From assembly GCA_019753175.1 (NCBI GenBank), contig JAIELK010000027.1, positions 1 through 64,000 on the forward strand: a DNA stretch of 64,000 nt, in the 5' to 3' direction. The position numbers were made by a program, and so were the translations under genes. Shown piece by piece: positions 1 through 64,000 of the stretch (the stretch's first letter is position 1; each line of letters begins with the position of its first letter). Source of the stretch: Hyphomonadaceae bacterium. GTDB lineage: Bacteria; Pseudomonadota; Alphaproteobacteria; Caulobacterales; Aquidulcibacteraceae. The notes beneath the pieces were generated by a model. That model was not told the DNA's origin. It saw nothing but the letters and a program-made list of their open reading frames with translations, and searched no databases.

Positions 1-256
1 TACGCCGCACAATGGGCGCGAAACGAAGAGCTTGAAGAACGCCCATCGGGGGCGTTTGATGACGACCGGAATCCAGTCCCAGCTGGATAAAGCGCGGGGG
101 GCACATCACCTTGTTACTGAAGAACGCCATGCAGGCCTTCTGCGCGCACGCGCTCGCTCCATCTAACGATCGGGAGAATGTTTTGCTTTTCGCTCAACTT
201 TTCGCGGCGACCCGCATCTATCACCTCTATCGCAGCGCGTCCCAGAATGGCTGGCT
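1..256. other. Left edge, possible tail of an upstream gene
   Basis: No complete gene is visible here. Plus frame 1 is open from the edge to a TAA at 88-90 and would end in ...DDDRNPVPAG; plus frame 2 is open to a TAA at 164-166. Either could be the C-terminus of a gene that starts outside the window, and I cannot choose between them. After 166 the stretch is short and has no recognisable signal apart from a GGGAG ahead of an ATG at 178 that opens a frame without coding character. Confidence 0.25.
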
Positions 257-1228
257 TTGAGCCTGCGCCGCTTGCTCCGTGCGGTCCTCGCATGCATCGC
301 CGCCGCGTTGTTTTTGATGAGCTTGGCTATATATGTCGGCGGGGCTTTCTCCTCGCGCTTGGATGTTTTCGCAGGCGCGACGCCTTTGCTTGTTGCTGTA
401 GGCCTCTTGGTCAGCGCCGTCGCCCATCTTTCAGGCGCCCACCGGCTCGCGATAGGGGCGCTGCTTGCCATGGCGCCCGCAGGCGCGATCGTCAGCGCCG
501 AATTGCTCGGCGCGCCTCGCCCGCCTTCGCCGCCGTCAGCCACCACGCTGAAAATTCTCAGCTTGAATATGCACGCCTACAATTTCCGTGTGGATGAGAT
601 CGCGCAGCTCATTATCGATGAAAACCCAGACATCGTGCTGTTGCAGGAATCCCAGTACGGCGGCAGATGGATTGGCGAGGCAATGCAGGAACGTTTTCCA
701 ACCCGGATTACCAACTACCGGCATTGTTCGACGCAAATCCTGTCAAGGCTTCGCCTGGTCGAGACGTTCCACAATGAGGATTGCACGGCGGCGGTCGCAC
801 GCCTCGCCGTGCCGAGCGTGAATGGCGATGCCGGCATCCTCGTCGCCTCCGTCCATGTCCCTCGCGCCAGCCGCCCTGCTGCGATCCTGCACAGCAGAAT
901 GACGCAATGGGCCCATGAGAGCGCAATCGTGGGCGGCGATTTCAATCGCACACCGTGGTCATGGGCGCTGCGTCGGTTCGACGGCATTCAGAATGTCCAT
1001 CGAAGAACGCGCGCTTTGCCGACTTGGCCTACGCAGCGCGCTTGGCCGCGCGGCAAGAGATTCGCTTTTCCATTCCTTCCCATTGACCACATCTACGCCA
1101 CGTCGGATTGGACGACTGTGAGCGTCCGCCGCGGCCGTGATGTCGGTTCAGACCACTACCCCGTCATCGTGGAGCTTGCACGGCGTCCTCCGCAGCCCGG
1201 AGCCGCTAACGGCAACCCGCAACGTTGA
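257..1228 (+). CDS. Membrane-anchored endonuclease/exonuclease/phosphatase family protein
   Basis: About 323 residues. The first 85 hold three hydrophobic segments, so the enzyme is tethered to the inner membrane. From about residue 95 the EEP fold is clear: LSLNMH at the first strand, LLQE with the metal-binding Glu, GGDFN with the Asp/Asn pair, IDHIY, and the terminal SDHYP with the catalytic His. This family hydrolyses phosphodiesters or phosphoesters in nucleic acids, lipids or inositol phosphates; the layout resembles YafD-type proteins and the true substrate is unknown. The start is a TTG without a strong ribosome site, so the exact N-terminus is uncertain. It overlaps the next gene by four bases, implying translational coupling. 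Confidence 0.82.
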   Translation: MSLRRLLRAVLACIAAALFLMSLAIYVGGAFSSRLDVFAGATPLLVAVGLLVSAVAHLSGAHRLAIGALLAMAPAGAIVSAELLGAPRPPSPPSATTLKILSLNMHAYNFRVDEIAQLIIDENPDIVLLQESQYGGRWIGEAMQERFPTRITNYRHCSTQILSRLRLVETFHNEDCTAAVARLAVPSVNGDAGILVASVHVPRASRPAAILHSRMTQWAHESAIVGGDFNRTPWSWALRRFDGIQNVHRRTRALPTWPTQRAWPRGKRFAFPFLPIDHIYATSDWTTVSVRRGRDVGSDHYPVIVELARRPPQPGAANGNPQR

Positions 1229-2082
1229 GAACAGCCGTGGACATACAATACGTCGCTTGGAAAATTTTGGCGTTTATCTCTACGCCATCTAGTTTGCTGG
1301 TCACTGCACTCGCTGCATGTTTTTTGTGGCCGCGGGTTTACCCCCAGCACACAAAAATTGCGGCACGGATCGGCGCATGCGCCCTGCTCGTTTTGGTCCT
1401 TGCGGCTTTTAGCCCAATCCCCACCTGGGCGCTTCGTTCGCTGGAAGAGCGCTTTCAACCGTTTGACGCCTCCTCTCTTGAAGGGCCGCCTGCGGCCATT
1501 GCTGTTTTGGGCGGCGGCATGAGCATCGCGGAGGTCGGCGGCCGCAGAGAAGAACTTTTGAACGACGCCGCTGACCGGATTCGCCTTGGCGCGTCTTTAG
1601 CCAGAACGTTTCCAGATGCATCTGTCTACGTCCTCGGCGGACAGGCCTTCGCACATGCCGGCGGCGCCCCTGAAGCAGAAGCCATGGCCAACCTGCTTTC
1701 GGAACTCGGCGTTGCGCGCGCGCGCATCGTGTTGGAGCGGACTTCGCGCACAACCGCCGAAAATGCGCGCAATTTCCGGCAAGCGTTTGAAGGCGCGGGA
1801 GCTGGCCAGGTGATTGTCGTCACCTCCGCCTTCCATATGCCGAGGGCGATGGCGTCGATGCGCGCCCAATGCATTAAGGCGGTCGCGGCGCCCACGGATT
1901 GGCGCGCCAATGACGAGACAGCGCTTCTCTCTTGGAGCGCCTCGGCGTCTCTGGCCACCACCGACCTCGTTGCGCGTGAGTACCTTGGGCTCTTAGCCTA
2001 TCGCCTGCGCGGGCTAACCGATGAACTCGTTCCCAGCGCCGTGGCCAAATCCTGTTCGCAGCGCATCAAGTTGCGCTCGTGA
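1225..2082 (+). CDS. YdcF/DUF218 family membrane protein (SanA/ElyC-like)
   Basis: About 285 residues. Two hydrophobic N-terminal segments (roughly 10-30 and 45-65) precede a DUF218 domain. The diagnostic features are AVLGGG at the first strand, YVLGG, a conserved Glu-Arg-Ser...Thr-x-Glu-Asn stretch (ERTSRTTAENA) and VTSAFHMPRA. Members such as ElyC and SanA act in envelope integrity and polyprenyl-carrier or peptidoglycan metabolism, which fits a position next to a polysaccharide cluster, but the activity here is unproven. It starts on a TTG overlapping the upstream stop codon; a GTG at 1237 with GAGA in front of it is an alternative start. Confidence 0.85.
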   Translation: MRTAVDIQYVAWKILAFISTPSSLLVTALAACFLWPRVYPQHTKIAARIGACALLVLVLAAFSPIPTWALRSLEERFQPFDASSLEGPPAAIAVLGGGMSIAEVGGRREELLNDAADRIRLGASLARTFPDASVYVLGGQAFAHAGGAPEAEAMANLLSELGVARARIVLERTSRTTAENARNFRQAFEGAGAGQVIVVTSAFHMPRAMASMRAQCIKAVAAPTDWRANDETALLSWSASASLATTDLVAREYLGLLAYRLRGLTDELVPSAVAKSCSQRIKLRS

Positions 2083-2110
2083 TCACCTTCGGGGCGGGCC
2101 TCAGCGAGCC

Positions 2111-2839
2111 TCAGACAAAGCCCTTACCGCTCACGATCACACGCACCGTCTTGGCCATGAGCGCGAGATCGGCGCGCAATGACACAGAACGCGCATAGAG
2201 CGCATCAAGACGCGCTTTGCGCCGCGGTGATACTTGATTACGGCCGTTCACCTGAGCAAGGCCGCTAATGCCTGGACGCACGCTCAGCGCCGCAGGGAAC
2301 TTCGTCCGCTCGCGTGCGCCGGGGTCGCTCGCCAACAATGGCCGTGGACCGATCAAGCTCATATCGCCCTTCAGCACGCTGAATAATTGGGGCAATTCAT
2401 CGAGACCCGTGCGCCGTAGAAACTTGCCGACTGGCGTAAATTCAAACTCGACCACGCCTAAAGCCTCGCGGGGCTTGAGGGCGGCGCCCTGGCGCAGCGT
2501 GCGAAATTTTGGCATCCGGAAATGACGCCCATCGCGACCCACCCGCGTCGACCAAAAAATTGCTGGCCCTTTGCTCGTGGTCACGACCAGACCCCAGACC
2601 AACGCCATGACCAGACTGAGCACAATGAGCGCGACGCTCGAAACACCCACATCAAATAGACGCTTTGCGGCGAGAGAGAGCGCGCGCCGCAGCGCGGACC
2701 GCCGAGATCGGCGGCGCGCGGGAATGCGGGTCGGGTCAAGAGCCGGGACCGCCTCTGCGAAAGGCGCACCCAACGCCGCTTGTTTGGCTCGGCTGCGCAC
2801 AGCGGTCACGCGTCGTTCCTCAGTCGCATGGACCGTCAT
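2111..2839 (-). CDS. Sugar transferase (polyprenyl-phosphate sugar-1-phosphate transferase)
   Basis: About 242 residues, the short PglC/PssY-like form with one membrane segment (about 60-85) and the bacterial sugar transferase domain. Visible signatures are KRLFD just before the membrane helix, RVGRDGRHFRMPKFRT, and the catalytic-type LDELPQL followed by KGDMSLIGPRPLL, then GLAQVNGR. It should load the first sugar phosphate onto undecaprenyl phosphate and so begin an exopolysaccharide or holdfast-like glycan. The first 55 residues are rich in Arg and Ala and look disordered. It is the last gene of the minus-strand polysaccharide block, 159 bases after the autokinase gene. Confidence 0.93.
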   Translation of the reverse strand: MTVHATEERRVTAVRSRAKQAALGAPFAEAVPALDPTRIPARRRSRRSALRRALSLAAKRLFDVGVSSVALIVLSLVMALVWGLVVTTSKGPAIFWSTRVGRDGRHFRMPKFRTLRQGAALKPREALGVVEFEFTPVGKFLRRTGLDELPQLFSVLKGDMSLIGPRPLLASDPGARERTKFPAALSVRPGISGLAQVNGRNQVSPRRKARLDALYARSVSLRADLALMAKTVRVIVSGKGFV

Positions 2840-2998
2840 TTTGAATTACACCCCAGCCCAAACCTTCTTATCGGGATGTTAACCAGGTCGGAGGTGCAAT
2901 CAACCTAATTTTAGCAAATGTTATATGTCGCTCTCGCTTGAGGCGCAAAAGACGCACTTGCGCCGCCCAAACATCATGCGGCGCCTCGAACTTGGGCA

Positions 2999-5302
2999 TC
3001 AATACGCGTAGTATTTGTTGTTGCCGTAGTGGAGAGAGCCATAATAGTCGATGCGCGCGTCCGCGCCTGCCACGCAATTGAGGGCGACGCCGTGGATCTC
3101 GGCATTGGCAATCTCAAGTTCTCTCATGGCGCTCTTGACCGCAGCAGCAGGCGTTTTGTCAGCGCGCACGACCATAACGGTCAGATCGGCGCCCGCAGCC
3201 ACCGTCCGCGTGTCGGCGACATGAAGCACCGGTGCGCAATCAAGAATAATGAGGTCAAAAGCCTCGCGCAGCTCCCCCATGAACTCCGCCATGGCGCGGG
3301 AGGAGAAAACATCGAGTGGCGTAAACGCCGCGGCTCGGCCAGTCAGGACCTGAAGTGAGGTCTCCTCATCCTGCTGGAACACTTCTGACCAGGGGAGATC
3401 ACTGGTGAGCGCGCCCACGAGCCCTGTCCCCTCGGACAGCCCCATAAGATCGGCCAAGGATTGTCTGCGGAGGTCGCAATCGACGAGCGCCACGCGTTGG
3501 CCCGCCATTGCGGCCACACGCCCCAAACACAGCGCCACCGTTGTCTTGCCCTCATTGGCGAGAGCCGAGGTCACCGCGATGACCTGCACGCGCTTATCAA
3601 TGCGCGCATGCACCACCGACGTGCGCAGAACGCGAAACGCCTCGGCGAAGTCCGACATGGGTTTTTCAACCACATAACCGGCCGGGTGTCGCTGCAAGGG
3701 CGGCAGCGTCCGATAGCGAACTTTGCCCAATTTCGGCATGGCCGCGACTGCGCGCTTACTGACTTTGCGCTCGACGTCTTGCGGGGAAGACACGGTGCGA
3801 TCAAGCGTCTCCACCAGGAATGCCGCGCCCACGCCAAGCAAGAGCGCGAAGATGATTGCTGACTGCAGCGCAGACTGCATGTTGGGGCTCGCAGGGCGCC
3901 CCGGCGGGGTCGCCGAGGTCATCACGCGGGCATTGGCGGAGGGCAAAGCGGCCTGACTTTCGACTTCCTCGACACGCTGGATGAAGGATTGGTGCACGCT
4001 GCGCGCGGCCTCCGCCTCGCGAATGAGCTGACGATATTGGATCACGGCCTCATTATTGGCCGCGTCCAGCGTCAAAGTCTCGGCGCCGAAGTTCTGCTGC
4101 AGGGACGCCAATCGTCGGCGCGCCACTTCGACTTCGTTCCGCAAGCCCGTTGTCACGCGTTCAATTTCGCTGACGATGCGCGCCCGCAGGGTCTGAAGCT
4201 CCAGACGCCCGCTCAGAACGTCTGGATGGCGCGCGCCATACCGTTCTTCAATATCCACCTGGCGACGCTGCAACTCGGCTTCTTGGCCGCGCAATTGCTG
4301 CAACAAAGCAGAATTCGCCGCGCCCGCAATGAGATCGGGCGATCCGCCGCGCGCGATAAGCGCCTCCACCTGGCCCAGACGCGCCTGCTTCTCCGTCAGA
4401 TCCGCCCGCGCTTGAGCCAGCATGGTTTGCACGTCTGCAGGTTGGTCTCCCCCGCCAAACGAGGGCAACCCATTGGCAACCCGAAATTCTTCTGCCGCTC
4501 TTTCCTTTTGCTGGACTTCAACGGCGAGTTCGGTTGCGCGCGTCCGCAGGAAATCCTGCGCGCGTTCGGTGGCGGAGAATTGCGATTCCGTTTGTTGATC
4601 AAGATAGGCTTGCGCTGTCGCGTTGGCGATCGCTGCGGCCTGCGGGCGCGACAGAGACCGCGCAGACACTTCAATCACAAAGCTTGTTCCCCGTCGCTGC
4701 GCGCTCACCTCGCGCGCAAGCCTTCGGGCTATGGCTTGACGTAATTCTGTCCGATCTTCGACGCTAAGGGCATCCAGGTTGGCTTCCGGTGAAGATTGCG
4801 GAGCGCCGCCAGAGCGGTTGGCGATCGCGCCCACGATAGGCGCGATCAGACGCTCCAGGCCTGAGGGAACGCGCAGCATGCCGTTCCATTCGGGATCTTC
4901 GTCGAGACGCAGCGCGTCCACCACCCGGATCATCACGTCGGGCGAGCGCATCACCTCGATTTCTGAGTCAATCGCGTCGTCGGAGGAGCTGGAGCGGGTG
5001 ACCAATTCCTGATCGGTTATGACCTGCTCGCGCACGGGATTGATCAAAAGGAGCGCCGTCGCCTGATAGATTTTCGGCGAGAGCGCAGCCGAGCCATAGC
5101 TCAACGCAAACACCACAAGCGCTATTGGCAGCGCGATCATCCAGCGCCGAAGCAATATCCCGATGAAGCCCCAAATCTGGTCGCCGCCCCCCTCCTCGGG
5201 CGCACTGAAGGCGCGCGCCTGTGCGCCGGGCGCCCAGAGATCAGGGGTCTCGTCATCAGTGCGCCTGAGGGGCACGATCTTGGGTTCCGCCTTGGGGTCC
5301 AA
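2999..5302 (-). CDS. Polysaccharide co-polymerase and tyrosine autokinase (Wzc/ExoP/GumC type)
   Basis: 767 residues. Two membrane helices (about 50-72 and 480-500) enclose a periplasmic Wzz domain with long coiled coils. The cytoplasmic BY-kinase domain shows Walker A at about 580-590 (ALANEGKTT), Walker A' VALVDCDLRR at about 604 and Walker B LIILDCAP at about 685. The last 15 residues hold a tyrosine cluster, Tyr 753, 754, 759, 764, 765 and 767, the usual autophosphorylation tail. It controls chain length and export together with the outer-membrane lipoprotein encoded upstream in the same block. Unlike firmicute systems, sensor and kinase are one chain, as is normal in proteobacteria. Confidence 0.95.
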   Translation of the reverse strand: MDPKAEPKIVPLRRTDDETPDLWAPGAQARAFSAPEEGGGDQIWGFIGILLRRWMIALPIALVVFALSYGSAALSPKIYQATALLLINPVREQVITDQELVTRSSSSDDAIDSEIEVMRSPDVMIRVVDALRLDEDPEWNGMLRVPSGLERLIAPIVGAIANRSGGAPQSSPEANLDALSVEDRTELRQAIARRLAREVSAQRRGTSFVIEVSARSLSRPQAAAIANATAQAYLDQQTESQFSATERAQDFLRTRATELAVEVQQKERAAEEFRVANGLPSFGGGDQPADVQTMLAQARADLTEKQARLGQVEALIARGGSPDLIAGAANSALLQQLRGQEAELQRRQVDIEERYGARHPDVLSGRLELQTLRARIVSEIERVTTGLRNEVEVARRRLASLQQNFGAETLTLDAANNEAVIQYRQLIREAEAARSVHQSFIQRVEEVESQAALPSANARVMTSATPPGRPASPNMQSALQSAIIFALLLGVGAAFLVETLDRTVSSPQDVERKVSKRAVAAMPKLGKVRYRTLPPLQRHPAGYVVEKPMSDFAEAFRVLRTSVVHARIDKRVQVIAVTSALANEGKTTVALCLGRVAAMAGQRVALVDCDLRRQSLADLMGLSEGTGLVGALTSDLPWSEVFQQDEETSLQVLTGRAAAFTPLDVFSSRAMAEFMGELREAFDLIILDCAPVLHVADTRTVAAGADLTVMVVRADKTPAAAVKSAMRELEIANAEIHGVALNCVAGADARIDYYGSLHYGNNKYYAY

Positions 5303-5335
5303 CGGACTAACCTAATGATTGATGCGCCCGCGAAA

Positions 5336-6646
5336 TCAACGGCGCAGGCTAATTCCAATTAGTCCAATGTTTGAGTCATAATTCCGACCGGCATCCAGCC
5401 CTTCTGAGGTCTGTTCGATGTGACCGGCCGAAAACGTGAGCGCAACATTGCGGTTCAGTTCGTAGGCCACGGACGCGCGTGCATCCCAGCGCTCATCTTC
5501 GCGGTCAATTTCGACATATTCATCGCGGCTATACCCAGCGCCGACGCTGAGCTGGATGTTGCGCCTGAATTCATAGACGAGTTCAAGATTGGCGTCCGTT
5601 CCCACTAAAGTTGCCGCTTGAACCGTGTTGGACTCCTGGATAGAGCGCTCGCCCGAGATCGAAATAGTCACCAATTCGTCAGGAAAAAGCTCCACACTCG
5701 CGCGCGCGGTCGCGCCGCTCTGCTCCGGCGTGAGCGGATTGTCGTAGGTCTGTTCCAGCGTCCCCACCGCGATGTCGCCGCGCATAAGGCGCGTAATGTC
5801 AAAGCTCACCCCCGCCATGTAGGCCACGCCCTCGGAATCTCGGTCTTCAGACACAGCCGGTGGGTCTAGGTCATGGTCGCGCTGGTTGGACGACGCCGAC
5901 ACAAACAGGGACGTGCTGTCCGTGAGGGCAATGTCGGCGCGTACATTGTAGGTCGTGGTCGTGACGTCGCGCTCATCGACATTCACAAACGCGCCACTGG
6001 TCAATTCAACGTCCTCAAAGTCAGGCGTGGACTGGGATGCGCTGCCGGAAACACGTAGTCGGTTGAACTCCTTGCTGAAGCCGACATTGATCGTGGTCGA
6101 TTGCGATCGCGCGGGTTCCTTGAGTGTGATGGCAGGATCGGCAAAGCCGACGGGCTCAGCCGTATCGGCAAAGCTGACGCCGGCTGTAAGCGCAAAGGTC
6201 CTATCGACATCAAGGCGGCCATCCACGGACGCCACGTAGTCTGTCGTGGTGTAGGAATTGGAAGTCCCGTCCCCGCCTTCATAGGTCGTGCTCGGCACGT
6301 TGACGCGGGCGTTCAGCCCATGGCGGGCCCAATCGGACAGCAGATCTAGAGAACCCGTGACGCGGTAGACCGGGGAATCCTCAGGATTGGCTTCACTTGC
6401 AGCATAGTTTTCGCTGAAGCCCGCTTCCAACGCGAGCGCCGGTTTGACGCGGAAGAGCCCCAGGCGCAAGCTGTCATCGACCTCTCGCGCTGCGCGACGC
6501 TGCGCGACGCTTTCGTTGCGATCGCGGCGAAAATAATCTCCCCCGCTCGCGTCAGGGTCCGATTGGCCAAACGCCTGCGTTGCAATGCCTGACGCCAGCC
6601 CCACGCTCGCCAGTACCCGCGTGAACACACCCAATTGCTTGCCCAT
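5336..6646 (-). CDS. Outer-membrane beta-barrel protein of the polysaccharide cluster (BBP2-like)
   Basis: About 436 residues from an ATG at 6646; the reading frame continues upstream to 6664, but this start gives a clean signal peptide (MGKQLGVFTRVLASVGLASG...AFGQ). The mature protein is made of alternating hydrophobic/polar strands, many ending in aromatic residues, and closes with LIGISLRR. It has no cysteine in the barrel part. Its length and its place between export lipoprotein and co-polymerase match the putative beta-barrel porin 2 proteins found in exopolysaccharide operons (VpsM-like), which probably help move the polymer across the outer membrane. The specific role is inferred from context. 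Confidence 0.8.
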   Translation of the reverse strand: MGKQLGVFTRVLASVGLASGIATQAFGQSDPDASGGDYFRRDRNESVAQRRAAREVDDSLRLGLFRVKPALALEAGFSENYAASEANPEDSPVYRVTGSLDLLSDWARHGLNARVNVPSTTYEGGDGTSNSYTTTDYVASVDGRLDVDRTFALTAGVSFADTAEPVGFADPAITLKEPARSQSTTINVGFSKEFNRLRVSGSASQSTPDFEDVELTSGAFVNVDERDVTTTTYNVRADIALTDSTSLFVSASSNQRDHDLDPPAVSEDRDSEGVAYMAGVSFDITRLMRGDIAVGTLEQTYDNPLTPEQSGATARASVELFPDELVTISISGERSIQESNTVQAATLVGTDANLELVYEFRRNIQLSVGAGYSRDEYVEIDREDERWDARASVAYELNRNVALTFSAGHIEQTSEGLDAGRNYDSNIGLIGISLRR

Positions 6647-6751
6647 CACGCCAGCCCCCAACATGCCTTCGCGGTTATAATTAACAAACCCCTAACTCTA
6701 ATCTTCCAGCAAAGTTGGTTCGAAGGCAACACAATAACGCTGGTTGCGGCG

Positions 6752-7318
6752 TTAGAAGCGCCGCTCTGGAATGCGAATGGTGTCGCCGGGGCGTATCGGG
6801 GTCGTGCTGGTCAGCGGATAATCGCGTTCGCCAGCATCTTCAGCGTGCTTAATGAAGACCCGTGAGCGGGTCGCGCGATAGGTAAAACCGCCCGCGGCCG
6901 CCACTGCGTTCACCACCGTGATCCCAGGGGTGTACGGATAGGTGCCAGGCGCGCCGACCTCGCCCATGAGATAAAATGGTCGATAGGTCACCACTTCAAC
7001 CGTAATGCGCGGCTGGCGCACGAAGCCGTCTTGCAAAATTTCTGTGAGAGATGTCACTAATTCGGGCACAGTCTTGCCGCTTGCGGGCACATCGCCCACC
7101 AATGGGTAAGCGATAGAGCCTGCGCCGCCGACCTGAAATTGTCCTGACAGGCGTTCTTCATTGAAGACCGCAATGCGAACGACATCGCCGGGGCCAAGTC
7201 GATAATCAACCAAGGCGGATTGGGTCTGGGGGTCGCCTGCCTGAATCGACCCCGATACGCAGGCCCCGAGCAAGCCGAGGCCCAGTGCGCCCACGGCGCG
7301 TCGCGTATACTCGTTCAT
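6752..7318 (-). CDS. Polysaccharide export lipoprotein (Wza/GumB/HfsD-like)
   Basis: 188 residues from an ATG at 7318, preceded by GGAGGGG at a good distance; an upstream in-frame ATG at 7333 lacks such a site. A lipobox LLGAC ends the signal peptide, so the protein is a lipoprotein. The Poly_export domain follows (DYRLGPGDVVRIAVFNEERLSG), then a SLBB-type segment with YFLMGEV-like residues (FYLMGEVGAPGTYPY) and GDTIRIPER near the end. It should form the periplasmic/outer-membrane export channel and pairs with the autokinase. It is the first gene of the minus-strand polysaccharide block. Confidence 0.93.
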   Translation of the reverse strand: MNEYTRRAVGALGLGLLGACVSGSIQAGDPQTQSALVDYRLGPGDVVRIAVFNEERLSGQFQVGGAGSIAYPLVGDVPASGKTVPELVTSLTEILQDGFVRQPRITVEVVTYRPFYLMGEVGAPGTYPYTPGITVVNAVAAAGGFTYRATRSRVFIKHAEDAGERDYPLTSTTPIRPGDTIRIPERRF

Positions 7319-7527
7319 AAAGCACCCCTCCAATGGCTTGGATAATGTTAGGCAAACTCGCCTCTATCCGCCTCCGTCTACGTCATTGAGACTAACCATT
7401 CAAACGCGCCAAGTCCCCTCAGGGCGCGCCGCAGAACAGCTAAAGTTTGGCGTCTCTGTCGCGACGCCTGCTGGCTCCAATATTTGGTAATTTTAAGGCT
7501 AGGTCTGCAGCGCCGGTGGGCGTTACG

Positions 7528-8889
7528 ATGGCTTGCTCTGGGGGGGAATTCATTGTGCGAGAGTTTTTAGGGTTGCTTCGCCTTGGACCCGCCTGGGCGT
7601 TGGGGCCTATGGTCATATTGCTTGGGTTGATCCTGCAGGGCGGCGACACGCATGTCTTGAACGCCCTTTTGGCGAGCGCGCTGCTTGCTTGCGCGGCCCT
7701 GGCGGTTGCGTGCGCGCCGTCGCCAGTCTTGCGCGACGTGTTCGCCGTTCAAGGGTTCTCTATTTTTTTGGGCGCGAGCTTTCTTGTTTGGTGCGCATTG
7801 ACCGCGTGGCCGTTGCTGCCTGCGCTGCACGAACGCTTCGCCCATCCCTTGTCCGAATTTTTCCTGTGGCGCGCGCCGGGGGTGTCTTTATCGCCGACAG
7901 AGACGCTGCTTGGCGTGGTGTTCATGATGGCGCCGGGCGCAGCTTTTTTCCTGGGGGCGATGGCATCGGTCGAGCCGCGCGCGCGCGTATGGGGCGTGCG
8001 CGCGCTGGCGCTTGTGGCTCTCATGTTTTCGCTTGTTTCGCTGGGCGATTTCGCGCGGGCAAGCGCTGGACGTCTTGATGCGGGCCTCAGTTCGCCCAAT
8101 GTGGCGGCCGCGCTCTTCGGGGGTTTGGGGCTGTTGTCGCTAAGTGTGGCGCTGCGCGCAGCGCGTCGCTCCAATCCCAACCAGGCGCTGCCGCGCGCGC
8201 TCGGGTTTTTGCAGGGCGTCGTCAGCGCACCCTTTAGTGCGGCCGCTGCCTTCATGGCGTTCATGTGTGTGATGCTGACCGCCTCGCGCGGGGGCGCTTT
8301 GGCAGTCGGCGTTGGCCTTATTGTGTTTGTCGCGGCCTTTGCATTGCGCACATCGTCCCCTTCCAAGAGCGGGTTTTCAATGCCGCGTCTGGTGTTGGGG
8401 CTCGCCCTGCCAATCGTCTTTGTTGTCCTCGCAAGTCTGGACACGCTGCTTACCCGCTTTGGCGAAGGCGAGGCCGCGATTGTCGGGCGTCAGCAATTGC
8501 TGGCAGCCCATCTTGAAACGTTCAGCCAGCGCCCGATTTTGGGACATGGGCTCAACACCTATGACCAACTAAATCTCCTGGCGATGACGCTCGAAAACAT
8601 GGGTCCGCTGCGTCAAGCGGGCGCGGCGCACAATATTTTTGTCCAATCCCTGGAAGAAACCGGGGTCGTCGGATTTGGACTGATTTTTCTGGCGGTGGCC
8701 GCCTGCCTCTTGCGTACACTCGTCAAAGTCTTCACGAGCAACCGCAGCCTTGAGTGGAACGCGGCGCTCCTTGGGATCTCAACCGTCTTCTTGGTCCACG
8801 GCGCCTTTGACTTCGCCTTGCAAGTCCCTGCCGTCGGCGCTCTCTACGCCTATGTCCTTGGTTTGTTGACGCCGAGACCCTGGGACTAA
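7528..8889 (+). CDS. O-antigen ligase/polymerase family membrane protein (Wzy_C)
   Basis: About 453 residues from ATG 7528 (GGTGGGCG in front); the frame is open from a TTG at 7447. Roughly a dozen hydrophobic helices are visible. The Wzy_C signature lies in the large late loop: RQQLLAAH..., ILGHGLNTYDQLN and GAAHNIFVQSLEETGVVG, with the conserved His-Asn. Such proteins polymerise lipid-linked repeat units or ligate them to an acceptor in the periplasm. It is transcribed away from the export genes across a region of about 200 bases that probably holds both promoters. Confidence 0.88.
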   Translation: MACSGGEFIVREFLGLLRLGPAWALGPMVILLGLILQGGDTHVLNALLASALLACAALAVACAPSPVLRDVFAVQGFSIFLGASFLVWCALTAWPLLPALHERFAHPLSEFFLWRAPGVSLSPTETLLGVVFMMAPGAAFFLGAMASVEPRARVWGVRALALVALMFSLVSLGDFARASAGRLDAGLSSPNVAAALFGGLGLLSLSVALRAARRSNPNQALPRALGFLQGVVSAPFSAAAAFMAFMCVMLTASRGGALAVGVGLIVFVAAFALRTSSPSKSGFSMPRLVLGLALPIVFVVLASLDTLLTRFGEGEAAIVGRQQLLAAHLETFSQRPILGHGLNTYDQLNLLAMTLENMGPLRQAGAAHNIFVQSLEETGVVGFGLIFLAVAACLLRTLVKVFTSNRSLEWNAALLGISTVFLVHGAFDFALQVPAVGALYAYVLGLLTPRPWD

Positions 8890-8967
8890 GCGAGCACAAA
8901 ACGGACCTTCCACGCGACCTCTCAGAAGCGGGGTCGAGGCAGCGCCAACGAGATCCGGCGCTAGGCC

Positions 8968-9657
8968 CTAGTTGTTTTTGTAGCCGCTGCCTTCAGCGCC
9001 GCCGCCCGTGGGGATATCCCCAAACCCGACCGGCGGCGCGGCCTCAGCAATTTGCGCAGTCGCGACATCCGCATCTGCGGCGGCCAACCGCGCAAGCCGA
9101 AGGGCTTCGCCCACTCCCGCCAACGTCGTGCCGCATGGCGTGGCCGATCCTGAGAGACCGAGCACGTCGCGCAAGCGTTGAACCAGCACGCTGTCTGGCG
9201 CAATGGCGCCCTGCGGTTCTCCTGCTAACTGGGCCAAAGCGGCCACGATGTCGTTGATGTCTGCCCCTTGCGTCGTTTGCGCGATGGTTGCGTATACCGC
9301 TTCCACTTGGGGGCACTCCTCGTCGCGGGTCGCAACTGTGCTCGTCTGCGCCACAATGCCTTGGTAAGGGCTCACAATACCTACCGGCCCGTACCCGGAG
9401 CGCGATGGCGGAATAGAGGCGCTAGAAGCGCCGGATGCGCTATCGGCGGCGCTTGGGTTTTCCCGAAGCTGATCAGCAAGCGTTTGCGCGGGAGGCGCCT
9501 CCACGGTCCAAACAGCGGTTTGATCAGGCCACAATAGATAGGCCAGACCGGTAGCCACGCAACCAAGTCCAAGCCCCAGTGCGATTGCGGGAAGCTTCAG
9601 CCGCTTACTCGCGCCCTTGCCTTCGGTTTCAGGAGCGTCGAAAGAATCCCGCGTCAT
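8968..9657 (-). CDS. Single-pass membrane protein of unknown function
   Basis: 229 residues. Residues 1-23 are polar and basic near the end, 24-46 form one membrane helix, and the rest is a Pro/Ala/Ser-rich linker followed by a small periplasmic domain with two cysteines (EECPQ and ATPCG) that could form a disulfide. I do not recognise the family. It is convergent with the polymerase gene and lies close to the transglutaminase-like gene, which is read in the same direction about 90 bases upstream, so it may belong to the polysaccharide locus. Confidence 0.65.
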   Translation of the reverse strand: MTRDSFDAPETEGKGASKRLKLPAIALGLGLGCVATGLAYLLWPDQTAVWTVEAPPAQTLADQLRENPSAADSASGASSASIPPSRSGYGPVGIVSPYQGIVAQTSTVATRDEECPQVEAVYATIAQTTQGADINDIVAALAQLAGEPQGAIAPDSVLVQRLRDVLGLSGSATPCGTTLAGVGEALRLARLAAADADVATAQIAEAAPPVGFGDIPTGGGAEGSGYKNN

Positions 9658-9748
9658 GATCAGCCCGCCTCAAGCCCGCCTATGCGCGACGCCGCGCGCA
9701 CACGATCTTTTGACGCGCGCTTGAATGAAGCGCAAGCGATAACGTTTC

Positions 9749-10549
9749 CTAATTTCGGGAATGGGGGGCCAACAAAGCCAGCCGGGCTTGCGACCAGCTG
9801 GAGAGGGATGGCCCGGATTGCCGCGAAATCCAAGTATAATCAAGCAGAGCGACGGGTTGCGGCGCATCGCGAAGATTATCTAACACAAAATCACCGCGAT
9901 CGGTGTGCGCCACCACGACCGTGTGCAAACCTCCGCTTTGCAGCTCAGCCACCGCCAGCAGCACGCTTTCGGGCGCCCAACCGGCCGCAAGCAGCCGCTC
10001 GCGTTTTTCGAGCGCATAATCTTCGCAGTCCCCGCGCGCCTGCGCGCGCGTGCCCTGTGTTTCAAGGAGCGGCCTTGACCATCGCTCTGTAACGCCAAAC
10101 TGGTTTATGTCGCTTTCGGCAATGATGGCGCGGTTGACAGCGTCATTGATGTCGTGGAGTTCGCGCCAGCGCTGGCGCGTCAAAGGCTCGTCGCGGCGCG
10201 CGCCGCCCTCGCGGCCAAGTGCAGCGGCGTTGAGCATCATCGTGAAGTTAAGGCTCGCATCAGCGCGTACGCGTCTTGGACCCGAGCGCTGGCTTGCGAC
10301 AGCTGCCGTCTCCCGCGGCCCCTGGCCAACCACAGCGCGCGCGCTCAACACCTCGGCCACCGCGCCGCAGGCGCCTGTGCGCTCGCAATAGTCCAGCAGT
10401 CCGAGCGGCGCCGGCGCCGGCCCGCCCGCCGCCAATATTGCCCTGCTCTCCAGGATAGGCTCGGCGCTTTCAACGCTCACCTCTCCGCGCGCCGAAAGGT
10501 CTGCCGGACCGCCAAATGATACGCAGGCCGAGGTCACCGAACAGGCCAA
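9749..10549 (-). CDS. Bacterial transglutaminase-like cysteine peptidase (BTLCP)
   Basis: About 266 residues. The papain-like triad is readable: Cys 175 in RGDCEDYA, His 209 in GGLHTVVV and Asp 224 in VLDNLRD. BTLCP proteins are periplasmic and in several bacteria process or regulate surface adhesins and polysaccharide systems. The annotated start is a TTG, but the frame continues upstream without ATG, GTG or TTG up to a TAG at 10595, and that extra part reads INKTITLASAALACSVTSAC, a typical lipoprotein signal peptide. Translation may start at the ATC at 10582, or a start codon may have been lost. Function beyond the fold is inferred. Confidence 0.85.
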   Translation of the reverse strand: MACSVTSACVSFGGPADLSARGEVSVESAEPILESRAILAAGGPAPAPLGLLDYCERTGACGAVAEVLSARAVVGQGPRETAAVASQRSGPRRVRADASLNFTMMLNAAALGREGGARRDEPLTRQRWRELHDINDAVNRAIIAESDINQFGVTERWSRPLLETQGTRAQARGDCEDYALEKRERLLAAGWAPESVLLAVAELQSGGLHTVVVAHTDRGDFVLDNLRDAPQPVALLDYTWISRQSGPSLSSWSQARLALLAPHSRN

Positions 10550-10656
10550 CGCGGCGGAAGCGAGGGTTATTGTTTTGTTGATGACACAACGTCCCTAATC
10601 AGCTTTGGATAATTTCTAAACTTACTCCCATTGCCGATCGGTTAAGGCGCAGAGAC

Positions 10657-11313
10657 GTGCTCCTTCGTTTCATTCTCATATTGCCGTTTCTGGCGGGTGT
10701 GTTCCTGAGCGCCGCGGCCTTTGAGGGGGCGAGCCAAACTCAGGCCGCGCGGGCGATTGTGGCTTCCGCGCGCTCAGCGCCGGACCATCTCCGAGCGCGC
10801 ATCCTCGCCGACGCCACTGCCCGTCTTGAGCACAATTGGGCCAGACCGGTTTTGTGGCACGCAGGCGCGGCCGACGCGCTTTCAGCGCTTTACGCGCTTC
10901 ATTGGGAAGTTTCTCCGGAGCCGAGGCTCTTGGCGCGAAGCGTTCACGCTGCCCGACAGGCCGTGCAATTGTCGCCCGCCGCATACGCTCCTTGGGTGCG
11001 GCTGGCCAAACTTGCGCTCCTTGATGCGCCTCACACGCCCTGCAATGTAGAACAATGTCTTCGTATCAGTTGGCGCGCTGCTCCCCTGGCCGATCCGGAA
11101 ACGGATTGTGTGCGCTTAAGGCTTTGGCACGCTGCGGGCTTGCCGAGCGCGGGTATAGAAGACGAGATTGACCGCTACGTGCGCTCAGGTGTCGGCGCTG
11201 ACACGATCGCCCGTTGCTTGAGTTTTCTGCCCGCTACTGAGCGCTTTCGGTATCTGATGGCGCGGGCGCCTGGCGCGCTTCCATCAGCGCGCGAAACAGG
11301 GCGTCCCCGCTAA
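10657..11313 (+). CDS. Secreted helical-repeat protein of unknown function
   Basis: About 218 residues starting at a GTG. An N-terminal signal peptide or anchor (FILILPFLAGVFLSAAAFEG) is followed by Ala/Leu/Arg-rich helices that look like degenerate TPR pairs, for example LARSVHAARQAVQLSPAAYAPWVRLAKLAL. Four cysteines occur in the middle and C-terminal part. Small TPR proteins of this kind are often found beside polysaccharide genes, but I cannot name the family. Its last 80 bases overlap the tail of the convergent MORN-repeat gene. Confidence 0.6.
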   Translation: MLLRFILILPFLAGVFLSAAAFEGASQTQAARAIVASARSAPDHLRARILADATARLEHNWARPVLWHAGAADALSALYALHWEVSPEPRLLARSVHAARQAVQLSPAAYAPWVRLAKLALLDAPHTPCNVEQCLRISWRAAPLADPETDCVRLRLWHAAGLPSAGIEDEIDRYVRSGVGADTIARCLSFLPATERFRYLMARAPGALPSARETGRPR

Positions 11314-12706
11314 GCCGCTCGCCCTGGGCGCTCCAGAAGACGCCACGACCCGTCGGGGCGCCGTTGTCGAATTCACCCTCATAGCGAATGCCGCTCGCCA
11401 TTTGCATGACCCCCATGCCGTTGGGCCGTGAACGCCGCCACGACCCTTCGTACCGCGCGCCATCGCTCCACTCGGCCCGGCCCAATCCGTTTGCGCCCCC
11501 GTCGGACCAATCGCCGTAGTAGCGAGCGGAGCGCTCGTCCGCCGCCAGCGCACGGGCTTGGCGTTCACGCGCCGCCTCCGCCTGCGCATAGGCTTGGCGG
11601 CGTCTCGCTTGGTCTACGATGCCGCGCAGCGTCGGATCGATATCGCCCGCGTCATAAGCATCCGAACGCATGGGCCTGGGCCTTGCAGTTGGGCTGCGGG
11701 CGAGTTGGCTCGGGCTCGACGCTGGCGGTGTGTCCAAAACCGGAGGCAACATGACCCGCACCACAGGCCCACTCTCCGAACTCGCGCTGCGCATGCTTAA
11801 GTCCAAGGGCTGTGACTGGGCCCGCGCGGGCGGCTGGATCGCGTCTGGCTGGGTCACGGTCGGTTGGGTCAGGGGCGGCTCGCTGACCCCAGTCTGCGCC
11901 AAATCATCGTCAGGCAGCATCGACGCGGCGGGCGCGGCGACAGCGCCGGGCGTAGGTTCCAGCGCCGCGACACTCCGGGTCGGAGGTTCATTAACTGCGC
12001 CGGCGGCGGGCGGGCGCAACAATCCACGCCCATCAAGGAGATCGCGGCCAGGCCCAAGCACGGCGACAGCCGCGATCATGACAAAAGCCGCGCTGGCTGC
12101 ACCAACACCAAAAGCGGGGCCGCCGCCCAAACGCCAACCAAGTCCGCCAAGCGACCGGCTTTGAGCCTTGTATCTCGGCGCTTGAGCGATGTTTTGTTCG
12201 GCGAGGGCCAAGGCTGCGAACACCCCGTTTGGGAACGCCTGCAGGAAGCGCTCGTAGTGAGATGGCCCCCCTCGCGTTGTCGCGCTTTGGAACGCGGCGT
12301 ACTCAGCGGCGGCGCGCGACGACCCAGAGGGTTTGACGCGCAACTCGACAGCCCGCGCCAACCGCTCAAGCTCGGACCCGGGGCCAGCCGCGCTGGCCTC
12401 GATCCCGCTTTGCCCCGTTGGAAAGGACGTCCCGTCCGCGCTGACGCCGACAAGCTTGCCCAAGCCGGCTGCGTCCAAGAGCGCCTCGCGCATTGCGGCA
12501 TCGCCAAAATCTGCCTCAGCCCATGCCGCAACCATAAGCGCGCACTGGCTCGTTAAGCTACGCAACACGGCTGGGCGCAGCGGCGCGGGCTCCGCATTGG
12601 GCGCAACGCAAACATCATAACCAAGATGCGACAGGCGCGCGCCAAGCGCAGAAATCAGCGCGTCACTTTTTGATCCGCGCAAGGCCAAGATAAAGCTCAT
12701 ACCCAA
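11234..12706 (-). CDS. TIR-like / membrane / MORN-repeat fusion protein
   Basis: 490 residues in three parts. Residues 1-125 look like a divergent TIR domain: MSFILALRGSK at the first strand, SQCALMVAAWAEADF at the 'stranger' strand-helix, and AMREALLDA with Glu 74 where TIR NADases carry their catalytic Glu. A Leu/Arg helical linker leads to one membrane helix at about 198-218, then a long Pro/Ala-rich linker. Residues 400-470 are three MORN repeats (YYGDWSDG, YEGSWRRSRPNGMG, YEGEFDNGAPTGRG). The MORN half would be periplasmic. The TIR assignment is weak and based only on pattern; the MORN part is secure. The role is unknown. Confidence 0.75.
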   Translation of the reverse strand: MGMSFILALRGSKSDALISALGARLSHLGYDVCVAPNAEPAPLRPAVLRSLTSQCALMVAAWAEADFGDAAMREALLDAAGLGKLVGVSADGTSFPTGQSGIEASAAGPGSELERLARAVELRVKPSGSSRAAAEYAAFQSATTRGGPSHYERFLQAFPNGVFAALALAEQNIAQAPRYKAQSRSLGGLGWRLGGGPAFGVGAASAAFVMIAAVAVLGPGRDLLDGRGLLRPPAAGAVNEPPTRSVAALEPTPGAVAAPAASMLPDDDLAQTGVSEPPLTQPTVTQPDAIQPPARAQSQPLDLSMRSASSESGPVVRVMLPPVLDTPPASSPSQLARSPTARPRPMRSDAYDAGDIDPTLRGIVDQARRRQAYAQAEAARERQARALAADERSARYYGDWSDGGANGLGRAEWSDGARYEGSWRRSRPNGMGVMQMASGIRYEGEFDNGAPTGRGVFWSAQGERLSGDALFRALMEARQAPAPSDTESAQ

Positions 12707-12861
12707 ACCCTAATGCGCCCGTTGGCGGACTGGACTTTCCCACCCGATTCTGGAACGACGCATTTCCCAAGTCCTAGGCGCGCACCGCTCTAATCATTTT
12801 CGTGGTCAACGCTAATCAGAGCGATAACATTGCGCAAGCAAGCAACAGGGGGCGGAGGACG

Positions 12862-14214
12862 ATGCGGGGCGAAGCAAACATTTGGCGCACCTGCATCGAT
12901 TTCGGCACCGCCGCTTCCAAGGCCAGCACCTGCTCGGCGTGGGATAAGACCGGCCCGTTATACGCCCACGTCCACCCCTTGCGGTTAGGCGCCATTTGCC
13001 AAGAGCCTAACCCCTATGTCGCGGAATCAGCGCTCTTGTTCGATGCAGGGCGGGTGTTTTTCGGCTGGAACGCTCGAAAGCGCGCCGCTGACCAACCGCC
13101 GGACACCGAAGTTCTGCACTCGTTTAAGACCTTCCTGGCCTCGGCTGATCTCTCCGAAGCCCTGAGCCTCAAACTCAAGCGCACCGTTGACCGCTCCGGG
13201 CGCTTCAGCCAGCGCGACGCGCTCACGCTCTACGTTGCCTATCTGCTGCGCCTCACCGAAAGGGCTATGGCGCTCGATGCCAACCTGCCCAGAGAAGCGA
13301 GCCAAGGGCTGCGCCGATACGCCTACCCAACATGGCGCACCGGTGCGGCAGCCAACACGATGCTCGCAGAAATTTTCGATGTCGCCTCAAGCTTGAGCGA
13401 CACCCTCGGCGAGCAGATGCTCTCGCCGCAAGGCGCTCCCGCCGACGCCGCGCTCGAAGCGCTTCAGCGCGCGCGCCCCTCGCCCGGGCGAGGCCGCATC
13501 GAGGCCGGCGTGTATGAGGCGCAGGCCGCCGCAGAGTGCCATTTTGCTTATACACGCGGCCTGCCCCACCATGTCATCGTGTTCGATATGGGCGCCGGCA
13601 CCACCGACATTACGTCGTTTGAATTTCGAGAGACCCCTGAGGGTCATACGATGCGCGAGATCGCCAACTCTCGTCGCACCATTCTCTTGGCCTGTGACGA
13701 AGTCGACAAGCTTCTGATGAGTTTCATCTTGGATCGCGCCAAGCTCGCCTCCAGCCATGCCAATCGTTTATGGCGGCATTTGGCGTTGCGCCGCCGCCAG
13801 TTGAAAGAAGAACTCTTCGCCCAGGGCGCGACCTCATTCGACTGGGAAAACAAGCGCTACGGCGTGCACCTGAACGATTTCAGACGCGACCAGCACTTCC
13901 AGGCATTCTGCGCCGCCATAGAACAGAACTTCAAATATTGTCTGACGCAAGTCGAGCTGCGGGCGGCTGCGGCTGGACATACGGAAGTGGGGGTCATTCT
14001 CGCGGGCGGGGGCGCAAGTCTGCCCTTCGTGCAGAAAATGGCCATGCGCGCGCGCCCAAGCGCACGCGGGATAAAAAAGCTACTGGTCCAACCCTTGGTG
14101 CCAACCTGGGCAAAGGACCCCTCGTTCAAGCACTTGGCGAACATCTTTCCTCAGGTCTCGATATCGATCGGCGGGGCCGTCGCCCACGTGCATGCCGCGG
14201 ACCTACATTTCTAG
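12862..14214 (+). CDS. Hsp70/actin-superfamily ATPase, paralogue A
   Basis: 450 residues from ATG 12862, which has GGAGG in front; the frame opens at 12802 but that extension looks untranslated. The ATPase core is visible: phosphate-1 CIDFGTAASKAS (about 11-22), phosphate-2 VIVFDMGAGTTDI (about 237-249) and adenosine motif VGVILAGGGASLPFV (about 375-389). There is no room for an Hsp70 substrate-binding domain, so this is a stand-alone nucleotide-binding domain like those of DnaK-related or MreB/FtsA-like proteins. A second copy with the motifs at the same residue positions lies at 18078-19439. The client or polymer is unknown. Confidence 0.82.
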   Translation: MRGEANIWRTCIDFGTAASKASTCSAWDKTGPLYAHVHPLRLGAICQEPNPYVAESALLFDAGRVFFGWNARKRAADQPPDTEVLHSFKTFLASADLSEALSLKLKRTVDRSGRFSQRDALTLYVAYLLRLTERAMALDANLPREASQGLRRYAYPTWRTGAAANTMLAEIFDVASSLSDTLGEQMLSPQGAPADAALEALQRARPSPGRGRIEAGVYEAQAAAECHFAYTRGLPHHVIVFDMGAGTTDITSFEFRETPEGHTMREIANSRRTILLACDEVDKLLMSFILDRAKLASSHANRLWRHLALRRRQLKEELFAQGATSFDWENKRYGVHLNDFRRDQHFQAFCAAIEQNFKYCLTQVELRAAAAGHTEVGVILAGGGASLPFVQKMAMRARPSARGIKKLLVQPLVPTWAKDPSFKHLANIFPQVSISIGGAVAHVHAADLHF

Positions 14215-14435
14215 AACCGCCGCGAGATGAGGAGCGACGTTAGAATACGTCATCAAACCTATCCGCCACACGAGGGTGTCGGGCTGGCTCCAGCGCGGGT
14301 GAGGTCTTTAGGGACCCGGCTGCGCTTTGGGGCCTCGAAGGCGAACGTCGCTTGGATTCCCACTCGAAAGACCGCGTCCCCTCTAGTGTGGGCCTAGCGT
14401 TGTGATGATCGAAGCAATTGGACGTTGTCATTTTA

Positions 14436-14457
14436 CGCCGTGCTTTCAAGCACGGCG
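14436..14457. terminator. Hairpin after the first Hsp70-like gene
   Basis: CGCCGTGCTT at 14436-14445 and AAGCACGGCG at 14448-14457 are perfectly complementary 10-base arms with a two-base centre. A TTTT run lies on its left side, not downstream on the plus strand, so it is not a classical intrinsic terminator; it may be a transcription end or a protein site. Confidence 0.35.
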
Positions 14458-14748
14458 CCTCGTCCGAACGAAAGCGTAATTGTAAGGCGCATAAGCAGGG
14501 CATCTCAGTTCAAGATATACATGATGTCGCTTCTTCGTGTTTAGAGCACATCGCGGAGTTTAGCGCCAAGCTGAGTGTAAAAATTATGTGACACCGCAGG
14601 TTATAAGCGATTACATTTGCCACCAAAGCAAGCAAGTAACGTGTTATTTATCACACTAAAGGAGTTATTTCTTGCCTTTGCACGAGGACGTACAGCGAAT
14701 ACTTGGCGTCTTTGAAGCGAAACTTTAGTGCAACCATAAGATGATAGC

Positions 14749-14762
14749 ATGTAAACTTACAT
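14749..14762. promoter_or_regulatory. Small dyad upstream of the interrupted gene
   Basis: ATGTAA and TTACAT are perfect inverted arms separated by AC, about 75 bases ahead of the interrupted gene. It is short, so chance is possible, but its symmetry and position suit an operator for a helix-turn-helix protein, perhaps the interrupted gene's own product or the Crp-like protein. Confidence 0.25.
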
Positions 14763-14849
14763 CGCCAGGGGAAGAAAGTGCATATTGTCAGTTAAACAAC
14801 GATATTTTACTTGAACTCCTAGTTCTCCGGGCTAGTGATAACTTCGACA

Positions 14850-15017
14850 ATGATTAGCCCCCTTGAAGCGATCGCGGCCCGGCGCGGCGAAATCCGCAAA
14901 GAAATCGAGCGCCTGCAGACAGAAGATCTCGAACTCGTTCGGGCGGAAGAGGTATTGTCGCAGTTCAAAACAACGCGACCGCGCCCCGGCGGGCGTAACT
15001 CGGCCCCGACAATTTTG
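14850..15017 (+). pseudogene. 5' half of a gene split by an insertion sequence
   Basis: From ATG 14850 (a GTG at 14835 is also in frame) the product reads MISPLEAIAARRGEIRKEIE and continues as a short charged coiled coil, then a basic Pro/Arg/Gly linker ending ...SAPTIL at base 15017, exactly where the insertion sequence begins. The frame then runs into the inverted repeat. The missing half is recognisable beyond the element at 16589-16827. Together they would give a protein of about 135-140 residues with a coiled-coil N-terminus and a winged-helix-like C-terminus, probably a DNA-binding protein. The gene is now inactive as one product. Confidence 0.75.
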
Positions 15018-16588
15018 GGCCGAGGCTGTGTAAAAACCGCGAAACAGTTCAAGCTTTCCGCTATGAGGCGGGAGGCTTGCGATGAAGCGGTTCGTGGAAG
15101 GCGTGGCGCGCGATCAGGGCGGGCTGTTTCCGGCGCATCTTGAGGACTTCGTCGACGAAGATAATCCGGTTCGCGTGGTCGACGCCTTCGTGGATAAATT
15201 GGATCTGCGCGCGATCGGCTTCGAGGCGGTGGATCCCAGCGCCACTGGTCGGCCTGGCTATCATCCCGCAGTTTTGTTGAAGCTCTACATTTACGGCTAT
15301 CTCAACGCGGTCCCTTCCAGCCGACGTCTGGAGCGCGAGGCCGGGCGCAATGTCGAGCTGATGTGGCTCACCGAGCGTTTGGCGCCCGATCACAAGACCA
15401 TCGCCGACTTCCGCAAGGATCATGGGGAGGCGATCCAACAAGCCTGTGCGCAATTTGTGATGCTGTGCCGCGAACTGGGTCTGTTTTCGAAAGCGATCGT
15501 CGCCGTCGACGGCAGCAAGTTTAAAGCCGTCAACTCTCGCGACAACAACTTCACTGCGAACAAGGTCGAAAAGCGCATCGAGCAGACCGAGGTCCACATC
15601 GCCCGCTATCTGACGGCGCTGGAGCGCGCCGACCGCCAAGGCGGAGAGATCGCCGAAGAAAAGACACCGCGCTTGAAAGAGAAAATCGAGCGCCTACGCC
15701 AACGGGTCGAGGATTTGCGTGCAATGGGCGAAGCGCTCAAAGCAGCGCCCGGCGGACAAGTCTCGCTGACCGATCCCGATGCGCGCGCTATGTCGAGCCG
15801 CGGCAAGGGGACCGACGTTGTCGGTTACAATGTCCAATTGGCCGTCGATGCCGAGCACTATTTGATCCTCGCGCACGAAGTCACCAACATCGGCAATGAC
15901 CGCGCGCAGCTGGTATCGATGGGCGAAAAGGCGCGCGACGCCAGCGGACACGCATCGATCACTGTGCTGGCCGACCGGGGCTATTACAGCGGCGATCAGA
16001 TCGTTGCCTGCGACGGGACGGGCGTGGAGCCGATTGTGCCCAAGACGGAGACTTCGGGCGGGGCTTTACGCGGACGCTTCACAATTCAGGACTTCATCTA
16101 CGACCACGAGCACGACCGTTACACATGCCCGGCCGGTCAAATCCTGACGCAGGCGAAGAAGCGTTCCACGCGCGGGCCCGACCCCGACTTTGTGCGCTAC
16201 CGAAACCTCGAAGCCTGCGGCGCCTGCGCGCTCAAACCTCGATGCACGGCGGAAAGATTCCAGCAGATCAGGCGATGGAAGCATGACGATGTGCTTGATG
16301 CGATGCAGCAGCGGCTCGAGCGCATGCCGAAAGCCATGACCATCCGTCGGCGAACGGTCGAACATCCTTTCGGGACCATCAAGGCCTGGATGGGCGCGAC
16401 GCACTTCCTCACCAGGACGCTACCCAAGGTGAAAACCGAGATGAGCCTCCAGGTGCTGGCTTACAATTTGAAGCGGATGATGGCGCTCTTCGGTGTCGCT
16501 CCACTGATCAAAGCGATGGCCGCGTGAGCCCCGCGTCATGCGGAAGCTGGAGCGCAAAATCTCAGCGCGTTTTCACACAGCCTCGGCC
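15018..16588 (+). mobile_element. IS1182-family insertion sequence, about 1.57 kb
   Basis: The ends are inverted repeats: GGCCGAGGCTGTGTAAAAAC on the left (from 15018) and its complement, with one mismatch, on the right (GTTTTCACACAGCCTCGGCC ending at 16588). One transposase gene fills the element. No target-site duplication can be seen. The element splits a gene whose halves flank it, so this insertion is direct evidence of past transposition. Borders may be off by one or two bases because the repeat edge is ambiguous. Confidence 0.9.
15082..16527 (+). CDS. IS1182-family DDE transposase
   Basis: 481 residues, complete and apparently intact. The N-terminus (MKRFVEGVARDQGGLFP...LEDFVDEDNPVRVVDAFVD) and the block YHPAVLLKLYIYGYLNAVPSSRRLEREAGRNVELMWL are hallmarks of IS1182/IS5-like transposases. 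The catalytic Asp lies in IVAVDGSKFKAV, a second Asp in VLADRGYYSGDQ, and the C-terminal Glu region is near MTIRRRTVEHPFGTIKAWMG. A cysteine cluster (TCPAG, ACGACALKPRCT) is also typical. GGAGG precedes the ATG at a short distance. Confidence 0.96.
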   Translation: MKRFVEGVARDQGGLFPAHLEDFVDEDNPVRVVDAFVDKLDLRAIGFEAVDPSATGRPGYHPAVLLKLYIYGYLNAVPSSRRLEREAGRNVELMWLTERLAPDHKTIADFRKDHGEAIQQACAQFVMLCRELGLFSKAIVAVDGSKFKAVNSRDNNFTANKVEKRIEQTEVHIARYLTALERADRQGGEIAEEKTPRLKEKIERLRQRVEDLRAMGEALKAAPGGQVSLTDPDARAMSSRGKGTDVVGYNVQLAVDAEHYLILAHEVTNIGNDRAQLVSMGEKARDASGHASITVLADRGYYSGDQIVACDGTGVEPIVPKTETSGGALRGRFTIQDFIYDHEHDRYTCPAGQILTQAKKRSTRGPDPDFVRYRNLEACGACALKPRCTAERFQQIRRWKHDDVLDAMQQRLERMPKAMTIRRRTVEHPFGTIKAWMGATHFLTRTLPKVKTEMSLQVLAYNLKRMMALFGVAPLIKAMAA

Positions 16589-16827
16589 AGAGGCCGCCTA
16601 AGAGCCAACGTGAGCTGGTTCTCGCCACGCTGGCTTCCGCAGCGGATCCCTGGCTGCAGGCCAAAGACATTATCGCAACCGCACGAGCCAAATGGGGCGC
16701 TGAGATCGCAGAAAAGAGTTTGCGTCCCTTGCTGACCGTCATGAAGCGCGAAGGATTGCTCGTTCGCGATGGGCGCTGGGTTGCGCTTCGGGAGCGCGAG
16801 CGCGATGGTAGCCGCATCGCGAGTTGA
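16589..16827 (+). pseudogene. 3' half of the gene split by the insertion sequence
   Basis: Directly after the right inverted repeat a plus-strand frame reads PKSQRELVLATLASAADPWL, then AKDIIATARAKWGAEI..., and ends at TGA 16825-16827. It has a winged-helix look: helix, LQAKDIIATARAKWG, SLRPLLTVMKREGLLVRDGRWV as recognition helix and wing. Rejoining it to the 5' half at 15017 restores one frame if one base of the repeat edge belongs to the gene. It has no start codon or ribosome site of its own. It was probably a small transcriptional regulator. Confidence 0.72.
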
Positions 16828-16910
16828 CGCGTAATGGCGGACTATTCGTCGTAAAAGCGCTGTAATCTCATGGTGTAATCCATCCCGCTACGGAAAAAAT
16901 GTTGCGCCGC

Positions 16911-16944
16911 CCATTATCGCCGACTTGAGGGTCGACGATAATGG
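16911..16944. promoter_or_regulatory. Long dyad upstream of the Crp/Fnr-type regulator gene
   Basis: CCATTATCG at 16911-16919 and CGATAATGG at 16936-16944 are perfect inverted arms; inside them CGAC and GTCG also pair, leaving one mismatch over 14 bases per arm. It lies about 60 bases ahead of the chosen regulator start. A Crp-type autoregulatory site, or an RNA hairpin in the leader, would both fit. Confidence 0.45.
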
Positions 16945-17002
16945 TTGTATCGGGCGCCCTCCCGAGCTAACAATTACTAAATTGTTGGGAGAGTCATTTT
17001 GG

Positions 17003-17797
17003 ATGAGGGGTGAAGGGTCCGCGAACGGTTCAGAAAACCGCGCGTCATCTGGCGAGGGCCCCTCCAGTGCTGGCGAAATGCAGCGTTTTCCGCTTTTCAG
17101 CACTCTCGATGAGCGTGCACTGCAGGCCGTCTTCGATAAATCCCACGCCCTATCGGTTTCACCGACCTCGAGTTTGCAACTGAGATCGCGTGTTGATTCG
17201 CTTTGGTTGGCTTGGAGCGGCGGATATCGTGTGTTTTTTCGCTCCCCGGCTGGGGCCAACATATCCCTTCGACTTCTGAGACCGGGCGAGCATTTCGGCG
17301 AAGTCGATGTTATCATTGGCAAGGCGGATACCAGCTATGGCATCGCGTGTGACGCCGCCGGCGTGCTCCTAAATATTCCTGGCGACAGCTTCAGGGAATT
17401 GCTCGGGTCTTTTGCTGCTCTTCGCGACAACTTACTGCGCGCCCTAGCATGGGCGAACGTGCATAGCGTTGACCGACTTTATACCTATGCCACGCTTGAC
17501 ACGCGTACGCGCCTGTTAGCTGAGATTGTGCGCCTCAGCGTTTACAGCCAGCCTATGAAAGGCGCCGTGCACCTAACGCCTGCGCCGACACACGATGCGT
17601 TGGCAAACTTGATCGGCGCGACGCGCGAAGTTGTAACCCGCCATCTGCGATCCCTCAGCCGGGAGGGGCTTATTCAAAGCCGGCGGGGCGAAATGACAGT
17701 CCTCGACATTGATCGCCTGCGCCAGTTGGTTGAAACCAAATCAGGACCGCTCATGAGTTACCGATACGCTCCGTCCGGCGACATGGGCGCAATTTGA
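17003..17797 (+). CDS. Crp/Fnr-family transcriptional regulator
   Basis: About 264 residues from ATG 17003; the frame opens at 16925, and the first 78 bases lie across the dyad, so the later start is preferred. A cyclic-nucleotide-binding-type beta barrel runs from FPLFSTLDERAL to about 150, with RLLRPGEHFGEVDVI in place of the usual phosphate cassette; the Arg/Ser of a cAMP pocket is not obvious and there are no Fnr iron-sulfur cysteines. A dimer helix follows, then a winged helix with LANLIGATREVVTRHLRSLSREGLI. It sits between the two Hsp70-like ATPases and may control them. The ligand is unknown. Confidence 0.88.
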   Translation: MRGEGSANGSENRASSGEGPSSAGEMQRFPLFSTLDERALQAVFDKSHALSVSPTSSLQLRSRVDSLWLAWSGGYRVFFRSPAGANISLRLLRPGEHFGEVDVIIGKADTSYGIACDAAGVLLNIPGDSFRELLGSFAALRDNLLRALAWANVHSVDRLYTYATLDTRTRLLAEIVRLSVYSQPMKGAVHLTPAPTHDALANLIGATREVVTRHLRSLSREGLIQSRRGEMTVLDIDRLRQLVETKSGPLMSYRYAPSGDMGAI

Positions 17798-17977
17798 AGC
17801 GCTGTTATCCGCCGCTTGCGGCCCGCGCTTGTTTCCAGGCTGTTTGAACAACATTCTATCGAGCCGTCACTGGTTGCGCGAGTTGGTTCGGTCGCGAGAG
17901 TTTAGAATGTTAGTGACAAGCTGCGGCGCGTCTTCTAACATTTTTCGGCGCGCTCATCCGTGCGTCCCCTACCGCGA

Positions 17978-18011
17978 CCGGCTCCGCCTCATCCACGAAA
18001 GGCGGAGCCGG
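17978..18011. terminator. Strong hairpin between the regulator and the convergent Hsp70-like gene
   Basis: CCGGCTCCGCCT at 17978-17989 pairs perfectly with AGGCGGAGCCGG at 18000-18011 around a 10-base loop. It lies between the convergent regulator and ATPase genes, which suits a bidirectional transcription stop, although no U-run follows on either side. Confidence 0.5.
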
Positions 18012-18077
18012 AAGTGGGCGTTTGGGGAGACGCTTCTCACAAGACCGGTCAGCAGCCTGAATTTCAGCGCGTCGCGC

Positions 18078-19439
18078 CTATGGACGAGCCGCCACGGCAG
18101 CGCCGGCGAATCCTCGCGATAGGGCGGCTCCGCAGGCCGGGCTCAGCTGCGCAAATACCGCCGGCAAGGCGCTCGCGCCGGCTAACGCGCCAAACCATTC
18201 GGGGGCTTGCGTGAGATGCTCAACTGCAATTCCAGCAACGCGCCGGGGCAGAGCCCGCACAGCTTTTTGGAGAGCTGGAACATGCGCCCCGCCGCCGGTC
18301 ACCAGCACGCCGACACGCTTGGAACCGCCCTGTCGCGCTTCGTTCGCGAGATCACGAACACAAAGCTCGCAGAGCCGCGCTATTTGGGACACAGCATCAC
18401 GAAAGGCCGGCGCTTGCTCAAGGTCACTGGCTTTGCAGCCAATCTGACGGCCCGCATAGACAATGCTTAGGGATCCCTCTGCGAACAAGCGTTCTTTGAG
18501 GTCACGCACGTCAGCCGAGAGCCGCCGCCAAAGTGTTTGACGCTCAGCCTTTGAGCGCAGCGTTGGCGCGCGCGAGACCAAAAGGTTGAGCAAGGCTGCG
18601 TCAAGATGATCGCCAGCGACGTCGATCGTGCGTCGCAGGTGCCGCACAACTCTGATTTCTCCATCGGCATGTTCTTTGACGAGCCCCGCTACATCGGTCG
18701 TGCCTGCTCCGATGTCGACTATGACCATGCGATCTGGCGTATGCGCGTCATTGAAGTGACACAGAGCCACCGCGCTTGCCTCGTAAATCCCACCGTCGAG
18801 CCTTGGAAAGCGAGGCCCTTCGCGCAGGACTGCAGCAAGGGCTTGCCGCGCCGCCTCGTAAGACAGTCCCGCCTTGTCTCCATATTGATCGCCGAGTTCC
18901 TGATTGACTCCATGGGCCTGCTCAAACAAGGCGACCATCACTTCGTGCGCCGCCGCTACGTGATCAGGCAGCCAACCTGGTCGGCAAAATCGTATTGACG
19001 CGGTCACTCTTTGACGCTCGTCCGAGATGGTCTGCGCTGTCGCCTTTTCGACGAGGCCAAGGAGATAGCCCAGATAGAGCACCAAAAGCTCTCGCACGCG
19101 AAAGATGCGATCCGGGTCAACGCTTGACCGTGGATGATAGTTAAGCGTCTCCTGGTAGCTGTGCGCACCCAGCATCATCTTGAGCGACTGCGCGAGTTCG
19201 CGCCCCTGGTGTCCCTCTTGCGCAAACCGCGCCAACGCCTCCGGTCCAAAGTGCAAACGCTCCCCGTCGAGGAACAAGACCGAGGGAACCCAAAAGGGTT
19301 TGCCCCAGCCGGCGACGTCTCCCAACGCCAGAGGCGCCGCCGACGTCAGACGTCCATCCAAAAACTCGGTTGCAGCCGCCTTTGAGAAGGCAGTGCCAAA
19401 ATCGACGCCGATGGACCAGGAGCGATCACAACCCGCCAT
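18078..19439 (-). CDS. Hsp70/actin-superfamily ATPase, paralogue B
   Basis: 453 residues from ATG 19439. Motifs: phosphate-1 IGVDFGTAFSKAAA near the N-terminus, phosphate-2 MVIVDIGAGTTDVAG at about 237, adenosine motif VGVLVTGGGAHVP at about 374. These positions, the total length and matching blocks such as LVLYLGYLLGLVEKA and GGIYEASAVALCHF show that it is a paralogue of the ATPase at 12862-14214. It too lacks a substrate-binding domain. It is divergent from the twin-arginine peptide gene, with about 150 bases between start codons, so the two may share a control region. The function is unknown. Confidence 0.82.
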   Translation of the reverse strand: MAGCDRSWSIGVDFGTAFSKAAATEFLDGRLTSAAPLALGDVAGWGKPFWVPSVLFLDGERLHFGPEALARFAQEGHQGRELAQSLKMMLGAHSYQETLNYHPRSSVDPDRIFRVRELLVLYLGYLLGLVEKATAQTISDERQRVTASIRFCRPGWLPDHVAAAHEVMVALFEQAHGVNQELGDQYGDKAGLSYEAARQALAAVLREGPRFPRLDGGIYEASAVALCHFNDAHTPDRMVIVDIGAGTTDVAGLVKEHADGEIRVVRHLRRTIDVAGDHLDAALLNLLVSRAPTLRSKAERQTLWRRLSADVRDLKERLFAEGSLSIVYAGRQIGCKASDLEQAPAFRDAVSQIARLCELCVRDLANEARQGGSKRVGVLVTGGGAHVPALQKAVRALPRRVAGIAVEHLTQAPEWFGALAGASALPAVFAQLSPACGAALSRGFAGAAVAARP

Positions 19440-19589
19440 GCACACCCTGCTCTCGCCCCGACGCCCCGCACGCATGCTAATCAAAGCGTCAAATTTGGCG
19501 CAATGCGATCATCCTTCGTAATGCTTAGATTTTCTTGTTGTTCATTATTGCGTTATCACCTAATTGGTTCGCGGCTGTGGAGATCCCCA

Positions 19590-19925
19590 ATGAAGCGAAA
19601 CGGGCCGGGCGACGAAAAGGCGGGTTTGGGCTCACCTTCCCATGAAACCGCAGCGGGTGAGCACGACGAAGAGCGCGCGGCGAAGCGTCGCGACCGGCGC
19701 GCCTTTCTGAAAACCGCGGGCGCCCTCTCGGCGAGCGTACCCCCCGCCATGACATTTTTGCTATCGACAACGCTGAGTTCGCCGGCGATCGCCAAGTCAG
19801 GCAGGCACTCGAGCTCTAGGGGTCATGAGTCGCGCGGTGATCGTGATCGAGACGAAGATGAGCGTGATCGAGACGAAGAGGATCACGATCGAAATGACCA
19901 CGGGAATCGATCGAGACGCCGATGA
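19590..19925 (+). CDS. Small twin-arginine-signal peptide with charged repeat tail (candidate modified peptide)
   Basis: 111 residues from ATG 19590 (GGAG upstream). Residues 1-32 are polar and charged. Then RRDRRAFLKTAGALSASVP is a textbook Tat motif (R-R-x-F-L-K) with hydrophobic core, ending in an AIA-type cleavage site. The exported part is about 43 residues: KSGRHSSSRGHES, then a run of Asp/Arg/Glu/His (GDRDRDEDERDRDEEDHDRN) and a basic end. It contains no cysteine. It is followed after 63 bases by a PqqD-HPrK gene and a nucleotidyltransferase gene, so I infer that it is the substrate of those enzymes. I know of no named family. Confidence 0.72.
   Translation: MKRNGPGDEKAGLGSPSHETAAGEHDEERAAKRRDRRAFLKTAGALSASVPPAMTFLLSTTLSSPAIAKSGRHSSSRGHESRGDRDRDEDERDRDEEDHDRNDHGNRSRRR
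19842..19879 (+). repeat. Short in-frame tandem repeat inside the peptide gene
   Basis: A 21-base unit beginning CGTGATCGAGACGAAGA occurs at 19842 and again at 19863, the second copy matching over 17 bases. It encodes the RDRDEDE / RDRDEED pattern of the tail. GATC is unusually frequent here. The repeat suggests that the charged tail grew by slippage or duplication. Confidence 0.6.
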
Positions 19926-19988
19926 TTAGGCGCTCAGCGTTGGCTCCAAGCGTCGCTTGAAACGATGAATTGATGTCAACGAGGCGTC

Positions 19989-21119
19989 ATGGCGCTTGGT
20001 CGGGACTTCGTATGGCACGTTCGGCGCTTTGTCTTCGCAAGGCACTGCGTTCTGCTTGACCTAGACGACGCGCATGCGCTCTTCTGCGAGCGCCGCCAAA
20101 AACTGCATCGCCTGAATGACGCCGCATACTTCATCTGGGCGGCGCTGCAGAGCGGCGCAAGTGGGGCGGACGCGGTAGACGCGCTGTGCGGGCAAGGCCT
20201 CTCGTCAGACATGGCCCGCGCCTTTGTCGAGCAGGCTGTCTTGGACTGGCTGAAGAGGGGCTTTTTGCGTCCGCTTGACCTCCCCGCTTCGGGCGAGGTC
20301 ACATCACTCTGGTGTCGGCTCCCCGTGGGCGCTGTAAGGCTCATCCTACGCGGACCCTGCGACCACGCGCTCATCGTCAGTCAACTCAATGGCTTTGCAA
20401 ATTGCCCAAGCGAGGATGCGGTGGCTCGTTTCGAAGTCATTGTCGGAAACGACGCTGCGCTCTTCTTGCGCAATGACGAGCCGGTCGGCTTATACGCATG
20501 CAATGAAATATCGCCACAGATAAAGTCAATGTTGGCTGAAGAGGTGGCCGGACGACTTCAAGGGGGGTTTCTAGCCCATGGCGCATTCCTCTCTAAGGGC
20601 GACCATCGCCTCCTCCTGAACGCACCGCCTGGGACTGGCAAAACCACCCTCGCGCTCGCGCTGTCGCTGCAAGGCTTCCGCTATGGCGGCGATGACATCA
20701 TTTATGTCAGCGCTGAAGGCCTTGCACAGGGTCTGTGCTTTTCCGCGGCGGTCAAGCCGAGCGGCTGGCCTTTACTCGAGGGGCGAGTGCCTGGTCTCCA
20801 ATCAGCGCCTATACATACGCGCGGCGACAAACGGCGAGTACGATATGTCTTGCCGCCGCTGCTCGAGAGCGGGGGCTTGGCGGCGATCAATACAGTCATT
20901 CGGCTTGAACGGCACAAAGGCGCAAAGGCGCATGCAGCGCCGCTTTCACCGCTTGAGGCTTTGTGCGCAGTGCTTGAAAGCGGTTGGTCTGGAGAGCATC
21001 GCGCCTCTAGGACATTGATGCTCGGGTTGGCGCAAACACTCGCGCGAGGGAGGCACCACACGCTGGTTTATGACGATCTTGATGAGGCGGTGGCGGTTGT
21101 ACGCGACCTTGTTCGATGA
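19989..21119 (+). CDS. PqqD-HPrK fusion: peptide-recognition domain plus HPr-kinase-like ATPase
   Basis: 376 residues. Residues 15-95 form a PqqD-like winged helix (FCERRQKLHRLNDAAYFIWAAL...FVEQAVLDWLKRGFLRPL), the type of domain that binds leader peptides in RiPP pathways. Residues 195-376 are HPr-kinase/PEPCK-like: HGAFLSKGDHRLLLNAPPG, then the Walker A GTGKTTLALAL and YGGDDIIYV as the Asp-Asp metal site. In several bacteria these two functions are separate neighbouring genes (HPr-rel-A type systems, and kinases of some lasso-peptide clusters); here they are one chain. It overlaps the next gene by four bases. I infer that it phosphorylates the upstream peptide; the target is unproven. Confidence 0.85.
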   Translation: MALGRDFVWHVRRFVFARHCVLLDLDDAHALFCERRQKLHRLNDAAYFIWAALQSGASGADAVDALCGQGLSSDMARAFVEQAVLDWLKRGFLRPLDLPASGEVTSLWCRLPVGAVRLILRGPCDHALIVSQLNGFANCPSEDAVARFEVIVGNDAALFLRNDEPVGLYACNEISPQIKSMLAEEVAGRLQGGFLAHGAFLSKGDHRLLLNAPPGTGKTTLALALSLQGFRYGGDDIIYVSAEGLAQGLCFSAAVKPSGWPLLEGRVPGLQSAPIHTRGDKRRVRYVLPPLLESGGLAAINTVIRLERHKGAKAHAAPLSPLEALCAVLESGWSGEHRASRTLMLGLAQTLARGRHHTLVYDDLDEAVAVVRDLVR

Positions 21120-22096
21120 ACCGGGCGCGAGCGCTGCGAAACCTATCGCTGTGTTTGAAAGGAACGCCCCCGCGGCGCGCTGCTTGGACTGAGCTGGTGG
21201 CTCTGGCGAACGAAGCGCTCATCACCCCGGAACTTTGCAATACCTTGGCAGGCCACGAGGACCTGCAGAGTGATGTCGTCGCATTCTTACGCGACGTGGA
21301 AGCCCGTACGCGTCGCCGGAATGATCGGTTGATCACGGCGATATGCCATGCAACGCAAATTCTGAACGATCAGGGGATAGAACCAATCCTGATGAAGGGC
21401 GCGGCGCTCTGGGCGAGCGGCGGCGCCTTGGCGCATCCGGCACGTGCGCGACTGACAACCGATATTGACCTTCTGGCCCAGGGATCAGATTTTGAGCGTT
21501 CGCTCACGGCCTTAAGCCAGGCGGGCTACCGGGTTCTTGAAGACAATCTGACGAATTGCGACCACCCAGTGGTGGTGCTGGGACGCGAGGGCGATGTCGG
21601 CGCGATCGATCTGCACCGACGCCCGCCAGGGCGCGCTGACGCGCTCGGCGTCGAAGCGCTCATTGAGAACGCGACGCGCGTGAGGTGCGGCAGTGCAACA
21701 GCACTTGTGCCTGCGCTCCATATGCAGCTCTTCATTCTCATCATGCACGATCAGATTCTCGATGCCGGCTTCTGGCGCGGCGCCTTCAATTTACGTCACT
21801 TGATTGACATTGCCGAGATTGTGCGAGGCGCCGATAGTCTGAGCTGGGAGGGACTGATGGAGCTCGCGCGCAGGGCTGGCGCACATCAGGCCGTCTGCGT
21901 TCAGCTTCTGGCGGCGCAGGACATCGCCGGCGCCGTCATTCCCATGCATGTTACAGCACGTTTCAGCGCCCGTTTGCACTACGCGCGTCAACGCCTTCAG
22001 TTTATCAATCCCTGGCTCAACACGGCGCTCAAGCGAATCGGCCTAAACGACCTTGTCTGGCGCGCGCTCTCGCTCCGCCGCTTCCGGACCTCCTAA
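21116..22096 (+). CDS. Nucleotidyltransferase family protein (NTP_transf_5, MNT-fold)
   Basis: 326 residues. The polymerase-beta-type core is visible: ILMKGAALW, then RLTTDIDLL with the Asp-x-Asp metal pair, followed by FERSLTALSQAGYRVLED and GAIDLHRR. The rest is alpha-helical, typical of PF14907 proteins. This family recurs beside PqqD and HPrK-like genes in peptide-modification loci, where it is thought to transfer a nucleotide or a similar group. The start ATG overlaps the stop of the PqqD-HPrK gene (ATGA), which strongly implies joint synthesis. The exact acceptor is unknown. Confidence 0.85.
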   Translation: MNRARALRNLSLCLKGTPPRRAAWTELVALANEALITPELCNTLAGHEDLQSDVVAFLRDVEARTRRRNDRLITAICHATQILNDQGIEPILMKGAALWASGGALAHPARARLTTDIDLLAQGSDFERSLTALSQAGYRVLEDNLTNCDHPVVVLGREGDVGAIDLHRRPPGRADALGVEALIENATRVRCGSATALVPALHMQLFILIMHDQILDAGFWRGAFNLRHLIDIAEIVRGADSLSWEGLMELARRAGAHQAVCVQLLAAQDIAGAVIPMHVTARFSARLHYARQRLQFINPWLNTALKRIGLNDLVWRALSLRRFRTS

Positions 22097-22106
22097 GGCT
22101 CGGGCG

Positions 22107-22139
22107 AAAACAGCGCGGGTGGCGCAAACCGCGCGTTTT
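22107..22139 (+). terminator. Intrinsic-type terminator of the peptide cassette
   Basis: AAAAC-A-GCGCGG at 22107-22118 pairs with CCGCGC-GTTTT at 22129-22139, with a single bulged A and a 10-base loop, ending in TTTT. It begins 11 bases after the nucleotidyltransferase stop, so the cassette has a clear 3' end. Confidence 0.65.
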
Positions 22140-22206
22140 GCCGGATTGACGCACGCACAGCCGCGAAACGGAGGCCTGTCCGTTCCCGCACCGAACCCCA
22201 TCAAGA

Positions 22207-23634
22207 TCAGCACGTGAGGGCGGCTCGCGGGAAACGGAAATCCGCATCGACGCCCGCTGCCTCAAGAATGTAAGCGCTGATCTCCTCCTGCGCTTTACGC
22301 AGCCAAGCCAGATCAGCGGTGAGATAATCGTAACTCACGTCGCCACGGAGACTATGACCCATTAGCAAACGAATAGCGATTTCACTCACATGCGCAGAGG
22401 TCGCGAGCGTGCGATAGGTGTGGCGAAAAACGTGAGGATGAACTCTCGCACCCACGCCCCGTTGCTGCACATAGGCAGCTGGCGGCGTCATGCCGCTAAA
22501 GTCCAGCTTGTCAACATGACGATAAACATCGCCTTGGGCGAAGGTTTTCCCTTTTTTGCGCCGCGGCCCGCGCAAGCTTGGAAAGAGATAGGGATTCTCA
22601 GGCAGCAGAGCGTTCTCTGGCGTTTGTGCAACGAGTAGCGAATACGCGACCTCCGACAAGGGCAATCGCAGGATCTTCGCTTTCGACTTCACGATAAGCG
22701 TCCGCTCTTCATGATTGATGTTAGAGTCCTGCATCGTCAGGACGGCGCCCTCGCGTAAGCCCGTAAGCAAGAATAAAAATGCACCCTTGCGGGCGAGCGG
22801 GCTTTCAAGCGCTTCAATCTCCTTCCACAGCCCCTTGATCTCATTCGTAACAAAGCCGGCTTCGCGCGGCTCGACCTCATTCATGTCGAAGATTTCCGGC
22901 GGCGGCGGGACTCGACCGCGCATGGTTTTATGCGCGCGGTTCCAGACTGCGCGCAGCACCCGCATCTGCGTGTTGGCTTCGGCGGGCGTACGCTCAGTCA
23001 CGTCATAGAAGTGCTTGATGAGCTTTCGGGGGTCATCAGCCAGATCGGCAAGCGGCGTATCTGAGAAGTCTTTCAGGGCAACCTCGATGATGCGCGTGTA
23101 TTCGGATTGCGTCGTGGCGGCTAATGGCTTCTTCTTCTTTTTCGCTTGGGTGCGCGCGGTCTTGTATAGCTCCCACGCGATGTAAAGAGTGATTGGTTTG
23201 TTCGCTTCCACCTGCGCGGGTGTCGGTTCTAGCGATTTAAGATGCGGATCCACGCCAGCCCGAAATTCTTCCTTTTTCGCGGCGGCAGTCGAGCGAGCGT
23301 CTTTGAGAGACATGCCCGATCCGTCGGCCGCCCAGCGCCCGAGCACGACTTCCGCCGACTTGAAGCGGCCATTGGGCTGTTTGATTGAGCCGCCAAACAC
23401 GAACGCCACGCCCTTGCGGCCCCGCTGTATTCGTAAACCGGAAACGGCGCGACGGCCGGTGTCCGGCAACTCGTAATTGGATGTGCCCTCGGGCGGCGGC
23501 GGCAAGCGGCCGAGCAGCGTTTCAGTCATGCCGGCCGCCATTTCTCGGGACGAGACGCGATGCGTCGCAAGATGCGCGGAAACGAGTTCGGATCGCTTCC
23601 GCCGGGCGCTTCGCTTCTCTTTCAACTGCGCCAT
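22207..23634 (-). CDS. Tyrosine recombinase / phage-type integrase
   Basis: 475 residues from ATG 23634 (GGGTGAGA upstream); the frame begins at 23715. The N-terminal arm-binding and SAM-like regions are rich in Lys and Arg. The catalytic domain shows Arg in LLTGLREGAVL, His-x-x-Arg in HVFRHTYRTLA, His in LLMGHSLRGDVS and the nucleophile Tyr in SYDYLTADLAWL. Length and order fit integrases of genomic islands and prophages. It sits about 170 bases from a tRNA-Arg 3' fragment, its probable attachment site. It has no neighbouring phage structural genes, so the element looks like an island, not a prophage. Confidence 0.93.
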   Translation of the reverse strand: MAQLKEKRSARRKRSELVSAHLATHRVSSREMAAGMTETLLGRLPPPPEGTSNYELPDTGRRAVSGLRIQRGRKGVAFVFGGSIKQPNGRFKSAEVVLGRWAADGSGMSLKDARSTAAAKKEEFRAGVDPHLKSLEPTPAQVEANKPITLYIAWELYKTARTQAKKKKKPLAATTQSEYTRIIEVALKDFSDTPLADLADDPRKLIKHFYDVTERTPAEANTQMRVLRAVWNRAHKTMRGRVPPPPEIFDMNEVEPREAGFVTNEIKGLWKEIEALESPLARKGAFLFLLTGLREGAVLTMQDSNINHEERTLIVKSKAKILRLPLSEVAYSLLVAQTPENALLPENPYLFPSLRGPRRKKGKTFAQGDVYRHVDKLDFSGMTPPAAYVQQRGVGARVHPHVFRHTYRTLATSAHVSEIAIRLLMGHSLRGDVSYDYLTADLAWLRKAQEEISAYILEAAGVDADFRFPRAALTC

Positions 23635-23802
23635 TCTCACCCTCAGATTCGCAAATTTCCCAAGAATTTCCCAAGAAAAAAATCCGCGTTTCGCGACAAC
23701 GCTTGATAACGTCATATTACATGCTCTTCGAAAAACGTCTATGTTTTAAAGCATTTGGAACAAGTTGCGCCAACGGGAGACAATCCGCGCGGAGTTGGTT
23801 TT

Positions 23803-23852
23803 GCAGACTACGAATCTGGGGGTCAGGAGTTCGAATCTCTTCGGGCGCGCCA
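23803..23852 (+). other. 3' fragment of tRNA-Arg (ACG), probable attachment site
   Basis: CAGACTACGAATCTG folds as an anticodon arm with ACG in the loop, then comes a variable loop, a T-arm (AGGAG TTCGAAT CTCTT) and CGGGCGCGCCA, the 3' acceptor strand with CCA. The matching 5' half (expected to start GCGCCCG) is absent: upstream sequence does not form a D-arm. A lone 3' tRNA end next to an integrase is the usual mark of site-specific integration. Its plus orientation puts the element on the left side, so the intact tRNA should lie left of this window. Confidence 0.75.
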
Positions 23853-24054
23853 TTTCTTTTCAACGACTTAGGTGCCGTTTTCATCGGCCGTCGTTTTCCA
23901 CAACAATCAGCTAGTACGAAGCTAGTACGAACGCGGTTGTCGCGTTCTGCCCGACCTCTAGGGTTGGTTGAGTGAATCGTGGAGGGTGAACCGGGCAGAT
24001 CAAGAGTACGAAAATTCTGGCTGCCCATCAGGGAGCGTTGGGGAGCAGATCAAC

Positions 24055-24960
24055 GTGGCGACCCGTCGATTATTTGTCTGGGGCGGATTAGGCCTCATTA
24101 CCGGCTGCGCAAGCCGGGACCTGTTAGACGCATCGGGCTTAGTTGGGCGTAGCGACGTCAGTTCAGACTGGCGTCAGTACCCATGCGTTGCGCGTTACAG
24201 ACGCGGCCATATCGAACTCACCTTTGTCGGCGCGCGCCACGATGCTGACGAAAACGGCCAAACTCAGCGGCTTGTTCGAGAAGCATTTGCCGAAGCGCGC
24301 CCGCGCCTGGTGATAGTCGAGGGCTTTTCGAGCAACGATGGCCTCTCACCGGTCGATGCGCTGCGGAATGCGCAACGTGGCGAAAGCGCTTGGGCGAAGG
24401 GCGAGGCAGGCCTTGCTATTCGCCTTGCGGCGGCGGCGCAGACACCTTTCATGGGTGGGGATGCATCGCAAAAGCAGGTCTACGATATACTTCTTGCGCA
24501 AGGCTACACGACCGATGAGTTGTTTGGGGGGCTAGTACTGCGTGCCACTATTCAAAGTTTGACCGCAGGCCAACTAGACTCGCCCGCCGATCCCCGCTTC
24601 ACTCATCTGTTCAACGCTGTGCTGCAGATGGTGCGCTCTGAGCAGAGCCTCGATCTCGACCCGAATTACGGTGTTGAGGATTTCTACGCTTGGCATCACG
24701 CTGCGTTCGGCGTCAGCTTCGCTCATGACGCCGACTTAGTTCGACGCGCCGCGCCCGACACTGAAACGCGCATTGGACGAATGAACATCGCTTGGAACCA
24801 GCCGCGCGACATACATCTCTTCCACACAATTCGAGAGAAGCTGAACGAGTATGGGCGCGTGCTTGTCGTTTTCGGCGGCGGCCACCTTAGTGCGCTGTCC
24901 CCTGCGTTGTCGCAGATGCTCGGACCGCCGACCGGCGCATGTGGTGTCGGTGGCCCATGA
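24055..24960 (+). CDS. TraB/TIKI-like lipoprotein of unknown function
   Basis: About 301 residues from GTG 24055 (GGGAGC in front); the frame is open from 23968, but only this start gives a clean lipoprotein signal, RRLFVWGGLGLITGCAS. The body resembles the TraB/GumN/TIKI-EreA superfamily: ELTFVGARHDADENGQT with Arg-His, RLVIVEGF with the conserved Glu, and VLVVFGGGHLSAL near the end. Those proteins are putative metalloproteases or esterases. The assignment rests on these three blocks only. It is the first gene outside the presumed island boundary. Confidence 0.6.
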   Translation: MATRRLFVWGGLGLITGCASRDLLDASGLVGRSDVSSDWRQYPCVARYRRGHIELTFVGARHDADENGQTQRLVREAFAEARPRLVIVEGFSSNDGLSPVDALRNAQRGESAWAKGEAGLAIRLAAAAQTPFMGGDASQKQVYDILLAQGYTTDELFGGLVLRATIQSLTAGQLDSPADPRFTHLFNAVLQMVRSEQSLDLDPNYGVEDFYAWHHAAFGVSFAHDADLVRRAAPDTETRIGRMNIAWNQPRDIHLFHTIREKLNEYGRVLVVFGGGHLSALSPALSQMLGPPTGACGVGGP

Positions 24961-25159
24961 GGATGCCGCGTCTTGGGGGACTGTCCTGCAAGATGCCCCG
25001 CAGTTTGGCATGAGCTGAAAGGGGGAGCCATTGGCTGAGCTTTTTCGGCAGGAGGCACTGCAACACGCATCCAGGCGGCTGGACGGAACGGTGATGATCG
25101 CGCTGCCAGCGCCGGTCCGTTGGAGCGCACTCTTGCTGGCGCAAGCGCGCTCGCCGCGT

Positions 25160-25351
25160 TGTTGGTCTCAACAATGCCGACGACGATCGATCCGCCGCGC
25201 GTGTTCGCAAGGGCGGTGATCTCCTTGAACATTCGCGCTTCGCTTCGTCGTTATTGCCCCACGGTTGGGCTTTGAATTCGAGCGTCGCGCGCTCAGCCGT
25301 CCCGGCGGACACCCAAGCATTGACTTCCGCGGTGGTAGGTATGCGCGCCAT
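25160..25351 (-). pseudogene. Frameshifted remnant of an AlbA_2 (Schlafen-type) DNA-binding protein
   Basis: From ATG 25351 the frame reads MARIPTTAEVNAWVSAGTAE, then LEFKAQPWGNNDEAKRE. One base appears to be missing near 25231; in the next frame it continues MFKEITALANTRGGSIVVGI, and homology stops soon after. LEFK followed by ANTxGGxIVxGI is the AlbA_2 fingerprint found in ATP-dependent helicase-like regulators. The remaining several hundred residues of a normal family member are missing, so this is a dead fragment. It lies beside the island boundary, a zone of past rearrangement. Confidence 0.7.
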
Positions 25352-25602
25352 GGACGGCTAACCCTCTGATATTGTCGATGCAGCTAGCACAACAGCGCTC
25401 GCGCTCCAATATGCTGCATTCTACTCGTGCACCGATTCTGCCACTCCCGAGGACGCGCTGCGCGACAGGTTGTTAACTCCGTATCGTGTTTCGGCGTGCC
25501 GAGCGTACGAAGCGCTTCCGCCGTGAACGCCTCAACCAACTCAAGCTCTGCAATGTGTACAAGCCACTGAGACGCGATGATCCGCGCAGGGTGTTCTCAT
25601 TG

Positions 25603-26622
25603 TCAAACCGGCGATCCCACGTCCCGCCATGCCGCGTGGCTGCCGAGAGTGCGCGCTTCATAGACCCCGCGCGCGACCGCGCGCGCGAGGCAATCAGCGG
25701 CGAGCGCGCCGAACCGCGCGATCGAAAGCGCGCGCGGTTCCGGCGTCGACCGCTGCGCTGTGGCCAGCGTGTAGACAACATCGCCGTCAAACGGCGCAAA
25801 CACCGGGCGGATCGCACGCGCAAGGCCCGCGCTCGCCATCTGCGCCACGCGCTTGGCCTCGGCAGGCGTCAAGTCCGCGTCGGTGGCGACGCAGGCGATG
25901 GTTGTGTTGGCGCGCGGTTGCGGATTGAATTTGGCGCCAGACCAATCTTCGGCATCGACAACGCCCGTGTCCGGCTTGATGTTTCCGAACTCGCCGCCGA
26001 TCTCGAACGCGTGCGCCCAGAATGCGCGCGATCCCGGCATCGTCGTTGAGCCCCAGCAGTTCACGCAAGCGAGTGCGGCGACAGTGAAGCCGTCGTGCGA
26101 CACGATCGATGCGCTGCCCTGCCCGCCTTTCAGCGCACCGGCGAGCGCGCCCAGTCCAGCGCCGGAATTGCCGAGCGCAACCGCGCGCGCGCGCGCGGCG
26201 TAGGCGCGCCGGCCAAGCGCGGCGTAAGGCGGCTGATCGCCCCAGGCTTTGTCGCCGCCATTGGCGAGATCATAGAGGATCGCGGCGGGCACGACGGGCG
26301 AGCGCGGCGTCCCCGGCCGGTCGACAAGCCCAAATCCCCTGCCCTCCGCGCCCATCGCCGCGACCACGCCATCGGCAGCGGCGAGGCCATAGACCGAGCC
26401 GCCGGCGAGCACGACCGCGTCAACGGCATCGACCAGATTCTCTGGCGCCAGCGCATCGCTCTCGCGGGTCCCCGGTCCGCCGCCACGGACATCGACGGCG
26501 CAGACCGCGCGCGCATCCGGAACGATCACGGTGACGCCGGTCAGGGCCGCAACGTCCTCAGCGCAGCCTATGGACAAACCGGCCACGTCACACAAAGAAT
26601 TGTTCGGGCCGGGACGCGCCAT
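25603..26622 (-). CDS. P1-family peptidase (DmpA/NylC-like N-terminal nucleophile hydrolase)
   Basis: 339 residues from ATG 26622; the frame extends upstream but without family similarity. The DmpA/NylC fold is seen in NSLCDVAGLSIGCAED, VRGGGPGTRESDAL, AVVLAGGSVYGLAAADGV and NSGAGLGALAG. The autocleavage site is likely Asn 239-Thr 240 in PRANTTIACVATDA, matching the Asn-Thr pair of NylC, so Thr 240 would be the new N-terminal nucleophile of the beta subunit. Such enzymes hydrolyse short peptides or amides of unusual amino acids. It is divergent from the gamma-glutamyltransferase gene, with start codons only about 50 bases apart. Confidence 0.92.
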   Translation of the reverse strand: MARPGPNNSLCDVAGLSIGCAEDVAALTGVTVIVPDARAVCAVDVRGGGPGTRESDALAPENLVDAVDAVVLAGGSVYGLAAADGVVAAMGAEGRGFGLVDRPGTPRSPVVPAAILYDLANGGDKAWGDQPPYAALGRRAYAARARAVALGNSGAGLGALAGALKGGQGSASIVSHDGFTVAALACVNCWGSTTMPGSRAFWAHAFEIGGEFGNIKPDTGVVDAEDWSGAKFNPQPRANTTIACVATDADLTPAEAKRVAQMASAGLARAIRPVFAPFDGDVVYTLATAQRSTPEPRALSIARFGALAADCLARAVARGVYEARTLGSHAAWRDVGSPV

Positions 26623-26670
26623 GGGCAAGTGTTCCACTGCTAGTGCTGCTCTGGGGTAGAAAGCGTCTCG

Positions 26671-28428
26671 ATGTTTGACAAGCGATCCCTTTGCCGGCTC
26701 GGCGCGGCCTTGGCCGCTCTTGCGCTGACGGCGTGCGCGACGGCGACAGCGCCCACGCCATCTCCGCCGCGCGGTGAAGCTATGGCCGCAGCGGCGAATC
26801 CGCACGCGGTAGAGGCAGCGCTCGAAATTCTACGCGAGGGCGGCTCGGCAGTCGATGCGGCGATTGCCGCCGAGGCCGTGTTGGGTCTGGTCGAACCGCA
26901 ATCGTCCGGCATCGGCGGCGGCGGCTTTCTTTTGAGCTACGACGCCGAGACCGAGCGCATCGTCGGCTATGACGGGCGCGAGCGCGCGCCGGCGGGCGCT
27001 TCGCCCACACTGTTTCTCGACGCGCGCGGACGGCCGATGTCATTCCTGGATGCGCAAGCCAGCGGGCTTTCCATCGGCGCGCCGTCGCTGATCGCGATGC
27101 TGAAGCTGGCGCACGACGATCACGGACGTCTGCCGTGGGCGCGGCTATTCGAGCCGGCGATCCGATTGGCGGAGAATGGCTTCGCGGTTTCGCCGCGGCT
27201 CGCGCGTCTGATCGCATTGGCGGGAGAGCGCGGACGGTTGCGCGCCGACTTCGTCACCCGCGCGTATTTCTTCAATCGCGACGGCACGCCGCTGCAAGTT
27301 GGGCAGATGCTGCGTAACCCGGAGTACGCGGCGACGCTGCGCGCTATCGCCGAGCAAGGCCCGGCTGCGTTACAACAGGGGCCAATCGCGGACGCCATCG
27401 TCGCGGCGGCCCAACGCGGCCCGCGCGGCGGCACGCTCACGCACGCGGATCTGCGCGCCGTATCGCCACGCCGTCTTGAGCCGGTGTGCGGCACATTTCG
27501 CGTCTATCGCGTCTGCACCACACCTGCGCCCAGCTCCGGCAACGCCGTGCTCGCGGTCCTCGGCCTTTACGAACGCGCCCGACCGCATCCCGAGGGCGCA
27601 ACCAACATCGACGATTGGGCGGCGTTTCTCTGGTCGAGCCGGCTCGCCTACGCCGATCGCGACCATTACATGGCTGACGACCAGTTCGTTCCTGTGCCGA
27701 CGCAGGAGCTCGTCGCCCCGGGCTATCTCGATGAGCGCGCCCGGCAGATCGACCTCGCGCGCGCGCCGCTTGCGACACCGCCGGGAATGCCGGCTGGGCC
27801 CGAGCTGTTCGAGCGCTGGGGACGCGATGTCGGCGACGACGCCGGCACAACTCATCTCTCCATCGTCGATGCGTGGGGCGACGCGGCTGCGCTCACGGCG
27901 ACCGTTGAATCCGCCTTCGGTTCGCAGCGCATGGCGGCGGGCTTTCTGCTCAACAATCAGCTGACCGACTTCTCCTTTCAACCCGCGCGCAACGGCCGCC
28001 CGGTCGCCAACGCGGTCGCGCCCGGTAAGGCGCCGCGGTCGTCGATGTCGCCGACCATCGTCACCGATCGCGACGGCGAACTCGTGCTGGTGATCGGCTC
28101 GCCCGGCGGTTCGGCGATCATCGGCTACGTGGCGCGCGCAACGATCGGCATCCTCGATTGGAACCTCCCCGTCCAGGATGCGCTGGCGATCGGCAACGCC
28201 ACTGCCCGCGAGGCGCCGGCGCGGGTCGAGAGTCAGTCAATCCCCGCCGGCGTCGTGGACGGTCTGCGCGCGCGCGGATGGGACATTCAAGACAGCGCCG
28301 CCGAAGTCAGCGGCCTGCATGCTATCCGCGTGCGCGCCGAGGGGCTGGAGGGCGGCGCCGATCCGCGGCGCGAAGGCGTCGTCGGACACGTGCCGGCGCC
28401 GGCGCCCGCAATAGCGCCACCGCGCTGA
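26671..28428 (+). CDS. ggt: Gamma-glutamyltransferase (lipoprotein form)
   Basis: 585 residues. A lipobox LTAC at about residue 17-20 suggests a lipid-anchored periplasmic enzyme, unlike the simply secreted E. coli protein. The proenzyme motif GTTHLSIVD places the self-cleavage nucleophile at Thr 393. Other conserved blocks are GGSAVDAAIAAEAVLGLVEPQSSGIGGGGF, YDGRERAP and KAPRSSMSPTIV. It cleaves gamma-glutamyl bonds of glutathione or peptides. The next gene is an AbgT-type transporter, so the pair may salvage glutamyl compounds; that link is inference. Confidence 0.96.
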   Translation: MFDKRSLCRLGAALAALALTACATATAPTPSPPRGEAMAAAANPHAVEAALEILREGGSAVDAAIAAEAVLGLVEPQSSGIGGGGFLLSYDAETERIVGYDGRERAPAGASPTLFLDARGRPMSFLDAQASGLSIGAPSLIAMLKLAHDDHGRLPWARLFEPAIRLAENGFAVSPRLARLIALAGERGRLRADFVTRAYFFNRDGTPLQVGQMLRNPEYAATLRAIAEQGPAALQQGPIADAIVAAAQRGPRGGTLTHADLRAVSPRRLEPVCGTFRVYRVCTTPAPSSGNAVLAVLGLYERARPHPEGATNIDDWAAFLWSSRLAYADRDHYMADDQFVPVPTQELVAPGYLDERARQIDLARAPLATPPGMPAGPELFERWGRDVGDDAGTTHLSIVDAWGDAAALTATVESAFGSQRMAAGFLLNNQLTDFSFQPARNGRPVANAVAPGKAPRSSMSPTIVTDRDGELVLVIGSPGGSAIIGYVARATIGILDWNLPVQDALAIGNATAREAPARVESQSIPAGVVDGLRARGWDIQDSAAEVSGLHAIRVRAEGLEGGADPRREGVVGHVPAPAPAIAPPR

Positions 28429-28536
28429 TCATTGCCAAGCGCTATGGCAGTTATCATGCCTGAACGTTATGCACGTCCAGAGTCCTGGTGGATGAGCAAA
28501 CCGTAGGGAGGCGCGCGTCGAGCGCGGCGGGAACAG

Positions 28537-30123
28537 ATGAGCACAGAAGCGACGGCGAACAACAGACCCGGCGGGTTCCTGGGCTGGATCGAACGGGCGG
28601 GCAACAAGCTGCCCGATCCGGTCTTCATCTTCTTCTGGCTGATCGGCATCCTGATCATCGGTTCGGCGATCGCGGCTGCGTTTGGCTACTCGGCACCTCA
28701 TCCGACGGAGACCCAAGAAGATGGCTCGCCCGTTATCATCACGGCGGCGAGCATTCTATCGCCCGACAATATCCGCCGTCTCTGGGTCGACATGCCAGAG
28801 ACGTTTACGCACTTCCATCCACTGGGTTACGTGCTCGTCGTGATGCTGGGTGCGGGCGTCGCTGAGCGTTCAGGGCTCTTCGCCGCGTCGATGCGCGCCG
28901 GCGTGCGCGACGCGCCGAAGTTTCTGCTGACGCCGGCCGTCGCTTTCGTCGGCATGATGGGCAACCTCGCCGCCGATGCGGCCTATGTCGTGCTCATCCC
29001 GCTGGCGGGCGTTCTATACGCCTCGGCCGGACGCCACCCGATCGCCGGCATCGCCGCTGCGTTTGCCGGCGTCTCCGGGGGTTTCTCGGCGAACCTCCTC
29101 CCTGGACAACTCGACGCGTTGTTATTCGGCATCACCGAAACAGCCGTCGAGCAGATCGTTCCCACATGGGACGCCAACATCGCCGGCAATTGGTTCTTCA
29201 TCGCCGCGATGCTGATCGTGTTCCTTCCGGTGATCTGGTTCGTCACCGATGTCATTATCGAGCCGCGCCTGAAGAAATTCAGCGCGCCCGACGGCGAAGC
29301 CATGAACAATCTCGGCGACGCCAATGCGCCTTTGACTGCTGCGGAGAAGAAAGGTCTCGGGCGCGCCGGCATTGCGTTGTTACTGGTTGTGGCGCTGTGG
29401 ACGTTTTTCACGCTTGGGCCGGGCACGCCGCTGATCGACGAAGACGCGGCGACGCCTGAAGGACGGCTGACGCCCTTCTATCAATCGCTGGTCGCCGGTT
29501 TCTTTGTGCTCTTCCTGGCCGCGGGCTGGGTTTACGGCGCCGCCGTCGGCACGGTGAAGAACCATCGCGATGCGGTGAAGATGATGGCCGGCGCGATGGG
29601 CGACCTTGCCTATTATCTCGTGTTGGCATTTGCTGCCGCGCACTTCGTGGCGATGTTCAACTGGTCCAACCTCGGACTCATTTTCGCGGTGCAAGGGGCC
29701 AGCGCGATCGAACACTCCGGCCTGCCGATGCCGGCGCTGCTGGCGCTGATCGTCGTGTTCGCTGCGGCGATCAACCTGCTGATCGGCTCGGCGAGCGCGA
29801 AATGGGCGCTGATGGCGCCGGTGCTGGTGCCGATGATGATGCTGCTAGGCGTCTCGCCAGAGATGACGACAGCGGCCTATCGCGTCGGCGACGGCGCCAC
29901 CAACATCATCACGCCGCTAATGGTCTATTTCCCGCTGGTGCTGACTTTCTGCCAGCGCTGGTGCAAGGACTTCGGCCTCGGCAGTCTGACCGCGACCATG
30001 CTGCCGTTCTCGATCTGGATCTTGATCACCGGCATCGCGCTGACGTTTGCGTGGGTTTATCTTGGACTCCCCCCGGGGCCTGGCGCGACCGTCGAGTACA
30101 CTCTGCCGACCGCGACGCCTTAA
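28537..30123 (+). CDS. AbgT-family transporter (p-aminobenzoyl-glutamate type)
   Basis: 528 residues with about 12 membrane helices. AbgT-family features are clear: GGFLGWIERAGNKLPDPVFIFF at the N-terminus, VLVVMLGAGVAERSGLFAASMR, GGFSANLLPGQLDALLFGITE and the late SASAKWALMAPVLVPMMMLLG with YRVGDGATNIITP. Family members import p-aminobenzoyl-glutamate or export antifolates; which applies here cannot be told. It is read in the same direction as ggt, about 110 bases downstream. Its last codons overlap the tail of the convergent histidine kinase gene. Confidence 0.95.
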   Translation: MSTEATANNRPGGFLGWIERAGNKLPDPVFIFFWLIGILIIGSAIAAAFGYSAPHPTETQEDGSPVIITAASILSPDNIRRLWVDMPETFTHFHPLGYVLVVMLGAGVAERSGLFAASMRAGVRDAPKFLLTPAVAFVGMMGNLAADAAYVVLIPLAGVLYASAGRHPIAGIAAAFAGVSGGFSANLLPGQLDALLFGITETAVEQIVPTWDANIAGNWFFIAAMLIVFLPVIWFVTDVIIEPRLKKFSAPDGEAMNNLGDANAPLTAAEKKGLGRAGIALLLVVALWTFFTLGPGTPLIDEDAATPEGRLTPFYQSLVAGFFVLFLAAGWVYGAAVGTVKNHRDAVKMMAGAMGDLAYYLVLAFAAAHFVAMFNWSNLGLIFAVQGASAIEHSGLPMPALLALIVVFAAAINLLIGSASAKWALMAPVLVPMMMLLGVSPEMTTAAYRVGDGATNIITPLMVYFPLVLTFCQRWCKDFGLGSLTATMLPFSIWILITGIALTFAWVYLGLPPGPGATVEYTLPTATP

Positions 30124-31562
30124 GCCGCCGGTAGGGTCACCCGGAACGTCGAGCCCTCCGCGCCGGTGCGGGTCAGCTGGAGTTCGCCGCCCATGGCGCG
30201 CGTCAGCTCGCGTGCGATGGCGAGCCCGAGCCCAGCGCCGCCGGCTTCGGGCGCGGCTGACACGAACGGCTCGAACAGCCGCGCGCGCAGTTCCGGACGG
30301 ACGCCAGGTCCGCGATCGATCACCTCGATCTCGCAGCGGCCCTCCACGCGGATGGCGCGGACCACCAACACCTTGTCGCTGCGCGTGTGCTCCTTCATCG
30401 CCTGGCCTGCATTGCGCACGAGATTAACGAGCACGCGGTGCAGCTGATCGGGATCGGCGATGGCGCCGAGATTGGGCTCGATCTCCAGCCGGTAATCAAT
30501 GCCGCCAAAAGCGATCATCGCCTCCGCCACCGCTTCTTCGGCGACCTCGTACACCGACACGCGCTGCAGCGCCGGCGGCTGTTCGTCCGCGCGGCCGTAC
30601 TTGAGCGTCGAGGCGGCAAGACCGGCGGCGCGGTCTATCGTCCGTTCCAGGCGCGCCGCCAACTGCCGCACAGTTGGATCTTCCGACTTCGCCAGCCGAT
30701 CGGCCACTAATTGCGCCGTCGATAACATGTTGCGAAGATCGTGGCCGATGCGCGCGACGGCGGCGCCGAGCGCGGCAAGCCGCTCCTTTTGCCGCAACGC
30801 GTTGCGCACCTGTTCGGCCATGTCGGCCGCGGCGCGCTGCGCGCGCCCAATCTCATCGCCGCGGCGGCTGCGCGCAAACGCGATCGAGACGTCTTCCGGC
30901 TTGTCTCGGAATCGCTCGATAGCTTCCGTGAGCTCGCGCATCGGGCCCACGAAAGCGAACGTCAGCGCGATGTAGAGCAGCGCCCCGGCGGCAATCAAAA
31001 CGCCAAGCGACACACGGGCAAAGCGCTCGGCGAACCGCTGAAGCGCACGCTTCAGCGGCGCCTCGTTGAGCACGATTTCAATGTATTCGCCGCTCTCGAA
31101 GCGTGGCTCGGCGATCACCCGCAACACACGTCCCTCCGGCGCGAACAAAGTTTCGACCGCCCATCGGAAGCGCCGCATCGCGGCGGCCCCGCGGTAGTCG
31201 TAAACGGTCAACTCCTCGGTCAGGCCGGCGGTTGGGCTCTCAAGCAAAAGAATGCGCTCACCCTCTCGCTGCATGGCAACCCGCAGCACCTCGGCGTTCA
31301 CCAGCAGCTCCTCCTCCAAGGACTGCGTGATCTCCATGTCCGGCGAGACCTCAAGGGCCAGCGACGCCACCTGTGCGAGGTTGATGCGTTCCCGCAGCCA
31401 GGACTCATGGAAGCCCGAAAGCGCCGGCGCGAACACGAAGAGCTCCGCGGCCACGACCGCAAGCGCCATCAGCCCGAGCAGCCGCCCCGCGAGGCTGTCG
31501 GCAAACGCCCGCCACCGGCCCAGAAGGCGGCGCGGGTCGGCGGGGTGGAGTGTCACGCTCAT
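30120..31562 (-). CDS. Sensor histidine kinase
   Basis: 480 residues. Membrane helices at about 27-48 and 184-206 enclose a periplasmic sensor of about 135 residues. A HAMP linker ([15 protein letters not shown]) leads to the dimerisation domain with the phospho-acceptor His in [11 protein letters not shown]. The ATP-binding domain shows N-box [13 protein letters not shown]1 VIDRGPGV, F-box LFEPFVSA and G2 [18 protein letters not shown]. No response regulator gene adjoins it, so it is an orphan here. It is divergent from rpmH. Its stimulus is unknown. Confidence 0.94.
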
Positions 31563-31673
31563 CGCCCTGCTTGCATAGACGAGCCAGGGCTAATCGTCGC
31601 CGAACAGCTTGACCACACCGCAGCGCTCCTGTATGCGCCCGCCTTCGTTTTCTTTCCTGCAGAGCTTTCCTTC

Positions 31674-31814
31674 GTGAGCACCAAGCGGACCTATCAGCCC
31701 AGCCGACTCGTCCGGAAGCGCCGTCACGGCTTCCGAGCGCGCATGGCGACCAAGGGCGGTCAGAAGGTTCTGTCCCGCCGCCGGGCCAAGGGACGCAAGC
31801 GCCTTTCGGCCTAA
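31674..31814 (+). CDS. rpmH: 50S ribosomal protein L34
   Basis: 46 residues starting at GTG 31674: [20 protein letters not shown], then [25 protein letters not shown], an unmistakable bL34. It is usually the first gene of the rpmH-rnpA-yidC block, as here. The short basic protein binds 23S rRNA in the large subunit. It is hidden within a longer antisense frame of the histidine kinase gene region and is easily missed. Confidence 0.98.
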
Positions 31815-31840
31815 AGCCCCGGGCGCATCGGCCGGAGTCG

Positions 31841-32257
31841 ATGTCTCCACCCAATACCGTCGAGCGACTAAGAAAGCGGTCCCAATTCTTATTGGTTCGG
31901 AACGGCTATCGCGCCGTCCGCCCGACTGTGCTGATCGAGGCGCGCCAGCGTGCGCCGGATGGCCCGATCGGGCTCGGCTTTACCGCCAGCAGCAAGATCG
32001 GCGGTGCGGTCGTCCGAAACCGGGCCAAGCGCAGGCTGCGGGAAGCCGCCCGCCAGGCGCTGCCAGAGTTCGGCCAGGCTGGGGTCGACTACGTCTTTGT
32101 CGCACGCCGAGGCACGCCTGACGCGGCCTGGGACGCCTTGCTTGACGATGTGAGAAACGCACTGATAAGGCTCCGCGCCGAATTGGCGGAAGGACGCGCG
32201 GAAAGGGCCCCTTGGCCCAGGTCAAAGCGGCCGAGCCCTCCCAAAGAAAGCGAATAG
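31841..32257 (+). CDS. rnpA: Ribonuclease P protein component
   Basis: 138 residues. The RnpA fold is clear from LRKRSQFLLVRNGYRA, GLGFTASSKIGGAVVRNRAKRRLREAAR (the RNR motif that contacts RNase P RNA) and the later DYVFVARRGT. The C-terminus is a basic, Pro-rich extension. It assists the catalytic RNA in trimming tRNA 5' ends. It lies 26 bases after rpmH and 4 bases before yidC, so the three are most likely one transcript; a yidD gene, often found at this point, is absent. Confidence 0.97.
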   Translation: MSPPNTVERLRKRSQFLLVRNGYRAVRPTVLIEARQRAPDGPIGLGFTASSKIGGAVVRNRAKRRLREAARQALPEFGQAGVDYVFVARRGTPDAAWDALLDDVRNALIRLRAELAEGRAERAPWPRSKRPSPPKESE

Positions 32258-32261
32258 AGCG

Positions 32262-34148
32262 ATGCAGCCACCCGGCGGCCCAAGCCCGGTCGACACCCGC
32301 AACGTCATCCTCGCGATCGTTCTGTCGATGGCGATCTTTTTCGGCTTCGAGTTCTTCTTCAACGGGCCGGCGCGCGAGCAGTTGCAGCGCGAACGCGCGG
32401 AAGCGTCTGAGCAGATCGCGGGCTCACAGACCGCGAGCGGCGGCGCGGACGCGGCGGAGACAGCGCCAGCGGGACCGGCGCCGCGCGAACAGCTGCTCGC
32501 TCAGAGCGCATCAACGCGCCTGGTGATCGATACCCAGGCCGTCGACGGTTCGATTGCGCTGGAAGGCGCGCGTCTCGACGACCTGAATTTGCGCCGTCAT
32601 CGACGCGCGGTCGACCCGACAAGTCCTGAGGTTACGCTGCTCTCGCCCATCGCATCCAGTTATGGGCATGACGCCTTTTTCGGCTGGGAGCTGCAGTCCG
32701 GAGCCGACACCTCGACCCTCGCGGACGCCTTCAGCCGCTGGCAAGCCGAGGCCGGCGCGCGTCTGACGCCTGAAACCCCGATCACGCTCACGCTGCAAGC
32801 TGGACCCAACCTCAGCATTGAGCGCACCATCGCGGTCGACGCCGACTACATGTTCACGATCACCGACGTGGTGCGGAACGCGAGCGAGCAAGCGGTCTCG
32901 GTCCGTCCGTTCGGCGTTGTGCGTCGTCAGGGCATGCCGGAGGACTACAAGTACAACGCCATCGTTCATCAGGGACTTGTGGGCGCATTCGGCCCTAACA
33001 ACAATCTCCGGCAAGTGAACTTCCGCGCCGCCGACAATCACGTGCGCGATCGCGGGCGAGGCCGCGTGGGCGAGAGCGAGCGGATCGAAGATCTTCAGGG
33101 GCAAGGCGGCTGGTTCGGCATCACTGACCATTATTGGCTCACCGCGATCATCCCCGACCAGCAAGAGCGCCTCACCGCTTTTTACGATGCCCGCAGCGAG
33201 GGCGCGACCAACGATTACCGCGCTGCTTATCGCGGCCAATGGCGCGAGGTCGCCGCCGACGGCAGCGTCACCTACACGCAGCGGCTGTTCGCCGGCGCCA
33301 AACGCTATGAGCTGCTTCGCGATTATCAGCGCGAGCTTTCGATTCCGCGCTTCGATGACGCGATCGATTGGGGCAATTTCTGGTTTTTGACCCGCCCCTT
33401 CTACCAATGGCTGTTGCACCCCTTGGCGATCCTGTTCGGAGGCTGGGGCATCGCGTTCAATTTCGGGCTGGCGATCCTCGCCTCCACCATTGTCATCAAG
33501 CTGCTGTTGTTCCCGCTCGTCTATCAATCGTTCAAGGCCATGGCGAAGATGCGTGGCTTGGCCCCGAAGATGAAGGAGCTGCAGGAGCGCTATGCCGCGG
33601 ACAAGCAGCGCCAGCAGCAGGAAATCCTCAAGTTGTACCAAACGGAGAAGGTGAACCCAGTCGCGGGCTGCGTTCCCATCCTTCTCCAGATTCCGGTCTT
33701 CTACGCGCTCTACAAAACGCTAACCGTCACTATCGGGATGCGTCACGAACCGTTCGTCGGCTGGATCAACGATCTGTCCGCGCGTGACCCCACCTCGATC
33801 TTCAATTTGTTCGGTCTGCTGCCCTTCGATCCAGGCGCCATCCCCTTGATCGGACCCATGCTGCTGATCGGCATCTGGCCGATCCTCTACGGCATCTCGA
33901 TGTGGGCTCTGCAGGCGCTGTCGCCACCGCCGACCGATCAAATCCAGGCGCAGATCTTCAAGCTGCTGCCGATCTTGTTCACCTTCATGTTCGCGGCGTT
34001 CCCGGCTGGCCTCGTGATCTACTGGACCTGGTCCAACACGCTGTCGATGCTGCAGCAATACGTGATCATGCGACGACAAGGCGTGGAGACCGAACTCGAC
34101 AAGTTCCTCGCCAAACGCCTTGCCCGACAACCGACGGCGGCGGAGTGA
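32262..34148 (+). CDS. yidC: Membrane protein insertase YidC
   Basis: 628 residues. An N-terminal signal-anchor ([20 protein letters not shown]) is followed by the large periplasmic beta domain, with [11 protein letters not shown] and YEVLRDY-like blocks, and five C-terminal helices starting near [26 protein letters not shown]. The conserved Arg region of the hydrophilic groove lies around [20 protein letters not shown]. It inserts and folds inner-membrane proteins with or without SecYEG. Its stop overlaps the start of engB by four bases. Confidence 0.97.
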
Positions 34149-34807
34149 ACGGAGCCCCGACTGCCGATGCCATTGAAGCAGGCCGGCTTCTGTTCGCTGG
34201 CCCGATTGCGTTCGAGCTGGGCGTTGCGCGCATGGACCAACTGCCGCAAGGCAACCTGCCGGAAGTGGCGATCGCGGGCCGCTCCAATGTCGGCAAATCG
34301 AGCCTGATCAACGCATTGTGCGGGCGCAAGGCGTTGGCGCGCGCTTCGGTTGAACCTGGCCGCACGCGCGAACTCAACTTCTTCCGCATGGGCGATCGCA
34401 TGCGCCTCGTCGACATGCCGGGCTATGGCTACGCCAAGGCACCCAAGGCCGAAATCGCGCGTTGGACAGGGTTGGTGCGCGACTATCTGCGCGGCCGCCA
34501 ACCGCTCAAGCGCGTCGTGCTGCTGATCGATTCGCGCCATGGGCTCAAGCCGCATGACGTTGAAGTCATGGACGCGCTTGACGTGGCGGCTGTGAGTTAT
34601 CAGATCGTTCTGACGAAAACCGATAAGGTCAAACCGAGCGACCTTGCCGCCTGCGAAGCGGCGACGCATGCCGCACTGAAGAAGCGGCCAGCGGCGCATC
34701 CGATGATAATCCCCACCTCCTCAGAAACGGGCGCCGGTATCGAGTATCTGAGGGCTGAGATCGCGGCCTTGGCGTTGCCGCAAGAACCCCCTAGACAACC
34801 GGCGTGA
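34145..34807 (+). CDS. engB: Ribosome biogenesis GTP-binding protein EngB/YsxC/YihA
   Basis: 220 residues from GTG 34145, which overlaps the yidC stop (GTGA); the frame extends upstream but only inside yidC. G motifs are complete: G1 [11 protein letters not shown]2 region [10 protein letters not shown]3 DMPGYGYA, G4 LTKTDKV and G5 SSETGAG. This small GTPase is needed for 50S subunit maturation. The argB start overlaps its stop by four bases, so yidC, engB and argB are translationally coupled. Confidence 0.97.
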
Positions 34808-35736
34808 GCAAGCTTCCGCCCAAGAGCCGGATCGCGGTGTTGGAACAAGGTCTGGCCCAGGCCAAGACCCTGGCTGAAGCGCTGCCCTTCATTCAAATCT
34901 ACGATCGCGAGACTGTCGTTGTGAAATACGGTGGCCACGCCATGGGCGACACCGAGACGGCGCGTCGTTTCGCTGCTGACATCGTTTTGCTGAAGCTCGT
35001 CGGCATTCACCCGGTCATCGTCCATGGCGGCGGCCCGCAGATCAGCCGCATGCTCGATCGCGCCGGTGTGAAATCACAATTCGTCGATGGGTTGCGCGTG
35101 ACCGACGCCGAGACCATGGAGGTCGCCGAAATGGTGCTCTCCGGTAGCGTCAACAAGGAGCTTGCGCATCAAATCACCGCCGCGGGCCGCGAGGCGGACG
35201 TGCGGGGCGTTGGCCTTTCCGGCAAGGATGCGCGCCTCATCACCGTCGAACGCGCCGTGCGCACGCGCAAAGACCCCGACAGCATGATCGAACAAGTCGT
35301 TGACCTGGGTTATGTCGGCGAGCCATCGGACGTGGATCCGACGCTGATCCAAGCGCTGATCAACGCCCCGGAAGACTACATCCCGGTGATTGCGCCGATC
35401 GGCGTGGCTGAAGACGGAAACACCTACAACATCAACGCCGACACGGCCGCCGGGGCGATCGCCAAGGCGCTTTCGGCGAAGCGTTTTCTGCTGCTCTCGG
35501 ATGTGCCCGGCGTGCTCGACGCCGACGGCGAACTGATCCGCGAAATGTCAGTCGCCGACGCCCGCAAAGCCATTGCCGACGGCGTCGCGACCGGGGGCAT
35601 GATTCCGAAGCTTGAAACCTGCATCGCCGCCCTCGACAACGGCGTCGAAGCGGCGGTCATTCTCGACGGGCGTACGCCGCATGTGTTGTTGATGGAATTG
35701 TTCACCGAACATGGCGCTGGCACGCTCATTCATTAA
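34804..35736 (+). CDS. argB: Acetylglutamate kinase
   Basis: 310 residues from GTG 34804. Amino-acid-kinase features are [11 protein letters not shown] at the N-terminus, [14 protein letters not shown] for ATP/glutamate binding, and [16 protein letters not shown] and GMIPKLE near the C-terminus. It phosphorylates N-acetylglutamate in arginine synthesis. The N-terminal extension before the kinase core is typical of arginine-inhibited hexameric forms, so feedback control by arginine is likely. Its last 26 bases overlap the DUF1036 gene. Confidence 0.97.
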
Positions 35737-36895
35737 ACTTGGCGCGGCGCTGGCGCTGGCGCTGATGTCGGTTGCGGTCTCCGCCGCGCCGGCAGCGGCT
35801 CAACAGCGCCAAGAACGTCAGCAACGGCAGAACGGCTGGCATATCTGCAACGAGACGAGTTTTGTGCTCGAGGCCGCGACCGCGCGCCCGGATGGCCGCT
35901 CGATTCAGGTGCAAGGATGGACACGGCTGCGTCCAGGCGAGTGCCGGCTCGCTTTGTCATCCCCGCTGGCGCGCGGCACGCACTATCTCTACGCGCGCTC
36001 ATCGTCGGCCCACCGCGGCGGGCGCCGGCAATGGAGCGGCGACGCGCCGATCTGCGTCGACCCGACCGACCAGTTCCAGATCGAGAATCCGCCGCGCTGC
36101 ACCGACAGCTACGAGGCGCGGCGCTTTCGGCGCGTGCAGATCAACAAACGTGATAGCTGGCGCACCTCCTTCGCCGAAGCCGCTGGCTATTCGCTCGCGC
36201 GCGCACGGCAAGCGGGCCTTCAACGCCTGCTCGACGATGCAGGCTACGATTTGCGCCAAGGCCGCCGCAGCGCCGATCCGCGCCGGGTCGCTCAGGCGGT
36301 TGCGCAATTCCGTGCAACCCAGCGTCTCGCGCCGAACGCCACCGAAGACCAACTGATCGATGCGCTCGAATTGGCGGCGCGCCGGCGCGCCGGCCAAGTC
36401 GGGCTGACGCTCTGCAACCGCACGCGAAGCCGGCTGTGGACCGCCGTCGGCCGCCGGCGCGGCGAAGGGTGGGAGAGCCGGGGCTGGTGGCCGCTCAATC
36501 CCGGCGGCTGCGTGCGCACGATCGACGAAGTGCTGACCCAAGACCGCTACTTCGTGCACGCCAGCATGGAGACCCAACAGGGCGCGCGCTACTTGGCCGA
36601 GGGTGAACCCTTTTGCACGAGCCCGGCGCGGTTTGCCATTCTCAATCGCGGCAATTGCACGCAGCGCTACTACACCACCGACCTGTTCGCGCCGATCAGG
36701 ACGCGCGAGCGCGAGGGCCTTGTCGTCGAGTTCGAGGAGCGCGACTTTCTGGAGCCAGGGGTAGCGCCGAGGGAGATCGCAGCGAGTGCGAGCGATACCG
36801 ACGCTGCGCCCGCGCAAGCCGCGCCGCGCCGGGGATTGCCGCCGCAAGCCGCGCCGGCCCGCGGCGCCCCCACGCAGGACCGCCGGACGCCGTGA
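35711..36895 (+). CDS. Secreted protein with two DUF1036 domains
   Basis: 394 residues. A signal peptide ([24 protein letters not shown]) starts the chain. The first DUF1036 copy begins at [18 protein letters not shown] and has conserved Cys and Trp residues; the second begins at [20 protein letters not shown] and contains [12 protein letters not shown]. Between them is a helical linker similar to a peptidoglycan-binding repeat. The C-terminus is Pro/Ala-rich. Single-domain members are common in alphaproteobacteria and have no known function; the doubled form here is less usual. It overlaps both neighbours. Confidence 0.85.
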
Positions 36896-37536
36896 GCGCT
36901 GCGCTGGCTCACGTGCGCGATTGGGTGTTCGATCTCGACAACACGCTCTATCCAGCGCCCGCTTTGTACGATCTCATTGGCGAGCGCATGACCGCTTACA
37001 TCGCGCGAACAGCGGGCGTCGATCATGACGAAGCGCTCGTGTTGCGCGAGCGTTACTTCCACATGTATGGCGCAACGGTCGTGGGCTTGCGCAACCATCA
37101 CGCCATCGACGCGCACGATTTCATGGCTTACGTTCATGATGTTCCCTACGACGTGCTGGAACGCGATCGTGAGCTCGCGCGCCTGATCGGCGATCTGCCC
37201 GGGCGAAAAATCGTGTTCACCAATGGCGGCGGCGGTCATGCCGAGCGCACGCTTGAGCACCTAGGGCTTTCGCGCGTGATCGACGCGGTGTTCGATCTGG
37301 AGGACGCAGGTTTTGCGCCGAAGCCCGAACGCATCGCCTACGAGCGGCTCAACGCGGTGTGCGGCATCGACCCGCGCGCGGCGGTCTTTGTGGAAGACAC
37401 CTTGCGCAATCTTGAGCCTGCGCACGAGCTGGGCTTCACCACCGCTCTCGTGGGTTCAGTTCACCCCGATCCACGCCCGGCGTACGTCCACCACTGGGCG
37501 CACGATGTGAAGGCGCTATTGCGGGGCTTGCAGTAG
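36892..37536 (+). CDS. HAD-family pyrimidine 5'-nucleotidase (SDT1-like)
   Basis: 214 residues from GTG 36892, overlapping the upstream stop by four bases. HAD motifs: I, WVFDLDNTLYPAP with Asp-x-Asp; II, KIVFTNGGGGH with Thr; III, the Lys in FAPKPERIAY; IV, VFVEDTLRNL. The cap region and YHMYG-type block (RYFHMYGATVVGL) match the pyrimidine 5'-nucleotidase subfamily. It would dephosphorylate pyrimidine nucleoside monophosphates. It is the last gene of the chain starting at rpmH. Confidence 0.93.
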   Translation: MSAALAHVRDWVFDLDNTLYPAPALYDLIGERMTAYIARTAGVDHDEALVLRERYFHMYGATVVGLRNHHAIDAHDFMAYVHDVPYDVLERDRELARLIGDLPGRKIVFTNGGGGHAERTLEHLGLSRVIDAVFDLEDAGFAPKPERIAYERLNAVCGIDPRAAVFVEDTLRNLEPAHELGFTTALVGSVHPDPRPAYVHHWAHDVKALLRGLQ

Positions 37537-37622
37537 CCGCTGCGGTGCTGACAGGTCCGGAGGGACTGGTGTTGGGCCCGACGCGAACAATCTGCTAATG
37601 TGAGCGCGAAGGAGAAGCGCAA

Positions 37623-37886
37623 GTGTTGGCATCACTCCTGGGTTGGTTGTTGTATCCGCTCTGGGCAGCGGCGGCACTGTGCTTTGGGGGGGCTATTGCC
37701 GACATACGCTGGGCGACGGCGACCTTCGCCGGCGCAGCGGTGTTTATTGCCCTCGTGACGCTGCTTCCAACCGACTTCAGTGTGTTTGGTTTCAGCTCAC
37801 CTATCACCCGTCCTGTATGCGCTTATCTCGCCGGGTTACTCTTAACAGGAGCGGCGCTCCTAGCCTTCAAGTCGTCGCCAAAGTGA
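37623..37886 (+). CDS. Small three-helix membrane protein of unknown function
   Basis: 87 residues starting at GTG 37623, preceded by AAGGAGAAGCG. It is almost wholly hydrophobic, with three probable membrane helices (about 3-22, 30-47 and 64-83) and a short Lys-ending tail. I do not recognise the family. It lies alone between the HAD gene and dapD, in the same direction as both. The ribosome site and clean helix pattern support it as a real gene. Confidence 0.6.
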   Translation: MLASLLGWLLYPLWAAAALCFGGAIADIRWATATFAGAAVFIALVTLLPTDFSVFGFSSPITRPVCAYLAGLLLTGAALLAFKSSPK

Positions 37887-37937
37887 GCGCGTCAGCGCTC
37901 GATTGCACCCAGCGCGCCTTCCCGCTAGCTCTTCCCC

Positions 37938-38768
37938 ATGTCCCACGCCGACCTCTCAGCCCAAATCGAAGCCGCCTGGGCGCGGCGCGATACGCTGACG
38001 CCCCAGACCAAAGGCGCCGATGTCGAAGCCATCGAAGCCGCACTCGATCTGCTCGATAGCGGCCAAGCGCGCGTCGCTGAACGCGGGCCCGACGGGCGCT
38101 GGATCACGCACCAATGGCTGAAACAGGCGGTGCTGCTCTCCTTCCGCACCAGTGCCAATCAGTTGATCGCCGGCGCGGCGGGCGGCGCGAGCTGGTGGGA
38201 CAAGGTCCCCTCCAAGTTCGCCGGCTGGAGCGACAACGCATTCGCTGCCGCCGGCTTCCGCGCCGTGCCCGGCGCCGTCGTGCGCCGTGGCGCGTACATC
38301 GGCAAGAACGCGGTGCTGATGCCATCGTTCGTGAATATCGGCGCCTACGTCGATGAAGGCACGATGGTGGACACCTGGGCGACCGTCGGCTCCTGCGCGC
38401 AGATCGGCAAGCACGTGCACATCTCCGGCGGCGCCGGCATCGGCGGCGTGCTGGAGCCGTTGCAGGCCAATCCCACCATCATCGAGGACGGCTGCTTCAT
38501 CGGCGCGCGTTCGGAAGTGGCCGAAGGCGTCATCGTGCGCGAAGGCGCGGTGCTGGCGATGGGCACGTTCATCAGCCAATCGACCAAGATCGTCGATCGC
38601 GCGACGGGCGCGGTCACGCGCGGCGAAGTGCCGGCCTATTCCGTCGTCGTGCCGGGCTCTTTGCCCGATCCGAACGGCGGGCCGTCACTCGCCTGCGCGG
38701 TGATCGTCAAGCGCGTCGACGCGCAGACGCGCGCCAAGACTGGCGTCAATGACTTGCTGCGAGATTAG
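37938..38768 (+). CDS. dapD: Tetrahydrodipicolinate N-succinyltransferase
   Basis: 276 residues. The left-handed beta-helix hexapeptides are visible: [20 protein letters not shown], then [39 protein letters not shown] and [14 protein letters not shown]. It uses succinyl-CoA in the succinylase branch of lysine and diaminopimelate synthesis. The partner dapE is about 1.6 kb downstream, with two unrelated minus-strand genes between. Its stop overlaps the tail of the following minus-strand gene by four bases. Confidence 0.98.
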
Positions 38769-39112
38769 CGCCCAGCCAACAGCGTGACCGTGATGCTGGA
38801 CCCGTCCGCGCCCTGCTGCTGCCACGTGTCGCCGACGCTTTTGTCAGCCGCAACTTCAACGCAGCTCGGCTGACCGCCAGCCGCCGTGATGCAAAGCTGG
38901 TCGCTCTGCATCGTCCACGTGCCGGATTGCGTCTCTCCAGCCGGGTTGGTGACGCTGACGGTGCCGTCGGCGTTGAAGTGATAGCGCAGCTCGCCTTGGG
39001 CGGTCGTGACCACGAAGGTGTTGCCGAAGCCGTTCTCGACGGTGCCGGCGAACACGGCCGCCGGCGCCAAGATTGCGCCGACACATAGGAACGCTGCGAT
39101 TGTCTTTTTCAT
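38765..39112 (-). CDS. Small secreted protein of unknown function
   Basis: 115 residues from ATG 39112, with GGAGGAGA ahead. A classic signal peptide ([22 protein letters not shown]) precedes about 92 residues that look all-beta: [35 protein letters not shown], and two cysteines that could bond ([12 protein letters not shown]). It resembles small periplasmic beta-barrel or lipocalin-like proteins in general shape only. It is read with the DUF418 gene upstream of it, about 20 bases apart, so they may be cotranscribed. Confidence 0.8.
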
Positions 39113-39132
39113 TGATGGTCTCCTCCACCCCG

Positions 39133-40353
39133 TCATGCTGGTTTGGCTTTGCCCATTGACACCGGGCCGCCGTAGCTCAAACGCCGCCACACCCACTCTA
39201 ACGGTCCCATGCTGAAGCGCGAGAGCCAAAGCGGCGACCAGATCAGCTGCACCGCCCACACCGCGAGTACAATGGCCCACAACGTGGGCCGGTCGACCTC
39301 GCCGAAAAGACCGAACCCGCGCCCGCCCCAGAAGATCGTCGTCATGATCAGCGATTGGGCGATGTAGTTGGTGAACGCCATCCGCCCAACCGCCGCCAAC
39401 GGCGCGGTGACGAGACTGGCCCCGCCCTTGACCAGCAGCGCGATCAAGCTCGCGTAGCCGAGCGAGGCGAACAAGGAAAGCGCGAGGTTGGCGAACAAGC
39501 CGCTGCCCTGCATGTGCGCAAAGTCGAAGCCGGTAAGCCAGTTGAGCCACGCTTGGTAGCCGATCAGCGCGAGCGCAAGCGCGCCTAGCGCCACCATGAT
39601 CAGATACACCCAGCTTGGCGACCGCGCGCTCAGAAAGCCCATCTTAAACAGCGCCATGCCGATCATCATCACGCCGGCAGTGCGCAGCACCAGGCCGACC
39701 AGCGCACTCATCAGGAATTGCAGCCAGGTTCCAAAGTTTTCCTGGGTCGCCGAGACAACGCCGCCCTGGTAAGCAGCAACGACGCGTTGCAGCTCCTCTG
39801 GCGTCAACGACCATATCTGGGCTTCGATTTCCGCGAGCTTTCCCGCCGGGATGAAGGGCAGAAAGACCGCGAACAGGCTCTGCAAGCCGATCGACAGCAC
39901 AAACAGCAGCACGCCGACAATGAGCAGCGTGCGCGGCCGCCACGAGCGCGCGAGCAACACCAGAAAACCCGTCAGCGCGTAGCTGACGAGAATGTCGCCA
40001 TACCAGATCAAGGTGGCGTGGATCAGCCCGAACACCAGCAGCCAGCTCAGCCGGCGCCGCAGCACCGCGCCGCGTTCCTTGTCACTGCGTTCGCCGCCAA
40101 GCATGAAGATGCTGGCGCCGAACAGCATCGAAAACAGCGTGATGAACTTCAGCTCGAAGAAAACGTGCATCACGAACCAAGACCAGAGTGTCGCCTCGGT
40201 AACGGCGAGCGGCGGCGCCAGCGGATTGATCCCGGTCTGCCAGGGCGCCGCGAAATAGGCGGCGTTGACCGCAAGGATGCCCAGCACCGCGAGCCCGCGC
40301 ATGACGTCGAGGCTCTGGATGCGCTCCGATTCCGCAACTGGCGTAACACTCAT
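39133..40353 (-). CDS. DUF418 domain membrane protein
   Basis: 406 residues with about nine membrane helices. The N-terminus IQSLDVMRGLAVLGILAVNA is typical of the DUF418/acyltransferase-3-like clan, and the C-terminal DUF418 block is visible in VTAPLAAVGRMAFTNYIAQSLIMT and the FSMGPLEWVWRRLSY ending that marks the family. Its biochemical role is unknown; related proteins are thought to transfer acyl groups or transport small molecules. It is divergent from dapE with about 60 bases between starts. Confidence 0.9.
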   Translation of the reverse strand: MSVTPVAESERIQSLDVMRGLAVLGILAVNAAYFAAPWQTGINPLAPPLAVTEATLWSWFVMHVFFELKFITLFSMLFGASIFMLGGERSDKERGAVLRRRLSWLLVFGLIHATLIWYGDILVSYALTGFLVLLARSWRPRTLLIVGVLLFVLSIGLQSLFAVFLPFIPAGKLAEIEAQIWSLTPEELQRVVAAYQGGVVSATQENFGTWLQFLMSALVGLVLRTAGVMMIGMALFKMGFLSARSPSWVYLIMVALGALALALIGYQAWLNWLTGFDFAHMQGSGLFANLALSLFASLGYASLIALLVKGGASLVTAPLAAVGRMAFTNYIAQSLIMTTIFWGGRGFGLFGEVDRPTLWAIVLAVWAVQLIWSPLWLSRFSMGPLEWVWRRLSYGGPVSMGKAKPA

Positions 40354-40411
40354 CGGCTTTCCCCTTCCGCTGGCCCTTTTGCCCCGCCGCGCGCACGGCT
40401 AGAGCAATCGC

Positions 40412-41566
40412 ATGGACGCTCGCCTTCATACCGATCCCGTGCCGCTGGCCCAAGCCCTGATGCGCCGCCCGAGCGTGACGCCGCTGGAGGCTGGGGCGCT
40501 CGACGTTGTCGAGGCCGCGCTTTCAGCGCTGGGGTTCGCCGTACGCCGGCTGAAGTTCGGGCAGGTCGACAATCTCTATGCGCGCCACGGCGACACGCGA
40601 CCGAATTTCTGCTTCGCAGGCCACGTGGATGTTGTCCCGCCAGGCGACGGTTGGCGCTTCGATCCATTTGGCGCCGAAATCCATGACGGCATGCTCTATG
40701 GCCGCGGCGGCGCTGACATGAAGACCGCGATCGCGGCCATGATCGCAGCGAGCGAGAGCTATCTGCTCAAGCACCCGAACCCGGCAGGCTCGATCTCTTT
40801 CCTGCTGACCTGCGATGAGGAGGGCCCCGCCGTCGACGGCACAAAGGCCGCACTCGCGGCGTTGGCGGCGGAGGGCGAAATTCTCGATCACTGCCTGGTC
40901 GGCGAACCGACCAGCGAGGACCGCGTCGGCGACATCATCAAGAACGGCCGCCGCGGCAGTTTGAACATCGTCATCACCATGGATGGCAAACAGGGCCACG
41001 TCGCCTACCCGCACCGTGCAATCAATCCCGTCACCGCGTTGGTCGAGACTGCGGCGGCGTTGAAGCAGCGCCTGCTGGATGATGGCGCACCCGGCTTTGG
41101 CCCCTCCAATCTCGAAGTCACCAGCATCGATGTCGGCAACGCCGCGCACAATGTCATCCCACAACGCGCCGCGGCCAAGCTCAACATCCGTTTCAACACA
41201 CACCACACGGCCGAGAGCCTGTTTGAGTGGGTCCAGGACACAGCCGACGGCGCTGCAGCACGCCATGGCGCACGCGCGTCGCTCGCCATCGTTTCGCAAA
41301 GCGTGTGCTTCTACACGCCGCCGGGGGACTTCACAGCGCTGGTTCAAGCCGCCGTGCAGGAGAGCTTCGGCATCGAGCCGGAACTGGCGACGACCGGCGG
41401 CACATCGGACGCGCGCTACATCCGCAATTACTGTCCCGTCGTCGAACTCGGGCTTCGCAACGCCACCGCGCACATGGTCGATGAACACTGCGCCGTCGAG
41501 GACGTGCGCACGTTGGCGTACTGCTACGAAGCCGTGCTGACGCGCTACTTCGCGCGCTCACCGTAG
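40412..41566 (+). CDS. dapE: Succinyl-diaminopimelate desuccinylase
   Basis: 384 residues of the M20 metallopeptidase family. Metal and catalytic residues are seen in [12 protein letters not shown] (His and Asp), [11 protein letters not shown] (Asp), TCDEEGPA (Glu-Glu) and the late [11 protein letters not shown] (His). It removes succinate to give LL-diaminopimelate for lysine and peptidoglycan. The 3' end overlaps the convergent truA gene by about 22 bases. Confidence 0.98.
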
Positions 41567-42309
41567 TCCACGCGCATGAGGTAGAGCCCATCCGGCGGCG
41601 CCACGGGCGCACAGCGTGCGCGATCCTTGGCGGCGAGTGCATCGGCTACGTCGTCCGCGCTCATTCTACCGAGCCCGACCTCGACGAGCGTGCCCACCAT
41701 CGATCGCACTTGACGGTGCAGGAAGCTTTGAGCCTCGAAGAGGAAGCCCACTTCGTCTCCCCCTCCGGGAGCGGGGGTGAGGAGCACCTCCACACGGTCC
41801 AGGGTTTTCACAGGGGTCTTGGCCTGACAATGGCTGTCGCGAAACGTTGTAAAATCGTGCTTGCCGACGAGCCGCTGACCTGCTTCGCGCATCGCCGCGG
41901 CATCGAGCGGACGCACGACCCGCCAAGCCTTGCCGGCGTCGAGCGTGAGCGGCGCGCGACGGTTTAGAATGCGGTAAAGATAGACCCGGCGCGTCGCATC
42001 GAACCGCGCATGGAAATCCGGCGCTGCTTCCTCTGCTTCCAGAACGGCAACCGGCTTCGGACGCAGATGCGCATTCAGCGCGTCCATGAGTTTCCACGTT
42101 TCGAACGGCTTGCCGATATCGACGTGGGCCGCCTGCCCTCGGGCATGGACGCCCGCATCCGTGCGCCCCGCGCCGACGACGTCGCTGCGCTCGCCGGTAA
42201 GCTTGAGTACGGCTTCCTCAAGTGTGCCCTGCACGCTCGCTGCTGCGGCTAGCCGCTGCCAACCCTGGAAAGCGCCGCCGTCGTATTCAAGCTTAAGCTT
42301 GAAGCGCAC
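41545..42309 (-). CDS. truA: tRNA pseudouridine(38-40) synthase TruA
   Basis: 254 residues from GTG 42309, giving the standard start [19 protein letters not shown]. The catalytic Asp lies in [14 protein letters not shown], and the RVYLYRIL and [17 protein letters not shown] blocks are also conserved. It modifies uridines in the anticodon stem-loop. The reading frame is open further upstream, but that part carries no family similarity. It lies just after an unrelated lipoprotein gene, 8 bases away, and upstream of that is fmt. Confidence 0.97.
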
Positions 42310-42317
42310 GCGGGTTC

Positions 42318-42878
42318 TCAGGCGCGGCGGTAGTCGAGCCGCGGGCAGGCGCGCGCGCTCTGTTCGCCCGGGGCGCCGCCCGACGCGCCGATCACGCGCA
42401 TCACCGGCTCGTTCGGTCCGGACGGCTCCCACAGGACGACATGGGAGGTTGGGATATCGCCGCACAGCCCACGATCGGCCCTCCGCGTCTCGCCGGTGAC
42501 CCGGTAAACTAGCACTTGCGGCTCCTCCACTGGAATGCCGAGCAGCGCGCGCAAAGTCTGGCCGCCGAGTTGGGTCGCCGGCGACATGGCGCCCACGATC
42601 TGCGCGCGCACCTCAACCCCATTGGCGCCAACCAATGTCAGCTCCTCGTGGGCGCCGCCTCCGCTCGCGTCGCCCATGTGCTGAACCAGCGACACGGTGA
42701 GCTGCCCAGTGGTTCCCGTGGCCGCCTCATTCGCGGTGGCGAACACACGAGAGGGCTCAGTTTCCAAGGTTGGCGCGCCAAGCTGGGGAGCGGCAGCCTC
42801 GCCTGGATCGGGGGCGCTGGTTTGCTCGCATGCGGCCAGCATCAGCAGCCCGGCTACGATTGGCGCACGCAGATTCAT
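42318..42878 (-). CDS. Putative lipoprotein of unknown function
   Basis: 186 residues from ATG 42878 with GGAGG nearby. The lipobox MLAAC ends a short signal peptide, then an Ala/Pro-rich spacer leads to a globular part with [18 protein letters not shown] and a C-terminal half with three cysteines ([20 protein letters not shown] ... [10 protein letters not shown]). I do not recognise the family. It sits between fmt and truA, in the same direction as both, and probably in the same transcript. Confidence 0.75.
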
Positions 42879-42929
42879 GGAAGCCTCCGCCCTTTCTCTA
42901 GCCACGCCCTTACGCGGCAGCAACACGCC

Positions 42930-43862
42930 TCAGCGGAGCTTGGTCCCTGCGCCCACTGGCTGCCCGCGCAGGAACGCCTCCGCTTCCACCGGTCCGCGCC
43001 CCTCGCGTTGGACGCGCAGCAGACGCACTGCGCCGTCGCCGCACGCAACCAGCAGCGCATCGTCGAGCGTTTCGCCTGGCGCTCCGGAGCCTTGTCCCAG
43101 GCGCGACAGCAAAGCTTTCACCCGCACACCTCCGACGGTGAACCACGCACCGGGCGCAGGCGACAAGCCGCGGATGGCGCAGTCGACCTCCCGCGCTGGA
43201 CGCGACCAATCGATGCGAGTCTCCGCGGGCGTGATCTTGTTCGCATAGGTAATGCCTGCGTCACTCTGCGGCGTCTCGACGGCCGCGCCACGCTCGATGT
43301 CTGCAACGGTGGCGGCCAACAGCGACGCGCCAAGAGCCGCGAGCCGATCGTGCAGCGTGCCCGTCGTGTCATCGAATGCAATCGGCGTCTCAACGCTGGC
43401 GAGAACGGGACCCGTATCGAGCCCCTCCTCCATGCGCATCACCTGCACGCCTGTCGACATGTCGCCGGCCATGATCGCACGCTGGATCGGCGCAGCGCCA
43501 CGCCAGCGCGGCAGCAGTGACGCATGCAGATTGAATGCCCCGAGCCGCGGCGCATCGAGAATCGGTTTCGGCAGAATCAGGCCGTAAGCAACCACGATCG
43601 CCGCATCGAGCGCGAGCGCGGCGAAGCGCGCCTGCTCTTCCGCTGATTTCAAGCTTTTCGGCGTGCGCACCTCGATGCCCCGCTTTGCGGCGAAGGCATG
43701 CACGGGAGTCGGTCGCGGCTGCTGGCCGCGACCGGCGGGCCGCGGCGGCTGCGAATACACGCACGCGATCTCGTGCCCCGCCTGGATCAAAGCGTCGAGC
43801 GCGGGCACGGCGAACGCCGGCGATCCCATGAAGGCGAGGCGAAGGCTCACGAGAGGCGGCAT
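42930..43862 (-). CDS. fmt: Methionyl-tRNA formyltransferase
   Basis: 310 residues from ATG 43862; a GTG at 43850 ([11 protein letters not shown]) is equally possible. The formyltransferase core is clear: [16 protein letters not shown], then [10 protein letters not shown], the catalytic block [19 protein letters not shown] with Asn-His-Asp elements, and the C-terminal domain with LSPAPGAWF. It formylates the initiator tRNA. The gene for peptide deformylase lies nearby with one gene between. Confidence 0.97.
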
Positions 43863-43901
43863 GCAGCGATTGCGCCGCAGACGCAATCGCTGCGAGTGCC
43901 G

Positions 43902-44600
43902 CTAGTTCGCAACCATCCCGGTTTCGCGCTGCATGCCGGTCAGGAACAGGCGCAGCGCGTCAGCAAGTTCGCAGGCGGCCGCATGCGCCTCTTCGCGCTC
44001 CGCTTCCGGCAGCGCATCAAGCAGCTCGCGGCACACGTCGGCGTGCTCGATATCGGCTTGCTCGTGCACTTCGAAGAACCTGAGCGCGCGTGGGCTGGCG
44101 ACATCGTAACGTTCGACGAGGCCCTTGATCTTGGTGCGCGCAATTGCCGGCAACTGGCTTTCATACGCGTAGAGCGCAGCAATGCCCGAGGCGTAGGAGC
44201 GGCGCGACAACGCCCGGAACGTGTCGATCAGGTGCTGGGTTTCAGGATTGAGCCGGATCGCACGCACGGCGTTTTCATCGGCGCCCAGCGCCCCGGCGAA
44301 GCCAAGCCACAGCGCGGCGTGATCGTCCTTGCCTTCGCCCAGGCCCTCTTCCTCTGCGAGATTTTCCGCCAGCAGGCGGCGGCCGCGCGCGTCCGGGCAA
44401 TTGGCGTGCACCGCGCTCACCGCGCGGGGAAACGCTTCGACGTGGTGAAAATACTGCTTGGCGTAGGCGGTGAGCGCGTCCTTGGAGAGTTCGCCCGCTT
44501 CCCATGCCTGATAGAAGGGGTGGCTCAACATCGACCGGCGCTCTACCGCCGCGTCGATCGCCGCCGACGTGCACACATATCCGCGAAACGCTTCCGACAT
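43902..44600 (-). CDS. CADD-family folate-metabolism protein (diiron, heme-oxygenase-like fold)
   Basis: 232 residues from ATG 44600; extra in-frame residues upstream look untranslated. It is all-helical like TenA/PqqC and CADD proteins. Metal ligands can be read as VHEQADIEH (the HxxxDxxH pattern) and the Glu in YAYESQLP, ten residues ahead of the Lys in ARTKIKG, the same spacing as the Glu and the sacrificial Lys of the chlamydial enzyme. CADD proteins make p-aminobenzoate from one of their own tyrosines, so this may replace PabABC. Which enzymes feed it here cannot be told. Confidence 0.85.
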   Translation of the reverse strand: MSEAFRGYVCTSAAIDAAVERRSMLSHPFYQAWEAGELSKDALTAYAKQYFHHVEAFPRAVSAVHANCPDARGRRLLAENLAEEEGLGEGKDDHAALWLGFAGALGADENAVRAIRLNPETQHLIDTFRALSRRSYASGIAALYAYESQLPAIARTKIKGLVERYDVASPRALRFFEVHEQADIEHADVCRELLDALPEAEREEAHAAACELADALRLFLTGMQRETGMVAN

Positions 44601-44683
44601 ACCCAAGACCCCTATCCGGCGCGCCTCTCTGCGCGCTGCTTCGGCAAAGAGATTAGCGGTTTTTGTGCGCCGCGAAAGGGGCG

Positions 44684-45202
44684 TCACATCACGGCGAGCT
44701 TGCGCGCCTTTTTCAGCTTGCGCATGGCGTTTTCACGCTTCAGCCGCGACAGGTGGTCGATGAAGAGCACGCCCTCCAGGTGGTCCATCTCGTGCTGGAT
44801 GCAGACCGCGTAGAGGCCCTCGGCCTCCTCTTCGATAGCTTCGCCGTGGTAATTCAAGTAGCGCAGCTTGACCCGCGCCGGACGCTCGACCTCCTCATAG
44901 AAGTCCGGCACCGAAAGGCAGCCTTCTTCATAGGGTTGAGTGTCATCCGAACGCCACAGAACCTCCGGGTTGACGAAGTGGCGCGGGGCCTTTTCCTCGC
45001 CCTCGCGCGCCAGGTCCATGACTATGATCCGCAGCGGCACGCCCACCTGGATCGCCGCCAAGCCAATGCCGGGCGCGGCGTACATAGTCTCCAGCATATC
45101 GTCCATCAGCGCCCGGTGCTCGTCGGTCACCGGGCCCTCGACGGGCTTGGACGTCTGTTTCAGGACCGGGTCCGGTGCGGTAAGAATGGTGCGCAGCGCC
45201 AT
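44684..45202 (-). CDS. def: Peptide deformylase
   Basis: 172 residues from ATG 45202. All three class I motifs are present: [17 protein letters not shown] with the metal Cys, and QHEMDHLEG with the two His ligands. It removes the formyl group from new proteins and so acts after Fmt. The C-terminus is Lys/Arg-rich. The frame runs further upstream without similarity. The next gene starts about 60 bases away in the opposite direction. Confidence 0.98.
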
Positions 45203-45260
45203 GGCCAGGAAGTATGAAGAGCCGGTCGGAGCGTCAAGCGAGGGCTGATCGAACCGCACG

Positions 45261-45797
45261 TTGGGGGCGAAATTGAAGACAGAACAATTGTTTCGTCTGG
45301 CCGGGCTGGCCGCCATCCTGGCCGGCCTCGCCCGCATCGCCGTGGCCTTTCCCCTCCTGTCTGACCCCATCGCGGCGCAATGGGCCTATACGGCTATCGA
45401 CGTGCTGCTGCTGCTCGGGCTCATCGGCATCTATCTGCGCCGCGCGGGCAGTCTCGGCTTCCTTGGCCTCGCCAGCTTCGGCGTCGGCGTCGCGGCGCTT
45501 TCCTTCATCGGCGGCCCTGACGCTGATCCATTTGGGTTCTCGACCTATGAGCAGGGCGCGGCCGTCCTGGCCATCGCCCTGGTTGGTCTCTCCGTCGCCT
45601 GGGTGCGGGCCAACCAGCGCCCGCTCGCGCCGCCGCTGCTCTGGTTTGCGAGCCTCGTCGCGGCCGGCGCGCTGTCGGCGCTGCCAGCGCCATGGCCGGC
45701 GCACGGGTATGCGCTCGCCGGCGCGCTGTTCGGAGCAGGCTTCGTCGCCGCCGGCGTCGATCTCTGGCGCAGTCAGAGCAAAGGCGCCGGCTCGTGA
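45261..45797 (+). CDS. Membrane protein of unknown function
   Basis: About 178 residues with five or six hydrophobic helices: [66 protein letters not shown], a fifth and sixth near the end. Both TTG 45261 and TTG 45273 are possible starts; the second has GGGGGCG ahead. I do not recognise the family. It ends in a strong terminator hairpin shared with the convergent gene. Confidence 0.7.
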
Positions 45798-45808
45798 GAA
45801 CCGGCGCC
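45783..45808. terminator. Bidirectional terminator hairpin
   Basis: GGCGCCGG at 45783-45790 pairs perfectly with CCGGCGCC at 45801-45808 around a 10-base loop holding the stop of the plus-strand gene. It lies between two convergent genes. The right flank TCGCCCTTCT is only weakly U-rich. Confidence 0.55.
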
Positions 45809-45835
45809 TCGCCCTTCTATAGTTCGGATGCTTCC

Positions 45836-46282
45836 TCAGAACCCTGTTGGTACGCCGGGGATCGGCACCCGGAACACAAACACCAGCAGCGCCCCGAACG
45901 CCACGACGAACGCCAGCTGGATCAGGTAAATTAGCAAGCCCTGCACATAGTTCGGCGCGCGGCCGTCACCGGTCTTGACCAGCGCGGAATAAATGAGCGG
46001 CGTGATCAGCAATCCGCCGATCAACGACACGCCCTGCGTCAGCATCACGTTTCCAGGGCTGACCATGCCCATGATCACGCCGAGCACCAAACCGAGAATG
46101 AAACCGGCGACGCCGGACGCAATCGCGCCCAAGATTGCGCTGCCGAACGTTGCGGCCGAGCCCATCACGATCCGCGAGCCCAACATGATGAGAAGCGCGC
46201 CGATCAGAGCTCCAATGGCGAGCCCGATGAGCAGTGCGATGATGCCGGCGACGCCGCCGGCGAGCATTGCTGTTGGATCCAT
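45836..46282 (-). CDS. Glycine-rich four-helix membrane protein of unknown function
   Basis: 148 residues from ATG 46282 (GGGGAAGAA upstream). The helices are rich in Gly and small residues: GGVAGIIALLIGLAIGALIGALL, SGVAGFILGLVLGVIMGMV, SLIGGLLITPLIYSALV, LIYLIQLAFVVAFGALLVFVF, resembling glycine-zipper packing. No catalytic motif is seen. It lies downstream of the DUF1499 gene and in the same direction, 84 bases away, so the two may form one unit. Confidence 0.75.
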   Translation of the reverse strand: MDPTAMLAGGVAGIIALLIGLAIGALIGALLIMLGSRIVMGSAATFGSAILGAIASGVAGFILGLVLGVIMGMVSPGNVMLTQGVSLIGGLLITPLIYSALVKTGDGRAPNYVQGLLIYLIQLAFVVAFGALLVFVFRVPIPGVPTGF

Positions 46283-46365
46283 GTTCTTCCCCTCCAAAGC
46301 GTAAGGCCGGCGCCAGGGCTAACGGAGAACAGCCCTGATCACAATCACAAATCAATCGGGGGCGG

Positions 46366-47220
46366 TCAGGTTGGGGTGTCGCCCAAACGGCGCTGCAGCT
46401 CCGCTAGATACGGCCGCATGCGCGCGGCGTTGGCGCCGAGGTCGGAGCCGCCGACGCGGCTGACGGAACGCACATCCACGCGCGAACCTTCGCCTTCCGG
46501 ACGCACGCGGATGACGATGTCGTCGGTGAAGCCGTACCAGAACGTGCTTGCTGACGCTTCGATGACACCCGCCTGCGCATCCGTGTAACCGATGACCCAG
46601 CCCTGCGCTTGCGCCGCGGCCAGCGCCTCATCCCAAGCGCGATCGGACGGGAGCGTGCTGATGACCGGGCCGATGTCGGCGTAGGCTTCTTGTTGCAGTT
46701 CTGTGAATGCGCGCCCTTCGCCGGTGCGCTTGTTCAAGAGATCGAGATCGTTCACGCCCGGCACCGCTGCGCGCGCTGCGATCGTCGCCTGCGAAAACGA
46801 CGGCGGGTCGATGAGATCGGTCGAGATGTCGTGAATCGGCGGAATGCTCTGCGCTTGCTGACGCACATGAGCGGCGTAGCCCAGCCCGAGCCCGGGGATC
46901 AGCAGCGCGACCAGCGCCGAAACGATGCCGCGTCGCGGCGTCGCGAACAGGGCCAGCAGCAGCGCTAGAATAGCCAATCCCGCCGCGCCCATCAGCACGA
47001 ACGCGCCGAGCCGGAAGGTCATCAGTCCGAAGCCGATGCGCCAGTCGAGCAAGCCGAACTTCGTGCCCAGCGCCGCAACCAGAAAGTAGACTGGCACGAG
47101 CAACGACACGATCAGCGCTAACCGCACGATGAAATCGCGAAACGCCGCCATGCTCGCCCCCTTTGGCTTTTCCATGTCAACCACGCGCGCGGGCGCAGGC
47201 GCCTCCGCCACGTTCGTCAC
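46366..47220 (-). CDS. DUF1499 domain membrane protein
   Basis: 284 residues. Three N-terminal helices (about 30-53, 60-90 and 96-115) anchor a periplasmic DUF1499 domain with PPSFSQATIA, the central DRAWDEALAAAQAQGWVIGY and the C-terminal block FWYGFTDDIVIRVRPEG followed by VSRVGGSDLGANAARMRPYL. The function of DUF1499 is not known; many occur in alphaproteobacteria and plants. It is preceded by the acyl-CoA ligase in the opposite order of transcription, so the ligase is downstream of neither. Confidence 0.88.
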   Translation of the reverse strand: MTNVAEAPAPARVVDMEKPKGASMAAFRDFIVRLALIVSLLVPVYFLVAALGTKFGLLDWRIGFGLMTFRLGAFVLMGAAGLAILALLLALFATPRRGIVSALVALLIPGLGLGYAAHVRQQAQSIPPIHDISTDLIDPPSFSQATIAARAAVPGVNDLDLLNKRTGEGRAFTELQQEAYADIGPVISTLPSDRAWDEALAAAQAQGWVIGYTDAQAGVIEASASTFWYGFTDDIVIRVRPEGEGSRVDVRSVSRVGGSDLGANAARMRPYLAELQRRLGDTPT

Positions 47221-47282
47221 CGGCGATGTCGGCGCCGGCTCCTCCGTCGATGCGGGACTTGGTGTCCCCGACGAAGGAGCAT

Positions 47283-48935
47283 CTACTCCCCCGCGGCGGC
47301 GCTCGGCAGCTGGTAGTCCTTGAAGGTTTCGCGCAGGGCGAGCTTGTTGATCTTGCCCGTGGCGCCGAGCGGAATCTTCTCAACGAACGCGACTTCGTCC
47401 GGCATCCACCATTTGGCGATCTTGCCTTCGAGAAAGCCGAGCAGTTGCTCGCGCGTCGGGTGCGCGCCGGGCTTGGGCTCGATGATCAACAGCGGCCGCT
47501 CATCCCACTTGGGATGGCGCACGCCAATGACCGCCGCATTGGCCACGCCCTCCGCGCCCACGGCGATGTTTTCAATGTCGATCGAACTGATCCACTCGCC
47601 GCCGGACTTGATCACGTCCTTGGCGCGGTCGGTGATCTGCATGTAACCGAGTTCATCGAGCGTCGCGACGTCGCCAGTGTCGAAGTAGCCGTCCGGTTCG
47701 AGGCACTCGCCCTTGTCGTTGCGCGCGCCGGCGTTCTTGAAGTAGGCGCGCGCCACCGAAGGCCCACGCACCAGCAACCGACCGAACGCCTTGCCGTCGT
47801 GCGGCTTCTCGCGGCCTTCGTCGTCAACGATCTTCAGGTCCACCGTGAACAGGGCCCGGCCCTGCTTCAGCTTGGTCTTGATGCGGGTTTCGTGATCGGC
47901 GGCCAAAGTTTCAGGCAGCAACTTGCCGATGGTGCCGATCGGGCTCATCTCGGTCATGCCCCAAGCGTGGATCACCTCGACGCCATAATCGTCCTCGAAC
48001 GCGCGGATCAGCGCTTCCGGCGCGGCCGAGCCGCCGATGGCGACGCGCTTCAATGTGCTCGGCTTCTGGTTGGTTTCGCGCAGGTAGTTGAGCAACATCA
48101 GCCACACGGTCGGCACCGCGGCCGTAAAGGTGACCCTCTCGCTCTCCAACAGTTCGTAGACGCTGGCGCCGTCGAGCTTGGCGCCCGGCATCACCAACTT
48201 GGCGCCGCACATCGGCGCGACAAACGCGATCGCCCACGCGTTGGCGTGGAACATCGGCACCACCGGCAACACCACATCGCTGGCCCCTGCGCCGAAGCAA
48301 TCGGCGCTGTTCGCCGCCATGGCGTGGATCATGTTCGAGCGATGCGAGTAAAGTACGCCCTTGGGATCGCCGGTCGTTCCCGACGTGTAGCAGAGGCCGC
48401 CCGCCGTGTTTTCGTCGAAGCCGCCCCATTGCGCCTCGGCGGAGTGGCCGGCGATGAAATCCTCGTAGGCGATCAGCGGCAGGCTTGACTGGGGAAGATG
48501 CGCTCGGTCGGTGAAGACGACATACGTCTTCACCGTGCTCAGCATCGGCGCGATCTTCTCGATGATCGGCGCGAACGTGAGGTCAAAGAACAGGATTTTG
48601 TCTTCGGCGTGGTTCATGATCCACGCGATCTGTTCGGGGAACAGCCGCGGGTTCACCGTGTGCAGCACGGCGCCCATGCCCATGGCGCCGTACCATGCTT
48701 CCAGATGGCGATCGGTATTCCACGCCAAGGTCGCTACCCGGTCGCCCAGCGCGATATTCGCGGCGCGGAGGGCGTTGGTCACCTGCTTGGCCCGGCGCCA
48801 GATTGCCCCATAGCTGGAGCGGGTGATCGGGCCTTCGACGGTGCGGGTGACTACCTCGCGGTGAGGAAAGCAGGCATTGGCGTGATCCAAGATCTTGTCG
48901 ACCGTGAGCGGCCAATCCTGCATGAGCCCTAACAT
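47283..48935 (-). CDS. Fatty-acid--CoA ligase (AlkK-like AMP-binding enzyme)
   Basis: 550 residues of the adenylate-forming family. Core motifs are YTSGTTGDPKGVLYSHRS (P-loop-like A3), GMTEMSPIGT (A5), YFDTGDVATLDELGYMQITDRAKDVIKSGGEWIS (A7-A8) and the catalytic Lys in PLGATGKINKL (A10). The order and length match medium- and long-chain acyl-CoA synthetases of the AlkK group. It activates fatty acids for beta-oxidation or lipid synthesis. Confidence 0.95.
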   Translation of the reverse strand: MLGLMQDWPLTVDKILDHANACFPHREVVTRTVEGPITRSSYGAIWRRAKQVTNALRAANIALGDRVATLAWNTDRHLEAWYGAMGMGAVLHTVNPRLFPEQIAWIMNHAEDKILFFDLTFAPIIEKIAPMLSTVKTYVVFTDRAHLPQSSLPLIAYEDFIAGHSAEAQWGGFDENTAGGLCYTSGTTGDPKGVLYSHRSNMIHAMAANSADCFGAGASDVVLPVVPMFHANAWAIAFVAPMCGAKLVMPGAKLDGASVYELLESERVTFTAAVPTVWLMLLNYLRETNQKPSTLKRVAIGGSAAPEALIRAFEDDYGVEVIHAWGMTEMSPIGTIGKLLPETLAADHETRIKTKLKQGRALFTVDLKIVDDEGREKPHDGKAFGRLLVRGPSVARAYFKNAGARNDKGECLEPDGYFDTGDVATLDELGYMQITDRAKDVIKSGGEWISSIDIENIAVGAEGVANAAVIGVRHPKWDERPLLIIEPKPGAHPTREQLLGFLEGKIAKWWMPDEVAFVEKIPLGATGKINKLALRETFKDYQLPSAAAGE

Positions 48936-49000
48936 TCGAACGACCTCCCGACTTTTTCGCCTTTAGACGATCTAAGCGGTCGCTTGGATGAATGGCAATG

Positions 49001-49333
49001 TTATGTGGGCGTGCGGGCGAAGGTCTCGGCCAATCTCGCCTGCAACGCCCGCGCGTCGACCGCGGGCGCGCCGAGCCAGGTCACGCGAAAAACACCGACA
49101 AATGTCGCCGGCGCCGCCAATCCCACATACCGCGCGGGGGCGACGCACTGGCGCGCAGGCGGCGGCCAAAGCGAAACCACAAGCGCGGTACGGTCTTGCG
49201 GCAGTGCGGCGCGATCAAGGCTGGCGGCGTCCGGCTCGTCGACCGCCCGCGCCAGCGCCCGCACCGGCCGCTGCGGCTTGGTTGGCGACGCCCGTAGCGC
49301 CCAGGCCGCCAAAGCGATGTCGAGTGCTCGCAT
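49001..49333 (-). CDS. Small protein of unknown function downstream of pdxH
   Basis: 110 residues from ATG 49333. The codons have the strong G/C third-position bias of neighbouring genes, which favours coding, but no motif or signal peptide is visible. It lies 37 bases downstream of pdxH in the same direction, with no terminator seen between, so it may end the antitoxin-toxin-pdxH transcript. It contains one Cys, in ARQCVAPARYVGLAAP. Confidence 0.5.
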   Translation of the reverse strand: MRALDIALAAWALRASPTKPQRPVRALARAVDEPDAASLDRAALPQDRTALVVSLWPPPARQCVAPARYVGLAAPATFVGVFRVTWLGAPAVDARALQARLAETFARTPT

Positions 49334-49369
49334 GGCATGCGCGATGGTTCGAGTCGGATTGCGGAAGGC

Positions 49370-50032
49370 TTAAGGGTAGAGCCTGCTTTTCGTCCACGCC
49401 GCGCCTTGCGCCGCGCGCGTGAACACCAGCCGGTCGTGCAGCCGGAACGGGCGGTCGCGCCAGAATTCTATCGACAACGGAACGATGCGGTAGCCGCGCC
49501 AGTGCAGTGGGCGCGGGATGTCGCCGATGCCGAATTTCAGCGCGTACTCGGCGATGCGTTTTTCCAGCGCCAGGCGATCTTCGAGCGGGCGCGATTGCGC
49601 GCTCGCCCAGGCGCCCAGGCGTGCGCCGCGATCGCGGCTCTGGAAATAAGCGTCGGCTTCGGCGTCGGAGACGAACGCGGCTTCCCCGCGTACGCGCACC
49701 TGCCGGCGTAGGCTTTTCCAATAGAAGCACAGCGCGGCCTTCGCATTGGCCTGCAATTGGTCGCCCTTGGCGCTCTCGGCGTTGGAATAGAAGACGAAGC
49801 CCGCCGCGTCGAAATCCTTCAACAGCACCATGCGCACATCGGGCGCGCCCGACGCATCGGCGGTGGCGAGCGCCATGGCGTTCGGATCGTTCGGTTCCTT
49901 TGCTTTCGCGTCCTTGAACCAGCGCGCAAACAAATCGAACGGCTCGTTTTCCGCGAACAAAGCCGCATCGTCCGGCGGCGGCGCGGCATCGGGATCGTAG
50001 CGCGGGGACGGGGGGATCAGCGGATCGGTCAT
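49370..50032 (-). CDS. pdxH: Pyridoxamine 5'-phosphate oxidase
   Basis: 220 residues. FMN-binding blocks are visible: [34 protein letters not shown], then [28 protein letters not shown], and the C-terminal [13 protein letters not shown] with WTKSRLYP. It makes pyridoxal phosphate. Its ATG overlaps the toxin stop codon (ATGA), so it is translationally coupled to the toxin-antitoxin pair upstream. Confidence 0.97.
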
Positions 50033-50448
50033 AAAGAGCGCACGAATGGATGGTGTGGCGAGGCGCGCGCAAGCAAGCTGGCGTCGAGCGTCACCAGGGT
50101 CGCCTGCTCGCGCTCGGCAAGCGCAACAAACAGGCAGTCCTTCAACGGATGCTTCAGATCGAGCGCGATTTCTTCGGCGCGCGCCTGCACTTGCGCGTCG
50201 GGCACAAGCGCAATCCCCGCGCTGCCGAAAAACGAGCGGGCATCCTCGAGCGCGCCTTCGGCCGATACTCGTTCAATTCCGCCGATTCTATATCGCCGCG
50301 TGATTGCGGAAGCGACTTCCAGCGCGAGCAATTGCGGCGCGGTGGCGACATCGGCTTGTTCAAGCAGTTCGGACACCGCATCTGACTCCGCTTCACGCAA
50401 GAATAGTTTTGCTATGATTGAGGAATCCGGGACAAGAACTCCAATCAA
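50029..50448 (-). CDS. PIN-domain toxin (VapC/FitB-like ribonuclease)
   Basis: 139 residues. The acidic PIN residues are Asp 8 in VLVPDSSII, Glu 44 in [10 protein letters not shown], Asp 104 in [10 protein letters not shown] and Asp 122 in LVTLDASLL, the standard set for a metal-dependent RNase. Its start overlaps the antitoxin stop by four bases, and its stop overlaps the pdxH start. It would cleave RNA when not bound by the antitoxin. The specific target is unknown. Confidence 0.92.
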
Positions 50449-50693
50449 GCGTCAGGCTCCCCGTCGCGCTCGGCCCGGATGCCGGGCGTGCTGTCAGGGA
50501 GGATGCCGTATTTCTTTTCTTGCGAGGCGCGAAGTCGATCGAGCCGGCGCAGCCAATAGCGCCGGACACGCTTTTGCTCTTCAGCCAGAGTCTGGCGCAG
50601 TTCCTCCTCAAGGCTCACACCTTTGCTCGCCGCCCGCTGGCGATAAAAGGCGACCAGATGCTCACTGACGTCCCTGATCTTCAGCTCAGCCAT
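50445..50693 (-). CDS. FitA/VapB-like antitoxin
   Basis: 82 residues from ATG 50693. The first 40 (MAELKIRDVSEHLVAFYRQR and ASKGVSLEEELRQTL) form the ribbon-helix-helix DNA-binding domain of FitA-type antitoxins. The rest is a charged helix and a tail that would block the toxin active site. It begins at, or within a few bases of, the predicted transcription start, suggesting a leaderless message. The palindrome upstream is a good candidate operator for it. Confidence 0.88.
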   Translation of the reverse strand: MAELKIRDVSEHLVAFYRQRAASKGVSLEEELRQTLAEEQKRVRRYWLRRLDRLRASQEKKYGILPDSTPGIRAERDGEPDA

Positions 50694-50699
50694 GTACCC

Positions 50700-50728
50700 T
50701 CTATACCATGGATCGCGCACCCCATCAA
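50700..50728 (-). promoter_or_regulatory. Promoter of the antitoxin-toxin-pdxH operon
   Basis: On the minus strand TTGATG (50728-50723) and TATAGA (50705-50700) are separated by exactly 17 bases. The -10 box ends only six bases before the antitoxin ATG, so the message should be leaderless or nearly so. Confidence 0.65.
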
Positions 50729-50736
50729 TGACCCCT

Positions 50737-50752
50737 TGACCCCATGGGGTCA
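50737..50752. promoter_or_regulatory. 16-base perfect palindrome, probable operator
   Basis: TGACCCCATGGGGTCA is fully symmetric and sits just upstream of the -35 box of the toxin-antitoxin promoter. A further GGGGTCA half-site lies next to it on the minus strand (complement at 50730-50736). Autoregulation by the antitoxin-toxin complex is the likely use; it is also about 40 bases ahead of aroC. Confidence 0.65.
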
Positions 50753-50789
50753 GGCTCGTTGAATGCCGCCAACTTGGAAACACCTGCCC

Positions 50790-51884
<1,095 letters not shown>

Positions 51885-51889
51885 CGCAC

Positions 51890-52543
51890 CTAGCCGGCGC
51901 GCGGGTGCTCCTGATCGTAGTGCTCGATGTCTGGTCCGCAGCCCTCTACGTCGCCCACGCGGAAATCGACGGTTTCAATCCCCAGACTTGCATTTGCCGG
52001 ATCGTTGCCTTCGAGCGGCAGCGCAATGTCTAACTCGAACCGGTTTTCGCCAGCGACAGCGGGTGCAACGAATGTGTGGGTTATCGCCAAGAATGGATCG
52101 GATGCGGTAGCGCTGTCGGTCCACGTTTCGCTCTGCCGTCCTGCGAACGACATGCGCGTGGTCCCGTTTACCCCTGCAATGAAGCCTCGGACTGTGATCG
52201 AGATCGGCTTTCCCACAATGCTCGGCGGCGCGATGAACACGCCGACCGCGTGCCCGCGGCCGGGTCGCGGCGGCCCTTCAGTCACGGCGCCAGGTGTGTA
52301 TGCGCCGCCAGGTCCCGGGCGCGTGACCGGCGCGCCGCGCAAATGAGCGACCATATTGTCGAACAAATAGGACGCAGCACAACCCGCCGGCGACATTGTC
52401 ATCTGCGTCGGCGTTGCGGTGGCGCCGATGAAGCCAAGCCTGCCATCGCGCACAGCTTCTTGGCTTGGGCCCTCGCTCGACGGTCCGCACCCTACGAGCG
52501 TCAGCGTTACGGCCACTGCCGCGTTTCGCGCAGTCTTATTCAT
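51890..52543 (-). CDS. Putative lipoprotein of unknown function
   Basis: 217 residues from ATG 52543. The lipobox LVGC follows a short signal peptide. The mature part is mostly beta in character, rich in Gly, Pro and Thr (TRPGPGGAYTPGAVTEG, VGKPISITVRGFIAGVNGTTRMSF), with two further cysteines (AGCAAS and VEGCGPD). It resembles a carbohydrate- or jelly-roll-type fold in general layout only. I do not recognise the family. It is convergent with aroC, whose stop is six bases away. Confidence 0.75.
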   Translation of the reverse strand: MNKTARNAAVAVTLTLVGCGPSSEGPSQEAVRDGRLGFIGATATPTQMTMSPAGCAASYLFDNMVAHLRGAPVTRPGPGGAYTPGAVTEGPPRPGRGHAVGVFIAPPSIVGKPISITVRGFIAGVNGTTRMSFAGRQSETWTDSATASDPFLAITHTFVAPAVAGENRFELDIALPLEGNDPANASLGIETVDFRVGDVEGCGPDIEHYDQEHPRAG

Positions 52544-52642
52544 CTCTGATCCTCGCAGCGGCATCTCAAGGCGCAGCTAATCGTCCGCAAAAGCCGATGA
52601 CAAGGGGGGCGGAAGCAAAGCCGCACCAACAACGCAATCCGG

Positions 52643-53980
52643 CTAATTCAATGCGCCCGCGCGCGCCACGATGTGCGCAGCGATGAGGTCGACCACCTCG
52701 GGCTGATCGAAGTACGTCGTGTGGATGAGGCTGTCCCAAGTCATCGCATCGGTGGCGAGATCAGTCAGCGGCGCGTTACTGTCGGCGCCGACTGTAAACA
52801 ACGACCAACGATACTTGTCGATCAGCTTGTCGGCCGATGCGGCCGCGGCGGCCTGCATGCGCTGCACCACCTCCCCCTCGAGTTTGCGGCTCTCGGTCTG
52901 ATGCGTGTGCGATTCAGTCGATACCTGCCCCAAGAACTGATCGCCGTCGCGGCCCATGGCGATGCCGCGCAACACGCCGCCAACCCAGCCATTGACCGGT
53001 CGGCGTACGCCGATCTCGGCAACGCCGCCGACAATGAAGCGATAGCCAAGATAGACGGCGACGAACACGATCGGCGCGATCAGCAACCCCAGCATGATCG
53101 ACGCGAATATGTCGACGCCTCGTCCCGCGCTCGCTGTCGTATCGACACCAAATGCATCAAACCAGCCAACTGCGTAGAGGCTTGGCAGGATCAGCGACAC
53201 CACGATCACCGCAAAGACGCCCCATGAGATTGCGGCCGAACGCGAGCCGCGAAACAGTGCGCCTTCGGGAAATGGCTCGATCGGCAGTTCTTCGACGCGT
53301 CGCAAAAATGAGATGGCTTCGTCGTTCTCGTGCCAGATGGCGTACATCGGGCGCTCAGTCGCGACCGCTTTGCGCGGCCGAAGGATACGCCGCGCGCCTC
53401 GTCGCGACATTGACAGCATGAAGAGACTACACAGCCCAACAATGGCTATCAGCACGAGAAAACCCGCAACGTTCTCAGTCAAATCGCCGTTGACCCAAGC
53501 GCCAAGAGCAAGCACCGGCACGGCGACGATGCTGCCCCAGGTCAGCGCCAGAAATAGCATGCCGGCGAGCGTCTGCAGAAAGCCGGCGCGCAGAGCGAGG
53601 AAGGGCGTGCCAACCGTGATCAAGCTGTGCATCGGCTCGTTCTTGCGGCGCTTCATGCCCCAGCGCAGATGGAGCGCCGCTTCATTGGCGACGTTGCCGC
53701 CATGGCTATGACCGATCACGTGGACGCTCTCGTATTGACCGCCGAGCCGCTTGAGCAGCGGCGCCAAGCGTTCGGCGCCGCGCTCGCGCTCGGCCGCGCT
53801 GTTGGCGCCCGACCACAGATGCGGGTGGATATCGACGTCCAGCCCGGAGGCGGCGAGTTTCGCGCTCAGCGCCTGCACGAACGACGACCCGCGCTGAAAC
53901 CATTTCGGCCCGTCGAGCGTGGTTGCCGTATCTCCCGTGCCGTGAACCGTTACGACAGCGATCTTGCCTTCGCGCGCCAT
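52643..53980 (-). CDS. Alpha/beta-hydrolase-like protein with membrane helices
   Basis: 445 residues from ATG 53980 (AGGGGGCTCC upstream); the frame extends another 100 codons without coding character. The N-terminal third is a lipase-like fold: VVTVHGTGDTATT, then the nucleophile elbow VIGHSHGGNVANEA (Ser in GHSHG). After that come four hydrophobic stretches in two pairs (about 145-215 and 260-345), with Arg-rich loops between. The last 100 residues hold YFDQPEVVDLIAAHIV, where a His could complete the triad. The substrate is unknown; lipase or esterase activity at the membrane is inferred. Confidence 0.72.
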   Translation of the reverse strand: MAREGKIAVVTVHGTGDTATTLDGPKWFQRGSSFVQALSAKLAASGLDVDIHPHLWSGANSAAERERGAERLAPLLKRLGGQYESVHVIGHSHGGNVANEAALHLRWGMKRRKNEPMHSLITVGTPFLALRAGFLQTLAGMLFLALTWGSIVAVPVLALGAWVNGDLTENVAGFLVLIAIVGLCSLFMLSMSRRGARRILRPRKAVATERPMYAIWHENDEAISFLRRVEELPIEPFPEGALFRGSRSAAISWGVFAVIVVSLILPSLYAVGWFDAFGVDTTASAGRGVDIFASIMLGLLIAPIVFVAVYLGYRFIVGGVAEIGVRRPVNGWVGGVLRGIAMGRDGDQFLGQVSTESHTHQTESRKLEGEVVQRMQAAAAASADKLIDKYRWSLFTVGADSNAPLTDLATDAMTWDSLIHTTYFDQPEVVDLIAAHIVARAGALN

Positions 53981-54110
53981 GGAGCCCCCTCTCGCACTGT
54001 TAGACGACCGACATGGCGGGTTTTCAATCTCGATTTCGCGACGGCGGCTTTGATCGGCGACCCGTTTTAGGGTATTGTGCATCGGCAATTCTGCCAGATG
54101 GGGAATGCGG

Positions 54111-54551
54111 ATGCCGAGGCTCGACGTGGCGGTGCTCACACTGCGCTCCGCCATGACGACGGTTGGCGGGTGGATGGCGCGGCTCCGGACTGACGCTGCG
54201 CTACGCGAACGCACCCTCTCGCATGCCGCTTTTGCCGCCATCTTTGCGTTTGGTGTCGTCGCGATCGATCGGATCATCACCGGCGGCGCCGATTGGCAGT
54301 TTGGCCCGGACCAAGCCTACGCGATGGCGCCCAGCCCATCGCCCGTGTTCATGCCGGTCGAACATCGTGCGTCGCCGCCCGCGGTAGCCGACGAAGAGCC
54401 CGCCGCCGAGGCCATCGTCGAGGTGGACTACAGCTTTACCACCGAGGTTCTGCTAGGCGGTCCACTGCCCGAGAATGATGCGGCCAAGCACGCATCGGAT
54501 AGCGCGAACATTGACAGCGAAGCTGGGAGCGTGACGGCGATCAAGAAATAG
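54111..54551 (+). CDS. Single-helix membrane protein of unknown function
   Basis: 146 residues from ATG 54111; an ATG six bases earlier is also possible. A basic N-terminus precedes one membrane helix (AAFAAIFAFGVVAIDRII), then an acidic Pro/Ala/Glu-rich periplasmic tail ending in SVTAIKK. No motif is recognised. It is followed after 24 bases by a secreted-protein gene in the same direction, so the two may be cotranscribed. Confidence 0.6.
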   Translation: MPRLDVAVLTLRSAMTTVGGWMARLRTDAALRERTLSHAAFAAIFAFGVVAIDRIITGGADWQFGPDQAYAMAPSPSPVFMPVEHRASPPAVADEEPAAEAIVEVDYSFTTEVLLGGPLPENDAAKHASDSANIDSEAGSVTAIKK

Positions 54552-54575
54552 TCTTGTCTCTTTGGGAGAGTATGC

Positions 54576-55031
54576 ATGAGCCACCGTCGTTTAGCCGTGT
54601 TCGTCTGCGCCGCCGTAGCGCTGGCCGTCGGTGGGTTCGCGGCAGCTCAGCCCCGAGGTGAGAATTTTGAATCCCTCCAGCGCTTCGCCGATAGCCCCGC
54701 GCTGAGCCGTGCGCTGGACAGAACGCTCGCCGACCCCGCCTTGCACGAACGGGTCATGGCCAATCCGCAAGCGCTGCTCCGCATGGCCCGCCTCTCCGTG
54801 CCGGAGGGGTTGGAGGTGCAGACGTTTGAGCCGGGCCGATTGTTCGAAGAGCCGTTGCCGCGCATCGAACTTACGCGCTGCCGGCGGGTCTACTATTGCG
54901 AGTATGACGACCGCCAACTCGATCCCGACAACAACATCCCCGTTTGCCAGCTCAAGGAAAGCGAGCTTTGCCTGGGCTTTCGGGTGATCGACCGCCGGCC
55001 GCCGCCTGGCTTCTTTCCTCCGATACGCTAA
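54576..55031 (+). CDS. Secreted Cys-rich protein with a nitrile-hydratase-leader-like segment
   Basis: 151 residues (GGGAGAG ahead of the ATG). The signal peptide ends at GGFAAAQ. Residues 40-85, running DRTLADPALHERVMANPQAL and then LRMARLSVPEGLEVQTFE, resemble the leader domain of nitrile-hydratase-type RiPP precursors, with the usual aDPxxxxxLxxxPxxxLxxxxxxxPxGxxV pattern. After it comes a Cys-containing tail (RCRRVYYCEYDD, VCQLKESELCLGF). A Sec signal before such a domain is unusual. Function is unknown, and no maturation enzyme is next to it. It ends over the last bases of the convergent methyltransferase gene. Confidence 0.62.
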   Translation: MSHRRLAVFVCAAVALAVGGFAAAQPRGENFESLQRFADSPALSRALDRTLADPALHERVMANPQALLRMARLSVPEGLEVQTFEPGRLFEEPLPRIELTRCRRVYYCEYDDRQLDPDNNIPVCQLKESELCLGFRVIDRRPPPGFFPPIR

Positions 55032-56095
55032 TCCGCGCTGCGCTTTTTGAACCGCATTATCTTGGTGAGGAACGCGAGGTCGGTTTCCTCGTGATCGAGT
55101 CCGGCCTCGCCAAACAGCGCGACGAAGTCCTCGTTCAGATAGCTGCCGTAGTAGGGCTCGTGGAAGCCAACCGGAAAGTATTCCAGCATGCGATCGAGAT
55201 CGGCGGCGTCGCCGGTTTGCAGGGAATCCGCAAGCACGAACACGCCGCCGGGCTTCAGCACGCGCGCAATCTCGCGCGCGGCGTCGCGGCGCACGCGCGG
55301 CGGCAGCTCGTGGAAAAGATAGACGCAGGTGGCGGCGTCGAAGCTCCCATCTTCGAACGGCGCCTGCTCGACCGCACCGGTGACGATCTCCACCTGCGTC
55401 CAGCGCTGCAAACGTTCGCGCGCCTTGGCGCAATACGCCGGTGACAGGTCGAGCCCGGTCGCCGGCAAACGCGGAAACGCCTCCATCATCTGCTGCAGGA
55501 AGCGGCCATTGCCGCAGGCAAAGTCGATCAGTTTCACCCGGCGCTGATCGGTACCCTTGATCGCGCGCGCCAGCGAACCAAGCGCCATGCGCCGCATGAC
55601 GTCAGCGGCGCCGCCGAACAGGATTTCCACCTGCGTGTCGTAGAGCCTGGCGCTCTCTTCCGAGAGCCAGCCGCCGGTCTGGTAATGGAAATTCTGCAGA
55701 TAATAAGTTGGGTAACGCTCGCCCGCTTCGCGCGCGGCCTCGCGGATCTCGACGCCGTTGCGTTGCAGGCGGCGCTGATCGACGCGCGGCAGATCGCGGA
55801 AGAAGTTCACGGAATTCTGCAGCGCCGAGATCGCCCGTTCGAACCTGATGTCGGTGGGCGCGGGATAAAGCCCGGCCTCGATATTGGCCCGGTCCTTGGC
55901 GAACAGCTCCAAGAAGGCGCGGCGGATGCGCTGAGGATCGCCCTCGGGCGCCTGCGGCGTGAACTTGGGTTCGCCCGGGCGATTGAACGGCCCGGAGATG
56001 CGCCGCGCCAACAGATATTGGCTCATGTACCACGCCACCCGCGCGCCTTGCGCGGCGGCGTAACGGGCGCGGGAGATGTCGCGCATCAACGGCAT
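55028..56095 (-). CDS. Class I SAM-dependent methyltransferase
   Basis: 355 residues. The SAM site is clear: IDFACGNGRFLQQMM (motif I), GLDLSPAYCAKARERL (acidic loop), SFDAATCVYLFHELPP and ARVLKPGGVFVLADS. The first 150 residues are a separate helical domain seen in a group of proteobacterial methyltransferases linked to lipids or quinones. The methyl acceptor is unknown. It begins a minus-strand gene after an 875-base region with no gene. Confidence 0.88.
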   Translation of the reverse strand: MPLMRDISRARYAAAQGARVAWYMSQYLLARRISGPFNRPGEPKFTPQAPEGDPQRIRRAFLELFAKDRANIEAGLYPAPTDIRFERAISALQNSVNFFRDLPRVDQRRLQRNGVEIREAAREAGERYPTYYLQNFHYQTGGWLSEESARLYDTQVEILFGGAADVMRRMALGSLARAIKGTDQRRVKLIDFACGNGRFLQQMMEAFPRLPATGLDLSPAYCAKARERLQRWTQVEIVTGAVEQAPFEDGSFDAATCVYLFHELPPRVRRDAAREIARVLKPGGVFVLADSLQTGDAADLDRMLEYFPVGFHEPYYGSYLNEDFVALFGEAGLDHEETDLAFLTKIMRFKKRSAD

Positions 56096-56200
56096 GAACG
56101 CACTGTAGCGGCGCGCCGTACAGGCGCCAACGCGGCATGAAGACGTGCGTCATGCTTGTGAGCCTTGCAGGCTGGAAAACGCGGGCTCTCTGAGCGGAGA

Positions 56201-56278
56201 GCGGGGACGCGCTTGGCGCGCGCCGGGCGCCCCGCCCGAAGGCGGAGCAAAAAAGACGCGAGCCAAGCGCGTCCCCGC
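56201..56278. repeat. 17-base perfect inverted repeat with 44-base loop
   Basis: GCGGGGACGCGCTTGGC at 56201-56217 is perfectly complementary to GCCAAGCGCGTCCCCGC at 56262-56278. The loop carries a further GC-rich dyad. It could be a structured RNA, a degraded transposable element end pair, or a dispersed intergenic repeat. Nothing in the flanking genes explains it. Confidence 0.6.
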
Positions 56279-56747
56279 GAGCGTTGGTTCAGCGGCGCCG
56301 TCGCGAGAGGTGTTTCACTCTCGGAGGCGGCGCGGCCGCTGGCGTGCGGGTCTGCGCTGTCCGCACAAATCCCCGGTGCTCTCCCGCCCTTGCGACCGGG
56401 CGGGCTTCGAGCGCCAATCGAAATCACAACCTACGACCGCTGCAGACACGCTGCCTAGCTTTTTCGACACTGCCGCACTCTCGTACACCATTGCCCGCTC
56501 TGCGCGCCTGCGCTTGGTCGAGGCCGCTGCCCCCGCACATCTCCGGCCTGCCCATGAGGCCACGTTTCAAGAAGGCTGGCTCATCGCCAGCAGGCGGAGG
56601 ACGATGCGACGCTTCACGCTCGCTCACCTCGCTTCGACGTTGTTTGAACAGGGGTCCCAACTGCTCTCCATGTGAAGCGATGAGGGCAGTGTAGCATAGG
56701 GCGCAAAGGGGTCGGATAAATGCGATTCTATCCGCGCTCCGAGCCGT

Positions 56748-56895
56748 CCTTCTCCCTTGCACGAGAAGGTGGATCGCCGCACAGCGCCGAGACCGATGAG
56801 GGTGGGCGCGCGTGGTGCGCGCTACGTTTCATCTCCGCCGCGCCCCCTCATCCGTCAGCTTCGCTGACACCTTCTCCCCCTCGCAGGGGAGAAGG
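56748..56895. repeat. Compound intergenic hairpin element (REP/BIME-like)
   Basis: It has three nested or adjacent hairpins: CCTTCTC/GAGAAGG (56748-56769), GTCAGC/GCTGAC (56854-56868), and CCTTCTCCCC/GGGGAGAAGG (56870-56895, six-base loop). The outer GATGAGGG (56795-56802) and CCCTCATC (56845-56852) also pair. This is the familiar CCCTCATCCG...CCTTCTCCCC...GGAGAAGG type of dispersed repeat seen between genes in many alphaproteobacteria; copy number cannot be judged here. Confidence 0.7.
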
Positions 56896-56970
56896 CGCAC
56901 TCGTTCTTCTTCTTTGGGAAGATGAGCGATGTCGGCGCATTCGACTTCCGTTTTTCGCCGAGAACGGACT

Positions 56971-57270
56971 CTAGCGGCCGAATGCTGGGTTCGCGTCGGG
57001 CACGTTTCCCAGCACCTCACAATCACAATAACCGCCGTGCTTCCGGGTCCACTCCACGAGGCCCGTTCCGTCAATTCCCTTGCTGTCCGCCCAAGCCAGG
57101 GTGAAGCGAAGAGAATGGTCGCAAGGCTCTGATGACAAACGCTCGTTCAGCTCTTCAAAGAGGCCCAACAGCGTCTCCTTTGGCGCGGGAAGTTCGGCTT
57201 CCGCTTTGGCGCGCTGCTCCGCCTTCCATTCGTTCAGCTTTCGACGCTGCTCGGGGTCTTTGCTCGACAT
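56971..57270 (-). CDS. DUF2695 family protein
   Basis: 99 residues from ATG 57270. A charged, helical N-terminus (MSSKDPEQRRKLNEWKAEQR) leads to the DUF2695 signature CDHSLRFTLAWADSKGIDG ... LVEWTRKHGGYCDCEVLGNV, with the Cys-Asp-Cys near the end. The family is small and of unknown function. The C-terminal GYCDCEVL block is diagnostic. The next plus-side stretch holds no gene. Confidence 0.88.
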   Translation of the reverse strand: MSSKDPEQRRKLNEWKAEQRAKAEAELPAPKETLLGLFEELNERLSSEPCDHSLRFTLAWADSKGIDGTGLVEWTRKHGGYCDCEVLGNVPDANPAFGR

Positions 57271-57338
57271 CGACGAAGAAATACTCCCGCAAGCGGCAAA
57301 GTGCCAATGTCCGTTCCGGGCCAAATGCAGACAACCCC

Positions 57339-57884
57339 CTACCGCCTTCTCCCCCGCCCCTTCGCCGGCGGGTCATCCAACGGCTCGGGCCATTGCACGA
57401 TGCGCTTCATCAGCCCGGGGATTTTCAACCGGCCTTCTGGCCGCGTCTTGTTGCGCGCGGAAGCATTGGCGAGGTGCACGCTCTCGCGGTCGCCTGAAAT
57501 CAGATAATGCCACCAATAGAGTTCGCGCCCTTCGCTCACTAAGCGATAGGCGCACGTCGGCGGCAGCCAATCGAGCTTCGGCACGTTCTTTGGCGTCAGC
57601 TTGACGCAATCGGGCGCCTTGCTTTTACGGTTGGCGTAATCGCTGCAGCCGCACGCGGCGGCGTCGAACAACTTGCAGGCCACATCGGTGCGATAGAGTT
57701 CGCCGGTGTCGGCGTCTTCGAGACTGATGACGCAGCACTTGCCGCAGCCGTCGCAAAGCGCTTCCCACTCCGCTTCGTTCATTTGCGCGAGCGACTTCGT
57801 ACGCCAAAACTCGGGCGCGATTTCGCTTCCCGGCGCGTGCGGCGGCTTCGGCTTAATGCGGTCGAGCAGCGTTCGCTTCGTCAT
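57339..57884 (-). CDS. YcgN/UPF0260 family cysteine-cluster protein
   Basis: 181 residues from ATG 57884. The zinc- or iron-binding cluster is CDGCGKCCVISLEDADTGELYRT, followed by CKLFDAAACGCSDYANR and DCVKLTP, then WLPPTCAYRLVSEGRELYWWHYLISGD, all typical of UPF0260 proteins. The role is unknown, although the family is broadly conserved. Its start overlaps the end of the rRNA methyltransferase gene by four bases, so both are one transcript. Confidence 0.93.
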   Translation of the reverse strand: MTKRTLLDRIKPKPPHAPGSEIAPEFWRTKSLAQMNEAEWEALCDGCGKCCVISLEDADTGELYRTDVACKLFDAAACGCSDYANRKSKAPDCVKLTPKNVPKLDWLPPTCAYRLVSEGRELYWWHYLISGDRESVHLANASARNKTRPEGRLKIPGLMKRIVQWPEPLDDPPAKGRGRRR

Positions 57885-59200
57885 CGCTCCAGCGCTCCCA
57901 CCACTTCCACGTGCCCGGTCCAGCGGAACTGATCGACCGGCGTGATGCGCGTCAGCGTGAAGCCGTGCTCGATCAGGATCTTCACGTCGCGCGCGAACGA
58001 CGCCGGGTCGCAAGAGACGTACGCGAGTCGGCGGATCGGCGCGCGGGCAATCTGCTCGGTTTGCAACCGTGCGCCCGAGCGCGGCGGATCGATTACCGCG
58101 CCGTCAAACTTGCGCATCTCGAGGCTGGCGATCGGCGTCCGCAGCAGATCGCGGCGCAGCGTCGTCACTTGCCGCAGCGCTCCGGCCGCGCCGTCGGCCG
58201 CGCGCTTCAGCGCCGCGAGCATGTCGGCGTCGCTTTCGGCGGCGGTGATCTCGGCGTGTTCGGCCAGGCGCAACGCGAACGTGCCAACGCCGGAGAACAG
58301 ATCGATCACCCGCTCGGCGCCCGACAGCGCCTCCAGCGTCAGCCGCGCCAAGGTCTCTTCGCCCAGCGCGGTGGGTTGCAGAAACGCGCCCGGCGGCGGC
58401 GAGACCAGCGCACGCCCCATGCGAAGCGTCGGCCTGCGCCGCTCGATGATCGTGTCCGCATCATAGCTCAAGCGCGCGAGATCGAGCGCCTCGGCGATGG
58501 CGACAAGCTGTTCCAGTGCGGCGCGGTCCAACGCGTCGGCGCGCCCCGCGCCTTTGATCGAAACGTCGACGCCAGCGTCCGTCAGCAGGCAGTGCAGCGT
58601 GATCTCGCCGCGCGCCGGCAACGCACGCTCGGCCAGATGCTGCAAACGCAACGCCACAGCCTCAAGCGCCGGCGCAAGCGCCGGGCACTGCGCGATCGGC
58701 GCAAGCCGCGCGCCGCCACGCTCGATGAAACCGATGCGTACCTGATCGCCATGCCGGGCGGCATGAAATGCTGCGCGCCGGCGGCCATCACCCCAGGCGG
58801 GGATGACCGGCTCGACCACGGCCCCGCCCAAACCGCGTTTGGCCAACGCTTCGACCACCTGCTCGCGCTTCCAGACGAGGTAGGGCGCCTCTTGCCAGTG
58901 CTGCAGCTGGCAGCCGCCGCAGCGGCCGAAATGGCGGCACGCCGCCACCTGCCGCTCGGCGCTGGCCTGGATCACCTCCAGCACGTCGGCGCGGCCGCCA
59001 GTAACACGCGCGCGCACGCGCTCGCCCGGCAGAGCGAGCGGCGCATAGATCGGTCCCTCCTCGGCGGACACGACCGCGTCGCCCCGCGCGCCCATGGACG
59101 CGACGGTCAACACCCGCTCCTGCGGTTGCGCCGGCGGGGCGCCGCGAACTTTCCGCGCCTGGTGGGGCCGGGCGCGCGCGAGGCGGTTGAGACGCTTCAT
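57881..59200 (-). CDS. 23S rRNA (uracil-5-)-methyltransferase, RlmD/RlmC-type
   Basis: 439 residues. An N-terminal TRAM-like barrel (GDAVVSAEEGPIYAPLALPGERVRARV) precedes the [4Fe-4S] cysteines in CRHFGRCGGCQLQHW. SAM motifs are IDLFSGVGTFALRLAEHAE and the catalytic Cys lies in LAYVSCDPASFARD; VIDPPRSGA is also conserved. It forms 5-methyluridine in rRNA. Which exact position it modifies cannot be told from sequence alone. It is followed directly by the YcgN-type gene. Confidence 0.92.
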   Translation of the reverse strand: MKRLNRLARARPHQARKVRGAPPAQPQERVLTVASMGARGDAVVSAEEGPIYAPLALPGERVRARVTGGRADVLEVIQASAERQVAACRHFGRCGGCQLQHWQEAPYLVWKREQVVEALAKRGLGGAVVEPVIPAWGDGRRRAAFHAARHGDQVRIGFIERGGARLAPIAQCPALAPALEAVALRLQHLAERALPARGEITLHCLLTDAGVDVSIKGAGRADALDRAALEQLVAIAEALDLARLSYDADTIIERRRPTLRMGRALVSPPPGAFLQPTALGEETLARLTLEALSGAERVIDLFSGVGTFALRLAEHAEITAAESDADMLAALKRAADGAAGALRQVTTLRRDLLRTPIASLEMRKFDGAVIDPPRSGARLQTEQIARAPIRRLAYVSCDPASFARDVKILIEHGFTLTRITPVDQFRWTGHVEVVGALER

Positions 59201-59253
59201 GTGCCGTTCAGATCGGGTTTGCTCTTCTGCGCGGTGAAAGACAGGAGCGTCTC

Positions 59254-59817
59254 ATGCGAGGTCAAGTGTTTGTGGCCGCGGCCATGGCTGCCGCGCTTTG
59301 CGGCGTGGCGCAACCGGCGGCGGCGCAACAATATCCTACTTATCACGAAGCGCACGTCGCCAATCATCAACGCTGCGAACAATCGCGCAATAACCGTACC
59401 GCCGGCGGGGCCGTGATCGGCGGCATCCTGGGCGCTGTGCTGGGCAACAATGCCGCGGCCGACGGCCATCGCGGCGACGGCACGGCGCTCGGCGCCGCGG
59501 TCGGCGCAGCCGCCGGGGCGGTAATCGGCCGTTCGACCGCGCAATGCGGACGCACGCCGCAGGGCGGCTATGATCCCCTTACCGGCCGCGCTTATGGCGG
59601 CTACGCCGACGATCCCTACGCCGACGACCGACGTTACGACGACGGCAGCGGCCTCGAAGGCGGCCCCTACCGCGAAAGCGCCTACAGCGGCGATCGCAAT
59701 TACGCTGGCGACTGCCGCATGGGCGAGATCATCACCCGCGATCCGTACGGGCGCGAGTATCGCGAAAACGTCGAGATGTGCCGCAGTTCGGATGGCGTCT
59801 GGCGGCCGCGCTACTGA
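59254..59817 (+). CDS. Glycine-zipper outer-membrane-type protein
   Basis: 187 residues with a signal peptide (MRGQVFVAAAMAAALCGVAQPAAA). The glycine zipper 2TM segment AGGAVIGGILGAVLGNNAAAD, with a second GTALGAAVGAAAGAVIGRS, matches 17-kDa-antigen/SlyB-like proteins, but no lipobox Cys is visible, so it is probably soluble or integral in the outer membrane. The rest is Asp/Tyr/Gly-rich (YGGYADDPYADDRRYDDG) with two Cys at the end. Its role is unknown; envelope stability is usual for the family. Confidence 0.85.
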   Translation: MRGQVFVAAAMAAALCGVAQPAAAQQYPTYHEAHVANHQRCEQSRNNRTAGGAVIGGILGAVLGNNAAADGHRGDGTALGAAVGAAAGAVIGRSTAQCGRTPQGGYDPLTGRAYGGYADDPYADDRRYDDGSGLEGGPYRESAYSGDRNYAGDCRMGEIITRDPYGREYRENVEMCRSSDGVWRPRY

Positions 59818-60899
59818 GCCAGCGCGCGCGTCATTGCATCGATGACCCGCGTCGTCTCTTCGCTTCGGCCAATGCTGATACGTAACGCATTCTCCATGCC
59901 GTAATTCTTGAGCCAGCGCACGAGGATGCCTTCGCGCGCCAGCATCTCGTAAGTCGCCTGCGCTGGCACGGGCGCGCGATCGAACAGCGCAGTGACGAAG
60001 TTCGTCGCGGACGGCAGCGTCTTAAGCCCGAGCGCGCGCAGTGCTTCCGCCAGACGCACGCGCTCGACCGCGAAGTGCTCTGCCGACCGCGCGACGAAGC
60101 CTTGATCCGAAAGCGCCGCCGCGGCCGCCGCTTCGCCGGCACGCGTCACCGAAAACGGCAGGCGAATGCGGTCAAACGCAGCGATCACGGGCGCCGGCCC
60201 GTAGCCCCAGCCGACCCGAAGCGCTGCAAGCCCGTACGCTTTCGAAAATGTACGCGTGACCAGGACGTTGTTTTTGTCCCGCACCCAGTCGAGACCATCG
60301 CTGAACCCGGCGACATCGCCTGCGCACTCGGCGTAGGCCCCGTCGAGCACCAGCAAGATGTGCGGCGGCAATCGCGCATGCAAGCGCGCGATCTCGCTGA
60401 ACGGCAACCAAGTGCCGGTCGGGTTCGCGGGATTGGCGAGGAACATCACTCGCGTGCGGTCGTCGACCGCCGCAAGCATGGCGTCGACGTCGACGACATA
60501 GTCGCGTTCGGGCGCCACATTCACTTCGCCACCCGCGGCGCGCGCGGCGATGGCCCAGGCGGCGAAACCGAATTGCGGCTGCACGACATTGTCACCCTCG
60601 CGCAGATAAGCTTGCGTCGCCATGGCGAAGACTTCGTCAGAGCCCGCGCCGAACACGAGCCGCTCAGGTTCGAGCTTGAAGTGTTCAGCGACAGCCGCGC
60701 GCAGCAGCGACGTGTTGGCGTCAGGATAGAGATGGATTTCGTTGACGGCGCGGAGATAGGCTTGCCGCGCCGCGTCGCTGCAGCCGAACGGGTTTTCGTT
60801 GGCTGACAACTTCAGCGGCTTCGCGACACCGGGAGCGCTCGCGCGCCCGGGCACATAGGGGGCGATGTCGAGAATGCCGGGTTTGGGCGTCGGGCTCAT
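59811..60899 (-). CDS. hisC: Histidinol-phosphate aminotransferase
   Basis: 362 residues from ATG 60899, giving [19 protein letters not shown] features: [14 protein letters not shown]-like block ([20 protein letters not shown]), NPANPTGTW, and the Schiff-base Lys in [16 protein letters not shown]. It acts in the seventh step of histidine synthesis. It is the last gene of the operon here, overlapping hisIE by four bases, which is a position seldom seen for hisC in alphaproteobacteria. Confidence 0.96.
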
Positions 60900-61516
60900 G
60901 GCTTGCGTTCCGCGCGCGCGGCCAGGACGGTCATCACGTCCGCAACGCTCAGGCCCCGCGCCCTCAACAACACGGCGAGGTGATACAGCAGATCGGCGCT
61001 TTCCGCGCAAAGCTCGGCGTCATCGCCGGCCGCGCCAGCAAGCGCTGTTTCCACGCCCTCTTCGCCAACCTTCTGCGCGATGCGCTTGACGCCCATCGCC
61101 AGCAGACGCGCTGTCCAGCTCTCTTCCGGCGGCGCGGATGCGCGTTGTGAGATCGTGCGCTCCAACACGCCAAGCTGACCAACGCCCAGCGCGCGGCCAT
61201 CGCCGAAGCAACTGACCGCACCGGTGTGGCAGGCCGGCCCGTTCGGCGTCACCATGAGCAGAATGGTGTCGCCGTCGCAGTCGAGCGAGATGTCGTCAAC
61301 GCTCAGCGCATTGCCCGAGGTTTCGCCCTTGCGCCAGCGCGCCTGGCGCGAGCGCGAATAGAACGTCGCTTGACCGAATTGCAGCGTTTCATCGAGCGCG
61401 GCGCGGTCCATCCAGGCCACCATCAGGACTTGCAGCGTGAGACTGTCCTGCACGACGGCGCAGACGAGGCCGCCGCCCTTGTCGAAATCCACGCGCGAGG
61501 CATCGAACGTCGTCAC
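60896..61516 (-). CDS. hisIE: Bifunctional phosphoribosyl-AMP cyclohydrolase / phosphoribosyl-ATP pyrophosphatase
   Basis: 206 residues in two domains. Residues 1-110 are His[46 protein letters not shown] and the Cys-bearing [10 protein letters not shown]. Residues 115-206 are His[20 protein letters not shown], then [41 protein letters not shown]. The fusion is usual in gammaproteobacteria and Bacteroidetes, while most alphaproteobacteria keep two genes. It overlaps hisF by four bases. Confidence 0.96.
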
Positions 61517-62280
61517 AGCCGCACCTCCAGCCCAGCATCGCGCAGCGCCTGTTTAACATCGCGAACCGTGTAGGCGCCGGTGTGGAAAATCCCCGCCGCC
61601 AACGCGCCGGAAACGTTGGCCTGCTCGAACACCGCGACGAAGTCCGCTGGCTTGCCGGCGCCGCCGGACGCCACGAGGGGAATCGTCAGCCGTTCGCGCG
61701 CTGCGAGCAGCTGCTCGATGTCGTAGCCTTCGCGCACGCCATCCTGATCCATACAGTTGAGCACGATCTCGCCGGCGCCGCGCTCCTGGGCCTCAGCGAT
61801 CCAGTTAAACATCAGCCGCGGTGTGCGCCGAATGGTATCGGCGGCGCCCGTGTACTGAAACACGGACCACACGCCATCGACGCGGCGGCTGTCGACGCCG
61901 ACGACCACACATTGCGAACCCGCGACGTTAGCGATCTCAGTGATCAGCTGCGGCCGTTCCAGCGCCGGTGAGTTGATCGACACCTTGTCGGCGCCGTGCT
62001 CGAGGCACGCGATCGCCTGCTCCAACGTTCTAATCCCGCCCGCCACCGAAAGCGGCACGTCGAGGTGGCGCGCGACGCTCGCGAGCCAAGCGTAGTCGAC
62101 GGTGCGCCGTTCGGCGGAAGCCGTGATGTCATAGATGACGATCTCGTCGGCGCCATCGTCGCGATAACGAGTGGCGCACTCTGCGGGATCGCCCATATCG
62201 GCGTGACCGATGAAGCGCACGCCCTTGACCACGCGCCCGGCTTTGACGTCGAGGCAGGCGATGACGCGCTTAGAGGGCAA
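61513..62280 (-). CDS. hisF: Imidazole glycerol phosphate synthase, cyclase subunit
   Basis: 255 residues starting at TTG 62280, the only start that gives the family N-terminus [20 protein letters not shown]; the overlap with hisA is 11 bases. The first catalytic Asp is in CLDVKAGRV and the second in [22 protein letters not shown] and [10 protein letters not shown] are the phosphate-binding loops. It closes the imidazole ring using ammonia made by HisH. Confidence 0.97.
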
Positions 62281-62989
62281 GGGCGGCCTCCAGCGTGAAG
62301 CGGTTCTCGTAGAGGGCGCGCCCGACGATCGCGGCGTCGGCGCCCGCGTCGCGCAGCGCAGCGAGATCAACGAGACTCGACACCCCGCCTGAGGCCTGCA
62401 AGCGGATGTCGGGGCGCAATGCGCGAACAGTCCGCATCAATGTCAGGTTCGGACCCGTGAGCGCGCCGTCGCGGCTGATATCGGTCACCAGCACATGCAA
62501 GCTCTGGTGCGGATAGCATTGCAGCACGTCTGACAGCGTCTTTCCTCCGCCCGCGGTCCAGCCATCGGCGGCGACCTCCCACGCGTCGCCGCGCGCGCGG
62601 ACATCGAGGGCAAGGCAGATGCGGTCGACGCCGAAGGCGTCGATCCAGCCGCACACGGCCCCCGGGTCTCGCACCGCGACCGAGCCGACGACAACGCGTG
62701 ACACGCCAGCGTCGAGCAAAGCTTGCGCATGCAAGCGCGAGCGCGCGCCGCCACCGCATTGAATTTTCAGATTGGTTTCCGCCGCGAGGCGCGCGATCAG
62801 GTCCGATTGCGCCGGCGCGCCTTGCCTGGCGCCGTCCAGATCGACGATGTGAACCCATTCCGCGCCGGCGCGCTCGAATGCGCGCAGCCGCACGAATGGG
62901 TCGCCATAGTCAGTTACGGCGTCGAAGCGGCCTTGGAAGAGCCGCACACAGGCGCCGCCGCTGAGGTCGATGGCCGGCACGATCAGCAT
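62270..62989 (-). CDS. hisA: ProFAR isomerase (HisA)
   Basis: 239 residues from ATG 62989. It shares the half-barrel fold of HisF: LIVPAIDLSGGACVRLFQGRF with catalytic Asp 8, HIVDLDGA, QCGGGARSRLHAQALLDAG, LVTDISRDGALTG with the second Asp, and ASGGVSSLVDL. It overlaps hisH by seven bases and hisF by 11, as in compact his operons. Longer upstream reading has no family match. Confidence 0.97.
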   Translation of the reverse strand: MLIVPAIDLSGGACVRLFQGRFDAVTDYGDPFVRLRAFERAGAEWVHIVDLDGARQGAPAQSDLIARLAAETNLKIQCGGGARSRLHAQALLDAGVSRVVVGSVAVRDPGAVCGWIDAFGVDRICLALDVRARGDAWEVAADGWTAGGGKTLSDVLQCYPHQSLHVLVTDISRDGALTGPNLTLMRTVRALRPDIRLQASGGVSSLVDLAALRDAGADAAIVGRALYENRFTLEAALAL

Positions 62990-63579
62990 GGCAACGCCAA
63001 GAAGTTCGCGAGGACGCGCGCGCCGGGCACGCCTGACCGCTCGGGGTGGAACTGGCAGCCCATCACCGCGCCGCGCGCCACCGCCGCAGCGAAGGTGCGC
63101 CCGCTGTGCGCCGATGCGATAGCGTTTTCGTCGACCGCGCTGGCGTAGGAGTGGACAAAATAGGCATAGTCGCCGCTGCGTGCGCCTTCGAACAGCGGGT
63201 GCGTGCGCACCACGCTCAGCTTGCACCAGCCCATGTTCGGGCAGGGCGCCTCCGGCGTGCCGCGTAGCGCCGTCACCGCGCCCGGCAGCAGACCGAGGCA
63301 TTCAACGTTGCCCTCCTCGCTGCGCTCGTACAAAAGCTGCTGACCCAGGCAGATACCGAGTAGAGGGCGCGTGAACGCGCGCAACACGTGATCCAGTCCC
63401 GTCCGCTGCAACAGCGCCATCGCCGTTGCTGCAGCGCCGACGCCAGGCAGGATGACGCGCTCGGCTTCGCCCACGCGCTTTGGATCGTCCGTCAGCGTCG
63501 CTCTGGCGCCGAGCCGGTCGAGCGCGAACATCACCGACGCGGTGTTGCCCACGCCGATCTTGATTACGGCCACGCTCAT
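62983..63579 (-). CDS. hisH: Imidazole glycerol phosphate synthase, glutaminase subunit
   Basis: 198 residues, class I glutamine amidotransferase. The nucleophile Cys is in LLGICLGQQLL and the His/Glu pair in CQFHPERSG. The N-terminus AVIKIGVGNTASVMFALDRLG and LPGVGAAATAM differ from the usual alphaproteobacterial form and recall gammaproteobacterial or Bacteroidetes proteins, an impression that needs alignment. It feeds ammonia to HisF. It overlaps hisB by four bases. Confidence 0.96.
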   Translation of the reverse strand: MSVAVIKIGVGNTASVMFALDRLGARATLTDDPKRVGEAERVILPGVGAAATAMALLQRTGLDHVLRAFTRPLLGICLGQQLLYERSEEGNVECLGLLPGAVTALRGTPEAPCPNMGWCKLSVVRTHPLFEGARSGDYAYFVHSYASAVDENAIASAHSGRTFAAAVARGAVMGCQFHPERSGVPGARVLANFLALPC

Positions 63580-64000
63580 GCGATCACGCCCTTGGTCGAC
63601 GGCACGTCGCCGCCCTCGATGCGGACAGCTTGGCGCAAGGCGCGACCGAACGCCTTGAAGCAGGCCTCGGTCTTGTGGTGATCGTTCTCGCCGTCCACGC
63701 TGACATGGATGGTGGCGCCGAGCGCATCCGCGATCGACCGGAACACGTGCGCAGTCATCTGCGTGGGGTACTCGCCCAGCAAGGGCGCCGCGAACTCCCC
63801 GTCGAACACCAGAAAGGCGCGGCCGCCGAGATCGAGCGATACCTTTGCCTCGGTTTCATCCATCGGCAGCAGGAAGCCGAAGCGGGCGATGCCTTTGCGC
63901 TCGCCAAGCGCCTGCTTCATCGCCTGGCCGAACGCGATGGCGCAATCTTCGATGGTGTGGTGCGCATCGATGTGCAGGTCGCCCTCGCACGTCAGCGAGA
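63576..64000 (-). CDS. hisB: Imidazoleglycerol-phosphate dehydratase, partial
   Basis: Only the C-terminal 140 or so codons are in the window; the gene continues beyond 64,000. Visible motifs are DLHIDAHHTIEDCAIAFGQA with metal-binding His residues, and the second set GENDHHKTEACFKAFGRALRQA. The stop codon overlaps the hisH start. It is the upstream-most gene of the histidine operon that can be seen here; genes such as hisG and hisD, if linked, would lie to the right. Confidence 0.96.
   Translation of the reverse strand, partial: SLTCEGDLHIDAHHTIEDCAIAFGQAMKQALGERKGIARFGFLLPMDETEAKVSLDLGGRAFLVFDGEFAAPLLGEYPTQMTAHVFRSIADALGATIHVSVDGENDHHKTEACFKAFGRALRQAVRIEGGDVPSTKGVIA

Follow-up and report, generated by a model that had tools for sequence, protein, structure and literature searches.

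Three adjacent genes in the window, i.e., the whole 64,000-nucleotide stretch of DNA analysed here, probably form a minimal RiPP-like cassette in which the twin-arginine (Tat) signal of a small peptide would also be the leader read by a RiPP recognition element (RRE) domain, a kinase would phosphorylate Ser70 of that peptide, a nucleotidyltransferase would elaborate the phosphoserine, and Tat and signal peptidase would export the product. Gene linkage, domain identity, and the conservation of leader and serine support this reading directly. Leader binding, phosphorylation, elaboration, export, and the order of these steps are what we infer.

Genes and domains of the three-gene set

The set and the domains of its central protein are as follows.

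19590..19925, + strand: precursor peptide gene; 111 aa with a charged n-region, a Tat-type leader, and a charged low-complexity tail
19989..21119, + strand: RRE-HPr-kinase fusion gene; 376 aa, assigned by profile and fold comparison
20022..20264, + strand: RRE (PqqD-like winged-helix) domain of the fusion, residues 12-92; profile matches to TbiB1, TfuB1, PbaB1, and LppB
20541..21110, + strand: HPr-kinase-like domain of the fusion, residues 185-374; assigned by profile, fold, and conserved residues
21116..22096, + strand: NTP_transf_5 nucleotidyltransferase gene; 326 aa, overlapping the fusion gene by ATGA

Open reading frames and domain matches confirm this composition, which the earlier note had described as a Tat peptide, a PqqD-HPrK fusion, and an NTP_transf_5 protein overlapping it by ATGA. 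An upstream in-frame ATG at 19503 is an alternative start that would give a peptide of 140 aa. The terminator that the earlier note placed 3′ of the trio was not recovered: a simple scan lists none after the nucleotidyltransferase gene, and the hairpin at 22097-22152 is no more stable than shuffled sequences (z -0.75).

Domain identity in the fusion required profile and fold comparison because single-gene annotation is weak: Pfam PqqD (PF05402) matches residues 21-92 with E=1.4e-4 and 22.5 bits, below the gathering cut-off of 23.4, and NCBIfam HprK_rel_A (TIGR04352) matches residues 185-374 with E=7e-12 and 45 bits, far below the cut-off of 200. The name of the latter entry, HprK-related kinase A, gives no substrate. 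In profile comparisons, residues 12-92 match lasso RREs (TbiB1, 2.7e-9; TfuB1, 4e-9) and residues 175-249 match HPr kinases. The AF2 model of the fusion (pLDDT 84, pTM 0.82) superposes on TbiB1-leader complexes with a TMt of 0.85 and also matches the HPrK/PEPCK fold. The proposed leader-binding character of the PqqD domain is upheld to the extent that it is a lasso B1 RRE by profile and fold, binding itself being predicted. Over 19 fusions, H197, the Walker A motif PGTGKTT (214-220) with K218, D235, and K256 are invariant in the kinase domain, and R285 is nearly so. For scanning the collection, a seven-row kinase alignment (A1) was dropped as too variable; alignment A4, with three rows, retrieved 9 loci.

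The nucleotidyltransferase matches NTP_transf_5 (PF14907) with E=4.3e-26 and 92.4 bits, above the gathering cut-off of 31.2, and K94-G95, R112, D116, and D118 are invariant in 10 rows. Its model matches ANT(2'')-Ia by fold with E 4.6e-4 and LnuA with E 2.8e-3. The model resembles nucleotidyltransferases, not glycosyltransferases, which argues against an extension of the cassette reading to which we give some, rather low, weight, namely that a glycan is attached and yields a surface conjugate of peptide and polysaccharide joined through phosphoserine. PsmN, described as acting on phosphoserine, installs hexoses there in pseudomycoidin (PMC9266682), loci for linear polyphosphorylated peptides (LPP) are reported to sit within capsule clusters (PMC13381572), an exopolysaccharide cluster lies in the window at 2111-8889, and two Leisingera cassettes, that of Parasedimentitalea, and that of genome G127 adjoin polysaccharide-type genes, but the neighbours of most other cassettes inspected are unrelated.

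As the earlier note had stated, a cyclase or radical SAM enzyme was not found among the window neighbours scanned. The same scan, which covered 19 neighbour proteins of at least about 180 aa at 0.2-28.4 kb, found no macrolactam cyclase, B2 protease, SipW-like signal peptidase, or MsbA-like exporter. A lasso pathway could still operate if cyclase and B2 protease acted in trans from contig C24, where a lasso-like locus apart from the trio encodes an asparagine-synthase-like protein next to one with Transglut_core3. Lasso ring formation needs an N-terminal Gly, Ala, Ser, or Cys and an Asp or Glu at positions 7-9; the residues that follow the AxA motif of the peptide (KSGRHSSSRGHE) do not provide them, which, with the absence of lasso enzymes from the scanned neighbours, makes this pathway extremely improbable.

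Recurrence of the peptide with the enzymes

The trio is not a chance arrangement, since leader and both enzymes recur together in other genomes. A leader-HMM match (E<0.01) lies 0.1-1.5 kb from the kinase in 28/30 fusion loci, including weak or truncated matches in L007 (2.6e-3), L056 (1.5e-3), and L055 (1e-4), and a nucleotidyltransferase lies within 3 kb of the kinase in 27/30, the misses being L055 and L119, both near contig ends, and L056. The linkage of peptide and enzymes anticipated by the earlier note is therefore present across genomes, and the enzyme pair does not occur mostly without a small peptide gene. Among loci held out of leader-model training, 16/18 were positive (12/14 when ascertained by the kinase alone), and no match was found in 29 wide loci around more distant kinases of the class. 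In the reverse direction, the leader profile gave six positives in 299 genomes of the phylum; all four that were new encode a full fusion (E<1e-70) with the leader 0.14-1.1 kb away. These locus counts overstate independence because they include near relatives (L005/L153, L004/L008, L010/L011, L156/L157, and L183/L185). Peptides distant from the kinase, or carried on a different contig, occur in G655 and G376 and count against the linkage. Distances between kinases and between leaders are correlated (Mantel test on 13 pairs, one unlinked: r 0.56, p 2e-4), which may reflect mere species relatedness.

Across the class, the leader was matched in 14/385 genomes, nine of them below E 1e-9, of which five had supplied profile rows. 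The fusion was not detected in two of these nine (G411 and G419), nor in G589, a genome with weak leader matches and 83% completeness. The peptides of G411 and G419, without a linked kinase, and the location of cassettes on plasmids and on one low-GC island (11 of 28 plasmid records were looked at), are what would be expected if the peptide were an ordinary small Tat substrate, co-inherited on islands or plasmids with enzymes that target something else, e.g., PTS HPr or a polysaccharide precursor. This is clearly improbable in view of the 28/30 linked loci and the reverse test, and the RRE belongs to a family that binds peptide leaders. Furthermore, the set persists while gene order and orientation vary, and flanking genes differ between the loci looked at; in 100 flanking proteins of 12 loci, searched for a conserved extra neighbour, no family among the 25 commonest of 115 had more than two matches.

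Leader, candidate acceptor serine, and export

Three further features lie within the peptide gene.

19695..19793, + strand: leader, R36 to A68, RRAFLKTAGALSASVPPAMTFLLSTTLSSPAIA; twin arginine, PP at residues 51-52, and AxA at 66-68 (alignment A5, column counts)
19797..19799, + strand: codon of Ser70, position +2 relative to AxA; candidate phospho-acceptor, present in 25/25 in-register peptides
19838..19879, + strand: 21-nt tandem repeat in the tail, an Asp/Arg/Glu-rich heptad

The peptide has the hallmarks of a Tat substrate, i.e., an RRxFLK motif (RRAFLK, residues 36-41), a hydrophobic region, and AxA; the Pfam TAT_signal match has E 0.019, under the cut-off. TatC is encoded on contig C2 of the same genome, and two genes for signal peptidase I (S26) are both located on contigs other than that of the trio. 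The leader family has the consensus RRxFLxxxGKFAxxxPPAxTxLLSTSLSSxAIAxS, and R36, R37, L40, G44, P52, A66, A68, and S70 are invariant over the 12 rows of alignment A5. We propose that R36-A68 serves both as Tat signal and as the leader that the RRE binds. This leader is without the Tyr/Trp found in the established RRE motif: column counts give mostly V/A/L/I/T at the position of the Tyr in the LPP motif, with the proline and hydrophobic residues kept. Among Tat-type peptides that accompany other such kinases, 13/22 contain the motif [YW]xxPx[LVIAFY] in its literal form, compared with a mean of 0.5 and a maximum of 5 in 2000 shuffles. These 22 peptides were picked by eye, with chance-looking ORFs dropped; 18, some paralogous, come from distant class kinases (motif in nine), and the other four, all with the motif, are from L012, L013, L017, and the divergent fusion L007. 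L014-L016 were left out as near-copies of L013.

The spacing from RR to the serine is 34 in 25/26 peptides, a set that omits eight divergent or cut ones. Two of the omitted peptides, that of G664 and the third copy in G655, still have a serine at +2; in L006, L007, and G529 its position is shifted, G376 and G589 are without it, and the G608 peptide ends at a contig edge. The shorter Phenylobacterium leader, outside the column counts, also has a serine at +2. Among later-found peptides without frameshift, Ser70 is present in 12/12, the search profile itself including the serine column; L174, with a degenerate RR end, is counted here, and a frameshifted copy that reads Thr is excluded. In the other kinase-linked peptides, Ser or Thr occupies +2 in 11/20, compared with 4-7 of 18-20 at other positions, an excess that is only suggestive, as the site rule gives no site in 2/22 rows and a misplaced one in about three. 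The earlier note had placed the acceptor in HSSSRGHES, a stretch missing from the aligned relatives; Ser70, in AIA|KSG, is the likelier phospho-acceptor, judging from its conservation. Tails are variable, without one common core. GNNGxGNGxxDGxPG occurs in many of the peptides (alignment A9) and is absent from that of the window; in 240 class genomes it is present in four, always inside a leader ORF, so it belongs with these peptides and was rejected as a general secretion tag.

For the use of a Tat signal as a binding site, the REMPs provide a precedent: NapD, TorD, and DmsD are described as cytoplasmic proteins that bind immature precursors at their Tat signal, TorD and DmsD via the hydrophobic part of it (PMC3712460, PMC3316669). 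This precedent would equally suit a quality-control role, in which the RRE-kinase is mainly a Tat chaperone gating export of a structural surface peptide and the phosphate is a transient licence mark, later removed or unimportant. One fusion apparently serves several precursors, partly in trans, in G655, G677, G854, and G870, as a chaperone might; a mere gate needs no nucleotidyltransferase, which most fusion loci have, and we consider this role unlikely.

In the modification pathway that we favour, the peptide would be the precursor, with its leader both Tat signal and ligand of the kinase-fused RRE. In the cytoplasm, the RRE would grip the leader within its hydrophobic region, at the stretch centred on proline, as a REMP chaperone does a Tat signal; this would put Ser70 into the HPr-kinase active site and retain the precursor until it is phosphorylated. 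The nucleotidyltransferase would then extend the phosphoserine with an NMP or a sugar. Once complete, the peptide would leave by Tat, signal peptidase I would cut after AIA, and the exported product would carry the modified serine beside its new N-terminus, followed by a variable charged or Gly-rich tail. It is conceivable, at slightly less than even confidence, that HprK-related kinases of Alphaproteobacteria and Phycisphaerae generally serve a new RiPP-like class of this kind, in which the Tat signal is the RRE leader, the modifying complex and the translocon compete for the hydrophobic stretch and thereby couple phosphorylation of the +2 serine to export, a single kinase handles a number of precursors encoded both in cis and in trans, and phospho- or phosphoglyco-peptides reach the cell surface. 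If the favoured pathway is correct, sets of HprK-related, PqqD, and NTP_transf_5 proteins would gain a substrate with a named residue, LPP-type phosphopeptides would extend outside Bacillota, and an RRE reading a Tat signal peptide would be a simple coupling of modification to export quality control.

Relation to known systems

In the literature covered, which leaves out most subscription journals and bioRxiv, the terms "HprK-related kinase," "HPr-rel-A," "NTP_transf_5," and "PF14907" were not found, nor were RiPP, twin-arginine, precursor peptide, and signal peptide found together; the word "kinase" is absent from the main text of two RRE-mining papers (PMC7470986, PMC12710340). HPr-rel-A systems (TIGR04352) have a related kinase domain, and distant members often lie beside a nucleotidyltransferase (16/29 class loci) and Tat-type peptides, but the fusion scores only 45 bits against that model and the leader families are distinct. 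REMPs have a fold that differs from the RRE fold. They load cofactors, whereas an RRE domain and a peptide kinase are found here; the likeness lies in a cytoplasmic protein that engages a precursor, still immature, through its Tat signal, as proposed for the fusion (PMC3712460, PMC3316669). Paeninodin and pseudomycoidin, as described in PMC9266682, share an HprK-like kinase and a nucleotidyltransferase acting on a precursor serine, again as proposed here, but their acceptor is C-terminal and not near the leader as is candidate Ser70, and the trio has neither a lasso core nor a cyclase or B2 protease found beside it.

The closest likeness is to the LPP RiPPs of Bacillota, described in 2026, which combine an HprK-like kinase, an RRE, and an NTP transferase and are stated to be restricted to that phylum (PMC13381572); the earlier note's view that no described system has this exact set fails for the enzymes, which are shared. 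Both have an HprK-like kinase, a lasso B1-type RRE, and an NTP transferase without a macrolactam cyclase in the set, a conserved leader with a variable tail, a patchy distribution, and polysaccharide loci nearby, here in some members. The acceptor serine lies beside a signal-peptidase-type cleavage site in both: LppK is reported to phosphorylate Ser3 beside such a site (PMC13381572), a polyphosphorylated serine in this region being a mark of LPP, and position +2 is proposed here. By contrast, the RRE is a discrete protein in LPP and fused to the kinase here; the LPP leader motif YxxPxVLxHQxIxFETxxS is not matched by the present Tat-type signal, which lacks the Tyr of YxxP; LPP clusters include a SipW-like peptidase and an MsbA-like exporter, none of which was found near the window trio; and LPP belongs to Bacillota, whereas this set is from Alphaproteobacteria, with kindred sets in Phycisphaerae. 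Compared with LPP, the trio is new in its Tat leader, in the fusion of RRE and kinase, and in its lineage, with a dedicated peptidase or exporter not seen near the trio. By its sequence features, the trio looks like a Gram-negative counterpart of the LPP peptides.

The trio and its genomic setting

Judged from sequence, the Tat-type precursor peptide, the RRE (RiPP-recognition element)–HPr-kinase fusion and the NTP_transf_5 nucleotidyltransferase (NTase) form a real, conserved and coherent cassette. The earlier note had described a peptide, a PqqD-HPrK fusion and an NTP_transf_5 gene with an ATGA overlap, and both coordinates and domain matches agree with it. The following features of the window are relevant here.

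2111-8889: exopolysaccharide cluster, ~11 kb from the trio (Bac_transf, Wzz/AAA_31, BBP2_2 porin, Poly_export, Wzy_C-domain protein)
9749-10549, minus strand: Peptidase_C93 (bacterial transglutaminase-like cysteine proteinase)
15018-16588: insertion sequence with 20-bp terminal inverted repeats (DDE transposase, 15082-16527)
18078-19484, minus strand: MreB/Hsp70-like ATPase, adjoining the peptide gene, divergent
19590-19925, plus strand: peptide gene (ORF)
19989-21119, plus strand: RRE-HPr-kinase fusion (ORF)
21116-22096, plus strand: NTP_transf_5 gene, its start overlapping the fusion by ATGA
22207-23715, minus strand: tyrosine integrase, beside the trio and inside the lower-GC stretch (13000-25000)

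In profile comparisons, residues 1-92 of the fusion match the lasso RREs TbiB1 (E 2.7e-9) and TfuB1 (E 4e-9), with weaker matches to PbaB1 (4e-4) and to LppB (0.011), the RRE of the linear polyphosphorylated peptides (LPP) of Bacillota, and the remainder matches HPr kinases (top E 9e-7). The AF2 model of the fusion, built from 13 sequences (pLDDT 84, pTM 0.82), superposes on TbiB1-leader complexes (TMt 0.85) and on the HPrK/PEPCK fold; 19 aligned fusions share H197, K218 (the Walker lysine), D235 and K256 without exception. No PDB sequence matched the NTase profile up to E 1, and the predicted structure (pLDDT 80) resembles the nucleotidyltransferases ANT(2'')-Ia (E 4.6e-4) and LnuA (2.8e-3) in fold comparison.

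The trio lies inside a stretch of lower GC content (0.57-0.61 at 13-25 kb, against about 0.62-0.69 in the flanks, 8 to 34 kb); no tRNA was found in the window. Judging by this stretch, the insertion sequence, the tyrosine integrase and the relatives carried on plasmids, the cassette is probably mobile. As far as found by genome search, the fusion is single-copy in the source genome, where contig C24 (L189, 1153-6974) holds a separate lasso-like locus with an ABC transporter, Transglut_core3 and an asparagine-synthase-like protein. The scanned neighbour genes vary between cassette loci. Polysaccharide-type genes recur around some cassettes: on two Leisingera plasmids and one Parasedimentitalea plasmid, in genome G127 and in the window, whose cluster at 2111-8889 codes for polysaccharide export, Wzz-type and Wzy_C-domain proteins together with a sugar transferase and a beta-barrel porin.

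Linkage of the leader, fusion and NTase

The fusion was found in 3 of 299 genomes of the order by a single-sequence kinase search, plasmid records yielded 28 kinase matches (17 with at least 80% coverage), and a named-genome scan yielded nine loci, three of them full fusions. A profile scan matched kinases in 54 of 385 class genomes, at least 10 of which carry the fusion, contig-split cases counted in. Thirty fusion loci were inspected, several of which are close kin, so that counts do not represent 30 independent events. With 12 of these loci as its training set, a leader HMM (threshold E<0.01) matched 0.1-1.5 kb from the kinase in 28/30, and the NTase lies within 3 kb of the fusion in 27/30. 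Held-out loci were leader-positive in 16 of 18 cases, and in 12 of 14 when ascertained by the kinase alone; the conserved adjacency of peptide and fusion that the earlier note had proposed to look for is thus borne out. Two loci lack a near leader. G655 has three peptides, at distances of about 50 kb and 2 Mb from the kinase; in G376 the contig with the kinase spans just 6.7 kb, and the peptides, which are weaker matches, sit on different contigs. The leader model matched around none of 29 more distant class kinases at E<0.01, and it matched more weakly (about 1e-6) near kinases in four of five Phycisphaerae-type loci, in which RRE and kinase are separate genes.

As sole query, the leader matched six of 299 phylum genomes, all of one class and four of them new; in each of the four new genomes a full fusion (E<1e-70) lies 0.14-1.1 kb from a leader. 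Leader matches number four and five in two of these genomes and two in a third, the extras being mostly more distant. The class sample gave results that count against the linkage. Of its 385 genomes, 14 matched the leader at E up to 1e-3. Nine fell below 1e-9, five of which had supplied profile rows, and the fusion is present in seven of the nine; G411 and G419 gave only remote HprK-like matches. Among the weak leader matches, G376 carries the fusion, it was not found in G589 (83% complete), and three matches near 1e-3 look like chance.

Leader, tail and putative RRE contact

The leader consensus is RRxFLxxxGKFAxxxPPAxTxLLSTSLSSxAIAxS. Among 25 in-register peptides, RR, G+8, P+16 and S+34 are invariant, AxA is nearly so, and no indels occur across 35 residues, which we judge atypical of a plain Tat signal; this rigid spacing would suit a leader whose task is to bring a single residue into an active site. 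At +2 after the AxA site, the serine also occurs in 12/12 later peptides without frameshift; eight divergent peptides, some without this serine, stand outside the in-register count. A frameshifted extra copy in G870 (L186:9157-9409) has Thr at this position, and locus L120 (G376 contig C61) encodes a tandem array of three peptides that contain Cys, share a related leader and lack the +2 serine. Downstream, the tails diverge among relatives: the window's has acidic/basic repeats, those of Leisingera are Lys/Arg-rich, and others are Gly-rich or carry GNNGxGNGxxDGxPG; the last motif is common to at least 12 peptides (alignment A9) and, in 240 genomes searched, was found in four, exclusively in leader ORFs. 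Two precursor cores, L183:9497-9754 and L185:8731-9063, terminate in a stretch that contains Trp and may be amphipathic, PNWLERFLDWLF and PNWLERLLDWLF.

The ligand of discrete lasso RREs is described as mostly [Y/W]xxPx[L/V/I/A/F/Y] (PMC13381572); fusion-family leaders retain both its proline and its hydrophobic residue, with an aliphatic side chain mostly standing in for the aromatic one. LppB Asn33 fixes the kink at the proline and LppB Asp70 holds the tyrosine hydroxyl (PMC13381572). A weak alignment (E 0.007) pairs them with window Asn43 and Phe79, respectively, when the numbering is shifted by an offset deduced from residues named in that paper, and the tyrosine contact may have been altered jointly in RRE and leader.

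The literal aromatic motif occurs within the hydrophobic region in 13 of 22 Tat-type peptides linked to other such kinases, chosen by eye and including some paralogues (18 from distant class kinases, nine of which have the motif; L007; L012; two Phycisphaerae-type), and shuffled regions gave a mean of 0.5 of 22 and a maximum of 5 over 2000 trials. In 53 wide loci, 40 small Tat-type ORFs fell no further than 2.5 kb from the kinase (308 kb in all) and 8 in the other 489 kb, under an author-devised filter that admits chance ORFs on both sides and missed at least two true leaders. From this motif enrichment and ORF excess, the linkage between Tat-type peptides and HprK-related kinases seems to be a general one, of which the fusion family would form one branch. 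In loci L013-L016, with separate RRE and kinase, every precursor is tail-less and terminates in ...KALAASPSS; Phycisphaerae are the source of three of these loci, and the fourth, L015, has a set much like theirs under the title of an Alphaproteobacteria MAG and is possibly misbinned. In L078 (G529, 5988-8279), a single 764-residue ORF joins NTase-like and HprK-like parts.

Proposed route and comparison with known systems

By analogy with LPP and pseudomycoidin, from which the order of steps is taken over, the RRE would grip the leader, the kinase would then phosphorylate Ser70, the NTase would elaborate the phosphorylated residue, Tat would export the peptide, and signal peptidase I would finally cleave after AIA. 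The source genome encodes TatC and two signal peptidases I. REMP chaperones provide a precedent for a cytoplasmic protein that binds a Tat signal during maturation (PMC3712460, PMC3316669). In pseudomycoidin, the companion nucleotidyltransferase is reported to work on phosphoserine, and the adduct observed is hexoses, for which an indirect route is also possible (PMC9266682). LPP is the closest worked system: Ser3 of the core is phosphorylated beside a signal-peptidase-like cleavage site, and the NTP transferase is described as showing no activity in the heterologous host (PMC13381572). LPP loci likewise lie near polysaccharide genes (PMC13381572), as do some cassettes here. The earlier note knew of no described system with this exact set; the enzyme set is already known from LPP (PMC13381572), whereas the Tat leader, the RRE-kinase fusion and the lineage are the cassette's own and new relative to LPP, with a peptide chemistry that is predicted.
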